DNA from: Xestospongia muta
Lineage: Eukaryota; Porifera; Demospongiae; Haplosclerida; Petrosiidae
DNA: 64,000 bases
Reading direction: 5' to 3'
NCBI GenBank assembly: GCA_963693285.1
Contig: OY848917.1
Span: 8,990,192-9,054,191, forward strand
Each line of letters starts with the position of its first letter. Within the stretch, counting starts at the first letter, position 1. This document shows, piece after piece, positions 1 through 64,000 of the stretch. The position numbers were made by a program, and so were the translations under genes. The notes under the pieces are model-generated. The model searched no databases and was not told where the DNA came from. It saw nothing but the letters and a program-made list of their open reading frames with translations.

Positions 1-2170
1 GTTTCCTTCTCTTCTTTTATACTTGATGTTACTACCTGACACATGGACGTATTTTATGATAGAATGTAAGTCTGATCTATTGTAGTATAATAAGTAACTG
101 TTAATTATTGAAATATGATTATTGTCATAGTTTGTTTATCGTTTTTGTTTCCTTCTCTACCTTTATATTTGATGTTACTACCTGACATATCAATGTTTTA
201 TATGAAAGCCTGTAAGTATGATTTATTGTAATATAATAAGTAACTATTTATTAATGAAATATCGTTATTGTCATAATTTGTTTATCCTTTTTGTTTCCTT
301 CTCTACCTTTATATTTGATGTTACTACCTGACATATCAATATATTATAATAGCTGGTAAGTATGATCTATTGTAATATATTAAGTAACTATTTATTAATG
401 AAATATCGTTATTGTCATAATTTGTTTATCCTTTTTATTTCCTTCTCTACCTTTACATTTGATGTTACTACCTGATATATCAATGTATTATATAATAGTA
501 TGTAAGTATGATCTAATGTAATATAATAAGTAATTATTTATTAATGAAATATGGTTATTTTCATAGTTTGTTTATCCTTTTTGTTTCCTTCTCTCTCTTT
601 ATAATTGATGTTACTACCTGACATATCAATGTATTATATAATAGTATGTAAGTATGATCTAATGTAATATAATAAGTAATTATTTATTAATGAAATATGG
701 TTATTTTCATAGTTTGTTTATCCTTTTTGTTTCGTTCTTTCTATTTATAATTGATGTTACTACCTGACATATCAATGTATTATATAATAGGATGTAAGTA
801 TGATCTATTGTAGTATAATAAGTAACTATTGATTAATGAAATATCGTTATTGTCATGGTTTGTTTGTCCTTTCTGTTTCCTTCTCTCTCTTTATACTTGA
901 TGTTACTACCTGACATATCAATGTATTATATAATAGCCAGTAAGTATGATCTATTGTAATATAATAAGTTACTATTAATTATTGAAATATGGTTATTGTC
1001 ATAGTTTGTTTATTTTTATTGTTTCCTTCTCCACATTTATATTTGATGTTACTACCTGACATATCAATGTATTATAATAGGGTGTAAGTATGATCTATTG
1101 TAATATAATAAGTAACTATTTATTAATGAAATATCGTTATTGTCATAATTTGTTTATCCTTTTTATTTCCTTCTCTACCTTTACATTTGATGTTACTACC
1201 TGACATATCAATGTATTATAATAGCTGGTAAGTATGATCTATTGTAATATAATAAGTAACTATTTATTAATGAAATATCGTTATTGTCATAATTTGTTTA
1301 TCCTTTTTATTTCCTTCTCTACCTTTACATTTGATGTTACTACCTGACATATCAATGTATTATAATAGGGTGTAAGTATGATCTATTGTAATATAATAAG
1401 TAACTATTTATTAATGAAATATCGTTATTGTCATAATTTGTTTATCCTTTTTATTTCCTTCTCTACCTTTACATTTGATGTTACTACCTGACATATGGAT
1501 GTATTATATAATAGGAGGTAAGTCTGATCTATTGTAGTATAATAAGTAATTATTTATTAATGAAATATGGTTATTTTCATAGTTTGTTTATCCTTTTTGT
1601 TTCCTTTTCTACTTTTATATTTGATGTTACTACCTGATATATGGATGTATTATATAATAGTGGGTAAGTCTGATCTATTGTAGTATATTAAGTAACTATT
1701 AATTAATGAAATATGGTTATTGTCATAGTTTGTTTATCCTTTTTGTTTCCTTCTCTACTTTTATATTTGATGTTACTACCTGACATATGGATGTATTATA
1801 TAATAGCCGGTAAGTCTGATCTATTGTAGTATAATAAGTTACTATTAATTATTGAAATATGGTTATTGTCATAGTTTGTTTATCCTTTTTGTTTCCTTCT
1901 CTATCTTTATATTTGATGTTACTACCTGACATATGGATGTATTATATAACAGGATGTAAGTCTGATCTATTGTAGTATAATAAGTAACTATTAATTAATC
2001 AAATATAGTTATTGTCATAATTTGTTTATCCCTTTTGTTTCCTCCTCTACCTTTATATTTGATGTTACTACCTGACATATGGATGTATTATATAATAGCG
2101 GGTAAGTCTGAACTATTGTAGTATAATAAGTAGCTGTTAATTAATGAAATATGGTTATTGTCATAGTTTA
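1..2170 (+). repeat. Tandem array 1: 15 units of ~146 bp with a variable triplet
   Basis: Fifteen head-to-tail units, spaced 144 or 146 bp, are cut off by the left window edge. Each unit has a pyrimidine-rich stretch, then TTACTACCTGAC (CTGAC fits the animal branch-site consensus), an AT-rich stretch ending in AG, three variable bases, GTAAGT, and an AT-rich remainder. Nearly all variation falls in the triplet; a few other sites vary (ATCAATG/ATGGATG, GTATGATC/GTCTGATC). The unit length is not a multiple of three, so the array cannot be one long reading frame. It lies directly upstream of the 16-nt exon and GTPase gene 1, and a related array sits at the same place before gene 2. Confidence 0.97.
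63..2101 (+). other. Fifteen candidate single-codon (3-nt) exons of GTPase gene 1
   Basis: Triplets between AG and GTAAGT begin at: AAT 63, CCT 209, CTG 353, TAT 499, TAT 645, GAT 791, CCA 937, GGT 1081, CTG 1225, GGT 1369, GAG 1515, TGG 1661, CCG 1807, GAT 1953, CGG 2099. All 15 have AG before and GTAAGT after, all are exactly three bases, and none is a stop. If all were joined in phase 0 they would encode NPLYYDPGLGEWPDR, followed by the 16-nt exon (RMELR). Seen: the motif and its variability. Inferred: use as exons. Alternatives are mutually exclusive use, or a non-spliced hypermutable site. The first coding exon of this copy would lie left of the window. Confidence 0.6.
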
Positions 2171-2346
2171 TTAATTTTAGAGTTTTATACTTTAAATTGC
2201 AAACTTAGCTTTTTATTTATATTAATGTTTCCATGACGATAATTATTCTAAAATTTTAATATTTGTGATCTATATTTGTATGTATTAATTATCATGTAAC
2301 TGTAATTATGCTTACTTTAATGTTTTTTATATTCTCTCTTTTCTAG

Positions 2347-2362
2347 AGAATGGAATTAAGAG
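2347..2362 (+). CDS. 16-nt microexon of GTPase gene 1
   Basis: A strong pyrimidine tract ending TTTTCTAG precedes AGAATGGAATTAAGAG, followed by GTCAGT. The 16 bases are identical in the second locus (53,667-53,682), while the flanking introns have drifted. Read as AGA ATG GAA TTA AGA G, the exon gives R-M-E-L-R plus one base. Joined to the acceptor at 3300 it reads G|AG TCT TAT, giving RMELRESYKRAL in frame in both copies. An internal ATG could be an alternative start, which would put the array in the 5' untranslated region. Confidence 0.65.
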
Positions 2363-3299
2363 GTCAGTTCTAATTGTCTCAGATAATTTGCATGTATTAT
2401 TGACAAGAACAAGAACAAAAAAACAATTATCCTCTGTCCATTATGAAAGTAGCTAATTAAGATCAGACGATTGTAATAATAACTACATATTTTCACAACA
2501 CCTATAATGTAACTATTTAGATTAAAGTATGTCAGAGGAGAATATACAATAAACTGAAATTGTGAATTAAGCTATTACACATTTGTCAATATTACATGTG
2601 CATATAGTAAACTCTGATTATCACAAACAATTTGGCTGTATGGAAAAAAATAAGATTTGTTTGTTTGAGTGGGTTAAACTTTTTTCAGATAAACGTTTAA
2701 CAATAGGCTTGATAGAAGTTGATAAACAGTTGGTTCAGTTAAATTTGTCAATTAATTTTTAGATGGATAATAACTACAAAAATCATAGCATAAGGTGTAC
2801 TTTTTCACTGGTAATGCTTACATTTAGCTTTCATGTAAACAACACATTACTTCCAAAATGTCAACTTGATTGTTTGTATTTGATGTTTTACCTAGTCTTT
2901 TAAAATTCACACTATGACATTACAGCTTAACCTCAGGGTATTGTTAAGGACTTAGTGATAAATATATTTTTTTATTTGACTATATTCTTAATCAGAAATT
3001 TAATTTTAAGACTGTGCTGAACTTCTATTTCTTACTGAGAAAAGTTTTTATCTTGCCATTACTGCCTACTACAAAGAACATGCTACTTTTGGTTTCAAGC
3101 CATGTATGAATATACGAATATGTCCATTGTTGTCATTTTATTCTATAGCTGTTAAAGTTTGCTTTTTACATTTATTTCTTACCCATAACATAGTTCCCAA
3201 CTCTCTTATTTTGACAACTCTAATATTTTGCTATATAAAATGATTATATACCAAAGTTTAGATATTTTATATGATTCTATAATATGTTTGAAAATACAG
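2363..3299 (+). other. Intron between 16-nt exon and GTPase exon
   Basis: AT-rich intron, largely alignable with 53,683-54,642. No other coding signal seen. A possible second acceptor (TTTAG at 3267-3271) would be in frame in copy 2, but a 2-base difference breaks that frame in copy 1. The acceptor AATACAG at 3299 keeps the frame in both, so it is preferred. Confidence 0.6.
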
Positions 3300-5329
3300 A
3301 GTCTTATAAAAGAGCTCTAGCTGATGGAGAGAGGAATGTACCTTATGCTCGAGTCATGCTTCTCGGCACAGCAGGTGTAGGGAAAACTACCTTTAAGCGA
3401 TCGCTGATGAAACTACAATTTGAGCGTGACACTACCAGCACTGGTCTTTCAGATATATATCGTATTCGCCCGTTTGGCCATGAGTGGAAAACTTTGAAGG
3501 ATGATCAATGGAAAGTAGCCACATATGAAGATGAGTTGGAGGAAATGGCACACTTACTGTCATCTATCGACAAAGATAATTTAGGTGCACATAATCCAAG
3601 TGGTGCAATTAAAGCATCATTGCTTTATGATGCTACTAATGCACAGTTGTCACTTGATGTTTCTGAAGATCAAATTAAAAAAATGGAAGAAAGGAAAGTA
3701 AACAAGATTCTTAGTGAAGCTATTGACTTAATTAATTCTCAAACAACCACCAATACCGATGCTCAACCATTTTTACATATTTGGGATTGTGGTGGTCAAC
3801 CTGCATTTCTTGAACTTCTACCAGCATTTCTCACTCCTCGTACCTTGTTTGTTCTAATGTTTGATGCATCAAGAGGGCTTAATGAAGGATGGAGGTCTGT
3901 GCTGAATAAAGATGGTTATGAAAAATTCCTTGAAGAAGTTAACATGACCACTCTAGAGCTTATGCTTAGTTGGATGGCAAATATTCATGGTCATCTTGCT
4001 AAAGGCAATCAAGGTAAAAGCTTTCCTGGCTATCCTCGAATGCTTTGCATTGGCACTCGTGGAGATCGCCTGGAATCTGAAGAGCAAAGGAGTGCAGTTA
4101 AATCTGAATTGGAGTCTCATATAAAAGGAAAAGCATTCAGAGAGCTCATCGAAGATGTCTTCATAGTTGATAACACAACATCTGGCTTTTTGATGGATGA
4201 AGATCCTAATCTTGCAGACATACGAAGAATCATTAGTACATTTACTTATGAAAAGCTCATTGTCAAGACACCTGTAAGCTGGGTACTCTTTCGGAAGGTA
4301 ATTCAAGCCTTGGAAGAAAATGTTGTGAGTCTTGAAGAAGCTCATATCATTGCATGTGCTTGCAAGATTTCACTTGATAATGTTCCTAAAGTCCTTCTCT
4401 TTTATCATGATTTAGGAGCTTTGTTATTCTATCCTCATATTAAAGGTCTTCACAACAAAGTTGTTGTTAGTCCCAAATATTTTGTTGATGTAATTGGTAG
4501 ACTATTTACTGTAGATCGTTGCAATGTTAAATTTGATGTAATGGATATGTGGGAAAAATTTCAAGAAAATGGCATTTTAATTGAGCCTCTGTATAAGTCT
4601 ATATGGGAACAAAGTGACGATTTTCATCCTGATGCTCTAATAAATCTCTTAGTAGACTTTCGTATAGCTGCTGAAGTTCGTACCAGTATACATCATGATC
4701 CTAGTATCAAGCAGTACTTCGTACCTGCAATCTTGAAATCATTTTCTGGAAATGCTTGCAATGTTTTTCTTGATAGTTATATGCATGCGTCACCTTTACA
4801 CATCATATTTTCAATTGGTTTCGTACCACCAGGTTTTTTTACACGTTTTGTCACTACTATCGCCAGTAATGCTACTTATAAGCTTTGTTTTGATCAAGGT
4901 GTTTATAGAAACAATGTAACTTTTCGCTGTGATGATTCATTTGTTGCTTTCACAGACCTTCAAAGTGCAATACTTGTTGATGTAGTGAGCTATGATCGAA
5001 ATAATTCCATTATGCCATTTGCTGAATTCTGTCAAGACCTCAAAGTACTTATTGAGAAAAGTGCAAAAGCAGTTGAAATAACTCTTAGTAAGTCACAGAC
5101 AACATTTACTGAAGAAACGTCTTATCATGTCACATTTGAAGTTAAATATGTTTGTCAATCAGATAAGTGTACTCATCATCAACAAGATCATCAACATTAT
5201 ATTGAGACTTCTACAAGGCAAACTAGTAGTAACTTTGTCTATTGTGAGAAAAGCGAAAAGAAATTTCCATACCGTCCATTATCTTCAATGGAAGTATACT
5301 GGTTCAAGGATGACATGACAATACAGAAG
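3300..5329 (+). CDS. Roc-COR GTPase gene 1, main exon
   Basis: One large open exon encodes a Ras-like Roc domain followed by a COR-like domain. Visible motifs are the P-loop GTAGVGKTT (nt 3365-3391), WDCGGQ as Walker B/switch II (nt 3782-3799), and CIGTRGD near nt 4045, where the usual NKxD guanine motif is replaced by TRGD. The COR signature follows: VSWVLFRKVIQAL, then LLFYHDLGALLFYP and KVVVSPKYFVDVIG. The exon ends CAGAAG|GTACAC in phase 0. In ROCO proteins this pair couples nucleotide binding to dimerisation. With the death domain encoded downstream, the protein resembles DAPK1-type or NLR-like signalling GTPases. Start chosen at the acceptor shared by both copies; ATG at 3284 is the alternative if unspliced. 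The exon is intact. Confidence 0.88.
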
Positions 5330-5379
5330 GTACACCGTAGAAGTCGATATTGTTTCATATATGACAATTTTGTACTTAG

Positions 5380-6383
5380 GAAACACAGCATATCCTTTCT
5401 GATAACTCGATTCAGAATCACTCTCAGTTAGTATAACAATTAGTTATTAACTAATGTTATTGCCTTTTCAGAGTAGCTGTCAGTAAAGATTCTGTTGCTA
5501 GTAAGGCAGAAACATATGAAAAAGTGGTGAGAATGTTAAAAATTGGCCATTATTTCACATATGCAATTGGTTAACACAATTTTTCAGTTTGTGTTTACAG
5601 TTCTGCTGCTGACAGAAAATGCAATACTTTATTGTGAAAATAATACTTCATTGTAGACCATAAATCTTTAATCTTGGAACCTTACTATATTAAATTTATG
5701 GCTTTTCTCTGCCAGGATGATAGCCTCAGCAAAATTTTATAAATTTTTTTAAAAAGTTTTCATTTTTTAACATTTCTAGATTTGAGATAGGTTTGTATGC
5801 ATGTCAACTGAAGGAAATTGAATTGTCTTGAAACAGATATTTTAACATAATTAATTATAATAATTTTTCCAATAGGTTGGACAAAAGATGCTTAGGAAAG
5901 GTAAAAAAATCCTAGTTAATAAATCTAATGTGGCATATTTGGAATGACAGATTTGACATAGCCATAGTTATGTTATTATGTATTTTCAACTCCATTCTAC
6001 ATTTTTGTATTACATCTAGGTTAACATTAATACATTATTATATTTCCAAACAATGTTATAGGTCGAATTGCTTCATTTTTCAGACGTTTAAAACCACAAC
6101 AATTTAGGTACAAAAGTTCACAACACAGTAAGTTTTTCGGTTATCAAATACAATGTCAAAATTTGCAACATGTGTAACAAAACAGACATGCATGCTGAGC
6201 TTCTAAGTGACATTTTACACTACTATTTCCGCACAAGTTGTTGTTACAGTTAATCATGTAGTTAACTTTATTACATTTGCTTGCATAGCATAGATTGTAA
6301 AACTGTATTTTATTTAGCTCTTCTGGAAGATGTTAGTGATGAGGAAGAAACTAAAGATATGCACAGTCATGATTTGAGTAGAT
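5380..6383 (+). CDS. Five small linker exons of GTPase gene 1
   Basis: Exons inferred by matching frame, splice sites and length with copy 2: 5380-5426 (47 nt, ETQHILSDNSIQNHS), 5472-5526 (55 nt, VAVSKDSVASKAETYEKV), 5876-5900 (25 nt, GQKMLRK), 6062-6127 (66 nt, basic, RIASFFRRLKPQQFRYKSS) and 6318-6383 (66 nt, acidic, LLEDVSDEEETKDMHS). Phases chain without a break: 0, 2, 0, 1, 1, 1. The intron before the first is only 50 nt. The segment joins the COR domain to the death domain with a basic patch and then an acidic patch, probably flexible. No catalytic motif is visible. Confidence 0.7.
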
Positions 6384-7456
6384 GTAAGTATATATAGCTA
6401 TGTGTCTTGTAGTGATGGCATTACAACTAATAAAAGCCTTGATTTAGATAATCATTGACATTTATTGATTATTTTGTGTAACCTCACAAGATAGAAAGAT
6501 TCTGATTCTATGTAATAATATTCAATAAATTTTGAACTTTCCAGGCCATGTGTTTTTTTAAATCAACTAACATCTTGAATTTTTATGTTAACATAGTGTT
6601 TTGATATTGTAATCATTCTATAACTCTTAATGGCAGTTGTCATATCATGCACCACACACCATATTTTCTCAAAAAGTGATTTTCCCGGCCTTCTAATGTT
6701 ATTGAAATAAAAGTGACCCTCAAAGAAACTTTAATTTTCTTTAAAGTTTTCACTGTTTACCAATTAATCCAATGTTCATGATGTATTAAAACACTTGTCT
6801 CAAATAGTAGCCTCCTTTCAGGTGGATCATTAACATTGTAATGATAGTTACTACTCATGGAAATATGGTACTGATAATACAGGAGATCAAGAAAGCTTCA
6901 TTGTGAAAAAGGTTGAACATTGGATGATGTATGAAAAATAATCACACTAAGATTATTATGCATATTGAAATATTTATGGTAGGAATGTTTCTGGTATGCA
7001 ATTGTGTTCAAAATTTTTTCACCATATTAATTTTTATACAAAACCTTTTGTAATGAGAAAGTTTCCTTATCTACAGTATGAAGATATCATCATATAGTAG
7101 TATTGTATATTGTAGATGCCTTTTATTGTCTTATAATTAGGCTACATTATAATGTCTATAATATTGAAGGTGATTATAGTTGTAGCTATTAATTATTGGC
7201 ATTTATGCTTTTACATCAGTTTTCTGTCTTATGAGGTATAAACTATTCAGATTACCATGCTATTTACATATTAGATACTTTATGTTCAATCAGAACAAGT
7301 GCCATATCTGTAATTATGTTAGTAGACCTTTCTATCAGTAGACCCAGATAGTAAGGGCGTTCTGTAAGGACTTTATAGAAGTGGTTAATTTTAAAAGAAA
7401 AAACATATAACACTCAGTTTAATCAGTCATTAGAAATTGAATGTTGTTTTTTCTAG

Positions 7457-7752
7457 ATATTTTAAAAGAAATTCCCAATCACAAGGAAGCAGTCACACTT
7501 TTGACAAATATTAGTGCTGATTGGGAAGTGATTGGTATAGCCCTCGGTGTTTCACAAAATGATTTGAAAGGCTTACAACCAGAAAGCATCAATATAACAG
7601 TCAAGCTTTCCCGAGTAATAGCTAAATGGATGGAAACTGAGTCATCATCACCTGTTTCCTGGGAGACACTGATTTCTGCCATTGAGGGGCCTATTGTTAA
7701 TAACAAACAGAAGGCTAAGGAGATACGTAATTACCTCTATAGTCAACATTAA
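7457..7752 (+). CDS. Death-domain terminal exon of GTPase gene 1
   Basis: The exon follows acceptor TTTTTTCTAG and ends with TAA. It encodes about 97 residues starting ILKEIPNHKEAVTLL. Death-fold features are W..IG.ALGVS...L..L in the first half and SPVSWETLISAIEGP, then KAKEIRNYL, near the end, matching the conserved Trp and helix pattern of the family. Death domains pair with each other to recruit signalling partners in apoptosis or innate immunity. Copy 2 has a homologous exon at 58,561-58,853 with more changes than in the GTPase exon. The length is full for a death domain. Confidence 0.82.
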
Positions 7753-9590
7753 CATTACAAGTGGTATATTTGTTACCATGTGATTACATTCTGTGCTTAC
7801 ACAAAAACTGAAAACATTTTTTGTCATGTCATTCTACTTATATTTTGTTATGACACAATGCTGATACCTTGCTACTATTTGTTTGTGTAAAATGATTTTC
7901 TGTAAATATTTATGTCAAAACGTTTGCATGTGAATATAATATTACTGTATTTCATCGAGTAGAGGCACGGTCTAGAGGCTCGAATTGAGGTTGGGCTATA
8001 GCCACATGACTTCGGCGAAAGTAAGGAAAACTTGGTAAATACTGCTTTCGCATGCGCATAATTTCCATAGATTTGTTAGATAATAGTATTATACTCTAAG
8101 AATCCTCCGTCAACTATGAAGTAAATCCTTTTACCACAATGTTAGACTATCTATGATGGCTACATCTTGTAATGATGACAGTAACTTTTAGATGCTCTAC
8201 TCTACGCTCTAAAGCAACTAGAAAACAAATCTATCTCTTTAAAAAGAGCAACTTTTGTACATTGAAGCTATACATCCAGAGCAACTAACCAACAGTTTGA
8301 ATGCCTCTAGGTTGTCTGCAATAGAGTTCTCAAAAGACACAATTTGAAGTTTGCACCTGAGACAGATATATATATATGTGAAGAGAGATCATCATCTCTA
8401 GAATCAGATACGTCTAGTCGAGCAGTTATTTGCAAAACCCTTTCATGTTGAATCTCAATTACACTGAACAAATGTAGTACTCTTTTGCATGCACTAAATC
8501 TCTGCACGAGCGACAAACTTGACTTGTAGAAGCCATGCTTAAACTGATAGTGTGAAAAAAACGTTATCAATATAAACCTAGCCCATTGATTTGTTATTTC
8601 AATTAACGTTTTATAATTATGTGTCTTATATTGCATAAATTACAATAATTACGCGCATGCGCGTGCAGTAGTTACCAGGCGTTTCTTCCTTCCTAGATAA
8701 GAGGCTAAGGTTGGGCAATCTAATAATAATAATAATAATAATATGCTTTACAACTGGGCATAAGCAGATGAGACATAAATAATTAGTGAAAGAGTTTGGT
8801 TGACAGACACTCACTATAATTGACAGTGAAGCCAATATTAAGTAACATACAGAACAGTACATTTAGAACATGGACACAGACAGGTAAAGTTATATGTAAA
8901 TTTTTGACACAAGAGAATTAAGACAAGATATTTGTAGTAATCTATATATCCTCATATTACTTCTTAGAAAGTTGATGCAAAGCGAGTTTTCAGAAATTAG
9001 TCAAAAAATCTACAGCACTCCAGCAATATGGATCCAGTACTGCCATTATCAATGTCCTCTCTGTCTAATTATCTTGTTTTAAGAAAAACTGATGCTCTGA
9101 ATTAAAATATCTTTATTGCTCAACTTATCTTCCTTTACCAGACACAGAAATACTTCTTTCTACTGATGTAAAGAATATCCTGTCCTCAAGTTCTTTTTGT
9201 CTGGTTGCAGGCAGCAAAGTTATTCATCTAATGAACTCGGCTATTAGTGGACTCTTCATTAAAAATGTACTTGTAACAAAGTGTGGGGGCCTATGCCATC
9301 AACTAACAAACTCTATCTATTACTGTTTTCTATTTTCATCAATCAGTCACACTGTTTGTCAGCTATTGTTCTGACATCAAATTGTTTGGAGTTGCTATTA
9401 ACAACTGTTATGGTTTTGTTATTCTTCTAATTAATCCAAACAACAATGTTGCCCTTAATAATGTCAATATCATTTTACATCCAGCAGTGCTCAGTGTTCT
9501 TTTAACTTGAATTCATCTTGTGGTGGATCAGGACATATATTGTACTTCAGGAATATGTATAAAAGAAGTAAAATATTACAAGTTAATGTT
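7753..9590. other. Intergenic; no gene seen
   Basis: The first ~280 bases align with the region after gene 2 (to about 8030), then the copies diverge. Near 7950 there is a CGAGTAGAGGC motif that recurs in other forms at 19,975, 21,600, 59,030 and 61,580, probably the end of a dispersed repeat. A TAA microsatellite lies at 8721-8742. Short open frames on the minus strand (8307-8862) show no recognisable domain. Confidence 0.6.
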
Positions 9591-11067
9591 CTGGTAAATA
9601 ACACAATTATAGAAGGCAATTGGAACATTGTATCATAATTATAGTGATATCTCAAATGCAGCTAATGTTGATGATAAAAGATCTAAAGAATTAGCTAAGA
9701 AACATTGTAATGTAGACATTGTTGACATCACATACCTGTTATATATTGAACAACAAATTCAAACTGTGTACAGTAATGATAGTAAATTTTTAAATTTTAC
9801 TATATATTTATCAAAGAATAAAAACAAAACAATGTATTTACATTTTGAGGTCTTAGGATATATTTCTACAACTTCAGTTAAACGTATTCTTCAAAGCTGT
9901 TCACCAGGATTTATACACAGTAGTGAAACTAAAGCATGTGTATGTACTCCATTTCTTAAAAGGTTTGGATCATATTATGTAACATTGATTTCGCAACAAT
10001 TGTTACTCCACTTGATCATGTCTAAGACTAGTGGACAATGGAAGTAGTGTAGGTTATGCTAAACAATGTCCTCTTCGATACTGTCTGCCAAAAACAACAT
10101 TTAATATAGCACAGCCTGACATTATGGGTAGTGGGAATCATCTACGAAGGCTATGTGGTCCATATAAAGAGGGCTACAGTATTGTCTTTGGGAGTACTGA
10201 ATGTTATCAATGCCACAATACATTACATTCTGTACTTGCTATATCATTTGGTATCTTAGGTAGTATAGTGTATGTATTAGTGTTGTTTAGTTTGAGATTG
10301 ACAATTGACGTGGGTACACTTGGAGGTTTATATTTTGGCTCAATATTATATGCATTGTACATTATAGCTTAGTCCAACGTTGAACTTGAAAATACAATTC
10401 TACAATTTATTATATTTGATTACTTCCATGAAATATCAATTGAATGTGCCAGTTTGCATATTGAGTGATCTCAAAGAGCTATATTGTATGTTTTCTCAAT
10501 TTGTTTAGCTAATAGTTGCTGTCATGGTCTTGTTAAGTCAATTTTCAACAATAGTTGCTAACCTTATTGTTGGGTTCTCTGTACAAGTACCAGTACTTGT
10601 AACATTGATGTACATTTTATAATCAGATATCTTCTAATCCATATCACCGTTTGTTCTTAAACCAGCTCACATCAACTATAACAGCACCACTAGTTCTGGT
10701 GAGTTACTAGTTTGGTTAATGATGGTAATGTCCTCTATGGTCAAAATCCTTCTCATATTGTTCTACTATGTGTTAGCATAGCAGTGATATTTTTTTCATT
10801 GTATCTTTTACATTGGTTGGACTATTTGGAGTTAAAATGTTAAGAAGTTGTTTCATTGTCAGATACTTTCATCCATTTATTGATGCTATTTGTGGACCTT
10901 ACAAAGACAACTTAAAGTGTTGGTTTGGTGTGAGGCTGCTTGTAGTCTCTCTCATTTACATTACTACAGCTGTTCTTGAAGGTGGTAATTTGACTCTACT
11001 GTTTTTATTAATATATATTATTTTGGGATCATTTACAATTGCTCAAGCTGTTGTTCTACTATACTAG
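9590..11067 (+). pseudogene. Broken multi-span membrane protein of the cysteine-rich GYSxVFGS family
   Basis: Open pieces in several frames together match a large family found in sponges and cnidarians. Visible are CSPGFIHSSETKACVCTPFL (near 9900), CPLRYCLP (near 10,070), LCGPYKEGYSIVFGSTECYQC (near 10,150), a membrane span beginning VLAISFGILGSIVYVLVLFS, the VGTLGGLYFGSILYA segment, and a later piece PFIDAICGPYKDNLKCWFGVRLLV with further spans (10,813-11,067). Stops and frame changes separate them (10,047; 10,372; 10,373-10,812). The family usually reads these as one chain: a cysteine-rich ectodomain, then several membrane helices. This copy looks dead. The exact 5' limit is unclear. Confidence 0.7.
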
Positions 11068-12392
11068 AAAAAAATGTCACACAAAAGGGATTATTTACTA
11101 CTATATAAGAGCTTGGAAATCATCTCCAGGGATCGAGGTGCTACTATCATCTTCACTGAGGCTCTCAAAAACTTTGTGATAATAGACTGGCCAGCATTTA
11201 TCTTGTTTTCAATCTTAGTAGTATATATCAATTAACAGACTGCCTTGACTATTACTCAACAAATCGCAGCAATCTGAGATTTTCCTAAACCAGCCAAAGT
11301 ACATTCAGTCCACATCACACCCACACTTTTATACAATATATAATTATACATGATACTGACTTATACTTTGTTTATTGTTAAATCAATTGTAGTAGCCACC
11401 TTTCAATTCAAATAACAGGAAAATCAAGATAACACTTGACAATTCTACCTGTATTTAATACTCCATATATTGAAAATGCCACAACTGGTACTAACTGGTG
11501 GTACTCAATTGATCCATAGTTACATGTAGTACATGAACATTTATTACGTAACAATTACAACAATTATGATGTTTCATTAGCAACTTGAATTAAAGTAATT
11601 GCATTTAGTTTTTTGTTCAGTTATTCATTCTTTCTCCCTTCTAAACATTCTTATATTAGTTACACTTTAAGTCAACTATTCTCTCTAAGACGATACAAAA
11701 TGGCAGATAATTCACTAAATGAAAGTTGGTGGATGTGGAGTGAATCCATTTCTTTTTAAGACCTTGTGTTCAAGATGATATTTACTTGTTAAAATTATAC
11801 ACACATATGCAGTCTTCTTTTAAACATGTATTTCAAAAACTGTACATTTTCAAAGTTAATAAAACTCAAGTTTGTATTTCTTGAAGCACTGCTCAACAAA
11901 TTGTTCATTATGTAATATGTGGGCATACTAATAGAATTGTGATGTACCATTCTGACCAACTTTTTTTACTTTATGAGACTGGTATTATGCTGCAGCCTGA
12001 ATTTAAGACACACTGTTGCTTTTATTTCAAGAAATCAGCTATTTCAACTTTGACTTCACATCTTTAGTCCTTTGACCTCTCTTATCTTTATGTTAAATCT
12101 CATTTTTTTAATCATAGACATGTATAATGCTACTCACCATCTAGGCTTGTTACAGTGACAAAAGGTTCTGTTATTAAATATTTAATGGTATTATTTAAAT
12201 ATATCCCTGTGCATCGTGTTATGGGTATAAATAAATGTTGTCTTGGTCTGTATTTTCAACCATATTTCTCTGTACACACAACAGCCTCTAGATTTTGAGG
12301 TATCCATTAAATTAGTAAATATTCTTCTGATTTTTATGATCTATGTTTTAATACTTTGAATTATGTAATGCTTTTCTCATATAATTTAGTAG
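11068..12392. other. Intergenic; no gene seen
   Basis: AT-rich sequence with stops in every frame. No tandem repeat, recognisable coding piece or RNA gene seen. Confidence 0.5.
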
Positions 12393-12926
12393 GGATGTAC
12401 AGCAATTCATGCAGCTTATTGGACTAAAAATGATGTCATTATGAAGATGATGTTAGTTCGTGTTAATGCAACCAATACAGAAGCTGTACAGGCTGTAAAT
12501 CATGATGTTATAAGTTTATACATATTTGTATAAACACCTGTCTAACTCAATAGTTGTTATATGCACATTATTTTCGTGATTTTAGAATTCACAAAATATA
12601 CACATATATTGAGGTAAATCAAATGGGTACAATCAGGTGTGGACAAGTTTATGAGTAGTAGTAAAAATGTTTTAGCAAATGAATAGTTTTAGTGTAGCAA
12701 GGTAATTGCAAGTTCAATCAGTATGTATGAGTGCTCTATTAGTATATAATGTGTACATCTTACAGTTTAGAAGAGTATAAGGTATATGTTCTGTGTTAAT
12801 AGGAAAAAAAGACTTTTTTTCTTTACTACTTAGGATGCTTTACTTTTAGAATCTTCAAGAGAAGGACATGTGGAAGGTATTAGAGATGCCCTTTCCAGGG
12901 GAGCTCTTATTAACATTGGAAACAAT
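12393..12926 (+). pseudogene. Two ankyrin-repeat exons, gene fragment
   Basis: Two pieces of exactly 93 nt, each flanked by AG and GT, encode ankyrin-like repeats. The first is 12,393-12,485 (GCTAIHAAYWTKNDVIMKMM..., donor GTACAG). The second is 12,834-12,926 (DALLLESSREGHVEGIRDAL..., donor GTATGT). The TAIH and EGH..GI..AL..GA patterns are typical. Both are phase 0 and 31 codons, so they would splice in frame. No neighbouring exons or start were found, so this is either a fragment or part of a gene whose other exons are too short to see. Confidence 0.5.
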
Positions 12927-14117
12927 GTATGTCAACTTAGATATGTACACAATATGAAGCAACACAGGTGCTGTGACTAAAACAAGCCCAAATGTCTGCA
13001 GACCCAAGGGTTGTTTATATCACTGCATAATGCATATGTAATACAATACATTGCTGATTGGTTTAAAATGTATTTGTGGCTTATTACCATAGAATGATCA
13101 CATGTGTAGCCTTCCATTTTATAAAGTATGGTTGTTGACACTTTGAACTTCAGATGGGGGTCATTGAAAAAAAGAAGCTAAGGAGAGTCCATAGCATTAA
13201 TTGCGCAGTTATGACATTTTACAAGTGCACATGACAAATAAAATGCAAGTTAATAATGATTGGTTAAATCAACCAATTCATTTTTAAAGCTGCATGCACT
13301 GATGAAAAAATCAATATAATTTGTACCTGAAAAATGAGTTGATGAAACAGATAAAATCTGATGGGAGAGGGTTAAAGCTTGGCACTATTAAAAACGCAAA
13401 TAAATATCTGTAAGAACTTACGTTTACTCTCATTAGATGCAGTTTGTGCTCATTTCCAAATTGTCTATTTATTTTGAACTACAAGAACAGACAGTTAAGA
13501 TCTTCACAATATACATAGACAGTGGTGAAAATAGTTTTTCCATTTGTAGAGAAAGAGTTTGAGGAGACTTTGATGATGATTTACTAAAAAAGAATGCTAG
13601 TGTTTAGATTTGCACTAATTTATTTACACTAAAGTTATTATATTTACATAGCGACAGGTAAAGACATTTTCAGCTTCCAGCACTGAGTATATAGGAAGTG
13701 TTATGATGTCCTTAAAATGCTCTCCTTTAATATAAATTAAGTGTTAAATAAATTACAACAATAGAAAATCAACAAGTAATTATAATTATGAATATAAAGG
13801 CAAGTATTTATTGTTTGAAGCAGAAAGTTTATCTACAATTATTAAAGAGGCTGTCAGTTTACTTGATGCATTGAGATAATACATTTAGAAAAAAATTTTA
13901 TGGCAGTATATAGATTTGTGTTTTCTTACAGTTTTCCAGGTATTTTGTTTCTGTTTATCAACATTGGCAAATAATAAGTAAATAAGTAATTTAATCTGAA
14001 CATCAAAGCCCAGTTGACTGACTGTAACTGATCAGGTTTATATCTAGATTAAAGCTAAAAATTATGTTCAAATTTATTTAAATTTTTTCAGCAAGAAATA
14101 TCTTGTAACTGCTTTTA
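12927..14117. other. Intergenic or intronic; no gene seen
   Basis: AT-rich, stop-dense sequence. I see no coding piece, tandem repeat or RNA gene. Confidence 0.45.
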
Positions 14118-16618
14118 ATACTTTGTAATGACAGTCATTTTGTTCTTAATGGTGACTAAACTATACTGCAGACAAAATATGCGACTGGCAGAGATTTAAA
14201 GAATATCCTGTTTTATGTTATTAAACAGAATTAAAAATAATTTGGATTATAAATTTATTTGAGGCTTTTCAAACAGAATGTCAATTACAATACTTTGTAC
14301 CAAGTACATTGTTGTTTATCTTGTTAAACATGTTGTCGTTCTTGTCTGTACAGTAATATATGTGACTTGATTTGCAATAAGGGATCACTTCTGTCAAAGC
14401 ACCTGTAATGAGATCAATGAAAAAAACTACTGTTAAAACATTTTAAAAACAGTTTTGTATTCATAAATGCAGTTACTATGAACAGTTGTGAATATATAGC
14501 AGTTGTATGGATATAAAAAAGTTTTTGTGAGGTTTTAACAGTTGTCCCTTTCATAAATCATGTCATAAATCTTTGCCCAGAAGTGGTCCCTTATTGTAAA
14601 TCAGGTCACATGTTATGTGAGAAACCTTACTTACCTTATTTTCAAGATTGATCCGTCTGAAAATGTTACATTGCTTTAACAGCCTTTATCACAGCTGTGC
14701 AACCTAAATCAGTACTTTATTAATGTTCAATCCAGATATTTAAACAAATTTTTAAGGATCACCATTGTATTTGTACAATATTTATACCATATTATTATAG
14801 TACAGGACATGTTTTCTATGGTTACATTAGTCACATCATGAGTATGTATTTGCTTTACTGTGAAAAGTATTGACACGTGTAGATGTGCAAAAAGTATAGA
14901 ACTATACTGGTATGTCTCTAATGAAAAATAAAGACAGTCAGCACACACCTATCAGCCATAAACTGTTTCCTAATATCTACCTTTTAAACCAAAAGCTACT
15001 TTTGTTAAAATATGTTGATTAAGACTAAAAATCACTACTTTTTAAAAAGTACTTGGTCATGTGAGAGGATACCACTAAAGATATCCTCATGCTTTTTATT
15101 GTAGCTTAAAGAAGAAAGAAAATAGAACATTGTGCCATGAATAGCCAGGTTATTAACATTAATGATAGACTGTTCAGTACAACTTCATTATACACTCTGT
15201 CAATCCCATATACACAACATTGCAATAATTATAGATACAATAGCCATCATTAATTGTACTGATTGGGTCCTTATGTAAGGATTTTATATTGTGTTCATCA
15301 CAGCCTTGTTTCTTTCCTTTTCAATTTTGTCATCCCTTCGTCATTTTTGATTTTTTGATATGTTCTTTATTCCTTGTATAGAAAAGATGATATCAACTAT
15401 GAGGCACGTACATTAGATAATTGTAATGAAAGCCACGTTTATCTTCCTATGCATTTACTGTATATTGTCATGATCTTTTCTCAAATTTCTAAATAACCTG
15501 CACAGTTTTGTCTTATCTCAGCTATTTTTTGTCACGCTTCACTTATTTCCCTTTTAGTAAACTAACTAAACTTATGGGTGTGGCTAGAGTGTCGCACTTT
15601 TACAATCATATGAATGCTTTAAGTAAGTGCACCAATTAGACATAACTCCAGCTGTGGGAACTTGGAAGGTTGCAGCCAACCAGCAGTACATGTACATGTC
15701 TCACTATGTCAGTCCAATAAAACAAATGCAAACAATATAGCAGGGATGACAACTGTATCATTCATAAATAAGCACAGAATTCACGAATATTTAATAATAA
15801 TGGTGAATGCTTATTTGCTTTATCTTTTAAAAATTCAAGTCTTTGATAACCAATAGTGAAACGTGTAGCATAGTGGAAGATGCTCAATTCAAGTTTTCTT
15901 ATTTGTGATATTAATTATTATTAATGATGACTACAGTGATAACAGTAAATTAGTGGAAATTAGTGGGAACTTAGACTTGTTGCAATAATTAGAGAAAAGA
16001 GTTTCTGCTCTGAAAACCACCTCTCACTCAGTGAGTGCTTAGCTCTGACATCCTCTATCTATGGCATTCATGAGACAGGTCATTTATTTATAGATTGGTA
16101 CAACTTTCACTGAGATTTATGTACATAATATAAACTTTTAGTGACCATCCAATGAAACTCCTGAACATTTTGCTGAACAATTCTCTTTACCTTAATATTA
16201 ACATTAACACATCATATTTTGGCTTTTCTTTACGTCATCTAAAAAGGTTTAGATCTGAGAGACAATTAAAAATTGCTACTGTAATTATTTAATTTCCTTT
16301 CTAAATGTGAGATATATTTGGATAGTTTATTTGAGATTGTAATACATCTGTGAACTGTCTTGTACATACTGAGTCATTGTGGTGGACAAAGAAAAAGAAA
16401 TATGAACGATTCAACATTTTCACTAACTATTATTGTGATGCTTAGAAACTTGGTTCTAGCCTATCAATCATTTATAACATGTGAATTATTCTAGGGAGTA
16501 TTGAGATATTCTGATGTGTTCTGGGTACATATGTTTTCGGTCAATACATTGTTTCAAGCCAGGACATCCCTAGATAAGCAATACTGATGTGGCCTGATAG
16601 TGAAAAACCCAAATTCAG

Positions 16619-16621
<3 letters not shown>

Positions 16622-16652
<31 letters not shown>
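16622..16652. repeat. (TA)n microsatellite
   Basis: An uninterrupted TA run. A shorter run sits at the matching place in the partner block (27,062-27,083). Confidence 0.95.
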
Positions 16653-16656
<4 letters not shown>

Positions 16657-16849
16657 GTATGCATGTATTTTATATTACAATAAAGAAAATATACTATTAA
16701 ATAATTACAACCATACTCACAATGTCCGTTAGGTCAGACTACACATAGTGTCACAATCCAGACCCAACTTATATGATTGAGCAAAGGACAACGACATGAC
16801 AAGTGTGAGGTTCGCTTATACTCACTGCACAATTAATGGTCACTGTTAT

Positions 16850-17227
16850 GGCGCTATATTAGTGTCAAAATTATGCCGTATAGAAATTTTATTTGGGTAG
16901 TGTATATACCGCATCGTCTAAGGGACGTGGCGTACATACTATCAAAAGACAAAAAGCAAGAATTATAGAGACAACCAAAATCAGGAACCCAACCCAACTG
17001 GAAACATCTCGCTGACGCTCGATTCTAAGAGACGGCTCGTGGTACTCACGCTCCGCGTTTTATTGAGTAAGAACAAAAGCCTAGAATGAACTCATTACAA
17101 ATCAGCCATCTTTAATTAGTGTCGCCACGCCTCTTAAACGATGCGGTATATACACTACCCAAATAAAATATCTGTACCCAAATAAAATTTCTATACTGCA
17201 TAATTTTGACACTAATATAGCTCCATA
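16850..17227. mobile_element. Foldback MITE with ~50-bp inverted ends and 9-bp target duplication
   Basis: The two ends are inverted copies over about 50 bp (ggcgctatattagtgtcaaa inward, then a stretch ending ttttatttgg). The direct repeat CACTGTTAT flanks the insert at 16,841-16,849 and 17,228-17,236. The partner block at about 27,220 carries this site once and lacks the insert, so it is a natural empty site. A 9-bp duplication with long inverted ends is typical of Mutator-like elements (established), but no transposase is present, so the superfamily is an inference. Confidence 0.88.
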
Positions 17228-17780
17228 CACTGTTATCATATCCAATGATATATCAGAGTTCTTGTGTGTAATTTTTCAGTTACCCTCTTGAGAAGACCAT
17301 ACAATCGACTGTGGCAGAATTCATATGATAATATACATGACTAAATTACTGTGGAATGTACCATCTATATATTGCATACTAAACTTCTGTCTTTTAACTA
17401 ATATAATCCATAACTCTTCAGCATATGTGCATGACATGTACTTTGTGTACTATCTGTGTATTATCAGTACTGACACTGTAGAAATTAATTGATTGATTTA
17501 ACCATATATGGTTATACAGGTTATATCTATGTAGCAAAGTAAACATCATATAAATTTTTCTTTACTAATGTAATAAATGTACCATGGAATTGACTTTTCA
17601 TGTAGATAATTGTTTGAACTATGATGATAAGACATTGGACCAGAGCTGTTACTATGAAATTTATACATACACTACAATGTAATTTGTAGGGATGAATGAA
17701 ACCAAAATGTATATGAATTCATTTAAATAATCAATTTATTTTAGCAGTGAGCACCAATCTGCACATCCAGACAAGTAATT

Positions 17781-18600
17781 ATGTCTTGTAAGCTGTCATT
17801 TATTTTATTTGGTATTGACAAGAATGAAAGTAGTAATCATGTACATGTGTTATCTTAGGAAGAGTTGTGTATGTAGCCAGCTTATTGCATGGTGAGAAAA
17901 TAACATGTTAAATGGAAAGTGCAAATTCTTCAGAAACAAGTACCCAGTGTTAGGATGATTTGTCACTAAAGCACCATTTCAGACAAAATGGGGTTAGATG
18001 AAGTGGCACTAAACCAGAAGGACATGGCCAGATGGCCCTGTACCTCTCTTACTACCAACGGTAATTGTTATTAATTGTTGCTGTTGTGATTTGCAAGGTG
18101 TCAAATTGTTTCATTATAAATCTTAGTTCTCCTCTTGAGATAGTCAGTAGACTGCAGTTGAACTCTCTTCCTACTACATGACTATATGATAGTCTTCATG
18201 TTACTACAGATTGTGTTACAGTGACATTTTATAGTAATTATTTTCAATTTCTTTGTTTATTTAACAAATGTAATCAATAGCTTCCCTGTATATATATCCA
18301 TGACACTATGTGAACTGTCTATGTATGATCAATACTGACATCAATCTGCTGAATCAGACCTGACAATCATATCATGTCTTATAAGCTGTCCTTTAGCTTT
18401 TTTATATTTCTTTTTCTTACATGTTTTAACATGGAAGGTTCCTCTCATTGTATGATTGATTGCAATAATTTTGGCCAGAGATCATTCAATGCTTATGAAG
18501 GGTTGTGCTGTTCACTAAAGATCATGGTTGCAATGGTTATGTAATATGTCCAGATACAACACCAAAATGATTCAAAACTTGCAATGACATACTGCTTGAC
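17781..18600 (+). pseudogene. Two relics of the secreted GGWTRV-protein gene
   Basis: Upstream of the intact gene lie two partial copies. At 17,781 a start and signal-peptide piece (MSCKLSFILF) breaks off. At 18,374-18,600 a longer copy runs MSYKLSFSFF..., then EGSSHCMIDCNNFGQRSF, EGLCCS, then loses frame through a deletion and meets stops. The upstream non-coding sequence is also repeated three times (near 17,280, 18,125 and 18,610), so the unit was tandemly triplicated with its 5' flank. Confidence 0.75.
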
Positions 18601-18829
18601 TTGTTTTAGTGTAAATGTTAGTTCCTATCTAGAGATGGTCAGTAGACTGTGGCCAAATTCACTGCATACTACATGAAAGAATTATATAAACATTCCATAG
18701 TAATTATCTTCAATTTCTTTGTTTATTTAACAAATGTAATCCATAGAATCTCTGCATATATATCCATTACACTATGTTAACTGTCTGTATATGATCAATA
18801 CTGACATCAGAGGATCCAGACCAACAATC

Positions 18830-19876
18830 ATGTCTTGTAAGCTGTCATTCGTCTTTTTTGTCATGATTTTTATTACCTGCTCTGCTGTGGAAGGTTCCTC
18901 TCATTGTATGACTGATTGCAACAGTTTTGGCCAAAGATCATTCACCGCTTATGAAGGGTTGTGCTGTTCACCATCAAACAAAGAAGATATTATTCGTGTC
19001 ACTAAAGATAATGGTCGCACTGGTTATGTAGTATGTCCAGATAATATACCAAAATGGTGTTTGGAATTCAAAACTTGTTATGACATTCTACAATCAGATC
19101 GAGATGCTCCCTCTGGCTATTACTACATAACTGTCAATGGTAGCTTAGTTGAAGTGTATTGTGACATGATGGGTAGTAAGTGTGATGGAGAGGGAGGCTG
19201 GACAAGAGTAGCATTTGTTAACATGAGTGAGCCTGGGGCATCCTGTCCTCCTGGACTAGAAGAATATGACAACATCACTAATGGCAGCTTACTTTGTTGG
19301 ATAAATAATGAACACCACTATTTTGGTTGTAACTCTACTTTCTTTCCTACTTATGATGTCAACTATACAAAGGTGTGTGGTCGTGTTAGAGGATACCAGT
19401 ATGGACATCCTCGTGGTTTTTATTGTAACTTAAACAACTATAACTGTTTTGATTCTCAAATAAAAACATATGGAGTGACTCTTACCTACAGTAGTACTCC
19501 TCGTAAACACATTTGGACTTATTCTGGTGGTTATTATGAACAAGAAACAGGATCAGTTGATTGTCCCTGTAATAATGGCAGTCAATACCATAACCATTAT
19601 ATGCCATTTGTTGGTAATGATTATTACTGTGAATCAGGACGTAGTGTTGGTGAAGGTGGTTACATCTTATATGCCAATGATCCCCTCTGGGATGGTCAGG
19701 ATTGTCCTGGACTTGAGGCTACCTGTTGTACATCTTCTAAGATGCCATGGTTTGTGAAGACACTAAATGAAACAGTTAGTGAAGACATTGAATTGACGAT
19801 ATGTGGTCGTAACTACTATTATCTGACATATGCTAAAGGTACTCCTCTTGACCTTATTGAACTTTATATTAAATAA
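18830..19876 (+). CDS. Secreted cysteine-rich GGWTRV protein, skeletal-matrix-protein-like
   Basis: Single-exon gene of 348 codons if started at the second ATG (18,830). That start gives a clean signal peptide (MSCKLSFVFFVMIFITCSAV, cut near EGSS). An upstream in-frame ATG at 18,791 would put 13 charged residues first and is less likely. A first cysteine-rich part is followed by a fibrinogen-like stretch: GYYYITVNGSLVEVYCDM, GGWTRVA, YTKVCGRVRGYQYG, RKHIWTYSGGY, PFVGNDYYC, DPLWDGQDC, CCTSSKMPWF, EDIELTICG. This order matches a large cnidarian and sponge family that includes coral 'uncharacterized skeletal organic matrix protein 5'. Many NxS/T sites suggest glycosylation. Probably secreted to the matrix; ligand unknown. 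Intact. Confidence 0.85.
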   Translation: MSCKLSFVFFVMIFITCSAVEGSSHCMTDCNSFGQRSFTAYEGLCCSPSNKEDIIRVTKDNGRTGYVVCPDNIPKWCLEFKTCYDILQSDRDAPSGYYYITVNGSLVEVYCDMMGSKCDGEGGWTRVAFVNMSEPGASCPPGLEEYDNITNGSLLCWINNEHHYFGCNSTFFPTYDVNYTKVCGRVRGYQYGHPRGFYCNLNNYNCFDSQIKTYGVTLTYSSTPRKHIWTYSGGYYEQETGSVDCPCNNGSQYHNHYMPFVGNDYYCESGRSVGEGGYILYANDPLWDGQDCPGLEATCCTSSKMPWFVKTLNETVSEDIELTICGRNYYYLTYAKGTPLDLIELYIK

Positions 19877-21589
19877 TAACCTACACATACACTTTTACTG
19901 AAATTGCTGCATACATTTACACACTGTTTTTTATTGAATTATTATGATTATCTAATTAGTAATACCGTATATCCTCGAATAGAGGCACTGTCATAGCAAT
20001 TTTTGTTCTTTCTCAAGCAATTGTTTATCCTATGACAAGAAATATCAAAAAATGTTTATCCTCCCAAGAAAAAAATTATTTTAGGGCATAAAAATAGCTT
20101 ATCTTAGGATGAAATGTCTTAAGATAATTCCTATTCCAAGGGCTGATCCACCCCCTTTTTCTCATGAATTACTTGATATAAATAATTTTAATAAAGCCAA
20201 TAATTAATCAATTGAAAAGAACTGAATCACAAGTCATTTTTCTAGGGTTTCTTAATTTAAATTGTTCACAACATTTTTCTATACTTATTTCATAATTAAA
20301 TCCTTGCATCCCTATTACACCTAAATTGCCAAGTCTGCCAGAAGTCATTGTTGAGACACTGAAGACACTTAGTCACAGCTGCACAAACACATGTAGTAAC
20401 CTGAAGTATACTAAAGTCCTCCAACAATCAAGCAGTCATGCATGGCGTTAAATTTTCACAAGTCATTGTCAACTCAAGTGTAAATACATGATCATGTTTG
20501 AAGTTAACAGTAAACTTGACTACTGCAGTGCATGACCAAAAGTGTAGTGCTACATGTAATTTTTTCTCATGGAGTTTCAAAGTTTTACTTTAATTCCACC
20601 TCCCCTTGGGAATTTCTGGATCAGCCACTGTATTCTAGGAGGATATTTCTCACAATAATTTTTATCTTAAGATAAATATTTCAGACAAAATATTTAAAGG
20701 CACTTTTTGTGCTTAAGACTAATATTTGAAGTAGATAAGAAATTGTAAGTTACTCGTTTTAGGTGAATACACAGCAAATAGTATTAATGATCTTGTTGAA
20801 TAATGTAAACCTTTTTTAATTTAAGATTTTCTGAATACGTTTTGTCTTAAAGTAGTAACACGTATATAATTAATACAAAAATAACTAAAAACATTAAGTC
20901 CATAATGACTTCTCAAAAATTACTAAGACAAAATATAACAGTTGTAACTGTTCCAATACCAACATACAACTCTATTGTTATGCACTATATCTGGTAATAA
21001 TAAAGTGTATTGGTTAACAAAGGATTAATACAGGAAAATTACTTGCTTATCTTTCCTCAATAAATAAATTCGCCATCATATACAACAAACGTCTCTGCCT
21101 TTTTCTTATTTGCTTTCTTTGGTAGCAGTGTATTATTCTGAATATCTTTTTCCACAATATACAGATCTAATAGATCAAAGCCATCTATCTCTGCATCTGC
21201 CATTCTTCTTGGCTTTCCTTTCAAAAAGTAACATGTTACTGAAGGTCAACAGCTTTCTTTGATACTTTCCTGCGTTTTTGAGTTAGTACAAGTATTTCTT
21301 GTCAATTTACTGTATTCTTCGACAATGCTAGACTACAATATATTGGAATCAGCCATTTTGGTCTTATAGGAAAAAAATTTACAACAGGAGACAAAAAATT
21401 TCAAGCAAAAGGTTAAAATATTATATTCTAGGAGAAAATTTTTCGGGAGGGGACAAATTTTTTTGTGACAACACTCTCGAATTTAGACAAGCTGTAATCT
21501 GCCTGGACTAAAATAAGAGGTTTGCATGCCATACACAGATCTCAGCAAGTTGCTGTTGTGAGAAGAGATTTTATTATGAGTGTTCCTAA
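19877..21589. other. Non-coding stretch, probable non-autonomous repeat
   Basis: No open coding frame. It starts near 19,970 with CCGTATATCCTCGAATAGAGGC and related, partly inverted AATAGAGG motifs appear near 21,600-21,710, suggesting a dispersed non-autonomous repeat of about 1.7 kb. The limits are uncertain. Confidence 0.35.
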
Positions 21590-23235
21590 ATAGATTAATG
21601 ATTCTTCCTAAAATAAAGGCCTCCATCAATTAGAGGTTGTTCCCATTTAAAGGCCTGATCAAAAATCCTAGAAAAGAAATAGAAGCCTAGACCCTCTATT
21701 CCAGCTAGGAAGACTACTGGTGTTAATTTGTATGTAACCCAATACAGTGACATATTATTATAATTCCACAATTATCGTGTATGTTTTTATATCTGATCAT
21801 CAGCAGGATCTGAAGTAAGTTATGTACAAAATAGTGACTACTTTGATTGACAGTAATTTAAATTACAATATATATATATATATATTATATATATATACTA
21901 CACATTCTAGCTTCCATTATTCTTACATAGCAAACAATGATTTTGGAATGGGCATGACTGATTGCACTCTATAATCTACAAAAACAACAGTACAAAAATA
22001 ATTTTAATACAATTCTTTAGAATAAACTATTATAACCATGTTAAATTGCACCATGACATCAGGGAGATTAACAAGAAGTATATATAAAACAAGACATCAC
22101 ACTCACTATTAACATGTATAAATATGTATGATAATATTTTGATCATTTCTTATCAATGTGTTTCACTAGTGATAGCATTAACTATATGAACTTATATCAA
22201 CAAAAATATGTTGCACTAACTTTCTTTGTTTGACTTCCTATTTTGTATTTTCCAACTAACATTATAATAGACTAAATTTTGCCATAGATGTATTTATTTA
22301 ATATACACAGGACATGCTTGCACCAAAGATTACAATAAGCAGAAAATGGGACTATGGATCTAAAGTAATAACTTTGTTTTAACATCAGCCATTAATATTT
22401 AAAAAAGTATCGTAACAACAAAATAATAATTGATAGAATATTGTATTCACGGATCTTATAAAATAAACTTTACATATTATTATTGGGAAATAAAAACAAG
22501 ATCATTAATATCATTGTAATATCAATCAGTACTAAACAAATCATCACAATTGTCAGTTAAGAATTTAACCGAAGCATTGGCATTACTTGGTGGTAAATTT
22601 GGAAAAAATGATGGTCCACAGGAAGTTGCTAAAATACCACTTGTCATGTGGTTTTCTTCAGAATATTCGGTTATCTGTAAAAGAAGACATATAAACATTA
22701 ATAGATCATGTATAAATGTACAGATAAAATGTAGTCAAGTAAACAAGAGTATTATTATCATTAGTTTTGAAGACAGTATTAATTACCAGAACATGAAAAA
22801 TGGACTTCGTAAATGTGCATTTCTTATATTATTATATGATTATTATTTTGTTGTTACTGTTGAGAACATTCTACCTTTTTGAAAAGTTCAGACCACATCC
22901 TCAAAGAAGCAACAGAGACTTCATCAAGACTCTGTAGTAATTCCTTGAAGGCATCTACCTGTAGGAATCATATATAGGATTAGTAGTTTCTATTGATGTA
23001 CTTGACAATTAATTAACTCTCCCCTGTCATATACCATACACTATGAAATGTAAGATAAATCTTACATTTTTTGTCTTTACTACAGTAACAACTTGATTCA
23101 ATGTTTGTCTTGATGGGATGAGAGATGTGGGTTTTTCCCTGAAGTGGACTTTTAATAGACCAGTGATAATGTTTGGATCTCGTATTTCAGTTAAATCTAC
23201 TTCCTCACCTAAAATAATGAATGATATAATAATCA
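21590..23235. repeat. Duplicated block with RhoGAP-like exons, copy L (partner 61,550-63,900)
   Basis: The two blocks align from 'aatagattaatgattc' through the three minus-strand exons. The partner carries about 590 bp of extra sequence in one intron (about 63,090-63,690). A TA run lies near 21,870-21,898 in this copy and 61,826-61,861 in the other. With the GTPase duplication this shows that the whole neighbourhood was copied. Confidence 0.85.
22522..23208 (-). CDS. RhoGAP-like gene, last three exons, copy L
   Basis: Minus-strand exons: 23,208-23,066 (143 nt), 22,958-22,875 (84 nt) and 22,674-22,522 (153 nt with TGA). Read in order they give EEVDLTEIRDPNIITGLLKV, HFREKPTSLIPSRQTL, then VDAFKELLQSLDEVSVASL, then NHMTSGILATSCGPSFFPN. 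The D.n.i.gLLK.hFRE.P.sLIP pattern followed by an N.Mt..iLA...gP helix is the RhoGAP signature. The family's catalytic Arg lies earlier in the domain and is not in these exons. RhoGAPs stimulate GTP hydrolysis by Rho GTPases. Splice sites and frame are intact and match the copy at 62,550-63,866. Upstream exons were not found. Confidence 0.65.
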
Positions 23236-25659
23236 AAGATATAACTATGTAGTGTCATGTTCCTGATTAACAATATAATTATATGCCACATCTCTAAACT
23301 CTCTTTCATTTTACCAACAAACTTTCTCCTTCCAAGAAGTGATTGTTAATGATCTAAATTCTACTTGTTTATTTCACCTCTTTAGTGATTCATTTCACTG
23401 TTTATCTTTATTCTCTTTGCACATTCTATTGACACACACACTCACTTATCATCTGATCCAACTCATATTAACTAGGTGTGTACATGTGCTGATGATATTT
23501 TCCCACCTGGCCAATATGGTTTAATTTCTTTTTTAATGCTCATGTTAACCAAGTTCTTTTTAGATGTTTATTTATTTAGTCGAAAAGTTAATGCTTACTG
23601 CACTTTTTATTATTGGACTCTTCTTGACTGGACTGGAGGTCTTTCAATTTTCCTGACAGGATCAACTCTAGTGCAGAACACCCACTGTAGATTCATAGAT
23701 ATAGTATTATCAAACTGACAATAATTTTATGTTTTGTAAAATGATATTAAATATTCAAGATAAATTTGCAATATAATATTATTTCATATGTTGGCTAGAC
23801 TCTTACTCTTGCTAACCAAACTAGAGACAAACACATCACAACATTTTGTGAGCATTAAATCATTGTTTTCAATCTTTGTGTAGCAATTGGACCCCATCCT
23901 CTACAAAAATATGAGAACTATTACAGAATAGAGTATTAGGTTTGTCAAACTCAATCAGTTCTCCTCCATGGAATATCTATAGTTAAGAAAATATAGATTC
24001 GCAAACCTAATAGTCTGTTATACACTAAAATTACTTCATAATTAGAAGATAAATCTACTAGAGTGACGAAAGAGTCATTAGTATTGTATATATAGCACAA
24101 TTGAAGTATTATGATACAGCCATCATCATTCCCAGCACTCAACTAGAACATCAACTACTGAATAAAAATAATCAGTTAGAATTTAACAAAGATATATAAA
24201 AGATCAATCTTACATAGAGTAGATATTAGAGAACCTCACTAGATCATTTCTAGTACAGTTATCAATGTCTCACTATAGAAATAAAGGAAATGTTTTAGCA
24301 CAAGATTGTCAAATTAATGATAGATCAAACTTACAATCTAAGTTATCATAGAACCTTAACATTATGTATACCTATATAGTAGATCAAAGTCCTCCTAAAA
24401 ATTAAAGTACATATTTAGTAAAGGTTTGTCCATATTATTATAACATATATATATATCTTACAGCAGTCATCAGTTAATGTTGATCAGATCACTGATTTAC
24501 ACTGTCACTACTTGTGACCATTAAACCTGTCCATCCTATTATAAAACATAAAAATCCATTCAGTAGACAATTGTACTATTTAAGTCAACTTACAGTAGGT
24601 ATACTAACAAATGTCATCTTACTATCTCTAAATCTAGTAGCTATATAAATAGACCTACTAAATATAATAAAATTTGTTTTGGTTTAAATTGATAGTTAAT
24701 ATACCACTCACAACCATTAGAACATTATACTTAATAATTCTAGTATACAATATTTCATGTCAGTTAATAAGGATAAAAGGAAGAGTCTAGATTTCAGAAT
24801 AAATAAAAATCCAGATACAAGGAAACCTTTAGCTGTCATATAAAACCTTCAATTCTAGAAAACCAATTCTTCAAAACCTTCAGGCCAGAAAATATGCAAG
24901 AAAAATCCTAGATGTCTGTAAAGAAACCAGGTATTGTTCTTGATGTCAGAATAAAATACTAGACGTCAGAAGTAAGCAATAAAATACCAGTTGTTAGTAA
25001 AAATCTTAATGGAAGTTAAAAATTATAGATGCCAGTAAGAAAAGAAGAGAAATCTTAGATGCCAGTGAGAAACGAGTCCTATAGAAGCAATAAAATTTAG
25101 ATTCAGAATAATAAAAGATGAAAATCTTAGATGTCAATGAAATGTATAAATATCAAGGGAATGAATTTGTATTGTACAACACACAAAGAGGACTAACATT
25201 TCTGGATTATGTTTACACTGCCAATAACACAAAGAATTAACAATACAGGATAATACAACAGACACAGAGGATTAACAATGTAGGATTATAGAAATGACAC
25301 AGAGGGTTAACAATATAAGATAATACGACAGACACTATTACGTCACTTGTAAGCCTTTAGTGGCTGGGCAGTCTATTTGTGTGTGACAAAGACAAAATAA
25401 AATTACCTCATTATGATGGAAAAATAATTTCATAAATAATTTTAAATGATTAAATAAATAATGTTTGAGCATTTCTAGGCCACTTGATAAAAATGTGAAA
25501 AGCCCATCAGAATCAGCACCTCAAAATATCAATGTCAGTTAAATGATGATATATTATGAGCTTATCTTAATATCATACACAATTCCATAACAATAACTTA
25601 TTGCATTTGTGGACACCTAACATTACTTTTACAATATTTCAGTCCAATGGCACATTGTG
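23236..25659. other. Mostly non-coding; possible ABC-ATPase fragment on the minus strand
   Basis: Minus-strand reading at about 23,980-23,890 gives IFHGGELIEFDKPNTLF, which resembles the segment after the H-loop in ABCC-type ATPases (G.ivEfd.P..Ll). No Walker motifs are seen nearby, so this is weak. The remainder (24,200-25,600) is AT-rich, with degenerate short repeats of the kind 'ctagatgtcagtaagaaa' at 24,900-25,140, and no gene seen. Confidence 0.3.
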
Positions 25660-27535
25660 CTTTTAATACTTTGTAACAGCAGTCATTTTGTTCTTAATGG
25701 TGACTAAATTATACTGCAGACAAAATATGTGACTGGCAGAGTTTTATGGATATCTAAATGATATCCTGTTTTATGCCATTAAAAAGAATTAAACTAATTT
25801 GGGTTTTTGATATGTTCTTTATTCCTTGTATAGCAAGGATGAACTATGAAGCATGTCTATTAGATAATCTTAGAGAAAGCCACGTTTATCTTCCTGTGAA
25901 TTTATTGCATATTGTCACGATCTTTTCTCAAATTTCTAAATAACTTGCACATTTTTGTCTTATCTCAGCTATTTTTGTGTCACATTTCACTTGTTTCCCT
26001 TTTAGTAACTAACTAAATTTATGGGTGTGGCTAGTGTTGTGCTTTTACAATCAAGTGCACCAATTATACATAACTCCAGCTGTGGGAACTTGGAAGGGTG
26101 CAGCCAACCAGCAGTACATGTACATGTCTCACTCTGTCAGTCCAATAAAACAAATGCAAATAATATAGCAGGGATGACATCTGTATCTTCCCTGAATTGG
26201 CACAGAATTCATGATTATATCACTGGTATTATTTAATAATAATGGTGAATACTTGTTTGCTTTATTTTTTTAAAAATTCGAGTCTTTGATAGCCAATAGT
26301 GAAATGTGTACCATAGCAGAACTATTTGTGATATTAATAATGACTACAGTGATAGCAGGAAGTTAGTGGAAACTTACACTTGTTCCAATAGTTAGAGAGA
26401 AGAGTTTCTACTCTAAAAACGATCTCTCATTCAATGAGTGCTTAGCTCTGACATACTGGTGGTTTAAAAAACTTCCTCTATCTATGACATTCATGAGACA
26501 GGTCATTCATCCAACACAATTATAGATTGGTACAACTTTCACTGAGATGGATGTACATAATATAAACTTTTATTGACCATCCAATAAAATTCCTGAACAT
26601 TTTGCTGAACAATTCTCTTTACCTTAATATTAATTTTAACACATTATATTTTGGCTTTTCCTTACGTCATCTAAAAAGGTTTAGATCTGAGAGACAATTA
26701 AAAATTGCTACTGTAATTACTTAATTTCCTTTCTAAATAAAATGTGAGATATATTTGGATAGTTTATTTGAGATTGTAATACATCTGTGAACCATCTTGT
26801 ACATACTGAGTCATTGTGGTTGACAAAGAAAAAGAAATATGAACAATTCAGCATTTTCACTAACTATTATTGTGATGCTTAGAAACTTCGCTTTAGCCTA
26901 TCAATCATTTATAACATGTGAATTATTCTAGGGAGTATTGAGATATTCTGATGTGTTCTGGGTACATATGTTTTTGGCTAATACATTGTTTCAAGCCAGG
27001 ACATCCCTAGATAGGCAATACTGCTGTGGTGGCCTGATAGTGAAATACCCAAATTCAGCCTTATATATATATATATATATATAACCATACTCACAATATC
27101 CATTAGCTCAGACTACACATAGTATCACAATCCAGATCCAACTTATATGATTGAGCAAAGGACAAAGACACGACAAGTGTGAGGTTCACTTATACTCACT
27201 GCACAATTAATGGTCACTGTTATCGTATGTAATGATATATCAGAATTCTTGTGTGTGATTTTTCAGTTACCCTCTTGAGAGGACCATACAATAGACTGTG
27301 CCAGAATTCATGTCATAATACATGACTAAATTACTATGGAATGTACCATCTATATATTCCATACTACTTCTGTGTTTTAAATAATATAATCCATAACTCT
27401 TCAGCATATGTGCATGACATGTACTTTGTGTACTGTCTGTGTATTATCAGTACAGACACTGTACAAATTAATTGGTTAATTTAGCCATATATGGTTATAA
27501 AGGTTATATTTATGTAGCAAATTATTTGTTGTGAT
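25660..27535. repeat. Duplicated block, copy R (partner 14,118-17,530)
   Basis: Same order of sequence as the left partner but without the foldback insertion or the extra ~1.1 kb. A (TA)n run lies at 27,062-27,083. No complete gene. Confidence 0.8.
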
Positions 27536-27759
27536 AAAGTAAACATCATATCTTTTTTCTTTACTGTATAAACTAAGGTGAGATTTTGTTGTTCAGTATA
27601 TTCCTCTTGTGCTAAGGTACTTGGCAATAAGTCAGGTTTTAAAATGAAAATAGTGTCATGTTTCCAATGTCAAATGAAAATAGTGGTAGTTAGCTCTTAC
27701 CATATTGTTAATTAAGTTAGCTGTGCATGGGGGCAAAGTGAGGTTACTGTAGTCTGTCA

Positions 27760-27779
27760 GTGTGTGTGTGTGTGTGTGT
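27760..27779. repeat. (GT)n microsatellite
   Basis: A run of TG dinucleotides inside otherwise non-coding sequence between the duplicated block and the NCKAP1-like exons. Confidence 0.85.
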
Positions 27780-27945
27780 CTGCACTGCCTGTTACCAGGG
27801 ATTGGTTTTGAACTACTAGAGACACATAAAAACAGTGGTAGTTAACTCTAACAGAGTAAAAGTAGTGTTAATATTACTGTAAGTTATTATAATTATATTA
27901 TCAATGTGATATATCGTTTTACTAATAGTTAACTAGTATGTACTT

Positions 27946-29950
27946 ACAATAATGAATTCTTTCATTCTATCTTTTGTTCTTGTTCTTCATATAATGAAAA
28001 CACAGCTCCAACAATAGCAAGACAATGGACATTATTTTTATGACCTATATTATGCAAAATATTGGCTCTCATTAAAATGATAAAAACAGTAACATTATTG
28101 TCCATACACTAGTACATGGACTATATAGTATTGATAGTAGGGAGAATGTATCTTTAAAATTGGTAGAAATTGGAATCCTCCTTTCAAAGCTAATTCAGGT
28201 AAGTACACAGCCACAAATATTAGAAAGAGAAATCAGATTTGTTTGTCATCTATAGAGGTCAATTAGTACTGTCTACTTCTTTCTCTCTCTATCTTACCAC
28301 AATGAACTTTTATAATTTTAAACAGAAGTGGATCAACATCACACAGTCACACTCAATACCAGTAATAATAGTGGTCATAGGACCAGCAACCTATACATGT
28401 ACATGTAATATATGTTATTGAACATGTAACACACTCTGGAGTCTTTATCACTGACATTAGACTTAAAGTCCAATTTAGAGGAAACCATGAAGGGTATCTT
28501 CCTCAAGAACTACTTCCAATGCTTGAAGAGATAAGTTTCTAAATGTTAGTAGAATACCAATAATGACAGTATGTTGTATTAAGTGATGATCGCCTATACA
28601 GGAACAGAATACATTGTTATATATACTATATGTCACATGTTGTGTTGGTGTGTATGTTAAGAATTACTCTTTTTGGAACAAGTCTATCTACTAGGACAGT
28701 TCTAATATTAGGACACTTTATTACATTACTGTTATAGCATTATATTACTCCTTTAAAAGTTGTCATTTTATTAGTACATAATAATGACCTGTTAATTAGT
28801 TCATATTGTAAGTGTACTGACCTTGAACATCTAAATATTATTCAGGTTTACATAGTACAATACAATGATAGTAATAACATTTCTAATAATAACAACAAAC
28901 AACAAGTAACACTAAACATTATGTGATACATGACTTACCTTATAAAGAGATCTTCTGATCAGAGAGAAGATATTTCTTTGGAGTAAAGGTATGATCTCAA
29001 TCAGATATCTAAGAAAGGTAGTCACTGCATGACACAAGTTAACTATTGTTGTCAAAGCAGCTTCAGAATTACACAACAGATCAAGTGAATGTACATGTAC
29101 ACAAAACAGCAGAAGATAACTTGTTCTTTCTTCATGATCTATAACTCTCCTGTCCAAGATGAACCTCTTGTGAAGACACTATACTCTTTGTCTTATTGGA
29201 TGCTGAACCCTATAATGGCCCACTCCTTGAGATACATGTAACTATAATAAATAATTACATAAGACAATATAAACTGGTATTAATATAATACTACATATAT
29301 AGATATTAATCTGTTCAGTATTAGACACTACAATATAACAATTCTATTACTAACCACTTCATCTCTTTTGCTATGATCAGCACACAACTGTCTCATAACA
29401 GTCATTACTTCCTTAGCAATTTGTTCCAGAAATCCATTAATAGAATTCATACATTTTTCACTAATTTGAGGTCACTATCAAATATGTAAAAGAACTAGTC
29501 AACAATATATATTATTGAATTGAACTACATATTTACTAGTTAATATAGTGAGTGATATTACTCTTTAGGGTGGAAGTGTCAATTGAGAAACTTAGAACTC
29601 ACCATTGAAAATGATATCAGATATTGCTGCTGTTGTTTTGGATACTTGAGACAATGTCCAAATATTTGCTCCAGTTGACAACATAAGAAACTACAAGTAA
29701 AAGAATAAAACACAATAAATATTTTATTAGTAATTCTTAATGTACATATTTTAGTAAATATTAATGTATATGTACATGTATAGGTGATGAACATATACTT
29801 ACCACATAAATGAGAGATCAGATGAACTAATCAATGTTTCCTCAAAGTTATCAATGTATGAAGTGTGAACAGCTACCATATTCATAGTACAGACTAACTG
29901 ACAATTAGTTTGTTTCCATAACTTACACAATATCATATCATAGATCACTT
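27946..29950 (-). pseudogene. NCKAP1/HEM-like exons, decayed copy A
   Basis: Minus-strand pieces in gene order: about 29,950-29,803 (AVHTSYIDNFEETLISSSDL), 29,690 to about 29,580 (CQLEQIFGHCLKYPK), 29,474-29,355 (QISEKCMNSINGFLEQIAKE), 29,241-28,938 (LDLLCNSEAALTTIVNLCHA... to RRSLYK) and about 28,016-27,946 (NNVHCLAIVGAVFSLYEE). They line up with vertebrate NCKAP1, the HEM subunit of the WAVE actin-regulatory complex, from the LDWFRL region towards the C-terminus. The copy is broken: exon 29,474-29,355 starts with TGA, the exon near 29,580 has lost its donor and meets a stop, and the last piece has a frameshift. Confidence 0.65.
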
Positions 29951-30350
29951 TATAGGGCATGTACTGTAGGTCATCTGATCTCTCATGATGTAGGGACTAC
30001 ATCTAGATTGGTTTAGACTACTACATGTACTAACCAGTGTCTATAAAGCGTCATTAAAGTAAGTACATGATCTATAAAGTGATCTATATATGACACTTTG
30101 TAGGTTATGGAAACAAGGTAATTATCAGTTAGTCTGGACTATGAATATGGTATCTGTTCATACTTGATATATTGATAACTTTGAGGAAACATTGATTAGT
30201 TCATCTGATCTCTCATTTATGTGGTAAGTATATGTTCATCACATATACATGTACATATACATTAATATTTACTAAATTATGTACATTAAGAATACTAATA
30301 AAATATTTATTGTGTTTTATTCTTTTACTTGTAGTTTCTTCCTTTGTTAA
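29690..30350. repeat. Large imperfect inverted repeat of NCKAP1-like exons
   Basis: The left arm (about 29,690-29,960, exons on the minus strand) is followed by a right arm (about 30,010-30,350) that is its reverse complement with small differences. The right arm therefore carries the same exons on the plus strand: GLHLDWFRLLHVLTSVYKAS near 29,995 and the NFEETLISSSDL piece near 30,180. The spacer is only about 50 bp, so the region could fold into a long hairpin. Confidence 0.8.
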
Positions 30351-31140
30351 GTAGAAACATTTAAAAATTATAAATTTGGACATTGTCTAAAATATTCTCA
30401 TTAACAAAATATCACATTCATAGTCCATGTTTTGATCTGTGGTATAATTTGTATATCAAATAAAACATTGATCCTGACTAGAATTAATACTATAGTACCA
30501 ATGACTTGAATGGAGAACAACAGTGTTTTTTATTATCCCAATTTCCATGTTATAGGGGTGTGGTTTTGTATACTGTTTAAATATTATTCCAAAAAATTAT
30601 GAATTCAAAAAATGATTGAATACATACACAAACTAATTACACAGTTCGTATACATATTATAGTATTCTACAGTAATAATCAATAATATTAACTAGTTAAA
30701 ATACTACACACTAAGTTATCAATAAAACTATAACAAGTTTTATTTAGAGAATCTACTGAACTAAAATGATGTCTCCATATCAACTTCTTTATCCTTTTCT
30801 TAGATATCTATTAAAGATACAAACAATACACATATTAAATATGTTATAAATTATATAATAATATACTATAATACTCAATGACATTGGATGATATTATTAC
30901 TACTTAAATTTATAGTAAAATAATTGTCAATGACAACTTTATCTTCAATGAGTATTATAAATGACAATGGAATTATTATTAGGTTGTCTTTGAAAGGACA
31001 AAATGTGCTTTTAAAATTTTCTAGTTAGATAGTAACTCTTCAATGTAGTTTTAAGTATAACAGTCATATTATGACTATATGTAATGATAAAGTATTTATT
31101 ATTATATTATGTCCACAATATATATATATATATATATATA
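30351..31140. other. Non-coding spacer
   Basis: AT-rich, stop-dense sequence ending in a TA run (31,119-31,143). No gene seen. Confidence 0.5.
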
Positions 31141-33640
31141 TACTTACTACAGGTCTCTTGTATACTGAGTTATAACCATCTCTAAGTAGACAATATGGAA
31201 ACATGACTACAACAAATCACGTGTTAGAAAAGGAGATTCTGTAACAAACTAAATTAAAGAACAATGTAACATATGTTAATTTATTACACTTACTAAATCC
31301 ATTAGAACATAATATGGCTTCTATAGTTTTGGGAACATCTTTTTGATGATCAACTTCTTTGGCAAGTGTCATGATACAAGATGAAGTCAACTAGGAGTTA
31401 AATAACTTATAAGTACAATGTGTATAATGAACTCATTACTAATTTATTATCAATGCACTATATTATGTTACCAATGGCTAACTAGTATATACTTACAAAT
31501 AATGAAATCTTTCATTCCATCTTTTTGTGTTTGTTGTCCAAAGAATACAAACACAGTTAACAAAAGCCACTCTATTATTTTTGAACAAGTTCCACCTAGA
31601 TAGACCCTCTTTAACATAACATTATTATACCTACAAGATAAATACAATATTTATATGATAATCACATAATCTCATTAATAGTCCAGATGATATATACAGT
31701 ACAATACATATACTTACCAGGTGGTATAAGTATTAGCAATAGTAGCCTCTCTTCTAATGTTTAATAGAGTTTCTTGTAAGAGAGCTGATGTCAGAACTTG
31801 AGTCATACATATCAACTGTAGTAAATACAAAACAATATCACTTACATACATGTAGTATACTAGAGTACTAGTGTCTGTATATATACTCATAGTACATAGT
31901 ATATTGTGATATTATATCACTACATTATATACTGACTGTACTATTCTATGTTGTTATACTAGTTCTCTTACCATACAATTCTAGATTTCTCTATTAGATA
32001 CATAGGATTGAATATGTAACAGAACTACTGAGGATCTTGCTATCTCTTGAGTCTCAGAATTATAGTTCATTGTAACTACAACATTTTTAATAATAGCAAA
32101 CAACAAGTAACACTAAGCATTGTGTGATATATGACTTACCTTATAAAAAGATCTCCTGATGTGAGAGAAGATATTCCCTTGGTATGATCCCAGGAAGATA
32201 TTATGGAAAGGCAGTCACTGTATGACATAAGTTAACTAATCTTGTCAGAGCAGCTTCAGAACTACACCACAGATCAAGTACATGTACACAAAACTGTACT
32301 ATATGATATATCATGTTCTTTGTTCACAAACTCTACAAGACCTCTCCTGTCTGGATAAACTTCTTTCAATTGTGGTGGTACTTTAAGTTTTCCTTTAATC
32401 TTTGTCTTAGTTGGATGTTGAGTGACATAATGACCTGCTCCTTGAGATACATGTAACTATAATAAAGAAATATGTAGGACAATGTAAACTGGTAAATAAT
32501 ATAATACTATATGTATAGATATTAAACCGTTCAGTATTAGACACTACAACATAACAATGTATTACTAACCACTTCATCTCTCTTGTCATGATCAGGATAC
32601 AATTGTTCCATAACAGTCTTTATTTCATTAGTAATCTGTTCCAGAAATCTATTAATAGGATTCACAGCTTTTTCACTAATTTGTAGTAACTATTAAATAT
32701 ATATAAAGATCTAGTCAACAACAGACATTAATGAATTGTAACACATATATAATATAGTGAGGGATATTACCTCCTCAGGACAGTGTGTAGTACAATTGAG
32801 AAAGTCAGAGTTCACAATTGGAAATACTATCAAATATTGTTGTTGTTGAGAATGCCTTTGACAATGTCCAAATTTTTGTTCCAGTTGACAAAGGAATAAA
32901 CTACAAATAAAAGAATAAAACACAATAGATATTTTATTAGTAATTCTTAATTTACATATTTTAGTAAATATTAATGTATATGTACATGTATATGTACATG
33001 TATATGTGATGAACATATACTTATTACATATATGAGAGATCAGATGAACTAATCAATGTTTCCTCAAAGTTGTCAATATATCAAGTATGAACAGATACCA
33101 CATTTATAGTCCAGACTAACTGATAATTACCTTGTTCCCATAACCTACAAAGTGTCATGTCATAGATCACTTTATAGATCATGTACTTACTTTAATGGAG
33201 CTTTATAGACACTGGTTAGTACATGTAGTAGTCTAAACCAATCTAGATGTAGTCCCTCAAAGTCATACTCTATACAATCATCCACTATATATTATAAAAC
33301 ATATACATGTAATGTTAATATTACAAACATGTATTATAAATGTTGTTGTTGTATTTAACATTAGTAGATTGTTAACTTACTTTCTTATGAAACTGACTAT
33401 CAATAAAAGATACCATTAAAATGGACTTCCCCTCAGGAAACACTATTGTTCTCTCTACACACATAATTATGTAATAAATGTTGATATATACATGTAACAT
33501 ACCACAACAATTTCTCTCATTTGTGCGGCACCTAATCCTACCAGAAATATTCATATAATAGTTCTGAATTACTTTACAATATTTGCTCACTAAAGCTAAA
33601 TAAAGAAAATAAAGCTGATGCATACTAGTGGATGACACTG
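31141..33640 (-). pseudogene. NCKAP1/HEM-like gene, copy B, probably broken
   Basis: Minus-strand pieces: about 33,596 (SKYCKVIQNYYMNISG), 33,454-33,381 (RTIVFPEGKSILMVSFIDSQ), 33,269-33,191 (LHLDWFRLLHVLTSVYKA), about 33,150-33,020 (NFEETLISSSDLSYM), 32,900-32,771 (CQLEQKFGHCQRHS...CPEE), 32,689-32,570 (40 codons, ISEKAVNPINRFLEQITNEI), 32,456-32,140 (frameshifted), 31,815-31,718 (MTQVLTSALLQETLLNIRRE), 31,390-31,294 (LTSSCIMTLAKEVDHQKD) and about 31,199-31,150 (FPYCLLRDGYNSVYKRPV). Order and content follow animal NCKAP1, including LDWFRL, the CPEE segment and the C-terminal FPY.LLR..Y..VYK. NCKAP1 scaffolds the WAVE complex that drives Arp2/3 actin branching. A frameshift in 32,456-32,140 and a slip near 33,530 argue for a pseudogene, though an unseen splice is possible. 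The N-terminal half is absent. Confidence 0.65.
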
Positions 33641-33649
33641 ACCTATGAG

Positions 33650-33990
33650 ACAAACTGTTTCTGATAGAGTTAGGTCTGAGTAATCGTTGGAGTTGGGTTT
33701 GTATTTTCCTGTAATTGTAAGGTGTGAAATATCTGATATTAGGTCAGAGAAAAGCAAGAGGTAAGACTTGATAAACATGGGACAAGTGTAAGGGAGATTG
33801 TCAATGATGACTAGAGATACCTTGACACAGTCACAATGAGACCAACTTGACCACATTTCATACTGAACTATCAGCAGAGACTTATCACAGGATGAGCATA
33901 CACATTTTACAGTATTATTTGGAAGGCCAGGGTTAGACTTTACATCACCACAAAGTAGTAACAGTAACAATAAGAGTGTAAGTAGTGTAA
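33650..33990 (-). mobile_element. LINE 5' fragment with 2A-like motif and PHD-type zinc finger
   Basis: The minus strand opens with a leucine-rich run, then CGDVKSNPGLPNN, then CVCSSCDKS...WSSWSHCDCVKVS...LPYTCP. The D-V-x-S-N-P-G core is the 2A ribosome-skipping motif, here ending GL rather than GP. The C..C, W.H..C and C spacing is a PHD-like finger. Both are known at the start of some animal non-LTR retrotransposon proteins. The fragment ends after about 110 residues with no reverse transcriptase on this strand. It lies just upstream (minus strand) of the NCKAP1-like pieces and is separate from the forward LINE at 35 kb. Confidence 0.6.
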
Positions 33991-33999
33991 GTCAGCACA

Positions 34000-35044
34000 A
34001 GAGACATAGATAGAGAGATGACTGTGCTTGGTCTTAGGTGAGATCTTTGGTGGCGAGGTGGATAAGAAGAAACACAATGGTCCTGCAGCCAATAGAGAAC
34101 CATGAGGTAAAAGAGTGAGTGTTAGACTAGCAGAAAGCTAATAACAAGAGTTTATAACAACAAATGGCCACCTTTGAATCAGTTATATTAATACCTTCAG
34201 GCAAATTTGTGATGGACTTCAATTTATCATGTAGTTCTACAAGTAATTTTCATAAAAACAGTTACATCTTTAAGAAATTGTAGACTAAGGTAGTTTGCAC
34301 ATCTCTTAGATTTTAAAATCCTTGTAGCAGCAGTCATTTTTCTTTGAGATATGAGTGGATAAGGTTATGTCTGCTTTATGGAATAAGTCTGTTTCAGAAT
34401 TCAACAAGTGGTCAGGGTCATCTGCAGTTTGTCTTGAAAGATTGGAGACAAACAGATTAAAGAACAGCAGATTTCATGAATAAGTCATATACAGTTTCTG
34501 TAAACTTTGACAACAGTTAATGCAGGTTGCATGTCTGTGTGAATGGACCTCTTGGATATGTTTAATCAATTACATGAGACTTAATAGATAAAGCAAGCAG
34601 AGTAGGTAGACCTTGACACATCCAAGATCCATGGGCTACTTGTAGAAGGAAGATAATCAGCACTTCAGATTCAGCACAATTTCTAATTTCTAAATAATAC
34701 CCAACATACGCGCATGCGCAATAGCAATTTTTTCAACTGCATCAACCGAACTGGTTCTTTCTGACGGAGTGTAGTGCTGTGTTGGAAAATTTGTTGGCTG
34801 ATGGACGTTTGTGTTCCTATTATTCAAAGGAATCCCCCAAAATTTTTGGACAACTTACAATGAGTGATGGATAGCTTAAAAAGTTGCTGAGAAAATACCT
34901 GATAGTGATAAAGTCAAGCTGAAAGATATTATAGACAGTGCAACATTTACTCAGAAGGTAAATATATTGATCTGTTGTTTTTGTTATGATAATATTATAC
35001 CATTATCTTCAGTAAGAAAACAGTAGTCTTGACATCAATAGCCT
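34000..35044. other. Non-coding with a possible decayed exon
   Basis: Around 34,770-34,958 a plus-strand reading gives LLADGRLCSYYSKESPKIFG and, after frame changes, DSATFTQK before GTAAAT. No family recognised. A palindromic GCGCATGCGC lies near 34,710. Confidence 0.3.
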
Positions 35045-36595
35045 GGGTCACCAGCCAACTACTGGAAAAACTTCAATATTGTACCTATTCCCAAATTGAA
35101 AACCTCTTTTTCGTCCCCTTCAGACTATCGTCCAATCTCTCTACTTTCCCTCCCAAGTAAGATCTTGGAATGTCACATATTTAACTATCTGTATGAATTT
35201 TGTTCTGCTCACAATATCCTCTCTAATTATCAGTTTGGTTTCCGACCAGGATTCTCAACTAAAACAGCTATATTATCTACTATCAATTATTGGTTTTCTT
35301 CACTGAATTGCAAAAATTCCGTCTGTGCAGTTTTCTTTGATCTCGCAAAAGCATTTGACTCTGTCCATCACTTGACTCCTTATCTTCGCTCGACCTTTCT
35401 TCCTCTTCTTTTGTCTTGGCTCCATAGCTACCTGCAAGGCCATACTCAACAAGTAATCATAAATGGTTCTCTATTTTCTAAATCTGAAGTCACCTCTAGT
35501 GTGCCTCAAGGTTCCATTCTCTGGCCTCTCTTATGCATCATCTATATAAATGACATTGCTAAACTGTCCCTCTTCTCTTCATCCACCCTCACTCTTTATG
35601 CTGATGATATTCTTCTCTCGCAAGAAATTTCTTCTACAACCTCAATGTCCACTGTTCAGTCCGATATCAACCTTATTTCATCATGGATTACCTCTCATCA
35701 TCTTACCATCAACTCCAAAAAAACCAAATACATGATTGTCTCTTGTAAGTCTCCCTCTTTTCTAACCTCCCTCCCTCCTTTTTTCTTAGATGGTTCTCAA
35801 CTTGAACAAGTCAAATCTTTTAAATACCTTGGTTTTATTATTATCACTAATTTATCATGGTCTCCTCACATCCAATTGGTCCACTCTAAAACTCATCAAA
35901 CTATTGGAATCATCTACTGTAATTTCTATAAGATGCTTCTCCTTATACTCTTCTCACTTTGTATCGCTCTCTTGTCATTCCCTATTTTTCTTACTGCTCC
36001 TCTGTTTGGGACCCACCCGTATCTTCCACTAATGCTAAAATTCTCAAGAAAACCAACACTTTGCTCTAAATGATTACTCATCTCTCCTCTCAACGTTTAA
36101 CCTTCCGACCCTCTCAACTCGTCGCTCTATTTCGAAATTATGTCTTCTTTATAAAATCACTAACAACCTCCTCTACCTTCCTTCCGATATTTTCATTCAC
36201 AAACCTCTGCAAGTTATGCTTCTCATCACTTTGATCCTCTCACCTTTACCATCACTTTTTCTCGCTCATCTGCTTCACAAAACTCATTTGTCCCTTCTGT
36301 TCTCTCTCTGTGGAACTCACTTCCTTATCATGTAAAATCTAGCTCATCTCTAAACACTTTTAAATCTAAAATAAATATGCTTTTTTACTAACCATCAACA
36401 CACCATCACTTATCACACTAAAACCTATCATATACAATCAGTCACTTATTCTATCACTGTACTATATATGATACTATATCCTGTACTTTAATACCTTAAT
36501 CCTGTATTATTAATTGTTGTTCTATTCAGTTTGTGCCCTTTAAACTAGCAGTTGCTATTGGGCATTCATTTTGTCAATAAAAAAACTACAAATGT
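35045..36595 (+). mobile_element. Truncated LINE reverse transcriptase
   Basis: Non-LTR reverse transcriptase core on the plus strand. Visible: NFNIVPIPKLK, SDYRPISLLSLPSKILE, FGFRPGFSTKTAI, VFFDLAKAFDSVHH, SVPQGSILWPLL, and the catalytic LYADDILL near 35,595. This order fits the Jockey/CR1/L2 group. The frame is open at 35,096-36,073; the C-terminal tail continues in other frames to about 36,390 (LTFRPSQL, then PSVLSLWNSLP-like pieces). The 3' end is near 'cattttgtcaataaaaaaac' at 36,590. The endonuclease and 5' part are missing, and GVLGPLL is degraded to SILWPLL, so the copy is dead. Confidence 0.85.
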
Positions 36596-36654
36596 TGTTC
36601 AGCAAAAATCTATATCTGATGATACTTGTTCCTTGATTTCAAATATGGCATCAC

Positions 36655-37430
36655 ACATTTGTGATAACTTCTGCTTTCTCTTTTAGAACAAAGGAAACTT
36701 TAGCCACTGGACAATTTACTCGAAGAGTAAGAACAGAGATTATTCCATCTCTCTCAACATTTGATAATGGTACATACAAGAAACTCTTCAAGTGATCAAT
36801 ACAACACTATGTCATAAACATGATTAAAACCTATCCAAATGTTAAAAGATGAAATTGATTCTACTGACTATGTAAGTGTATGATAATTTTTCATTGTAAA
36901 CTTGTTATGAAGAATTTATTAATTTCTCAATAAATTCAAGTTTCTTTGTCATCTATCTGCTTCTAAAATAGATTTTGTAACTACTTACACTCTCCATAAT
37001 GCGGAAGACCTTTAAATGTCTTTGAAGTGACCCATTCTCTTGAAACCATACAGTCTTGGACCAGCAGAACATTTTCTAGACAGAAATTGATAATGAATTT
37101 GAACCTCCAGTTTTGGAAATCCATGAGCAATACCCATCATTGAAGGTTTGGAAAATACTTAGTTGTTAATAAAACTTGTTAATATCATTATCATTGTTTA
37201 CATGTGTTAATTTCTTCTCTATTCCAGCTGTTTAGGATAGAATTCAGAACTGTTATCAGGCTGGATGAAGGATCAGCATCCATTCATTCATGGAAAGTTG
37301 CCTGACTTGAAAAAAAAGAATGATTACTTTTTCTTGATTGAAACTCAAGCATAGGCCAAATTGAAACAGCTTCTCTCCACTCTTGATTACAAGAAAAGCA
37401 AAGAACTTGTGAATGAAGGTATTTTATTAC
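36655..37430 (+). pseudogene. Decayed exon-like pieces, unknown family
   Basis: Short open pieces such as KETLATGQFTRRVRTEIIPS (36,690-36,780) and EIDSTDY|GTAAGTG (near 36,850) and NSELLSGWMKDQHPFIHGK (37,230-37,310) look like old exons interrupted by stops. They may belong with the piece near 34,800, the LINE having inserted between them. I do not recognise the protein. Confidence 0.3.
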
Positions 37431-40400
37431 TAATTCAATGTATGTATGACATGATGTTTTAATAGGTCTTGTAGCTTTTTCAGTTATTATATGAACTGTT
37501 GATCCCTAAAATCTGCATTGAGAAACTAGTACAGTTAGTGAAGGTAATGTAACTGTAGATAGTGTTGTCTGTTATCATGGATAAAAAGTCAAATGTAAAT
37601 ACATCAGTCATTTAGGAGGCAGTACTTGACTAATTTTATCCTCATTGTTTAAGTGTCTGCCTTTTAAAGCGTGGTAAAGCTTTGATTCCTTGTTGTTTTA
37701 AAGTTTGTCAATATACATCTGCACTCATAGAGATTGAGATGGACAATAGTTTGTAATTATAGAGTAACTCAGAGTTATTATATATATACAGTTTATTATA
37801 TTGTATACGTATATGTCATCACTATTTAACTCTTATTAAGTTCAAGTATTTTTGTTATACTTTTCTAATGTTCTAAACATACTTCTGTGTAAGTAGTTTT
37901 TTCTTCAATTTTAAAACAGTTTTGAATTTACAATCACAAGAGCTGCAATACACAGTTATAAAGTGTAAATCTGGTCCTATAATTTATACTCTAGGGTTAG
38001 TACAGAAGATGAGAATGGACATTTCTATTTCCTATTTCTTCTACATTATGTCTTTATATAAATGAATATTTCCAATGTGAAAATACTAAAGGTCACATGA
38101 AGTTACTAAGTATTGCTCAGCCAATATCTTTTCAGTTGGTGACATTGATCGAAGCTGTCTTTCACATTCTTTTCATTAATGAAAAGTCCTTTATATTACC
38201 ATGGCCTTATAAAGCTGTAACTTGCCCCATTTTTTCTCTATGTTTTACAAATATTCATAATCATGTAAAACGTGATGAATGAAAGGCACTAAAGTGCTGA
38301 ACCTCGCTGTAGTTTCAAAGTTATTTATAAATATCATGCCAGCTTAGGCCCAGCTATGATGTTGCTAGGTAGCATTGTAAGAAAATTTATTAACATTCTA
38401 GAAGGTGTGGTCACATTTATCAATATTTCATATACAAAATTTATTGTAACTTGAAAATGAAACGTTCTTTGGAAACGTCCCGTAGTACAAATATAAACAC
38501 TATCTCTTCCAAACATCAAGTCATTTTCACTCAGGAAGTCAGCTGAAGAGAGCATCCTTTAACAGCTCGAAACACTCCGCTATGGGTGGCCGAAGAACTC
38601 GATTTCATGGTCATCATCAGAGATACCGTCGTGCTCCTAAGAGCAAGGAAGCACGTTACCGTTGTGAGACTAGATGTATATGACTCCATTAGTCCAGCTA
38701 CACCTAAGGCTTTGCCTAGCCTGCCTCCACACATCTGGCCACTTTGGCACCATCCGTCTGGAAGAAAGACCATGCTTCATTGAACTTTTGTAGTAGTTTT
38801 ACCTTATTTGGAGTTTTGTTTATTCAGTCATGTACTGCATCATACTTGTTTACAATGTATGAATGTTATTATCTAGTCTATATAAGTCTCTTTATTTGGT
38901 TGCTTTTTTAGTGTACTGACTTTTTGAAATTAAATTTTCAAAACTTAATATATCTTTAAGAAATAACATGAAGTAAATATAAATCAATATATTATCTATT
39001 GGTAGCAATTTGTCAGTGCTTTGAGACGTTTTCTGAATGCGTCACTTCGCTCCAAGTCCATGCACAATCTTGAAAACACTTTTCAGAACTTTTATGACGA
39101 TTGCTTCAACCAACGGCTATCTGTCTTGCTGATCTGTATTCTTCTAATTAAGATTGTCTACAACATAGTAGAAATCTCCACATTAAGTTTTTTTACTTTT
39201 CGAGAAACGGCACCTTGACCTCTGCAGCCTGAAAATTCTTTTGCGAGTTTTAAGCTTTTTTTCCTTGACGATGATGTTCTTGATACTACTGTTGTAAAGT
39301 CCACACGTTTTTCTATTCGTTGCTAAAGGTTAGTAGCTGCTAACGCTTCTCTTGCCAAGTTATAGCAGTTCAAAAATAATCCCCAGTGACAGCAGTGCAG
39401 ACACATACACACACACACTGACATACAGTACCCTCGCTGTGCGCCCACGCACAGCGAGGTTAACAAATCTGATTGGTGGCCTAGAATTCCTTCGTTGGGA
39501 GAGTCTGACTTGTGGATCTGAAGGTTGGTAGCACAGATATACCCTTGGCAATTAAGTTTTGAACTATTAAAGAAACAGACGGTAACACGTAAGTTTTATA
39601 ATTTTGCCAGTTATAATATTTATAGATCTATCTGGTACACACCTTGGCGTTGCCGCCCTTCGTTAAGCTAGGTACACAGTAGACTGCGCACGCGTAAAAA
39701 GCTAATAAGTTTAACCAGCACACAACTCTTCAGTCTTCATGTAAGAATTGTTTGTATTTACAATCCTGATTATTTCTGTATGCTGTAGATCTACTAGTAC
39801 ATAAGTCTCTCTCTTAACCATAGTAAGTTAGAGTTCATATGAGTGGTATAGGCTAGAATTAGAAGTTAAAAATTCAATCTTTTATAAGTACTCTTTGTTA
39901 ACTTAGTAGTACATTTCCTTCTTTCCTTTGGAATTATTTGGAGGAAAGTGTATTACAATTCTTGGTTTTTACAAGAATTAACAAAATATGTTAATTGCAT
40001 TCTTTTTGCAATCACAATCATGTGATTGATGACATAAGCACCAATCTTCTCTCAATATGGTATACAGTTTCCATGTCAGAAAGAAATGTAGGTTTGTTTT
40101 AAGTGGTACTTTGTTGATTGGGTGTCAAGAACATATGAAAGTGTAATACTTACAAAGAAAATGTTTGTGCTATCTCATTCTGTTAATGGAGTACTAGTAA
40201 CAACTACAACTATTAATATATTAGTTAGAAAGACACTTTAAAATACAACTGTTACTTAAACACTTGCCATAGCCCATAGACAAGACAGCAAACACATTTC
40301 TTTTTGAAGTGGGCAGTGATACCAGACTATGAGATAATTAATTATTCTTTTTTATTAGTCTAATCTTAATTTTAAAGCAGTTTCCTGGTAACACTAGCAT

Positions 40401-40960
40401 TGTTTGATTCAATTTTTTTTTTATTTTGAAGAAGAAATTTTATTTCAAAGCAAGAGAAAATATTTGATTCTCAAGTTTATAATGGCTCCTGCATGCACAA
40501 TGGCAAAGGTTATGCTTCGAAAAAAGTTTTAGCTTTCTAGCTTTTAACTACTGTCAAAGTTAGAACTACTATACTATAGACAGCCTTTTTACTAAGTTTT
40601 AAAGTTGCATCTTATACAAAAGCATTAGAGTAAGGTCTTTCTTTGCCTGATCAATTATTTTGAGGACATTTGCATCATGGATATGATACCTTAAGAAAGC
40701 TTTTTTTTACTGTGAAACACCATCTGTAAACTATGTGTGCTACTAGTATTATATACTATGACGCATGGGCGGTGACTAAAACGCGGACATGACCCGTCTC
40801 TTAGAATCGAACGCTATCGAACTGAATTCTTTTGAGAGTACCTTGATCTACATGGTGAATATGTGGTGTCCTCGAAGCCGAGGACAACACATATTCATTA
40901 CTCAGGAATAGTTAAATAGAAAATACGGCTTGGGGGTTGCGCGTTAAATAGAGTGAGATC
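37431..40960. other. Non-coding; one GC-richer island
   Basis: Mostly AT-rich with no gene. At 38,530-38,790 a GC-richer stretch is open in several frames on both strands for 60-80 codons without a recognisable domain. A short open piece at 39,021-39,218 is also unrecognised. At about 39,410-39,460 there is a CA-rich run and a CGCTGTGCG/CGCACAGCG hairpin. The sequence at 40,770-40,810 shares an inverted segment with the inside of the foldback element at 16,990-17,070. Confidence 0.45.
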
Positions 40961-40963
40961 ACT

Positions 40964-41760
40964 ATGATTCGTTTCTGCTGTGTACGCAGTTGTTCGAGTA
41001 ATTCTATTGGAGAGTCAATGGAGACTTTTACTTCTCTTTTCTTCGACTGCCGTTGAGTAAGAAGTTTTTTTTAAAGCAACGGGTCCATGCTATTTGGAGG
41101 ACGAAGTTCCTTCTCTATCTCTACCGGTCCTATTTACGTCTCGAATTCCAACTAATGAGAGAGCCATCTAGAAGCTGACTATTAGCCATACAGTTCCCAA
41201 GCAACCCTTCACATACTGACAGCACAACCGTTATGACATTGTTCATGTTGATGTTCATACACAAACAGGAGAGAACTTTGTTGAGATTAATGTGGAGTTG
41301 GCTTCAGCTAGAGAAAAGATCTTATTTCTGGAGCAAAAATAAAGAAAATGAATAATGAAATGTTAAGATTAATCAACATAAAGTATGATGATTGTATAGT
41401 GGCATTCTTTATAGGATATCCTAAGTATGGAGCACTTGAAGCTTTACCAATTTTAGGACCAGCTGTTGAGCTATTCTTGCAAACTCAATGAGGACAGTTT
41501 TGGTAAAAATGCAAATAAGAGTTGTTGGCCATGACAGTTACCTCCACAAAAAGAATTTTCTTACATTAATTCCTCTTCAACTAGGACTACTGGAACAGGA
41601 TTTTACTTATTGTTTGGTATATCCCAATCAACTGTTTCTAGAACTATCATTGCTTGGATTAACTTCATGTTTTTGAAGTTTTAAAGAAATACCATCAGGG
41701 CCTCCACCACTGATAAAAAGGAAACATGCAAAAACATTTAAAGCAAATACCCAACTACAA
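40964..41760 (+). pseudogene. THAP plus DDE-type transposase relic
   Basis: The plus strand starts MIRFCCVRSCSSNSIGESME, a THAP-like zinc-finger start (C..C), then loses frame. Further on are VDVHTQTGENFVEINVELA (near 41,240), YPKYGALEALPILGPAVELF (near 41,425), and, across two frames, LTLI-LQLGLLEQDF followed by an ISQSTVSRTIIAWINF reading (near 41,560-41,670), which is the helix-turn-helix before a DDE_4-type transposase. THAP plus DDE_4 occurs in Harbinger/ISL2EU-like elements. Multiple stops; dead. Confidence 0.6.
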
Positions 41761-42570
41761 GAGTAATACTAGTTGCCACGTAAATTTATATTGATCAGTC
41801 TTGTCTTCCTGAGCTAAAGCAAATAATATTTTTTAATTACAAAAATTACAACAATTTACTGGTATCTCATCTGATGGTTTACTTTGTTCATGGCATTCCT
41901 AAGAATTCATGTGTAATGAGCAATGAAAACAATTAATAACTTTTGACAGGTTATTGCTTATTCATTTAACTGATATTGCTGATAGAATTTTTTGGTTTAT
42001 TGTTGTTTATCTAATTTCCATCCACCACTTTGTGCTTAAAAGTAACTGTAGAATTTATATCTATTGGACAAAATCAAACTTGAACATAATAAACAATACT
42101 ATAAGTAATAATTATGTTTGTTCTTGGGAGAAAGCAACTCCGGGAAGATGTCATCAGAGAAACAGCTATTAAGCTGAGGGCAATATATATCTTGCCATAC
42201 AAGGTCTGGATATATGTAGTCTACTGCTACTCCCTTTGTGATATATATACAAAAGTCACATCACTTACTGAGACCAGTCAGCTTTTTTCCTTTGGTAGTG
42301 GCTCAGATGATACTTAGGCAATGCTTGAGCTCTGCAACCTTTCTCTAAATCTATCAGTCTTGTTTATATCTCAAACTCCATCTAATTTCCTCTTTCTTCC
42401 TCAAACTTTTGTGATTTTAAAAAATTTCAATTAATGACCCAGTGTATCAGGCACAAATCACTGTCAACACATAGGGCGGGCAAGTTTGGAAGTGTGCTAA
42501 CTATATAAGGTGTAGCTTGGGTGTGGTATGTGAGGGTATGTACTCCAGATGTTGTTAGGCATGCTGTTAT
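41761..42570. other. Decayed sequence between THAP and hAT relics
   Basis: An open piece near 42,115-42,200 (VLGRKQLREDVIRETAIKLR) may be part of the same dead element. Sequence near 42,345-42,465 matches 45,105-45,190, downstream of the second THAP relic. Confidence 0.4.
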
Positions 42571-42577
42571 AATATTT

Positions 42578-44868
42578 TTAGCCCTTCAGGTATAGTGAAT
42601 CACTCAAACTGCCCAAAAATTGATCTGCAGTGATCACAAACATCAATAAATTCATTTCCAATCTGATGTGGGTCCAGCTTGTTGAGTCATTCTTTGTGCA
42701 CATGTAACACACCATCACGATATTTAGTTGACATAGGGTCATGGTGGGCCTTGGGTAGGTCTTCACTCTTCTCAAAGAACTGAAGAATCTCTCACTTGTT
42801 ACGTTAGATACAGGCATGACTAGGATCAACTTCACCAAGGTGATAACCTTAGAGTAGAGTGATCAACCCACCTTGGACAATCCTGTAGATACTTGACAAC
42901 ATAGTGCAGTGACACATTGTTATCAGGATTTAGGTTAGTAGACAAAGTCTGTAGTTGCATCCTCAGGTTAGCCATGTGAATGTCAGGAGAATAATGTTCT
43001 GTGATAGTAGCCAACTCCTTATCATGACTTTCCATCCTACATGCCTTCAGCAAGAGTTGCTCCATGGTGGAATATGTCCTATACACAGGTTGATCAAAGT
43101 GATCTTCCAGGCAAGCCACAATCAGGTCGATAGTTGTGTTGTATACAATAACTCTATATATAGTAGTTTTCTGGTGTATTGCAAAACTCAACTGAAGCCT
43201 TGCAATCTTCATAGCAACCTGGTCGCTTTCGCTTACATGAAAGACATGGCTCTGACACATCAGCTTTGCTGCTTTAGTTGTGACTGCTTCCCAAAAACCT
43301 ACATACATAGTGTCTCCTCACAGTGACTTTAAGTTTTTTTCACAAGTCTAGCCCCTTCCTGTCCTTGTGCAGCGGATATATTATCCTTCTGCAGCATCTT
43401 CCTAAGATTATCAGTATGCATAGAACCATTTCTGCTAGTGAGACAGCATAGTAGTATTCAAATGTACTCATTTGAGCTGCTACTTTGTATTCATGCCCTG
43501 GTTTCGATATCCTTGACATCATCATAGCATAGCTCCCAAAGCTCCTGCAAAACAGTGTAATTGTCTTGCACACTCCTCAGTGCATCCGCTTCTGCAGTTC
43601 TACATGTGGGACATAGCACAGAACACCAAGTGAGCCCGGTTGAATCTCTGCCTTTAATTTCTGGAAAGCAGCATCACGTTTTGGTGAGAACTTGATCAGG
43701 TTCAACAATTCATGTGTAGTATCGATTGCATTTTTCAGTACTGAGACTCCCTTAATGGTGTCACTGGCTGCTAAGTTCAAGGCATGATCATAGTAATGTG
43801 TGTAATATGCATGGGCTCCTTCTCCAGTATCTGTTTGGCTACACCTGATTTTACTCCCAACATTCTACCTGCTCCACTGTATCATTGACCCATATGTCTG
43901 TGGATATCCAAATTCAGAGCAAGGATAACATTCTTGAGCACAGTGACAATTGTCTTGGTATCAGTTGTGTCCAGCTGATAAAAGCTCACAAACTTTTCAT
44001 GCACTTGCAACTCATCATCAACATAGCGAAATACAGTAATCAGTTGCTCCTTGTTGCTGGCATTGGTAGTCTTTCCACCATAATTGTGTAGTACTCTACA
44101 CTCTGCAGTTCCATAATTATCTCTCATGGACAAGCATCTGCCCTTAATTTGAGCATTTCATTCTGTATGTCTTTTGTGGTTTAAATCTCGTTCTTTCATG
44201 AATTTATGCATTATCCTCAGCCCTGAGCAGGAGAGATTGCATGAAGTTGCTGTTATCCTCCATCCCATCCCCTTTAAGTGGAAGGCCCTGCCTAGCCAGA
44301 AATTTCACATTCTGCAAGATAGTTAGTAATATGTGCCAGTTTCCAGGCTTTTTGGTTGCATGACCAATATCTAAAAGCTCATCTATATTGTTTGGTTTGG
44401 GTTGGAAGAACATAGAGGGCAGAATGAGCTTCGATGTGATGATCTGATTGCATGTGCTTAAGTATTGATTGCATGTGCTTACGTATCTTAGCTACACAAT
44501 CTTTCCAACTGCTGAATCCAGTTCCAATCTGCATAAGGGAAAGAAAAAATCTGTACTGTAGCTACCTCACCATACACTATACTATGCATATGCCTTAGCT
44601 ACTAATACAGGTATTATACATACACTAAACTGCACCCTAGACATAACACAACACCCAATACACACACACAATTATTGTGAATACTGGCACTTACAAATGC
44701 TGGGTCTAGATGCTTGGACTGAAATATCCTATGCTGCTGTACGGCTGTCAGACAGGTATGACAGAGAATAACATCCTTTTCCTCATCATAGGGAAGAAAT
44801 GGATAATCAACAAGCCACTGAGATTGGCAAGATCTTTCTCTAGTACCAATTTCCTTCTTAAGAAACAC
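42578..44868 (-). pseudogene. hAT transposase relic with TTF-type finger
   Basis: Minus strand, N to C: WLVDYPFLPYDEEKDVILCHTC (TTF-type finger, about 44,820), NVKFLARQGLPLKGDGMEDN (44,300), ASNKEQLITVFRYVDDELQV (44,050), a degraded G(A)GRMLG segment (43,870), NLAASDTIKGVSVLKNAID (43,770), then LCQSHVFHVSESD..., and finally PVSNVTSERFFSSLRRVKTY (42,800), the hAT C-terminal dimerisation motif. This is the ZMYM-like hAT type common in invertebrates. At least five frame breaks show that it is inactive. Terminal repeats were not identified. Confidence 0.8.
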
Positions 44869-44879
44869 AAAGTTTTGAT

Positions 44880-45180
44880 ATGTAAGCAGTTGTTTGAGTA
44901 ATTCTATTGGAGACTCTCGCTTCTACTTTTACTTTTCTTTGGCTCCCACTAAGTAAGAAATTTATTTTAAAGCAATGTGTCCATGCTATTGGGTTGAAGA
45001 ATTTGCCTACCAAGACCGATACACAAGTCTGCAACAAACATTTTATTAATGCTTCTGGACGACAATTGAAACCTGACGAAGTTCCTTCTCTATATCTACC
45101 AGTTCTGTTTACATCTCAAATTCCAACTAATTTCTATTTCTTCCTCGCACTTTCATGATTTAAAAAAATTTCAATTAATG
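44880..45180 (+). pseudogene. Second THAP-domain relic
   Basis: The start (GCAGTTGTTTGAGTAATTCT) matches the THAP relic at 40,985. This copy keeps the C-terminal half: KQCVHAIGLKNLPTKTDTQV, CNKHFINASGRQLKPDEVPS, YLP, matching the C..HF...... VPs..lP end of a THAP finger. The hAT relic lies between the two THAP copies on the opposite strand, consistent with nested insertion or a local duplication. Confidence 0.65.
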
Positions 45181-46449
45181 ACCCACTGTATTAGTTTCAA
45201 TGTCTTATTCCTTATTCCATTCTTGTCACATGCGCAATTTCTATTTGAATTCAATTTTTCTTGTTGCCTAATAAAATGCAGAGCACAAGTACCACAATCT
45301 GTCTCTTAGAACAAACATCACTGAGACATTTCCAATTGGGTTTAGTTACTGATTTTGTTTGTATATTGTAGGTTTGTCATATACAGAAACTGAGGACAGA
45401 TATTCCATATATGGAAACTGAGGATGAAAATTCCATCTCAGAATTATCTTTTACAAAAGCTGGGGATGGAGATTTCGACTTTTTATAATCCTAGTTGATT
45501 TGAATTGGAAATAGGAATTAGAATGTCTGCCCTTGGATTCCATAAAAATGATAAAATATAAAATGACCACTGTTTTTCGCATTTCAGTATGATATGATTC
45601 ATGCAAATGTGCATTTATTACAAATGCTGGGACAGGCATTCTCTAACTGTAGATAAAAGTTTTTAAAAGGATAGGAAATGTCATTTATAGCAAAGGTGAT
45701 CAGATAAAAGGCTAGGAAGAATTTATATCAGATAAAAGCTACAAATAATTTTATAAGTTAGATCCCACAAACTGATAAGCATATTAAAGACTCAATGCCA
45801 TGACCAAGTTAGGTTGATGATGTTCTGATTCTTTAAATTCCTCAACAATGCTGGGATATATGTCAATGGTCAAACTAGAATTGAACATGAGTATATATAG
45901 TCTATTGGATTGGGCTGCTCCTTGTTGCTTCATGGGAAGGGTCTAGCAAATGTTACATTAAAATATAAATCCATTATGATAAGTGTAAATAAGGAAGCTA
46001 TACAACAGTAATGATCTTACCTCTAAGTACAAAATTGTCGATAACAATCATGAAACAGATTCTTTGGTAGACCGTTTATGCTCATCACCAAAGAGGAGGG
46101 TCTGCCTTAATGGACTAAAATTGTATTTAATCACTAGTAAACTCACTTCTATTGCATATAAATGTGTAGTGGTTATGCTAACTTGAAAATTATTATAATA
46201 TCTTGTGCTTTCATGTCGTTTGTTAAGTAGAATCATGTCTGCATACTCCCAACACACCTTATGTACAATTAAACAAATTTCTTCAAGTGTTCTATGATAA
46301 TGAATTACTACTAAAGCTACCAGTTTTAGTACATTCTTTCTTACATACATTTTGCCAACTCTATTAATAATGTATTATTATAACTCCACTAGTGATATTT
46401 CTGAGGATAGTTAACTGTTCTGTTTTTATATGCATTAACTTTTCTTTAG
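45181..46449. other. Upstream region of GTPase gene 2; no gene seen
   Basis: AT-rich. Short imperfect tandem phrases (CATATACAGAAACTGAGGACAG-like) lie near 45,380-45,470. No recognisable promoter element. Any 5' untranslated exon of gene 2 would lie here. Confidence 0.4.
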
Positions 46450-46492
46450 AAACATGGCTACAGGACTGACTAAGAAGAACAAAAAGTGGACT
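46450..46492 (+). CDS. Candidate first coding exon of GTPase gene 2
   Basis: Pyrimidine-rich TTTTCTTTAG precedes AAACATGG, a good animal start context. The exon encodes MATGLTKKNKKWT and ends on a whole codon before GTAAGT. It is the only such exon I found between the hAT/THAP relics and array 2. Its phase-0 end is what a series of phase-0 single-codon exons would need, and the 16-nt exon after the array also starts in phase 0. The lysine-rich peptide has no recognised motif. The link to the array (2.4 kb downstream) is inferred, not shown. Confidence 0.5.
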
Positions 46493-48849
46493 GTAAGTTT
46501 ACTAATTGAAAATTTAATTTTGCATAAAAACTGTGAACATCAATACTGTATGTGGCTGGTTATAAAGCCCACAAGACTTTGCATGAAAATTGTAATATAC
46601 TCATATCCCTAACGTACATGTAAACTATAAATGTAGGTTATGTGTACCTTTCTTTTAAACTTTGTATAAATTACATTGAACAACATTACTATAGTTAATC
46701 CTCTTCATCATATATGTGCAAATGTGTTACTATTGCACTCACAACAAGCTTGTGTAAGTATCTTAATAGGCAATTCATATCACATAGTAGGAATGAGCAT
46801 TTTGGCTTCACTTTTTTTTCTTTAACTGAAATAACTGTTTAGATATAATAGTATATGACAAGGTCGTTCAGATTACTGTCCCATTTCAACAAATATTCAA
46901 GGTTTTATGTGAATGATAAAAAGTAGGTATAAGTTTGTAGGTATGGACATGAGTGTTCTCTGTAGGTATAACCAATAATACCATATCCAAGATACATTCC
47001 AGTCCACCCACATCATTATTCTCCATAGAATTCTATAGAAATATGCCATAAATTTAGTTCTTTTAAAAGTATCTATTGTCTATTAAGTTCAAAGCAGATA
47101 TACTTATAGAATTTACCCTAGTTACCTCAATAATAAACAACACTAAATAATGTTTTTCAAGATTTATGTTCTGTTATGGCAATCAACCTTAATGACTAGT
47201 TCCATAATATGAACTACAATATAATGTATACATTGCTAAAGTAAGATTTGTTAAGGAAAATGGATTATTGTGACTAGGGGAAATCCCATAGTTTATATAT
47301 TTTACATTGAACTTGACAAGAATAATGGACAACTTATAAAAGCCTACTTAAAGATTCAATATTTCTGTAAATATCATTAAAGGAGAGAATAGTGTATACC
47401 TTTTAACTCCTAAGGACAAAACAGTAATTTCTATAAAGTTACAGTACTGGAATGTACTCCAGATATGATACTATATTGTAATTACTGTGTCATTTATCCC
47501 ACTCACATTCTTGTCTCTTAAATGAAAATGTTAACTATGAGCACTAAGGAAACTTCTTTGCAGGACAATTGAACTGACTGTCAGCCCAAATCTCTTTCTT
47601 AGTCTTTTGAATCTTGTCCATTGTCTCTATGAAGTGCTTCAAGCATGTAAAGGACAGCAATAAATTAATGTTAGCAGTAACAATTTATTAGCCATATTAT
47701 AAAAATACTTGTAGGTTAAACTTTTTTGGAGCATAGTTCAAACTTACATTTTTTGAGAGGTTCCTCTTAACTGTTACTCTAGATGTGACGGTCATTATAT
47801 TGATCATTTTTATTATTTAACTTGTCACTACCTAATATAATAGAAGGTTAATTGCAATATATGATTAAGGAATTGTTAATGAAACTAGATCAACAAATTA
47901 ATAATATGAACTAGTTTATATAATAAATCAGTTTACAATTATACTTGTTTTCATGGCTAGCAATGAAAATGTTCTGAGTAGAAAAACTGATTGACTGTTG
48001 CCATAGCCACACACACACATGGACACAGTGAGTATTTAAAGAGGATACACAGATGCACTAGTTCACTATTTAAAACTTTATTGAGATTTTTGATCAAAGT
48101 GTAGTAAACATGAAGGTGTTAAAGCCATCAAAGTTTAGAGCCCCTTCTTCAAAGATTCCACAAAATGGATACCTAGTGGAGAAAATGTTTAACAATGATA
48201 TTGCTAATTGTACAATAAGTTATTCACCATATTCTCTTAAGTAAAAGCCACCTTAATTTGTTTCCTCTGTTCCTTTCATTAATACTTATACTTGGAGACT
48301 CGTATTAGCTTACTCTATGAACAAACCTTTTTGTTATTAGGCATTATTATTATTATTATTATTAAATAGTACAAGATCATTTCCTATTAGAGCTAGAGGA
48401 CATATCCTCATCTACTGCCAAACAGTCTTAGCATAATAACAAACTTACAATGTGGTCAGTAGCTGTTTTTTTCATCATGTCAACATTACATTATACACTT
48501 TAATGGTACACAGCTTAGTAGTAACTTCGTTTGTAATGATGAATTTGAAAGGACAAATTATCAAGACACAAAAATGGAATAAGCAAGCAGCCTTTGAGAA
48601 ATATTTTAGCAATGTAGTGAGCTAATCAATAAAACTACAGATAATGGTGTGGTAGACAGCATACAGACAGTTCTCCATTGACAAACTTTATTATATATAT
48701 TATTTATGGGACTAGTAATTGTTTAGTAATTTTATGTATACGAATTGAGCTTATGTAATCTCATACACTACATCCTTTGTGGACTGTAAATCAGTTTACT
48801 ACTTCTAAGCATATTACATAACTACATAGAGCTATATAATATCTATTAT
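46493..48849 (+). other. Long intron or spacer before array 2
   Basis: AT-rich with stops in all frames and no recognised exon. A (TTA)n run lies near 48,342-48,364. A relative of the array units begins at about 48,855. Confidence 0.45.
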
Positions 48850-48921
48850 CATAGTCTCTTTTTACCTTTATCTCTTAACATTTGATGTTACTACCTGATA
48901 TATGGATTTATTATATAGTAG

Positions 48922-51900
48922 GAGGTAAATAACTATTAACTAATAAAATATGATTAATATCATGGTATTTTTTAGTCCTTTTGTTTCCTTCTTTATATTT
49001 GAACTTACAACCTGACATACAGATGTGTTATATAATAGCACATAATTGTGATATATTGTAGTATAATAAGTAACTATTAACTAATGAAATATGATTATTT
49101 TGAAAGTTTGTTTAGACCTTTTGTTTCCTTCTCTTCTCTTATATTTCATGTTACTACCTGGCCTATTGATGTATTATTATATAATAGCCAATAAGTCTGA
49201 TCTATGCTAGTATAATAAGTAAACTATTAACTATAAAATTGGTTTTCATCATTATTATATTTGGGTGGTTCTTGGTGTAACTTGACTGTGATGACATCAT
49301 AATGAAATGACACATAGTGATGTCATCAATGACACATGTGATGTCATCATAGGACAAGTTGTTACATCATCAGTCAAGTTACACCAAAAAGCACCCTTTA
49401 TACTTAATGATATTACCCGATCATTTGGTATATTATATAATAGTGGGTAAGTATGATCTATTGTAGTATAATAAGTAACTATTAATTAATGAAATATAGT
49501 TATTGTCATAGTTTGTTTATCCTTTTTGTTCCCTTCTCTACCTTTATATTTGATGTTACTACCTGACATATGGATGTATTATATAATAGCCAGTAAGTCT
49601 GATCTATTGTAGTATAACAAGTAACTATTAATTATTGAAATAAAGTTATTGTCTTAGTTTGTTTATTTCCTTTGTTTTTTTCTCTACCTTTATATTTGAT
49701 GTTACTACCTGACATATGGATGTATTATATAATAGACTGTAAGTCTGATCTATTGTAGTATAACAAGTAACTATTAATTAATGAAATATGGTTATTGTCA
49801 TAGTTTGTTTATCCTTTTTGTTTCCTTCTCTACCTTTATATTTGATGTTAATACCTGACATATGGATGTATTATATAATAGACTGTAAGTCTGATCTATT
49901 GTAGTGTAACAAGTAACTATTAATAAATGAAATATGGTTATTGTCATGGGTTTAGTTGTCATGGGTTTAATTGTCATGGTTATGTCGTTTATCCTTTTTG
50001 TTTCCTTCTCTACCTTTATATTTGATGTTAATACCTGACATATGGATGTATTATATAATAGGTGGTAAGTATGATCTATTGTAATATAATAAGTTACAAT
50101 TAATTATTGAAATATGGTTACTGTCATAGTTTGTTTATCCCTTTTGTTTTCTTCTCTACCTTTATATTTGATGTTACTACCTGACATATTGATGTATTAT
50201 ATAATAGAAGGTAAGTCTGATCTATTGTAGTATAATAAGTAACTATTAGTTAATGAAATATAGTTATTGTCATAGTTTGTTTATCCCTTTTGTTTCCTTC
50301 TCTACCTTTATATTTGATGTTACTACCTGACATATGGATGTATTATATAATAGCTAGTAAGTCTGATCTATTGTAGTATAATAAGTAACTATTAATTAAT
50401 GAAATATAGTTATTGTCATAGTTTGTTTATGCCTTTCGCTTCCTTCTCTACCTTTATATTTGATGTTACTACCTGACATATGGATGTATTATATAATAGG
50501 TGGTAAGTCTGATCTATTGTAGTATAATAAGTAACTATTAATTAATGAAATATAGTTATTGTCATAGTTTGTTTATCCCTTTTGTTTCCTTCTCTACCTT
50601 TATATTTGATGTTACTACCTGACATATGGATGTATTATATAATAGCCAGTAAGTCTGATCTATTGTAGTATAATAAGTAACTATTAATTAATGAAATATG
50701 ATTATTGTTATAGTTTGTTTATGCCTTTTGTTTCCTTCTCTACCTTTATATTTGATGTTAATACCTGACATATGGATGTATTATATAATAGACTGTAAGT
50801 CTGATCTATTGTAGTGTAACAAGTAACTATTAATAAATGAAATATAGTTATTGTCATAGTTTGTTTATGCCTTTCGTTTCCTTCCCTTCCTTTATATTTG
50901 ATGTTACTACCTGACATATGGATGTATTATATAATAGGAGGTAAGTCTGATCTATTGTAGTATAATAAGTAACTATTAATTAATGAAATATAGTTATTGT
51001 CATAGTTTGTTTATCCCTTTTGTTTCCTTCTCTACCTTTATATTTGATGTTACTACCTGACATATGGATGTATTATATAATAGCCAGTAAGTCTGATCTA
51101 TTGTAGTATAATAAGTAACTATTAATTAATGAAATATGATTATTGTCATAGTTTGTTTATGCCTTTTGTTTCCTTCTCTACCTTTATATTTGATGTTAAT
51201 ACCTGACATATGGATGTATTATATAATAGCTGGTAAGTATGATCTATTGTAATATAATAAGTAACTATTAATTATTGAAATATAGTTATTGTCTTAGTTT
51301 GTTTATTTCCTTTGTTTTTTTCTCTACCTTTATATTTGATGTTACTACCTGACATATGGATGTATTATATAATAGACTGTAAGTCTGATCTATTGTAGTG
51401 TAACAAGTAACTATTAATAAATGAAATATGGTTATTGTCATAGTTTGTTTATCCTTTTTGTTTCCTTCTCTACCTTTATATTTGATGTTAATACCTGACA
51501 TATGGATGTATTATATAATAGCTGGTAAGTATGATCTATTGTAATATAATAAGTTACAATTAATTATTGAAATATGGTTACTGTCATAGTTTGTTTATGC
51601 CTTTCGTTTCCTTCTCTTCCTTTATATTTGATGTTACTACCTGACATATGGATGTATTATATAATAGTCGGTAAGTCTGATCTATTGTAGTATAATAAGT
51701 AACTATTAATTAATGAAATATAGTTATTGTCATAGTTTGTTTATCCCTTTTGTTTCCTTCTCTACCTTTATATTTGATGTTAATACCTGACATATGGATG
51801 TATTATATAATAGTCGGTAAGTCTGATCTATTGTAGTATAATAAGTAACTATTAATTAATGAAATATAGTTATTGTCATAGTTTGTTTATCCTTTTTGTT

Positions 51901-53422
51901 CCCTTCTCTACCTTTATATTTGATGTTACTACCTGACATATGGATGTATTATATAATAGCCAGTAAGTCTGATCTATTGTAGTATAACAAGTAACTATTA
52001 ATTATTGAAATATAGTTATTGTCTTAGTTTGTTTATTTCCTTTGTTTTTTTCTCTACCTTTATATTTGATGTTACTACCTGACATATGGATGTATTATAT
52101 AATAGCCAGTAAGTCTGATCTATTGTAGTATAATAAGTAACTATTAATTAATGAAATATGATTATTGTTATAGTTTGTTTATCCCTTTTGTTTCCTTCTC
52201 TACCTTTATATTTGATGTTACTACCTGACATATGGATGTATTATATAATAGTCGGTAAGTCTGATCTATTGTAGTATAATAAGTAACTATTAATTAATGA
52301 AATATAGTTATTGTCATAGTTTGTTTATCCCTTTTGTTTCCTTCTCTACCTTTATATTTGATGTTACTACCTGACATATGGATGTATTATATAATAGCCA
52401 GTAAGTCTGATCTATTGTAGTATAATAAGTAACTATTAATTAATGAAATATGATTATTGTTATAGTTTGTTTATGCCTTTTGTTTCCTTCTCTACCTTTA
52501 TATTTGATGTTAATACCTGACATATGGATGTATTATATAATAGACTGTAAGTCTGATCTATTGTAGTGTAACAAGTAACTATTAATAAATTAAATATGGT
52601 TATTGTCATAGTTTGTTTATCCTTTTTGTTTCCTTCTCTACCTTTATATTTGATGTTAATACCTGACATATGGATGTATTATATAATAGCTGGTAAGTAT
52701 GATCTATTGTAATATAATAAGTTACAATTAATTATTGAAGTATGGTTACTGTCATAGTTTGTTTATGCCTTTCGTTTCCTTCTCTTCCTTTATATTTGAT
52801 GTTACTACCTGACATATGGATGTATTATATAATAGTCGGTAAGTCTGATCTATTGTAGTATAATAAGTAACTATTAATTAATGAAATATAGTTATTGTCA
52901 TAGTTTGTTTATCCCTTTTGTTTCCTTCTCTACCTTTATATTTGATGTTAATACCTGACATATGGATGTATTATATAATAGTCGGTAAGTCTGATCTATT
53001 GTAGTATAATAAGTAACTATTAATTAATGAAATATAGTTATTGTCATAGTTTGTTTATCCTTTTTGTTCCCTTCTCTACCTTTATATTTGATGTTACTAC
53101 CTGACATATGGATGTATTATATAATAGCCAGTAAGTCTGATCTATTGTAGTATAACAAGTAACTATTAATTATTGAAATATAGTTATTGTCTTAGTTTGT
53201 TTATTTCCTTTGTTTTTTTCTCTACCTTTATATTTGATGTTACTACCTGACATATGGATGTATTATATAATAGCCAGTAAGTCTGATCTATTGTAGTATA
53301 ATAAGTAACTATTAATTAATGAAATATGATTATTGTTATAGTTTGTTTATCCCTTTTGTTTCCTTCTCTACCTTTATATTTGATGTTACTACCTGACATA
53401 TGGATGTATTATATAATAGTCG
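48922..53422 (+). other. Thirty-one candidate single-codon exons of GTPase gene 2
   Basis: Triplet starts: GAG 48922, CAC 49039, CCA 49188, TGG 49444, CCA 49590, ACT 49736, ACT 49882, GTG 50062, AAG 50208, CTA 50354, GTG 50500, CCA 50646, ACT 50792, GAG 50938, CCA 51084, CTG 51230, ACT 51376, CTG 51522, TCG 51668, TCG 51814, CCA 51960, CCA 52106, TCG 52252, CCA 52398, ACT 52544, CTG 52690, TCG 52836, TCG 52982, CCA 53128, CCA 53274, TCG 53420. AG precedes all 31. Units 2 and 3 have lost the donor (ATAATT, ATAAGT) and unit 1 has GTAAAT. None is a stop. In order the residues are EHPWPTTVKL, then VPTEPLTLSS, then PPSPTLSSPPS. Exon use is inferred. Confidence 0.6.
49263..49396. mobile_element. 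134-bp MITE inside array 2
   Basis: The ends GGGTGGTTCTTGGTGTAACT and AGTTACACCAAAAAGCACCC are inverted repeats over about 25 bp with three mismatches. The interior has repeated TGATGTCATC motifs. It lies between array units 3 and 4 and explains their 256-bp spacing. No transposase; the superfamily is not assigned. Confidence 0.8.
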
Positions 53423-53666
53423 GTAAGTCTGATCTATTGTAGTATAATAAGTAACTATTAATTAATGAAATATGGTTGTTGTCATAGTTTATTAATTTTA
53501 GAGCTTCTTACTTTTAATTGAAAACTTAGCTTTTTATTTGTATTAACGTTTCTATGACAATAATTATTATAAAATTTTAATATTTGTAATCTATATTTGT
53601 ATGTATTAATAACATGTAACTGTAATAATGCTTACTTTAATGTTTTTTATATTCTCTCTTGTTTAG

Positions 53667-53682
53667 AGAATGGAATTAAGAG
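53667..53682 (+). CDS. 16-nt microexon of GTPase gene 2
   Basis: Identical 16 bases to 2347-2362, between TCTTGTTTAG and GTCAGT. It encodes RMELR plus one base and joins in frame to the exon at 54,643 (G|AG TCT TAT, giving ELRESYKRALADGE). Confidence 0.65.
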
Positions 53683-54642
53683 GTCAGTTCTAATTGTCTC
53701 AGATAATTTGCATGTATTGACAAGAACAAGAACAAAAAAGCAATTATCCTCTGTCCATTATGAAAGTAGCTAATTAAGATCAGACGATTGTAATAATAAC
53801 TGCATATTTTTATAACACCTGTAATGTAACTATTTAGATTAAAGTATGTCAGAGGAGAATATACAATAAACTAAAATTGTGAATCAAGCTATTACACATT
53901 TGTCAATATTACATGTGCATATAGTAAACTCTGATTATTAAGAATTATCACTGTTACTGAATATCACAAACAATTTGGCTTTATGGAAAAAATAAGATTT
54001 GTTTGTTTGAGTTGGTTGAACTTTTTACAGATAAACTTTTAACAATAGCCTTGATAGAAGTTTATAAACAGTTGGTTCAGTTAAACTTGTCAATTAAATT
54101 TTTAGATGGATTATAACCACAAAAGTCATAGCATAAGGTGTACTTTTTTCAGTGGTAATGCTTACATTTAGCTTTCATGTAAACAACACATTACTTCCAA
54201 AATGTCAACATGATTATTTGTATTTGATGTTTTACCTAGTCTTTTAAAATTCGCACTATGACATTACAGCTTAACCTCAGGGTATTGTTAAGGACTTAGT
54301 GATAAATATCTTTTTTTATTTGACTATATTCTTAATCAGAAATTTAATTTTAAGACTGTCCTGCACTTCTATTTCTTACTGAGAAAAGTTATCATATTGC
54401 CATTACTGCCTACTACAAAGAGCAGGCTACTTTTGGCTTCAAGCCATGTCTGAATATACGAATATGTCCACTGTTGTCATTTTATTCTATAGCTGTTAAA
54501 GTTTCCTTTCTACGTTTATTTCTTCCCCATAAACATAGTTCCCAATTCTCTTATTTTAACAACTCTAATATTTTGCTATATAAAATGATTATATTCCAAA
54601 GTTTAGATATTTTATATGATTCTAATATGTTTGAAAATACAG
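53683..54642 (+). other. Intron before the gene 2 GTPase exon
   Basis: Aligns with 2363-3299. The open frame could be extended upstream from 54,643 to 54,474 (MSFYSIAVKV...), but in copy 1 the same stretch is broken by a 2-base indel, so that extension is treated as intron. Confidence 0.6.
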
Positions 54643-56672
54643 AGTCTTATAAAAGAGCTCTAGCTGATGGGGAGAGGAATGTACCTTATGCTCGAGTCAT
54701 GCTTCTCGGTACAGCAGGTGTAGGGAAGACTACCTTTAAGCGATCACTGATGAAACTACCATTTGAGCGTGACACTACCAGCACTGGTCTTTCAGATATA
54801 TATCGTATTCGCCCATTTGGCCATGAGTGGAAAACTTTAAAGGATGATCAATGGAAAGTAGCCACATATGAAGATGAGGTGGAAGAAATGGCGCACTTAC
54901 TGTCATCTATCTACAAAGATAATTTAGGTGCACATAATCCAAGTGATGCAATTAAAGCATCATTGCTTTATGATACTGCTAGTGCACAGTTGTCACTTGA
55001 TGTTGCTGAGGATCAAATTGAAGAAATGGAAGAAAGGAAAGTAAACAAGATTCTTAGTGAAGCTATTGACTTAGTTAATTCTCAAACAACCACCAATATC
55101 GATGCTCAACCATTTTTACATATTTGGGATTGTGGTGGTCAACCTGCATTCCTTGAACTCCTACCAGCATTTCTCACTCCTCGTACCTTGTTTGTTCTAA
55201 TGTTTGATGCATCAAGAGGGCTTAATGAAGGATGGAGGTCTGTGCTGAATAAAGATGGTCATGAGAAATTCCTTGAAGAAGTTAACATGACCACATTAGA
55301 GCTTATGCTTAGTTGGATGGCAAATATTCATGGTCATCTTGCTAAAGGCAATCAAGGTAAAAGCTTTCCTGGCTATCCTCGAATGCTTTGCATTGGCACT
55401 CGTGGAGATCGCCTGGAATCTGAAGAGCAAAGGAGTGCAGTTAAATCTGAATTGGTGTCTCATATAAAAGGAAAAGCATTCAGAGAGCTCATCGAAGATG
55501 TCTTCATAGTTGATAACACAACATCTGGCTTTTTGATGTTTGAAGACCATAGTCTTGCAGACATACGAAGAATCATTAGTACATTTACTTATGAAAAGCT
55601 CATTGTCAAGACACCTGTAAGCTGGGTACTCTTTCGGAAGGTAATTCAAGCCTTGGAAGAAAATGTTGTGAGTCTTGAAGAAGCTCATATCATTGCACGT
55701 GCTTGCAAGATTTCACCTGATGATGTTCCAAGAGCCCTTCTCTTTTATCATGATTTAGGAGCTTTGTTATTCTATCCTCATATTAAAGGTCTTCACAACA
55801 AAGTTGTTGTTAGTCCCAAATATTTTGTTGATGTTATTGGTAAACTATTTACTGTAGATCGTTGCAATGTTAAATTTGATGTAATGGATATGTGGGAAAA
55901 ATTTCAAGAAAATGGCATTTTAATTGAGCCTCTGTATAAATCTATATGGGAACAAAGTGACGATTTTCATCCTGATGCTCTAATAAATCTCTTAGTAGAC
56001 TTTCGTATAGCTGCTGAAGTTCGTACCAGTATACATCATGATCCTAGTAACAAGCAGTACTTCGTACCTGCAATCCTGAAATCATTTCCTGGAGATCCTT
56101 ATAAAGTTTTCCCTGATAGTTACATGCACGCGTCACCTTTACACGTCATATTTTCAATTGGTTTCGTACCACCAGGTTTTTTTACACGCTTCGTCACTAC
56201 TATCGCCAGTAATGCTACTTATAAGCTTTGTTTTGATCATGGTGTTTATAGAAACCATGTAACTTTTCGCTATGAAGATTCATTTGTTGCTTTCACAGAC
56301 CTTCAAAATGCAATACTTGTTGATGTAGTGAGCTATGATCGAAATAATTCCATTATGCCATTTGCTGAATTCTGTCAAGACCTCAAACTGCTTATTGAGA
56401 AAAGTGCAAAAGCAGTTGAAATAACACTTAGTAAGTCACAGACAACATTTACTGAAGAAACGTCTTATCATGTCACTTTTGAAGTTAAATATGTTTGTCA
56501 ATCAGATGAGTGTACTCATCATCAACGAGATCATCAACATTATATTGAGACTTCTACAAGGCAAACTAGTAGTAACTTTGTTTACTGTGAAAAAAGTGAA
56601 AAGAAATTTCCATACCGTCCATTATCTTCAATGGAAGTATACTGGTTCAAGAATGACATGACAAATCAGAAG
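54643..56672 (+). CDS. Roc-COR GTPase gene 2, main exon
   Basis: Close paralogue of the exon at 3300-5329; the proteins differ at only a few dozen of about 680 positions by eye. The same motifs are present: GTAGVGKTT, WDCGGQ, CIGTRGD (in place of NKxD), VSWVLFRKVIQAL, LLFYHDLGALLFYP, VVVSPKYFVDVIG. The exon ends CAGAAG|GTATAC in phase 0, as in copy 1. The body is conserved while the upstream triplet arrays of the two genes share no clear alignment, which suggests the GTPase part is constrained and the N-terminal peptide free or driven to vary. An internal ATG at 54,627, just before the exon, is the alternative start without splicing. Confidence 0.88.
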
Positions 56673-56720
56673 GTATACTGTAGATTTCACTATTGTTTCA
56701 TTAAACTCTTTTGTACTTAG

Positions 56721-57631
56721 AAAATACAGCATATTCCTCATGACAACACAAGTCAGAAGTGCTCTCAGTAAGTATGTCAAATAGTTTTAGCTGATATTAT
56801 TGTCATTTCAGAGTAATTGACAGTGAAGATCACATTGCTAGTAATGAAGATACACATGAAAACATAGTTAGTTAAAAATTAGTTATTATACAACTTTATA
56901 GGCTGTGTTTGCAATCCTGACAATAAATACAATAATTCAATGATCGATTAATACTGTACCCTATACCATAAATCTTGGAATCTAACTATATTAGTTTCAC
57001 ATTAAAGTATGGCTTTTTATTTAGATTTGTAGGTTTTGATAGGAATTGTATGCATAGTGACTGAAAAAAGAAATGATTTGCTACAGATATTTTAACATCA
57101 TTAATTATAATAAGATATATTTTTTCAATAGGTTAGACAAAAGAAGCCCAATAAAGGTAAAATATTCTAACAAATAAATCTGATGTGACATATACAGAAT
57201 CATATATATTTCACATTGCTATAGTCATTGTTATTATGTCTTTTCAATTCTATTCTACATTTTTGTATTACATCTAGGTTAACATTAATACATATGTTAT
57301 ATATTTTCAAATTAGGTCGATTTGCTTCATTTGTCAGACGTTTAAAACCACAACGATCTAGATACAGAAGGCCACAACACAGTAAGTTATCAGTGAGCAA
57401 ATACTATGTCAATATATGCAACATGTGTAACAAGACTGATATGTTGAATTCCTAAGTGACATTTTACTGTACTATTTCAACACAAGTTGTTGTTAAATTA
57501 ATCATGTAGTTAACTTTATTTAGTTTGGTTGCATAACATAGATTTTAAAAATTTATTTTATTTACCTATTCTGGAAGATGTTAGTGATGAAGAGGAAATT
57601 GAAGATATACACAGTCATGATCTAAGTACAG
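56721..57631 (+). CDS. Small linker exons of GTPase gene 2
   Basis: Exons matching copy 1 in length and phase: 56,721-56,767 (47 nt, KIQHIPHDNTSQKCS), 56,812-56,866 (55 nt, VIDSEDHIASNEDTHENI), 57,132-57,156 (25 nt, RQKKPNK) and 57,316-57,381 (66 nt, RFASFVRRLKPQRSRYRRPQ). The homologue of the last 66-nt acidic exon (57,566-57,631) keeps its donor AG|GTAAGT, but its acceptor AG is changed to AC (TTTAC). Because it is 66 nt with equal start and end phase, skipping it keeps the frame into the death domain. The first intron is only 48 nt. Confidence 0.68.
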
Positions 57632-58560
57632 GTAAGTATACATAGCTATGTATCTGTTTATTATAAACTTATAGTTATGGCATTACAACTAATAAAAACC
57701 TTGATTTAGATAATTATTATTGATGTTTATCAATAATTTTGTATAACCTCACAAGTTAGAAAGGTTCTGATTCTATATAATAATTGTTCAATAAATAATG
57801 AACTTTCTAGGCCATGTGATTTGTAAATCAACAGGCTCACATCTTTAATTTTAATGTTAACATAGTGTTTTCGTCTTGTATTCATTCCATAACTCTTTTA
57901 ATGACAATTATCATGTCATGCACCACACATACTATATTTCCTCAAAAATTGTCTCCCATGCCTTCTTATTGTTTATTAGAATTAAAGAAGCCATGAAAGT
58001 AACTGCAAAGAATTTTCTTCATTTAAAGTTTTCATTGTTTACTGATAAATAGAATGTTGCCTTACAAAATGTCATGATGTCTTATATCAAAATAAACACT
58101 GCCCTTGAATAATAGCCTCCCTCAGGTGGATCATGATAACATAGTATTCACAGCTGCTATTTAAGGAAGTATAGTACTATGAAGGTGTCACTATGATATA
58201 GTTTTAGATATTGTACATACCTTTGAGGTCTCATAATGAGGTGACATAATCATGCCTATTATTTGAAAGTGTCTATAGTTGTATATAATAATTATTATTG
58301 CATTTGTGTTTTTACCTTAATTTTCCATCTTATAACCTTGTTACTTAATAACTATTAATAAAATAGTTCAAATTACTATATACTATTTATATATACTTTT
58401 AGTACCATATCCATAATTATGTTACTATACCTTTCTATCAGTGGATCCAGATAGTAGGGACATTTTGTAAGGACTTTATAGAAGTGGTTAATTTCTGAAA
58501 GCAAGAACATATAAGACTCAGTTTAATCAGTCATTAGCAATGAACTATTGTTTTTTCTAG

Positions 58561-58853
58561 ATATTTTAAAGGAAAGTCCCAATCATGATGAAGCACTTTC
58601 ACAGTTGGCAGATATCAGTGCTAAATGGAAAGAGATAGGTTTGGCCCTCAAGGTTTCATGCAATGAGTTAGATGGCCTACGACGTGATCACAGCAGTATA
58701 ACAGTCAAGCTTTCAGAAGTAATAACTCTATGGATAGAATCTGAGTCATCGCCTGTTTCCTGGGAGACACTGATCTCTGCCATTGAGGGGCCTATTGTTA
58801 AAAACAAAAAGAAAGCTAAGGAGATACGTGATTACCTCTATAGACAACATTAA
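58561..58853 (+). CDS. Death-domain terminal exon of GTPase gene 2
   Basis: Acceptor TTTTTTCTAG, end at TAA. Encodes ILKESPNHDEALSQLADISA, KWKEIGLALKVSCNELDGL, then WIESESSPVSWETLISAIEG and KAKEIRDYLYRQH. Same death-fold pattern as copy 1 (W..IG.AL, SPVSWETL). It is more diverged from copy 1 in the first half than in the last 35 residues. Confidence 0.82.
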
Positions 58854-59382
58854 CATTACAAGTAGTATACGTGTTACCATATGATTACATTCTGTGCTTA
58901 CACAAAAACTGAAAACATTTTTTGTTAAATCATGCTACTTATATTTTATTATGACACAATGCTAATACCTTGCTGCTATTTGTTTTTAAATATTTATGTC
59001 AAAACATTGCGTGTGAATATGATATTACTCTATTTCCTCGAATAGAGACATGGTCTAGAGGCTTGAATTGAGGTTGGGCTATAGCCACAGGCATTCAATG
59101 AAAGGAAGGAAATTTATTAACTGGATGTAGCACATGATCTTCACTTTTGTCTTGTGTTTGAAAAGTTCAAAACCAATATCTCAGTTTCAATTTCTCTGCC
59201 ATCAGATGAGCTCTAATTTTTCCCATCTCTCATTAGTACTAGGCCACCAATAGATAGTGTAATAGACAATGGTTAGGATAGTATGTCTGGTGTCCTGATC
59301 CTAACCAATTTCTCTCAACACAATTCCTTCATTTTCACCTTTTTTACAATTTTTGTCTGCAACTCTGCAATAAAGCTGGTAA
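58854..59382. other. Spacer after GTPase gene 2
   Basis: Aligns with 7753-8030 up to about 59,090, including the CGAATAGAGAC motif, and then diverges. No gene seen. Confidence 0.5.
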
Positions 59383-60711
59383 AATTGCTGATGATAATCA
59401 AGTAATCCAAATGTTAACTTGTTGTTACAATGTATGGACAAATGGCATTTATTGGGAGAGGAAGAAAATCAAAGTTATTGTTGAAGTAACAGAAAACTAT
59501 CATTGTGTTACAATAGTTACATCAATAGATAATGTCATGAAAAGCCGTGAATTTTTTAATAATGTTATTAAGAGCATATTAAAGTTGGGTGATATGCACT
59601 CATTTAAATGTCAGAAATACCTCGTTGGTCCTAGCAATGTAGCAAAAGCTCGTACTCTTCCTGTTAATGAACGTATGCTTTATAATATAAAAGATGATGC
59701 TCAATCAGTGAGTGCAAAATCTAATGTTAGTGATAACAATGACACCAATAATGTGGATATAGAACAAATTGTGGGAGCTAATGATCCTTTCTTTGTATTA
59801 CTCCTTCAGTGACAGAAGCACTTTTCAATGCTGAGATGCCACTTCAAGAGGACCATTTTCAACATATAGTGAATAGATGTTCTTATTTCATATCCTCACT
59901 TTTATCATCAAGTCACTTGTCAATTGAGAATCTTTGCAATCAACTCAACGTGTTTGCTGGACATAATCCTTTGGTAAGTATAAATTAGTTTGAATGTACA
60001 AGAAATTTTATGACAATTTGTCATACATCATACTTGTACCACATTAATTTTATACTATATCACACTACACCACTCTGTACTGTATCATAATTCATTCTGT
60101 TATAGAACCTTTCTTATCCTCCATTAAGTGAATATGAAATAGAAACTATATCTAATCGACTCATCTTAACAGGTCAGTGTATAGTGTTAGTGGCTCATGA
60201 TTATTGGTTATACCCAACATTTTGGGATGCATTGCAAATAGTGTGCTATGTAGTAATACAAACCTGAGGATTATTATGTCACAGCATATGCTATATGTGT
60301 AATACAGTATGATGTAGGATGGGTTATAACATGGTTATGACTTGATACCATGGAAAGTCAAAGTGATGTCTCAGTCCAGTATTTACTAATGTCAATGCTT
60401 TAATCTGGATATGAATGACACTTAATCAAGCCTGAGCATGTGTAATCAACACTTTGAACTTCAGTCTAATATCATCAATATAGCATTGTTCACATCATCA
60501 ATTCTACAATTTATACAAGTTTTAATAAAGAGTATTTAAGAAACTTATCAAAGTTATTTTCCTAAGAGACAGAAGCAGATTTGAAAGTAGTGAAGATTTT
60601 CCACTACTACAACAAGATGATTCATTTCAATATAAAGAATTGGAGCCACACAATTGAGAGTGAGCTAATTAAGGATATAAGATTTTATTAATTGTTGCAC
60701 ATTGTACATGT
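59383..60711 (+). pseudogene. C-terminal part of another GTPase/NLR-like family gene
   Basis: The open piece 59,411-59,812 (WTNGIYWERKKIKVIVEVTE, NYHCVTIVTSIDN...) resembles the region after the COR domain in sponge Roc-COR and NLR-like genes. After a possible splice or frameshift near 59,811 it continues VTEALFNAEMPLQEDHFQHI ... AGHNPL|GTAAGT (to about 59,974). An exon at about 60,106-60,171 (NLSYPPLSEYEIETISNRLI, LT) ends with one base that joins the acceptor at about 60,566 in frame (ETEADLKVVKIFHYYNKMIH ... TAA near 60,690). No P-loop part is present, so this is a fragment unless the N-terminal exons were lost. No equivalent follows gene 1. Confidence 0.45.
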
Positions 60712-61549
60712 ATGATTAATTATAAATACTCTTTTTCGAGCAAATGTATTAATTAATATTATTATAATAATCACCAATTATTTTCCTAGTTAACTGAAAA
60801 TTAATAGTATCTTTTTTTTAATTGTGGTGCTCACTTATATTATAAAATTTTAATTAATTACATGTTTGTTATAATTAAAGCACACATCTTATTATGGTTA
60901 ATGGTTTAGGTCAAATGAATGATGTCTGATCATAACAAGCATTAAACAAATAATGAATTCCTAATGTACAAAGCAACATAGTAAAATTACTTGCACTTAT
61001 GCCGAAAAACTGTCAGCAGTTTTGTTGTTTATGAAATACTATCAGTGACTAAAGTAATATTGTACGTGCTTACTATTTTATGGTACTATATTTAATGGTT
61101 GCTTTGTTATCAGTTGATAAGCATTTGTATAACAATACCCTCATTGACAGTTAGAATCCTAACAATTATAGCATAACAAAACATAACTGTATCATAATAT
61201 ATATAACTGCTCATCATTCAATGAATGTTGTTAGTGGTCATGGATCATATAGATCTATATTAGTACATATTGGATTATAACACAGGATTGATGCCTCTAT
61301 TTATGTTAAAACAACACAATTAAATATATAGAGTAATTAAGAGTAAATAATAAGAAAATGATATAGATTTCATTAAAATTAAGACGTTACCTCTATTTAT
61401 AGTTACATATATACTCCTACTAGTAGTGTAGTTAAAGTATTAGTGTTTGCTACATTGTATATACTTTAGTACTATGACATTTAAACAATGCTTGGCAAAT
61501 CTTAATTTGGCAATATTGTTAGACAGTTTTATAAATTGTGAGTGTTCCC
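60712..61549. other. Non-coding; nothing recognised
   Basis: AT-rich, stop-dense, no repeats of note. Confidence 0.5.
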
Positions 61550-61823
61550 AAATAGATTAATGATTCCTGCTAGAATAAAGGCCTCCATCAATTAGAGGCT
61601 GTTCCCAGCCTGATCAAAAATCCTAGAAAAGAAATAGAACCATAGTCCCTCTATTCCAGGAAAACTACAGGTGTTGATTTGTATGTAACACAATATAGTG
61701 ACATATTATTATAATTGCACTATTATCATGTATGTTTTTATATCTGATCATCAGCAGGATCTGAAGTAAGTTATGTAGAAAATAGTGACTACTTTGATTG
61801 ACAGTAATTTTTTAATTTAAATT

Positions 61824-61863
<40 letters not shown>

Positions 61864-63900
61864 ACACATTCTAACTTCCATTATTCTTACATAGCAAACA
61901 ATGATTTTGAATTGGGCATGACTGATTGCACTCTCTAATGTCTTTTGAGCACTTTATTAGCTTATGGAAACTCTCCAGTCTTAAATCTTATCAATAATCT
62001 ACAAAAACAACAGTACAAAAATTATTTTAATACAATTCTTTAGAATAAACTATTATAATCTTGTTAAATTGCACCATGACATCAGAGAGATTAACAAGAA
62101 GTATATATAAAACAAGACATCACACTCACTATTAACATGTATAAATATGTATGACAAAAGTTTGATCATTTCTTATCAATGTATTTCACTAGTGATAGCG
62201 TTAACTATATGAACTTATATCTACAAACATAATTATGTTGCACTAACTTTCTTTGTTTGACTTCCTATTTTATATTTTCCAACTAACATTATAATAGACT
62301 AAATTTTTGCCAAAGATGTATTTATATTATATACACAGGACATCCTTGCACCAAAGATTACAATAAGCAGAAAATGGGACTATGGATCTAAAGTAATAAC
62401 TTTGTTTTTACATCAGCCATTAATATTTAAAAAAGTATCGTAACAACAAAATAATAATTGATAGAATATTGTATTAACGGATTTTATAAAATTAACTTTA
62501 CATATTATTATTGGGAAATAAAAACAAGATCATTAATATCATTGTAATATCAATCAGTACTAAACAAATCATCACAATTGTCAGTTAAGAATTTAACCAA
62601 AGCATTAGCATTACTTGGTGGTAAATTTGGAAAAAATGATGGTCCACAGGAAGTTGCTAAAATACCACTTGTCATGTGGTTTTCTTCAGAATATTCGGTT
62701 ATCTATAAAAGAAGACGTATTAACATTAATAGATCATGTATAAATGTGTAGGTAAAATGTAGTCAAGTAAACATGAGTATTACTATCATTAGCTTTGAAG
62801 ACAACAATAATCACCAGAACATGAAAAATGGACTTCACAAATACACATTTCTTATATTATTATATATTTATTATTTTGTTATTACTATTGAGGACATCCT
62901 ACCTTTTTAAAGAGTTCAGACAACATCCTCAAAGAAGCAACAGAGACTTCATCAAGAGTCTGTAGTAATTCCTTGAAGGCATCTACCTGTAGGAATCATA
63001 TATAGGATTAGTAGTTTCTATTGATGTATTTGACAATTAAGTAATTGTCCCATGTCATATACAATCAATTCATATACACTATGAAATGAATTGATTGATT
63101 TAACCAATCTGTTATCATTTCATTATATATGTTATATGATGAGATATTGAGATGTTTAATATACACAACTCAGTTCAAGTCATTAGTTGATTGTCACAAT
63201 TATCATTTTCTGTATAACGTATTAGAAAATAGCCAACTTATTTCTGTATACACAATGTAGTCTATTGTCTTAAGTTTCTTATTACAATTAGTAAAGTCTT
63301 GGCAACTGTAGTGGTAGTCTATTGTCTTCTTCTTATCTTTACACTGTAGTAACACGAAACGATAGAACATCTGTTATCTACTTCTGTTTACACCATTACT
63401 ATCACTAATATCTTGGCAACTGTACTATATTAGTAATTAAAACATAGTGGTGTTTACTATATTACTCAGTGTCACATTATGTACTATTTGAAATAAATCT
63501 GTCAATGGATTGATTAAATTGTAGTGATAGTTATATTGAAGGATTAATAATATATATTGATCATTCTATAATTACTTATTTTTGGAATGCTGTAAAAGAT
63601 TATTCAATGAAATTATAGAAATTCTTTAAGTCATACAATGTATATTACATATACATTTACTACATTACAATATATATATTTTAACATTTTAACATACTAT
63701 AAATCTTCTAAGATAACTCTTACATTTTTTGTCTTTACTGCAGTAACAACTTGATTCAATGTTTGTCTTGATGGGATGAGAGATGTGGGTTTTTCCCTGA
63801 AGTGGACTTTCAATAGACCAGTGATAATGTTTGGATCTCGTATTTCAGTTAAATCCACTTCCTCACCTAAAATAATGGATGATATTATAATCAAAGATAT
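61550..63900. repeat. Duplicated block with RhoGAP-like exons, copy R (partner 21,590-23,235)
   Basis: Aligns with the left block. It contains a TA run at 61,826-61,861 and an extra intronic segment at about 63,090-63,690 that is absent from the left copy. That segment carries the phrases CTTGGCAACTGTA and TAGTCTATTGTCTT twice each. Confidence 0.85.
62550..63866 (-). CDS. RhoGAP-like gene, last three exons, copy R
   Basis: Minus-strand exons of the same lengths as in the left copy: 63,866-63,724 (143 nt), 62,986-62,903 (84 nt, VDAFKELLQTLDEVSVASLR) and 62,702-62,550 (153 nt, ending in TGA). All splice sites and frames are kept. Residues differ from the left copy at only a few places (for example W to L before SELFKK). 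The gene runs towards GTPase gene 2 from the right. Its upstream exons would be beyond the window edge. Confidence 0.62.
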
Positions 63901-64000
63901 AATTATGTAGTGTCATGTTCCTCATTGATGTATGACACACCTCTATTATCATTACTATACAAAACAGATATTACAATAAACATATGAATGTCAATGACAG

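Follow-up and report, generated by a model that had tools for sequence, protein, structure and literature searches.

Tandem arrays of candidate single-codon exons ahead of GTPase and ankyrin genes in the sponge Xestospongia muta

Analysis of a 64,000-nucleotide stretch of Xestospongia muta DNA (the window) and of related loci elsewhere in the genome revealed tandem arrays in which each repeat very probably consists of an intron plus a one-codon exon, the array thereby writing a variable peptide at one residue per repeat. The candidate exons are 3 nt long, avoid stop codons in one phase only, are hypervariable, and lie in frame within a recognizable gene context. In the spliced transcript predicted for the loci of the window, a head exon (MATGLTKKNKKWT in locus K) would be followed by the variable peptide, a 16-nt exon, a Roc-COR GTPase and probably a Death domain; in two other loci, M and N, the head exon and variable peptide would lead into ankyrin-repeat exons. 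The triplets would be spliced in order and all included. The exons, all 3 nt long and in phase 0, preserve the frame whichever and however many of them are used, and the arrays are thus free to grow, shrink and recombine. We suppose that the introns are homogenized through unequal exchange and conversion while the encoded residues are under strong diversifying selection, which would leave the introns alike and the codons different.

The array peptide probably serves as a part that confers specificity on proteins of innate immunity or self-recognition. With clearly less assurance than for the one-codon exons themselves, we lean toward a broader reading in which rows of such exons, thousands across the genome, encode hypervariable stretches of innate-immune-type proteins, N-terminal in Roc-COR GTPases and ahead of ankyrin repeats or between them, and in which recognition sequences evolve by gain, loss and shuffling of single codons with the frame intact; an early-branching lineage of animals would then possess an unrecognized means of diversifying its receptors. 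Should the triplets prove to be spliced and translated, the variable segment evolves codon by codon on a repeated scaffold that is removed as intron, and confirmation by RNA would establish a novel mode of encoding variable peptides. Tens of 3-nt exons in succession would also put the limits of exon size and of splice-site pairing to the test, supply an animal that lacks adaptive immunity with a new source of receptor variation, with a possible bearing on self versus non-self discrimination in sponges, and point to a gap in gene annotation, because 3-nt exons are easily missed.

Arrays and their gene context

The array analyzed in most detail belongs to locus K, whose features in the window are as follows.

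46450..46492, + strand: head exon, with an ATG at 46454, 13 codons (MATGLTKKNKKWT) and a phase-0 donor GTAAGT at 46493
48855..49443, + strand: leading degraded units (GAG followed by GTAAAT, CAC by ATAATT, CCA by ATAAGT)
49444..53422, + strand: 28 live single-codon exons, from TGG (49444-49446) to TCG (53420-53422)
53667..53682, + strand: 16-nt exon (AGAATGGAATTAAGAG), phase 0 to 1, donor GTCAGT
54643..56720, + strand: Roc-COR GTPase exon, from a predicted acceptor (AAAATACAG then AG) to the stop codon of the ORF
58527..58853, + strand: Death-like ORF downstream of the GTPase exon, putatively in the same transcript

The initial annotation had described 31 units at 48855-53490, and these indeed comprise 28 with exact AG-NNN-GTAAGT after three degraded ones; within the degraded stretch a short inverted repeat has been inserted at about 49274-49385. 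Read in order, the 28 triplets give WPTTVKLVPTEPLTLSSPPSPTLSSPPS. Pfam matches to the GTPase (PF08477, 38.4 bits; PF16095, 46.8 bits) both exceeded their cut-offs, placing a Roc GTPase domain before a COR domain, as in Roco proteins. The Death-like ORF matched PF00531 at 21.9 bits (E 2e-4), just below the cut-off of 22.6, and a C-terminal Death domain may be joined to this GTPase. The preceding paralogue, locus J, is only partly contained in the window.

1..2170, + strand: 3' part of the array, last triplet ending at 2101
2347..2362, + strand: 16-nt exon
3300..5431, + strand: Roc-COR GTPase exon, from a predicted acceptor
7441..7752, + strand: ORF similar by eye to the Death-like ORF of locus K

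The 15 units with exact AG-NNN-GTAAGT reported earlier for positions 1-2170 were recovered, and the full array, which starts upstream of the window, holds 28 live units under the live-unit rule given below. The ORF at 7441..7752 had no Pfam match on its own. A CTGAC ahead of the AG, previously noted in most units, was found in 27 of the 28 exact units at 48855-53490 and 13 of the 15 at 1-2170; among these 28 + 15 exact units its distance to the AG is 20 nt, but 18 nt in 4 units.

Fourteen loci (A-N) were chosen by the 13-codon head exon, at ≤3 mismatches over 45 nt. All 14 contained an array after the head exon, arranged tandemly and head-to-tail, with 25-101 live units per locus, for instance 26 in G and 101 in B; the repeat is mostly 146 bp (introns about 143 nt), and about 136 bp in loci M and N (introns 133 nt). 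The 16-nt exon, which has 16 genome copies at ≤3 mismatches, all on the + strand, follows the array in 12 of the 14, and in all 12 the frame runs into the Roc-COR ORF, except for one stop triplet (TAG) in locus L. In loci M and N, 33-codon exons come after the head exon and array, and three of these exons matched the ankyrin family PF00023 at 25.9-28.3 bits (cut-off 21.1). Two arrays located first by the unit pattern had head-exon matches 2.2-2.3 kb upstream on the same strand. For a further array, on C2, no head exon was found in the 5 kb on its upstream side, and the array start may lie beyond; a Death-like reading of an ORF beside it was dropped for want of a Pfam match.

Of loci A-L, 10 share the dead CAC unit and 11 the dead CCA unit, and with the leading GAG unit set aside, the first live triplet is TGG in 11; in locus L the donor of the TGG unit is damaged. 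The donor of the leading GAG unit is degraded in A, B, C, G and J and intact in E.

Length, phase and variability of the triplets

We defined a live unit by an AG, a GT and a donor differing from GTAAGT at no more than 2 positions, so that AG and GT were part of the definition and exon length was not. This rule replaced two unit detectors whose output included some intervals not 3 nt long, in one of them often from an AG misplaced around TAATAATAG. Among 674 units detected at the 14 loci, 39 had no usable donor or acceptor and 635 were live, presenting in sequence the very short exon between AG and GT that characterizes a microexon. The earlier claim of one triplet per repeat between splice signals held for every live unit: with 0-9 nt allowed, all 635 intervals were 3 nt. 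Genome-wide, the exact unit pattern gave 2,910 intervals of 3 nt, 8 of 0-2 nt (all 2 nt, all TT) and 9 of 4-12 nt, 8 of which contain AG-NNN-GTAAGT. The pattern is not due to chance, as reversed controls gave 0 matches versus 461 for the locus K unit type and 0 versus 7,376 for a wider type at ≤3 mismatches. Identity as an Rfam or tRNA element was rejected (0 Rfam matches at gathering score, 0 tRNA genes), as was a virus-borne motif, viral_contigs giving no exact match.

Stop codons agree with the one-codon-exon reading: 1 of 635 triplets is a stop in the predicted phase, versus 22/621 and 54/621 when the phase is shifted, and 14/635, 15/621 and 22/621 on the reverse strand. The expected number in phase 0 was 25.9 for 630 units, with a minimum of 15 in 2,000 within-locus column shuffles; the first 100 of the 7,376 genome places matching the wider pattern contained 0 stops versus 10.8 expected. 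C is scarce at the last exon base (11/635, compared with 197 at the first base and 154 at the second), and T outnumbers C 152:7 in split boxes; scarcity of C is expected next to a splice donor. The phase-specific avoidance of stops and the rarity of last-base C support spliced, translated codons.

The triplets proved as variable within conserved flanks as first described, and constitute on average over the 14 loci the three most diverse of 123 positions (pi 0.69, 0.71 and 0.49; flank mean 0.175, flank maximum 0.47). In single loci some flank positions equal or exceed the third triplet position, as in locus D (flank maximum 0.72), and mean flank diversity in locus K was 0.06. The diversity and shuffling analyses used 630 of the 635 units; the 5 dropped were leading GAG units with donor GTAAATAA. 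pN/pS was 0.43 for the GTPase versus 1.89 for the triplets. Blocks of units have been duplicated along with their triplets, and neighboring triplets are therefore not independent. Array turnover is fast, to judge from two loci that are 99.4% identical over the first 500 nt of intron 1 and give unrelated readings of 101 and 26 residues. Helical periodicity, examined as a mark of genuine protein, was not general among the array peptides (0.02 in locus B, 0.064 in L, 0.10 in N, at least 0.20 in the other 11 loci).

Alternative readings

The most serious competitor, which has the one-codon-exon core in common with the serial reading, holds that one or few units enter each transcript, by mutually exclusive or stochastic choice, producing a combinatorial library of short peptides. 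Any subset of the live units, all 3 nt in phase 0, would be in frame, competition between near-identical splice signals is to be expected, and the 3-bp micro-exon of Drosophila homothorax (hth) is reported to be alternatively spliced (PMC7392893). Against this, the shared TGG as first live triplet in 11 of loci A-L suggests that position matters, and we regard non-serial use as possible, though less likely than inclusion of all units in order. We consider it unlikely that a dedicated mechanism rewrites the triplet, in place of selection combined with homogenized introns. Such targeted hypermutation would fit the comparison of units within loci, where 108 pairs have identical 130-nt flanks and yet 29 of them differ in the triplet, 7 at all three of its bases, as well as a triplet rate per base ~54 times that of the flanks (225 pairs with at most one flank difference, which are not independent; pairs with >14 ungapped upstream differences were dropped). 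However, stops are avoided, third positions differ less than the others (127 one-base differences, versus 342 at the first and 412 at the second, in pairs with ≤6 flank differences), and each locus keeps its own third-base habit: A 31, T 29, G 1 in M; T 31, A 15, C 3 in N; G in 51 of 54 in I and 74 of 88 in L.

A non-coding satellite, lying in an intron or upstream of a GTPase that starts from its own ATG, with triplet diversity as a mutational curiosity at a conserved motif, is more improbable still. The array is a clean tandem repeat, and an in-frame ATG precedes the first full GTPase codon by 60 nt (by 18 nt in J) in 12 of 12 loci, so that an array-free start is possible; the idea that loci D and G are unable to start internally was rejected, an in-frame ATG further upstream existing in 12 of 12. 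As these loci are close paralogues, the shared ATG is weak evidence of its use. Seven database relatives lie at 81-93%, and the three examined begin with MIIFQ or MFENT, without an array-encoded part. Nevertheless, the satellite was rejected on the stop avoidance specific to phase and strand, and the strict 3-nt length, the in-frame head and 16-nt exons (12/12 loci) and the two loci with the same head exon and array ahead of ankyrin exons likewise speak against it. Least credible is an ordinary exon split codon by codon through inserted mobile introns. Introners are known in several eukaryotes, and the units do resemble near-identical introns 3 nt apart; but the head-to-tail layout in the 14 loci, the duplication of unit blocks with their triplets and the number of live units per locus disagree with insertion. 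This origin was rejected on the unrelated readings of paralogues with up to 99.4% identity over the first 500 nt of intron 1, which should share an ancestral coding sequence.

Comparison with known systems

No tandem single-codon exons appeared among the literature matches listed, a scope outside which subscription papers and preprints fall. Dscam-like clusters consist of tandem duplicates of domain-sized exons with mutually exclusive splicing; the sponge arrays share with them tandemly duplicated, variable exons in one gene, but the sponge repeat is almost wholly intron and its exon a single codon. Amphimedon queenslandica P0037 (COR/Death), named Death domain-containing protein in the database, is a related GTPase with 45% identity and an extra N-terminal stretch before Roc; by difference, no array is known for it from the protein sequence compared here. 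Drosophila homothorax has a 3-bp micro-exon (PMC7392893) and Arabidopsis APC11 a single-nucleotide exon (PMC4674806), likewise exons of at most one codon between normal splice signals, but single ones, whereas the sponge genes would have tens of tandem hypervariable ones each. The schistosome micro-exon genes (PMC10526429) are also made of very short exons, of varied lengths (3-81 bp) and with introns up to 5 kbp; the sponge arrays do not combine varied short exons with long introns, having one exon length (3 nt) and near-identical short tandem introns, in Roc-COR or ankyrin genes. In the fungal HNWD NLRs (PMC4986451), concerted evolution keeps the repeats similar, diversifying selection acts on set codons and repeat numbers differ, a combination in recognition genes that parallels the sponge arrays; the conserved part of the repeat, however, is protein in the fungal NLRs (WD; also ANK and TPR) and intron in the sponge.

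Arrays and the Roc-COR gene family

Scanning of the Xestospongia muta genome (158 Mb, 28 contigs) bore out both arrays of the initial annotation: the proposed AG-NNN-GTAAGT units at 48855–53490 comprise 28 exact units preceded by three degraded ones, and the 15 units at 1–2170 are all exact and form the end of a longer array. The window corresponds to 8,990,192–9,054,191 of contig C1. The exon at the head of the former array (locus K) has a sequence found at 14 genome places (≤3 mismatches; loci A–N), and an array lies downstream of it in all 14 loci, each of which was read.

Head exon, locus K: 46454–46492, 13 codons

In loci A–L the order is head exon, array, 16-nt exon and Roc-COR ORF, with a reading frame of 697–717 residues from the 16-nt exon onward; a common frame links head exon, triplets, 16-nt exon and GTPase exon in 12/12 loci, except for one TAG triplet in locus L. 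The putative acceptor of the GTPase exon is AAAATACAG/AG. The 16-nt exon has 16 genome copies, at 15 COR loci of the contig C1 cluster and one on C12 (Pfam search); 12 of these were read and the other four covered by pattern and Pfam searches. Among these four, a head exon was matched for two (C1:8,491,509 and 8,764,504); for the two with COR at 8,554,376 and 8,826,498, neither head-exon search gave a match. A profile search for COR-A scored at least 150 of 261 candidates, many of them clustered (e.g. C5:6277553–6912946).

A looser head-exon pattern matched 19 exact and 11 one-mismatch places genome-wide; since its reversed control likewise matched 30 places in total, this count by itself is no proof. 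Fourteen of the 19 exact places are loci A–N. Two of the other five (C1:28,763,080 and 30,108,278) lie 2.3 and 2.2 kb upstream, on the same strand, of the nearest units among the matches listed, and for the one-mismatch places C1:7,269,521, 9,196,778 and 29,526,273 the nearest units among those matches are ~7, 15 and 8 kb downstream. A partly read array on contig C2 contains 33 unit matches with 0 stops; no head exon occurs in 5 kb of sequence retrieved toward its upstream end, and a unit-like match at the extreme edge of that stretch suggests that this array begins outside it.

Length, stop content and variation of the triplets

The exact 3-nt spacing claimed for the arrays was kept in 635/635 live units (those with usable donor and acceptor) of loci A–N when 0–9 nt were permitted; 39 further detected units had no usable donor or acceptor. 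Genome-wide, exact AATAG-N-GTAAGTGTGATATAATG occurred 2,910 times with 3 nt, eight times with 0–2 nt and nine times with 4–12 nt, and a wider unit pattern matched 7,376 places (≤3 mismatches; control, 0). All eight shorter units share a 2-nt interval, TT, which would shift the frame if spliced there, and 8/9 longer ones carry a doubled donor following an intact AG-NNN-GTAAGT.

AATAG-TT-GTAAGT units (8, exact pattern): C1:8152199; C4 (6 places); C7:7204793
Doubled-donor units (GTAAGTGTAAGT or GTAAGTGTGTAAGT), intact triplet preceding: C1:15627543–15648229, 15894620; C8:4286895, 4287340

As predicted if each triplet were a one-codon exon, stops were scarce in phase 0 (1/635) compared with phases 1 and 2 (22/621 and 54/621); the reverse strand gave 14/635, 15/621 and 22/621. 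Shuffling columns within loci (630 units) gave an expectation of 25.9 phase-0 stops, with a minimum of 15 across 2,000 shuffles. When each distinct codon was counted once per locus, there was 1 stop versus 8.9 expected, and 100 listed of the 7,376 wider-pattern places had 0 versus 10.8. The base before the donor was G in 311, T in 231, A in 82 and C in 11 of the 635 units. Third bases in four-fold boxes were G 203, T 79, A 53 and C 4, and split boxes ending in T or C had T 152 and C 7; few C next to the donor is what a splice constraint would give.

The triplets also proved hypervariable as described, their positions being the most diverse of 123 when averaged over loci. Triplets differed in 29/108 within-locus pairs with identical 130-nt flanks and in 53/117 with one flank difference, pairs that are mutually dependent and whose flanks conversion may have homogenised. 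pN/pS was 1.89 for triplets (within loci) versus 0.43 for the GTPase exon (among 12 loci). Loci B (101 triplets) and G (26 triplets) are 99.4% identical over the first 500 nt of intron 1, but their best peptide alignment contains 17 identical residues versus 16.1 in shuffles; loci D and K (99.2% over the same 500 nt) share 11 versus 10.2. Array peptides of the 14 loci showed no general helical periodicity, which counts against the coding reading.

Proposed splicing and alternative explanations

Judged from sequence, each repeat probably leaves one codon by splicing: it would be removed through its own AG, branch-like CTGAC and GTAAGT. With all exons 3 nt long and in phase 0, units could be gained, lost or exchanged without loss of frame. 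Most of the pattern would follow from diversifying selection on residues against homogenisation of introns. A targeted mutator that rewrites triplets is less likely, because third positions vary less and each locus keeps its own third-base habit. Counting against the array reading are the TAG in locus L, an in-frame ATG just 5′ of the GTPase exon in 12/12 loci, and, of seven relatives at 81–93% identity, the three read (P0001, P0002, P0005), which begin MIIFQ or MFENT, without an array. The named proteins among the best 120 of 517 matches are from the sponge Amphimedon queenslandica (42–46% identity); of five read, P0037 and P0113 have an additional stretch before Roc, and P0068, P0092 and P0116 have none.

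Exons of 3 nt (PMC7392893) and 1 nt (PMC4674806) have been described, as have schistosome micro-exon genes with exons from 3 bp upward (PMC10526429). Fungal NLR repeats show both concerted evolution and diversifying selection at set codons (PMC4986451), resembling the history proposed for the arrays. Among the matches listed in searches of open-licence papers, none dealt with tandem single-codon or microexon arrays.

Ankyrin contexts and other elements

Loci M and N differ in that head exon and array are followed by 33-codon phase-0 ankyrin exons (PF00023) and not by Roc-COR; in locus M one such exon sits within the array. A 35-place ankyrin-exon pattern had 274 genome matches (≤3 mismatches; control, 0), some interleaved by position with wider-pattern units among the matches listed. 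At the places below, such exons sit amid one-codon array stretches, as though the array filled gaps between ankyrin repeats.

Ankyrin exons between array stretches (by position; sequence read for locus M only): C1:7200200; 28752804–28759039; 30089506–30105455, minus strand

The Roc-COR, Death-like and ankyrin contexts suggest a role in innate immunity or self-recognition.

Other elements in the window were as follows.

18740–19876, plus strand: 378-residue ORF that looks cysteine-rich by eye and matched no Pfam family at E 0.001
35042–36073, plus strand: reverse transcriptase ORF (PF00078, 109 bits), probably a non-LTR element
42578–44922, minus strand: probable hAT transposase ORFs (PF05699, 26.2 bits in one of three tested)
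49274–49385: insertion resembling a small MITE, located in the leading degraded units and bounded by 15-nt terminal inverted repeats (GGTGTAACTTGACTG ... CAGTCAAGTTACACC)

Unit spacing is widened to 237–262 nt at the point of this last insertion in 9/12 of loci A–L.
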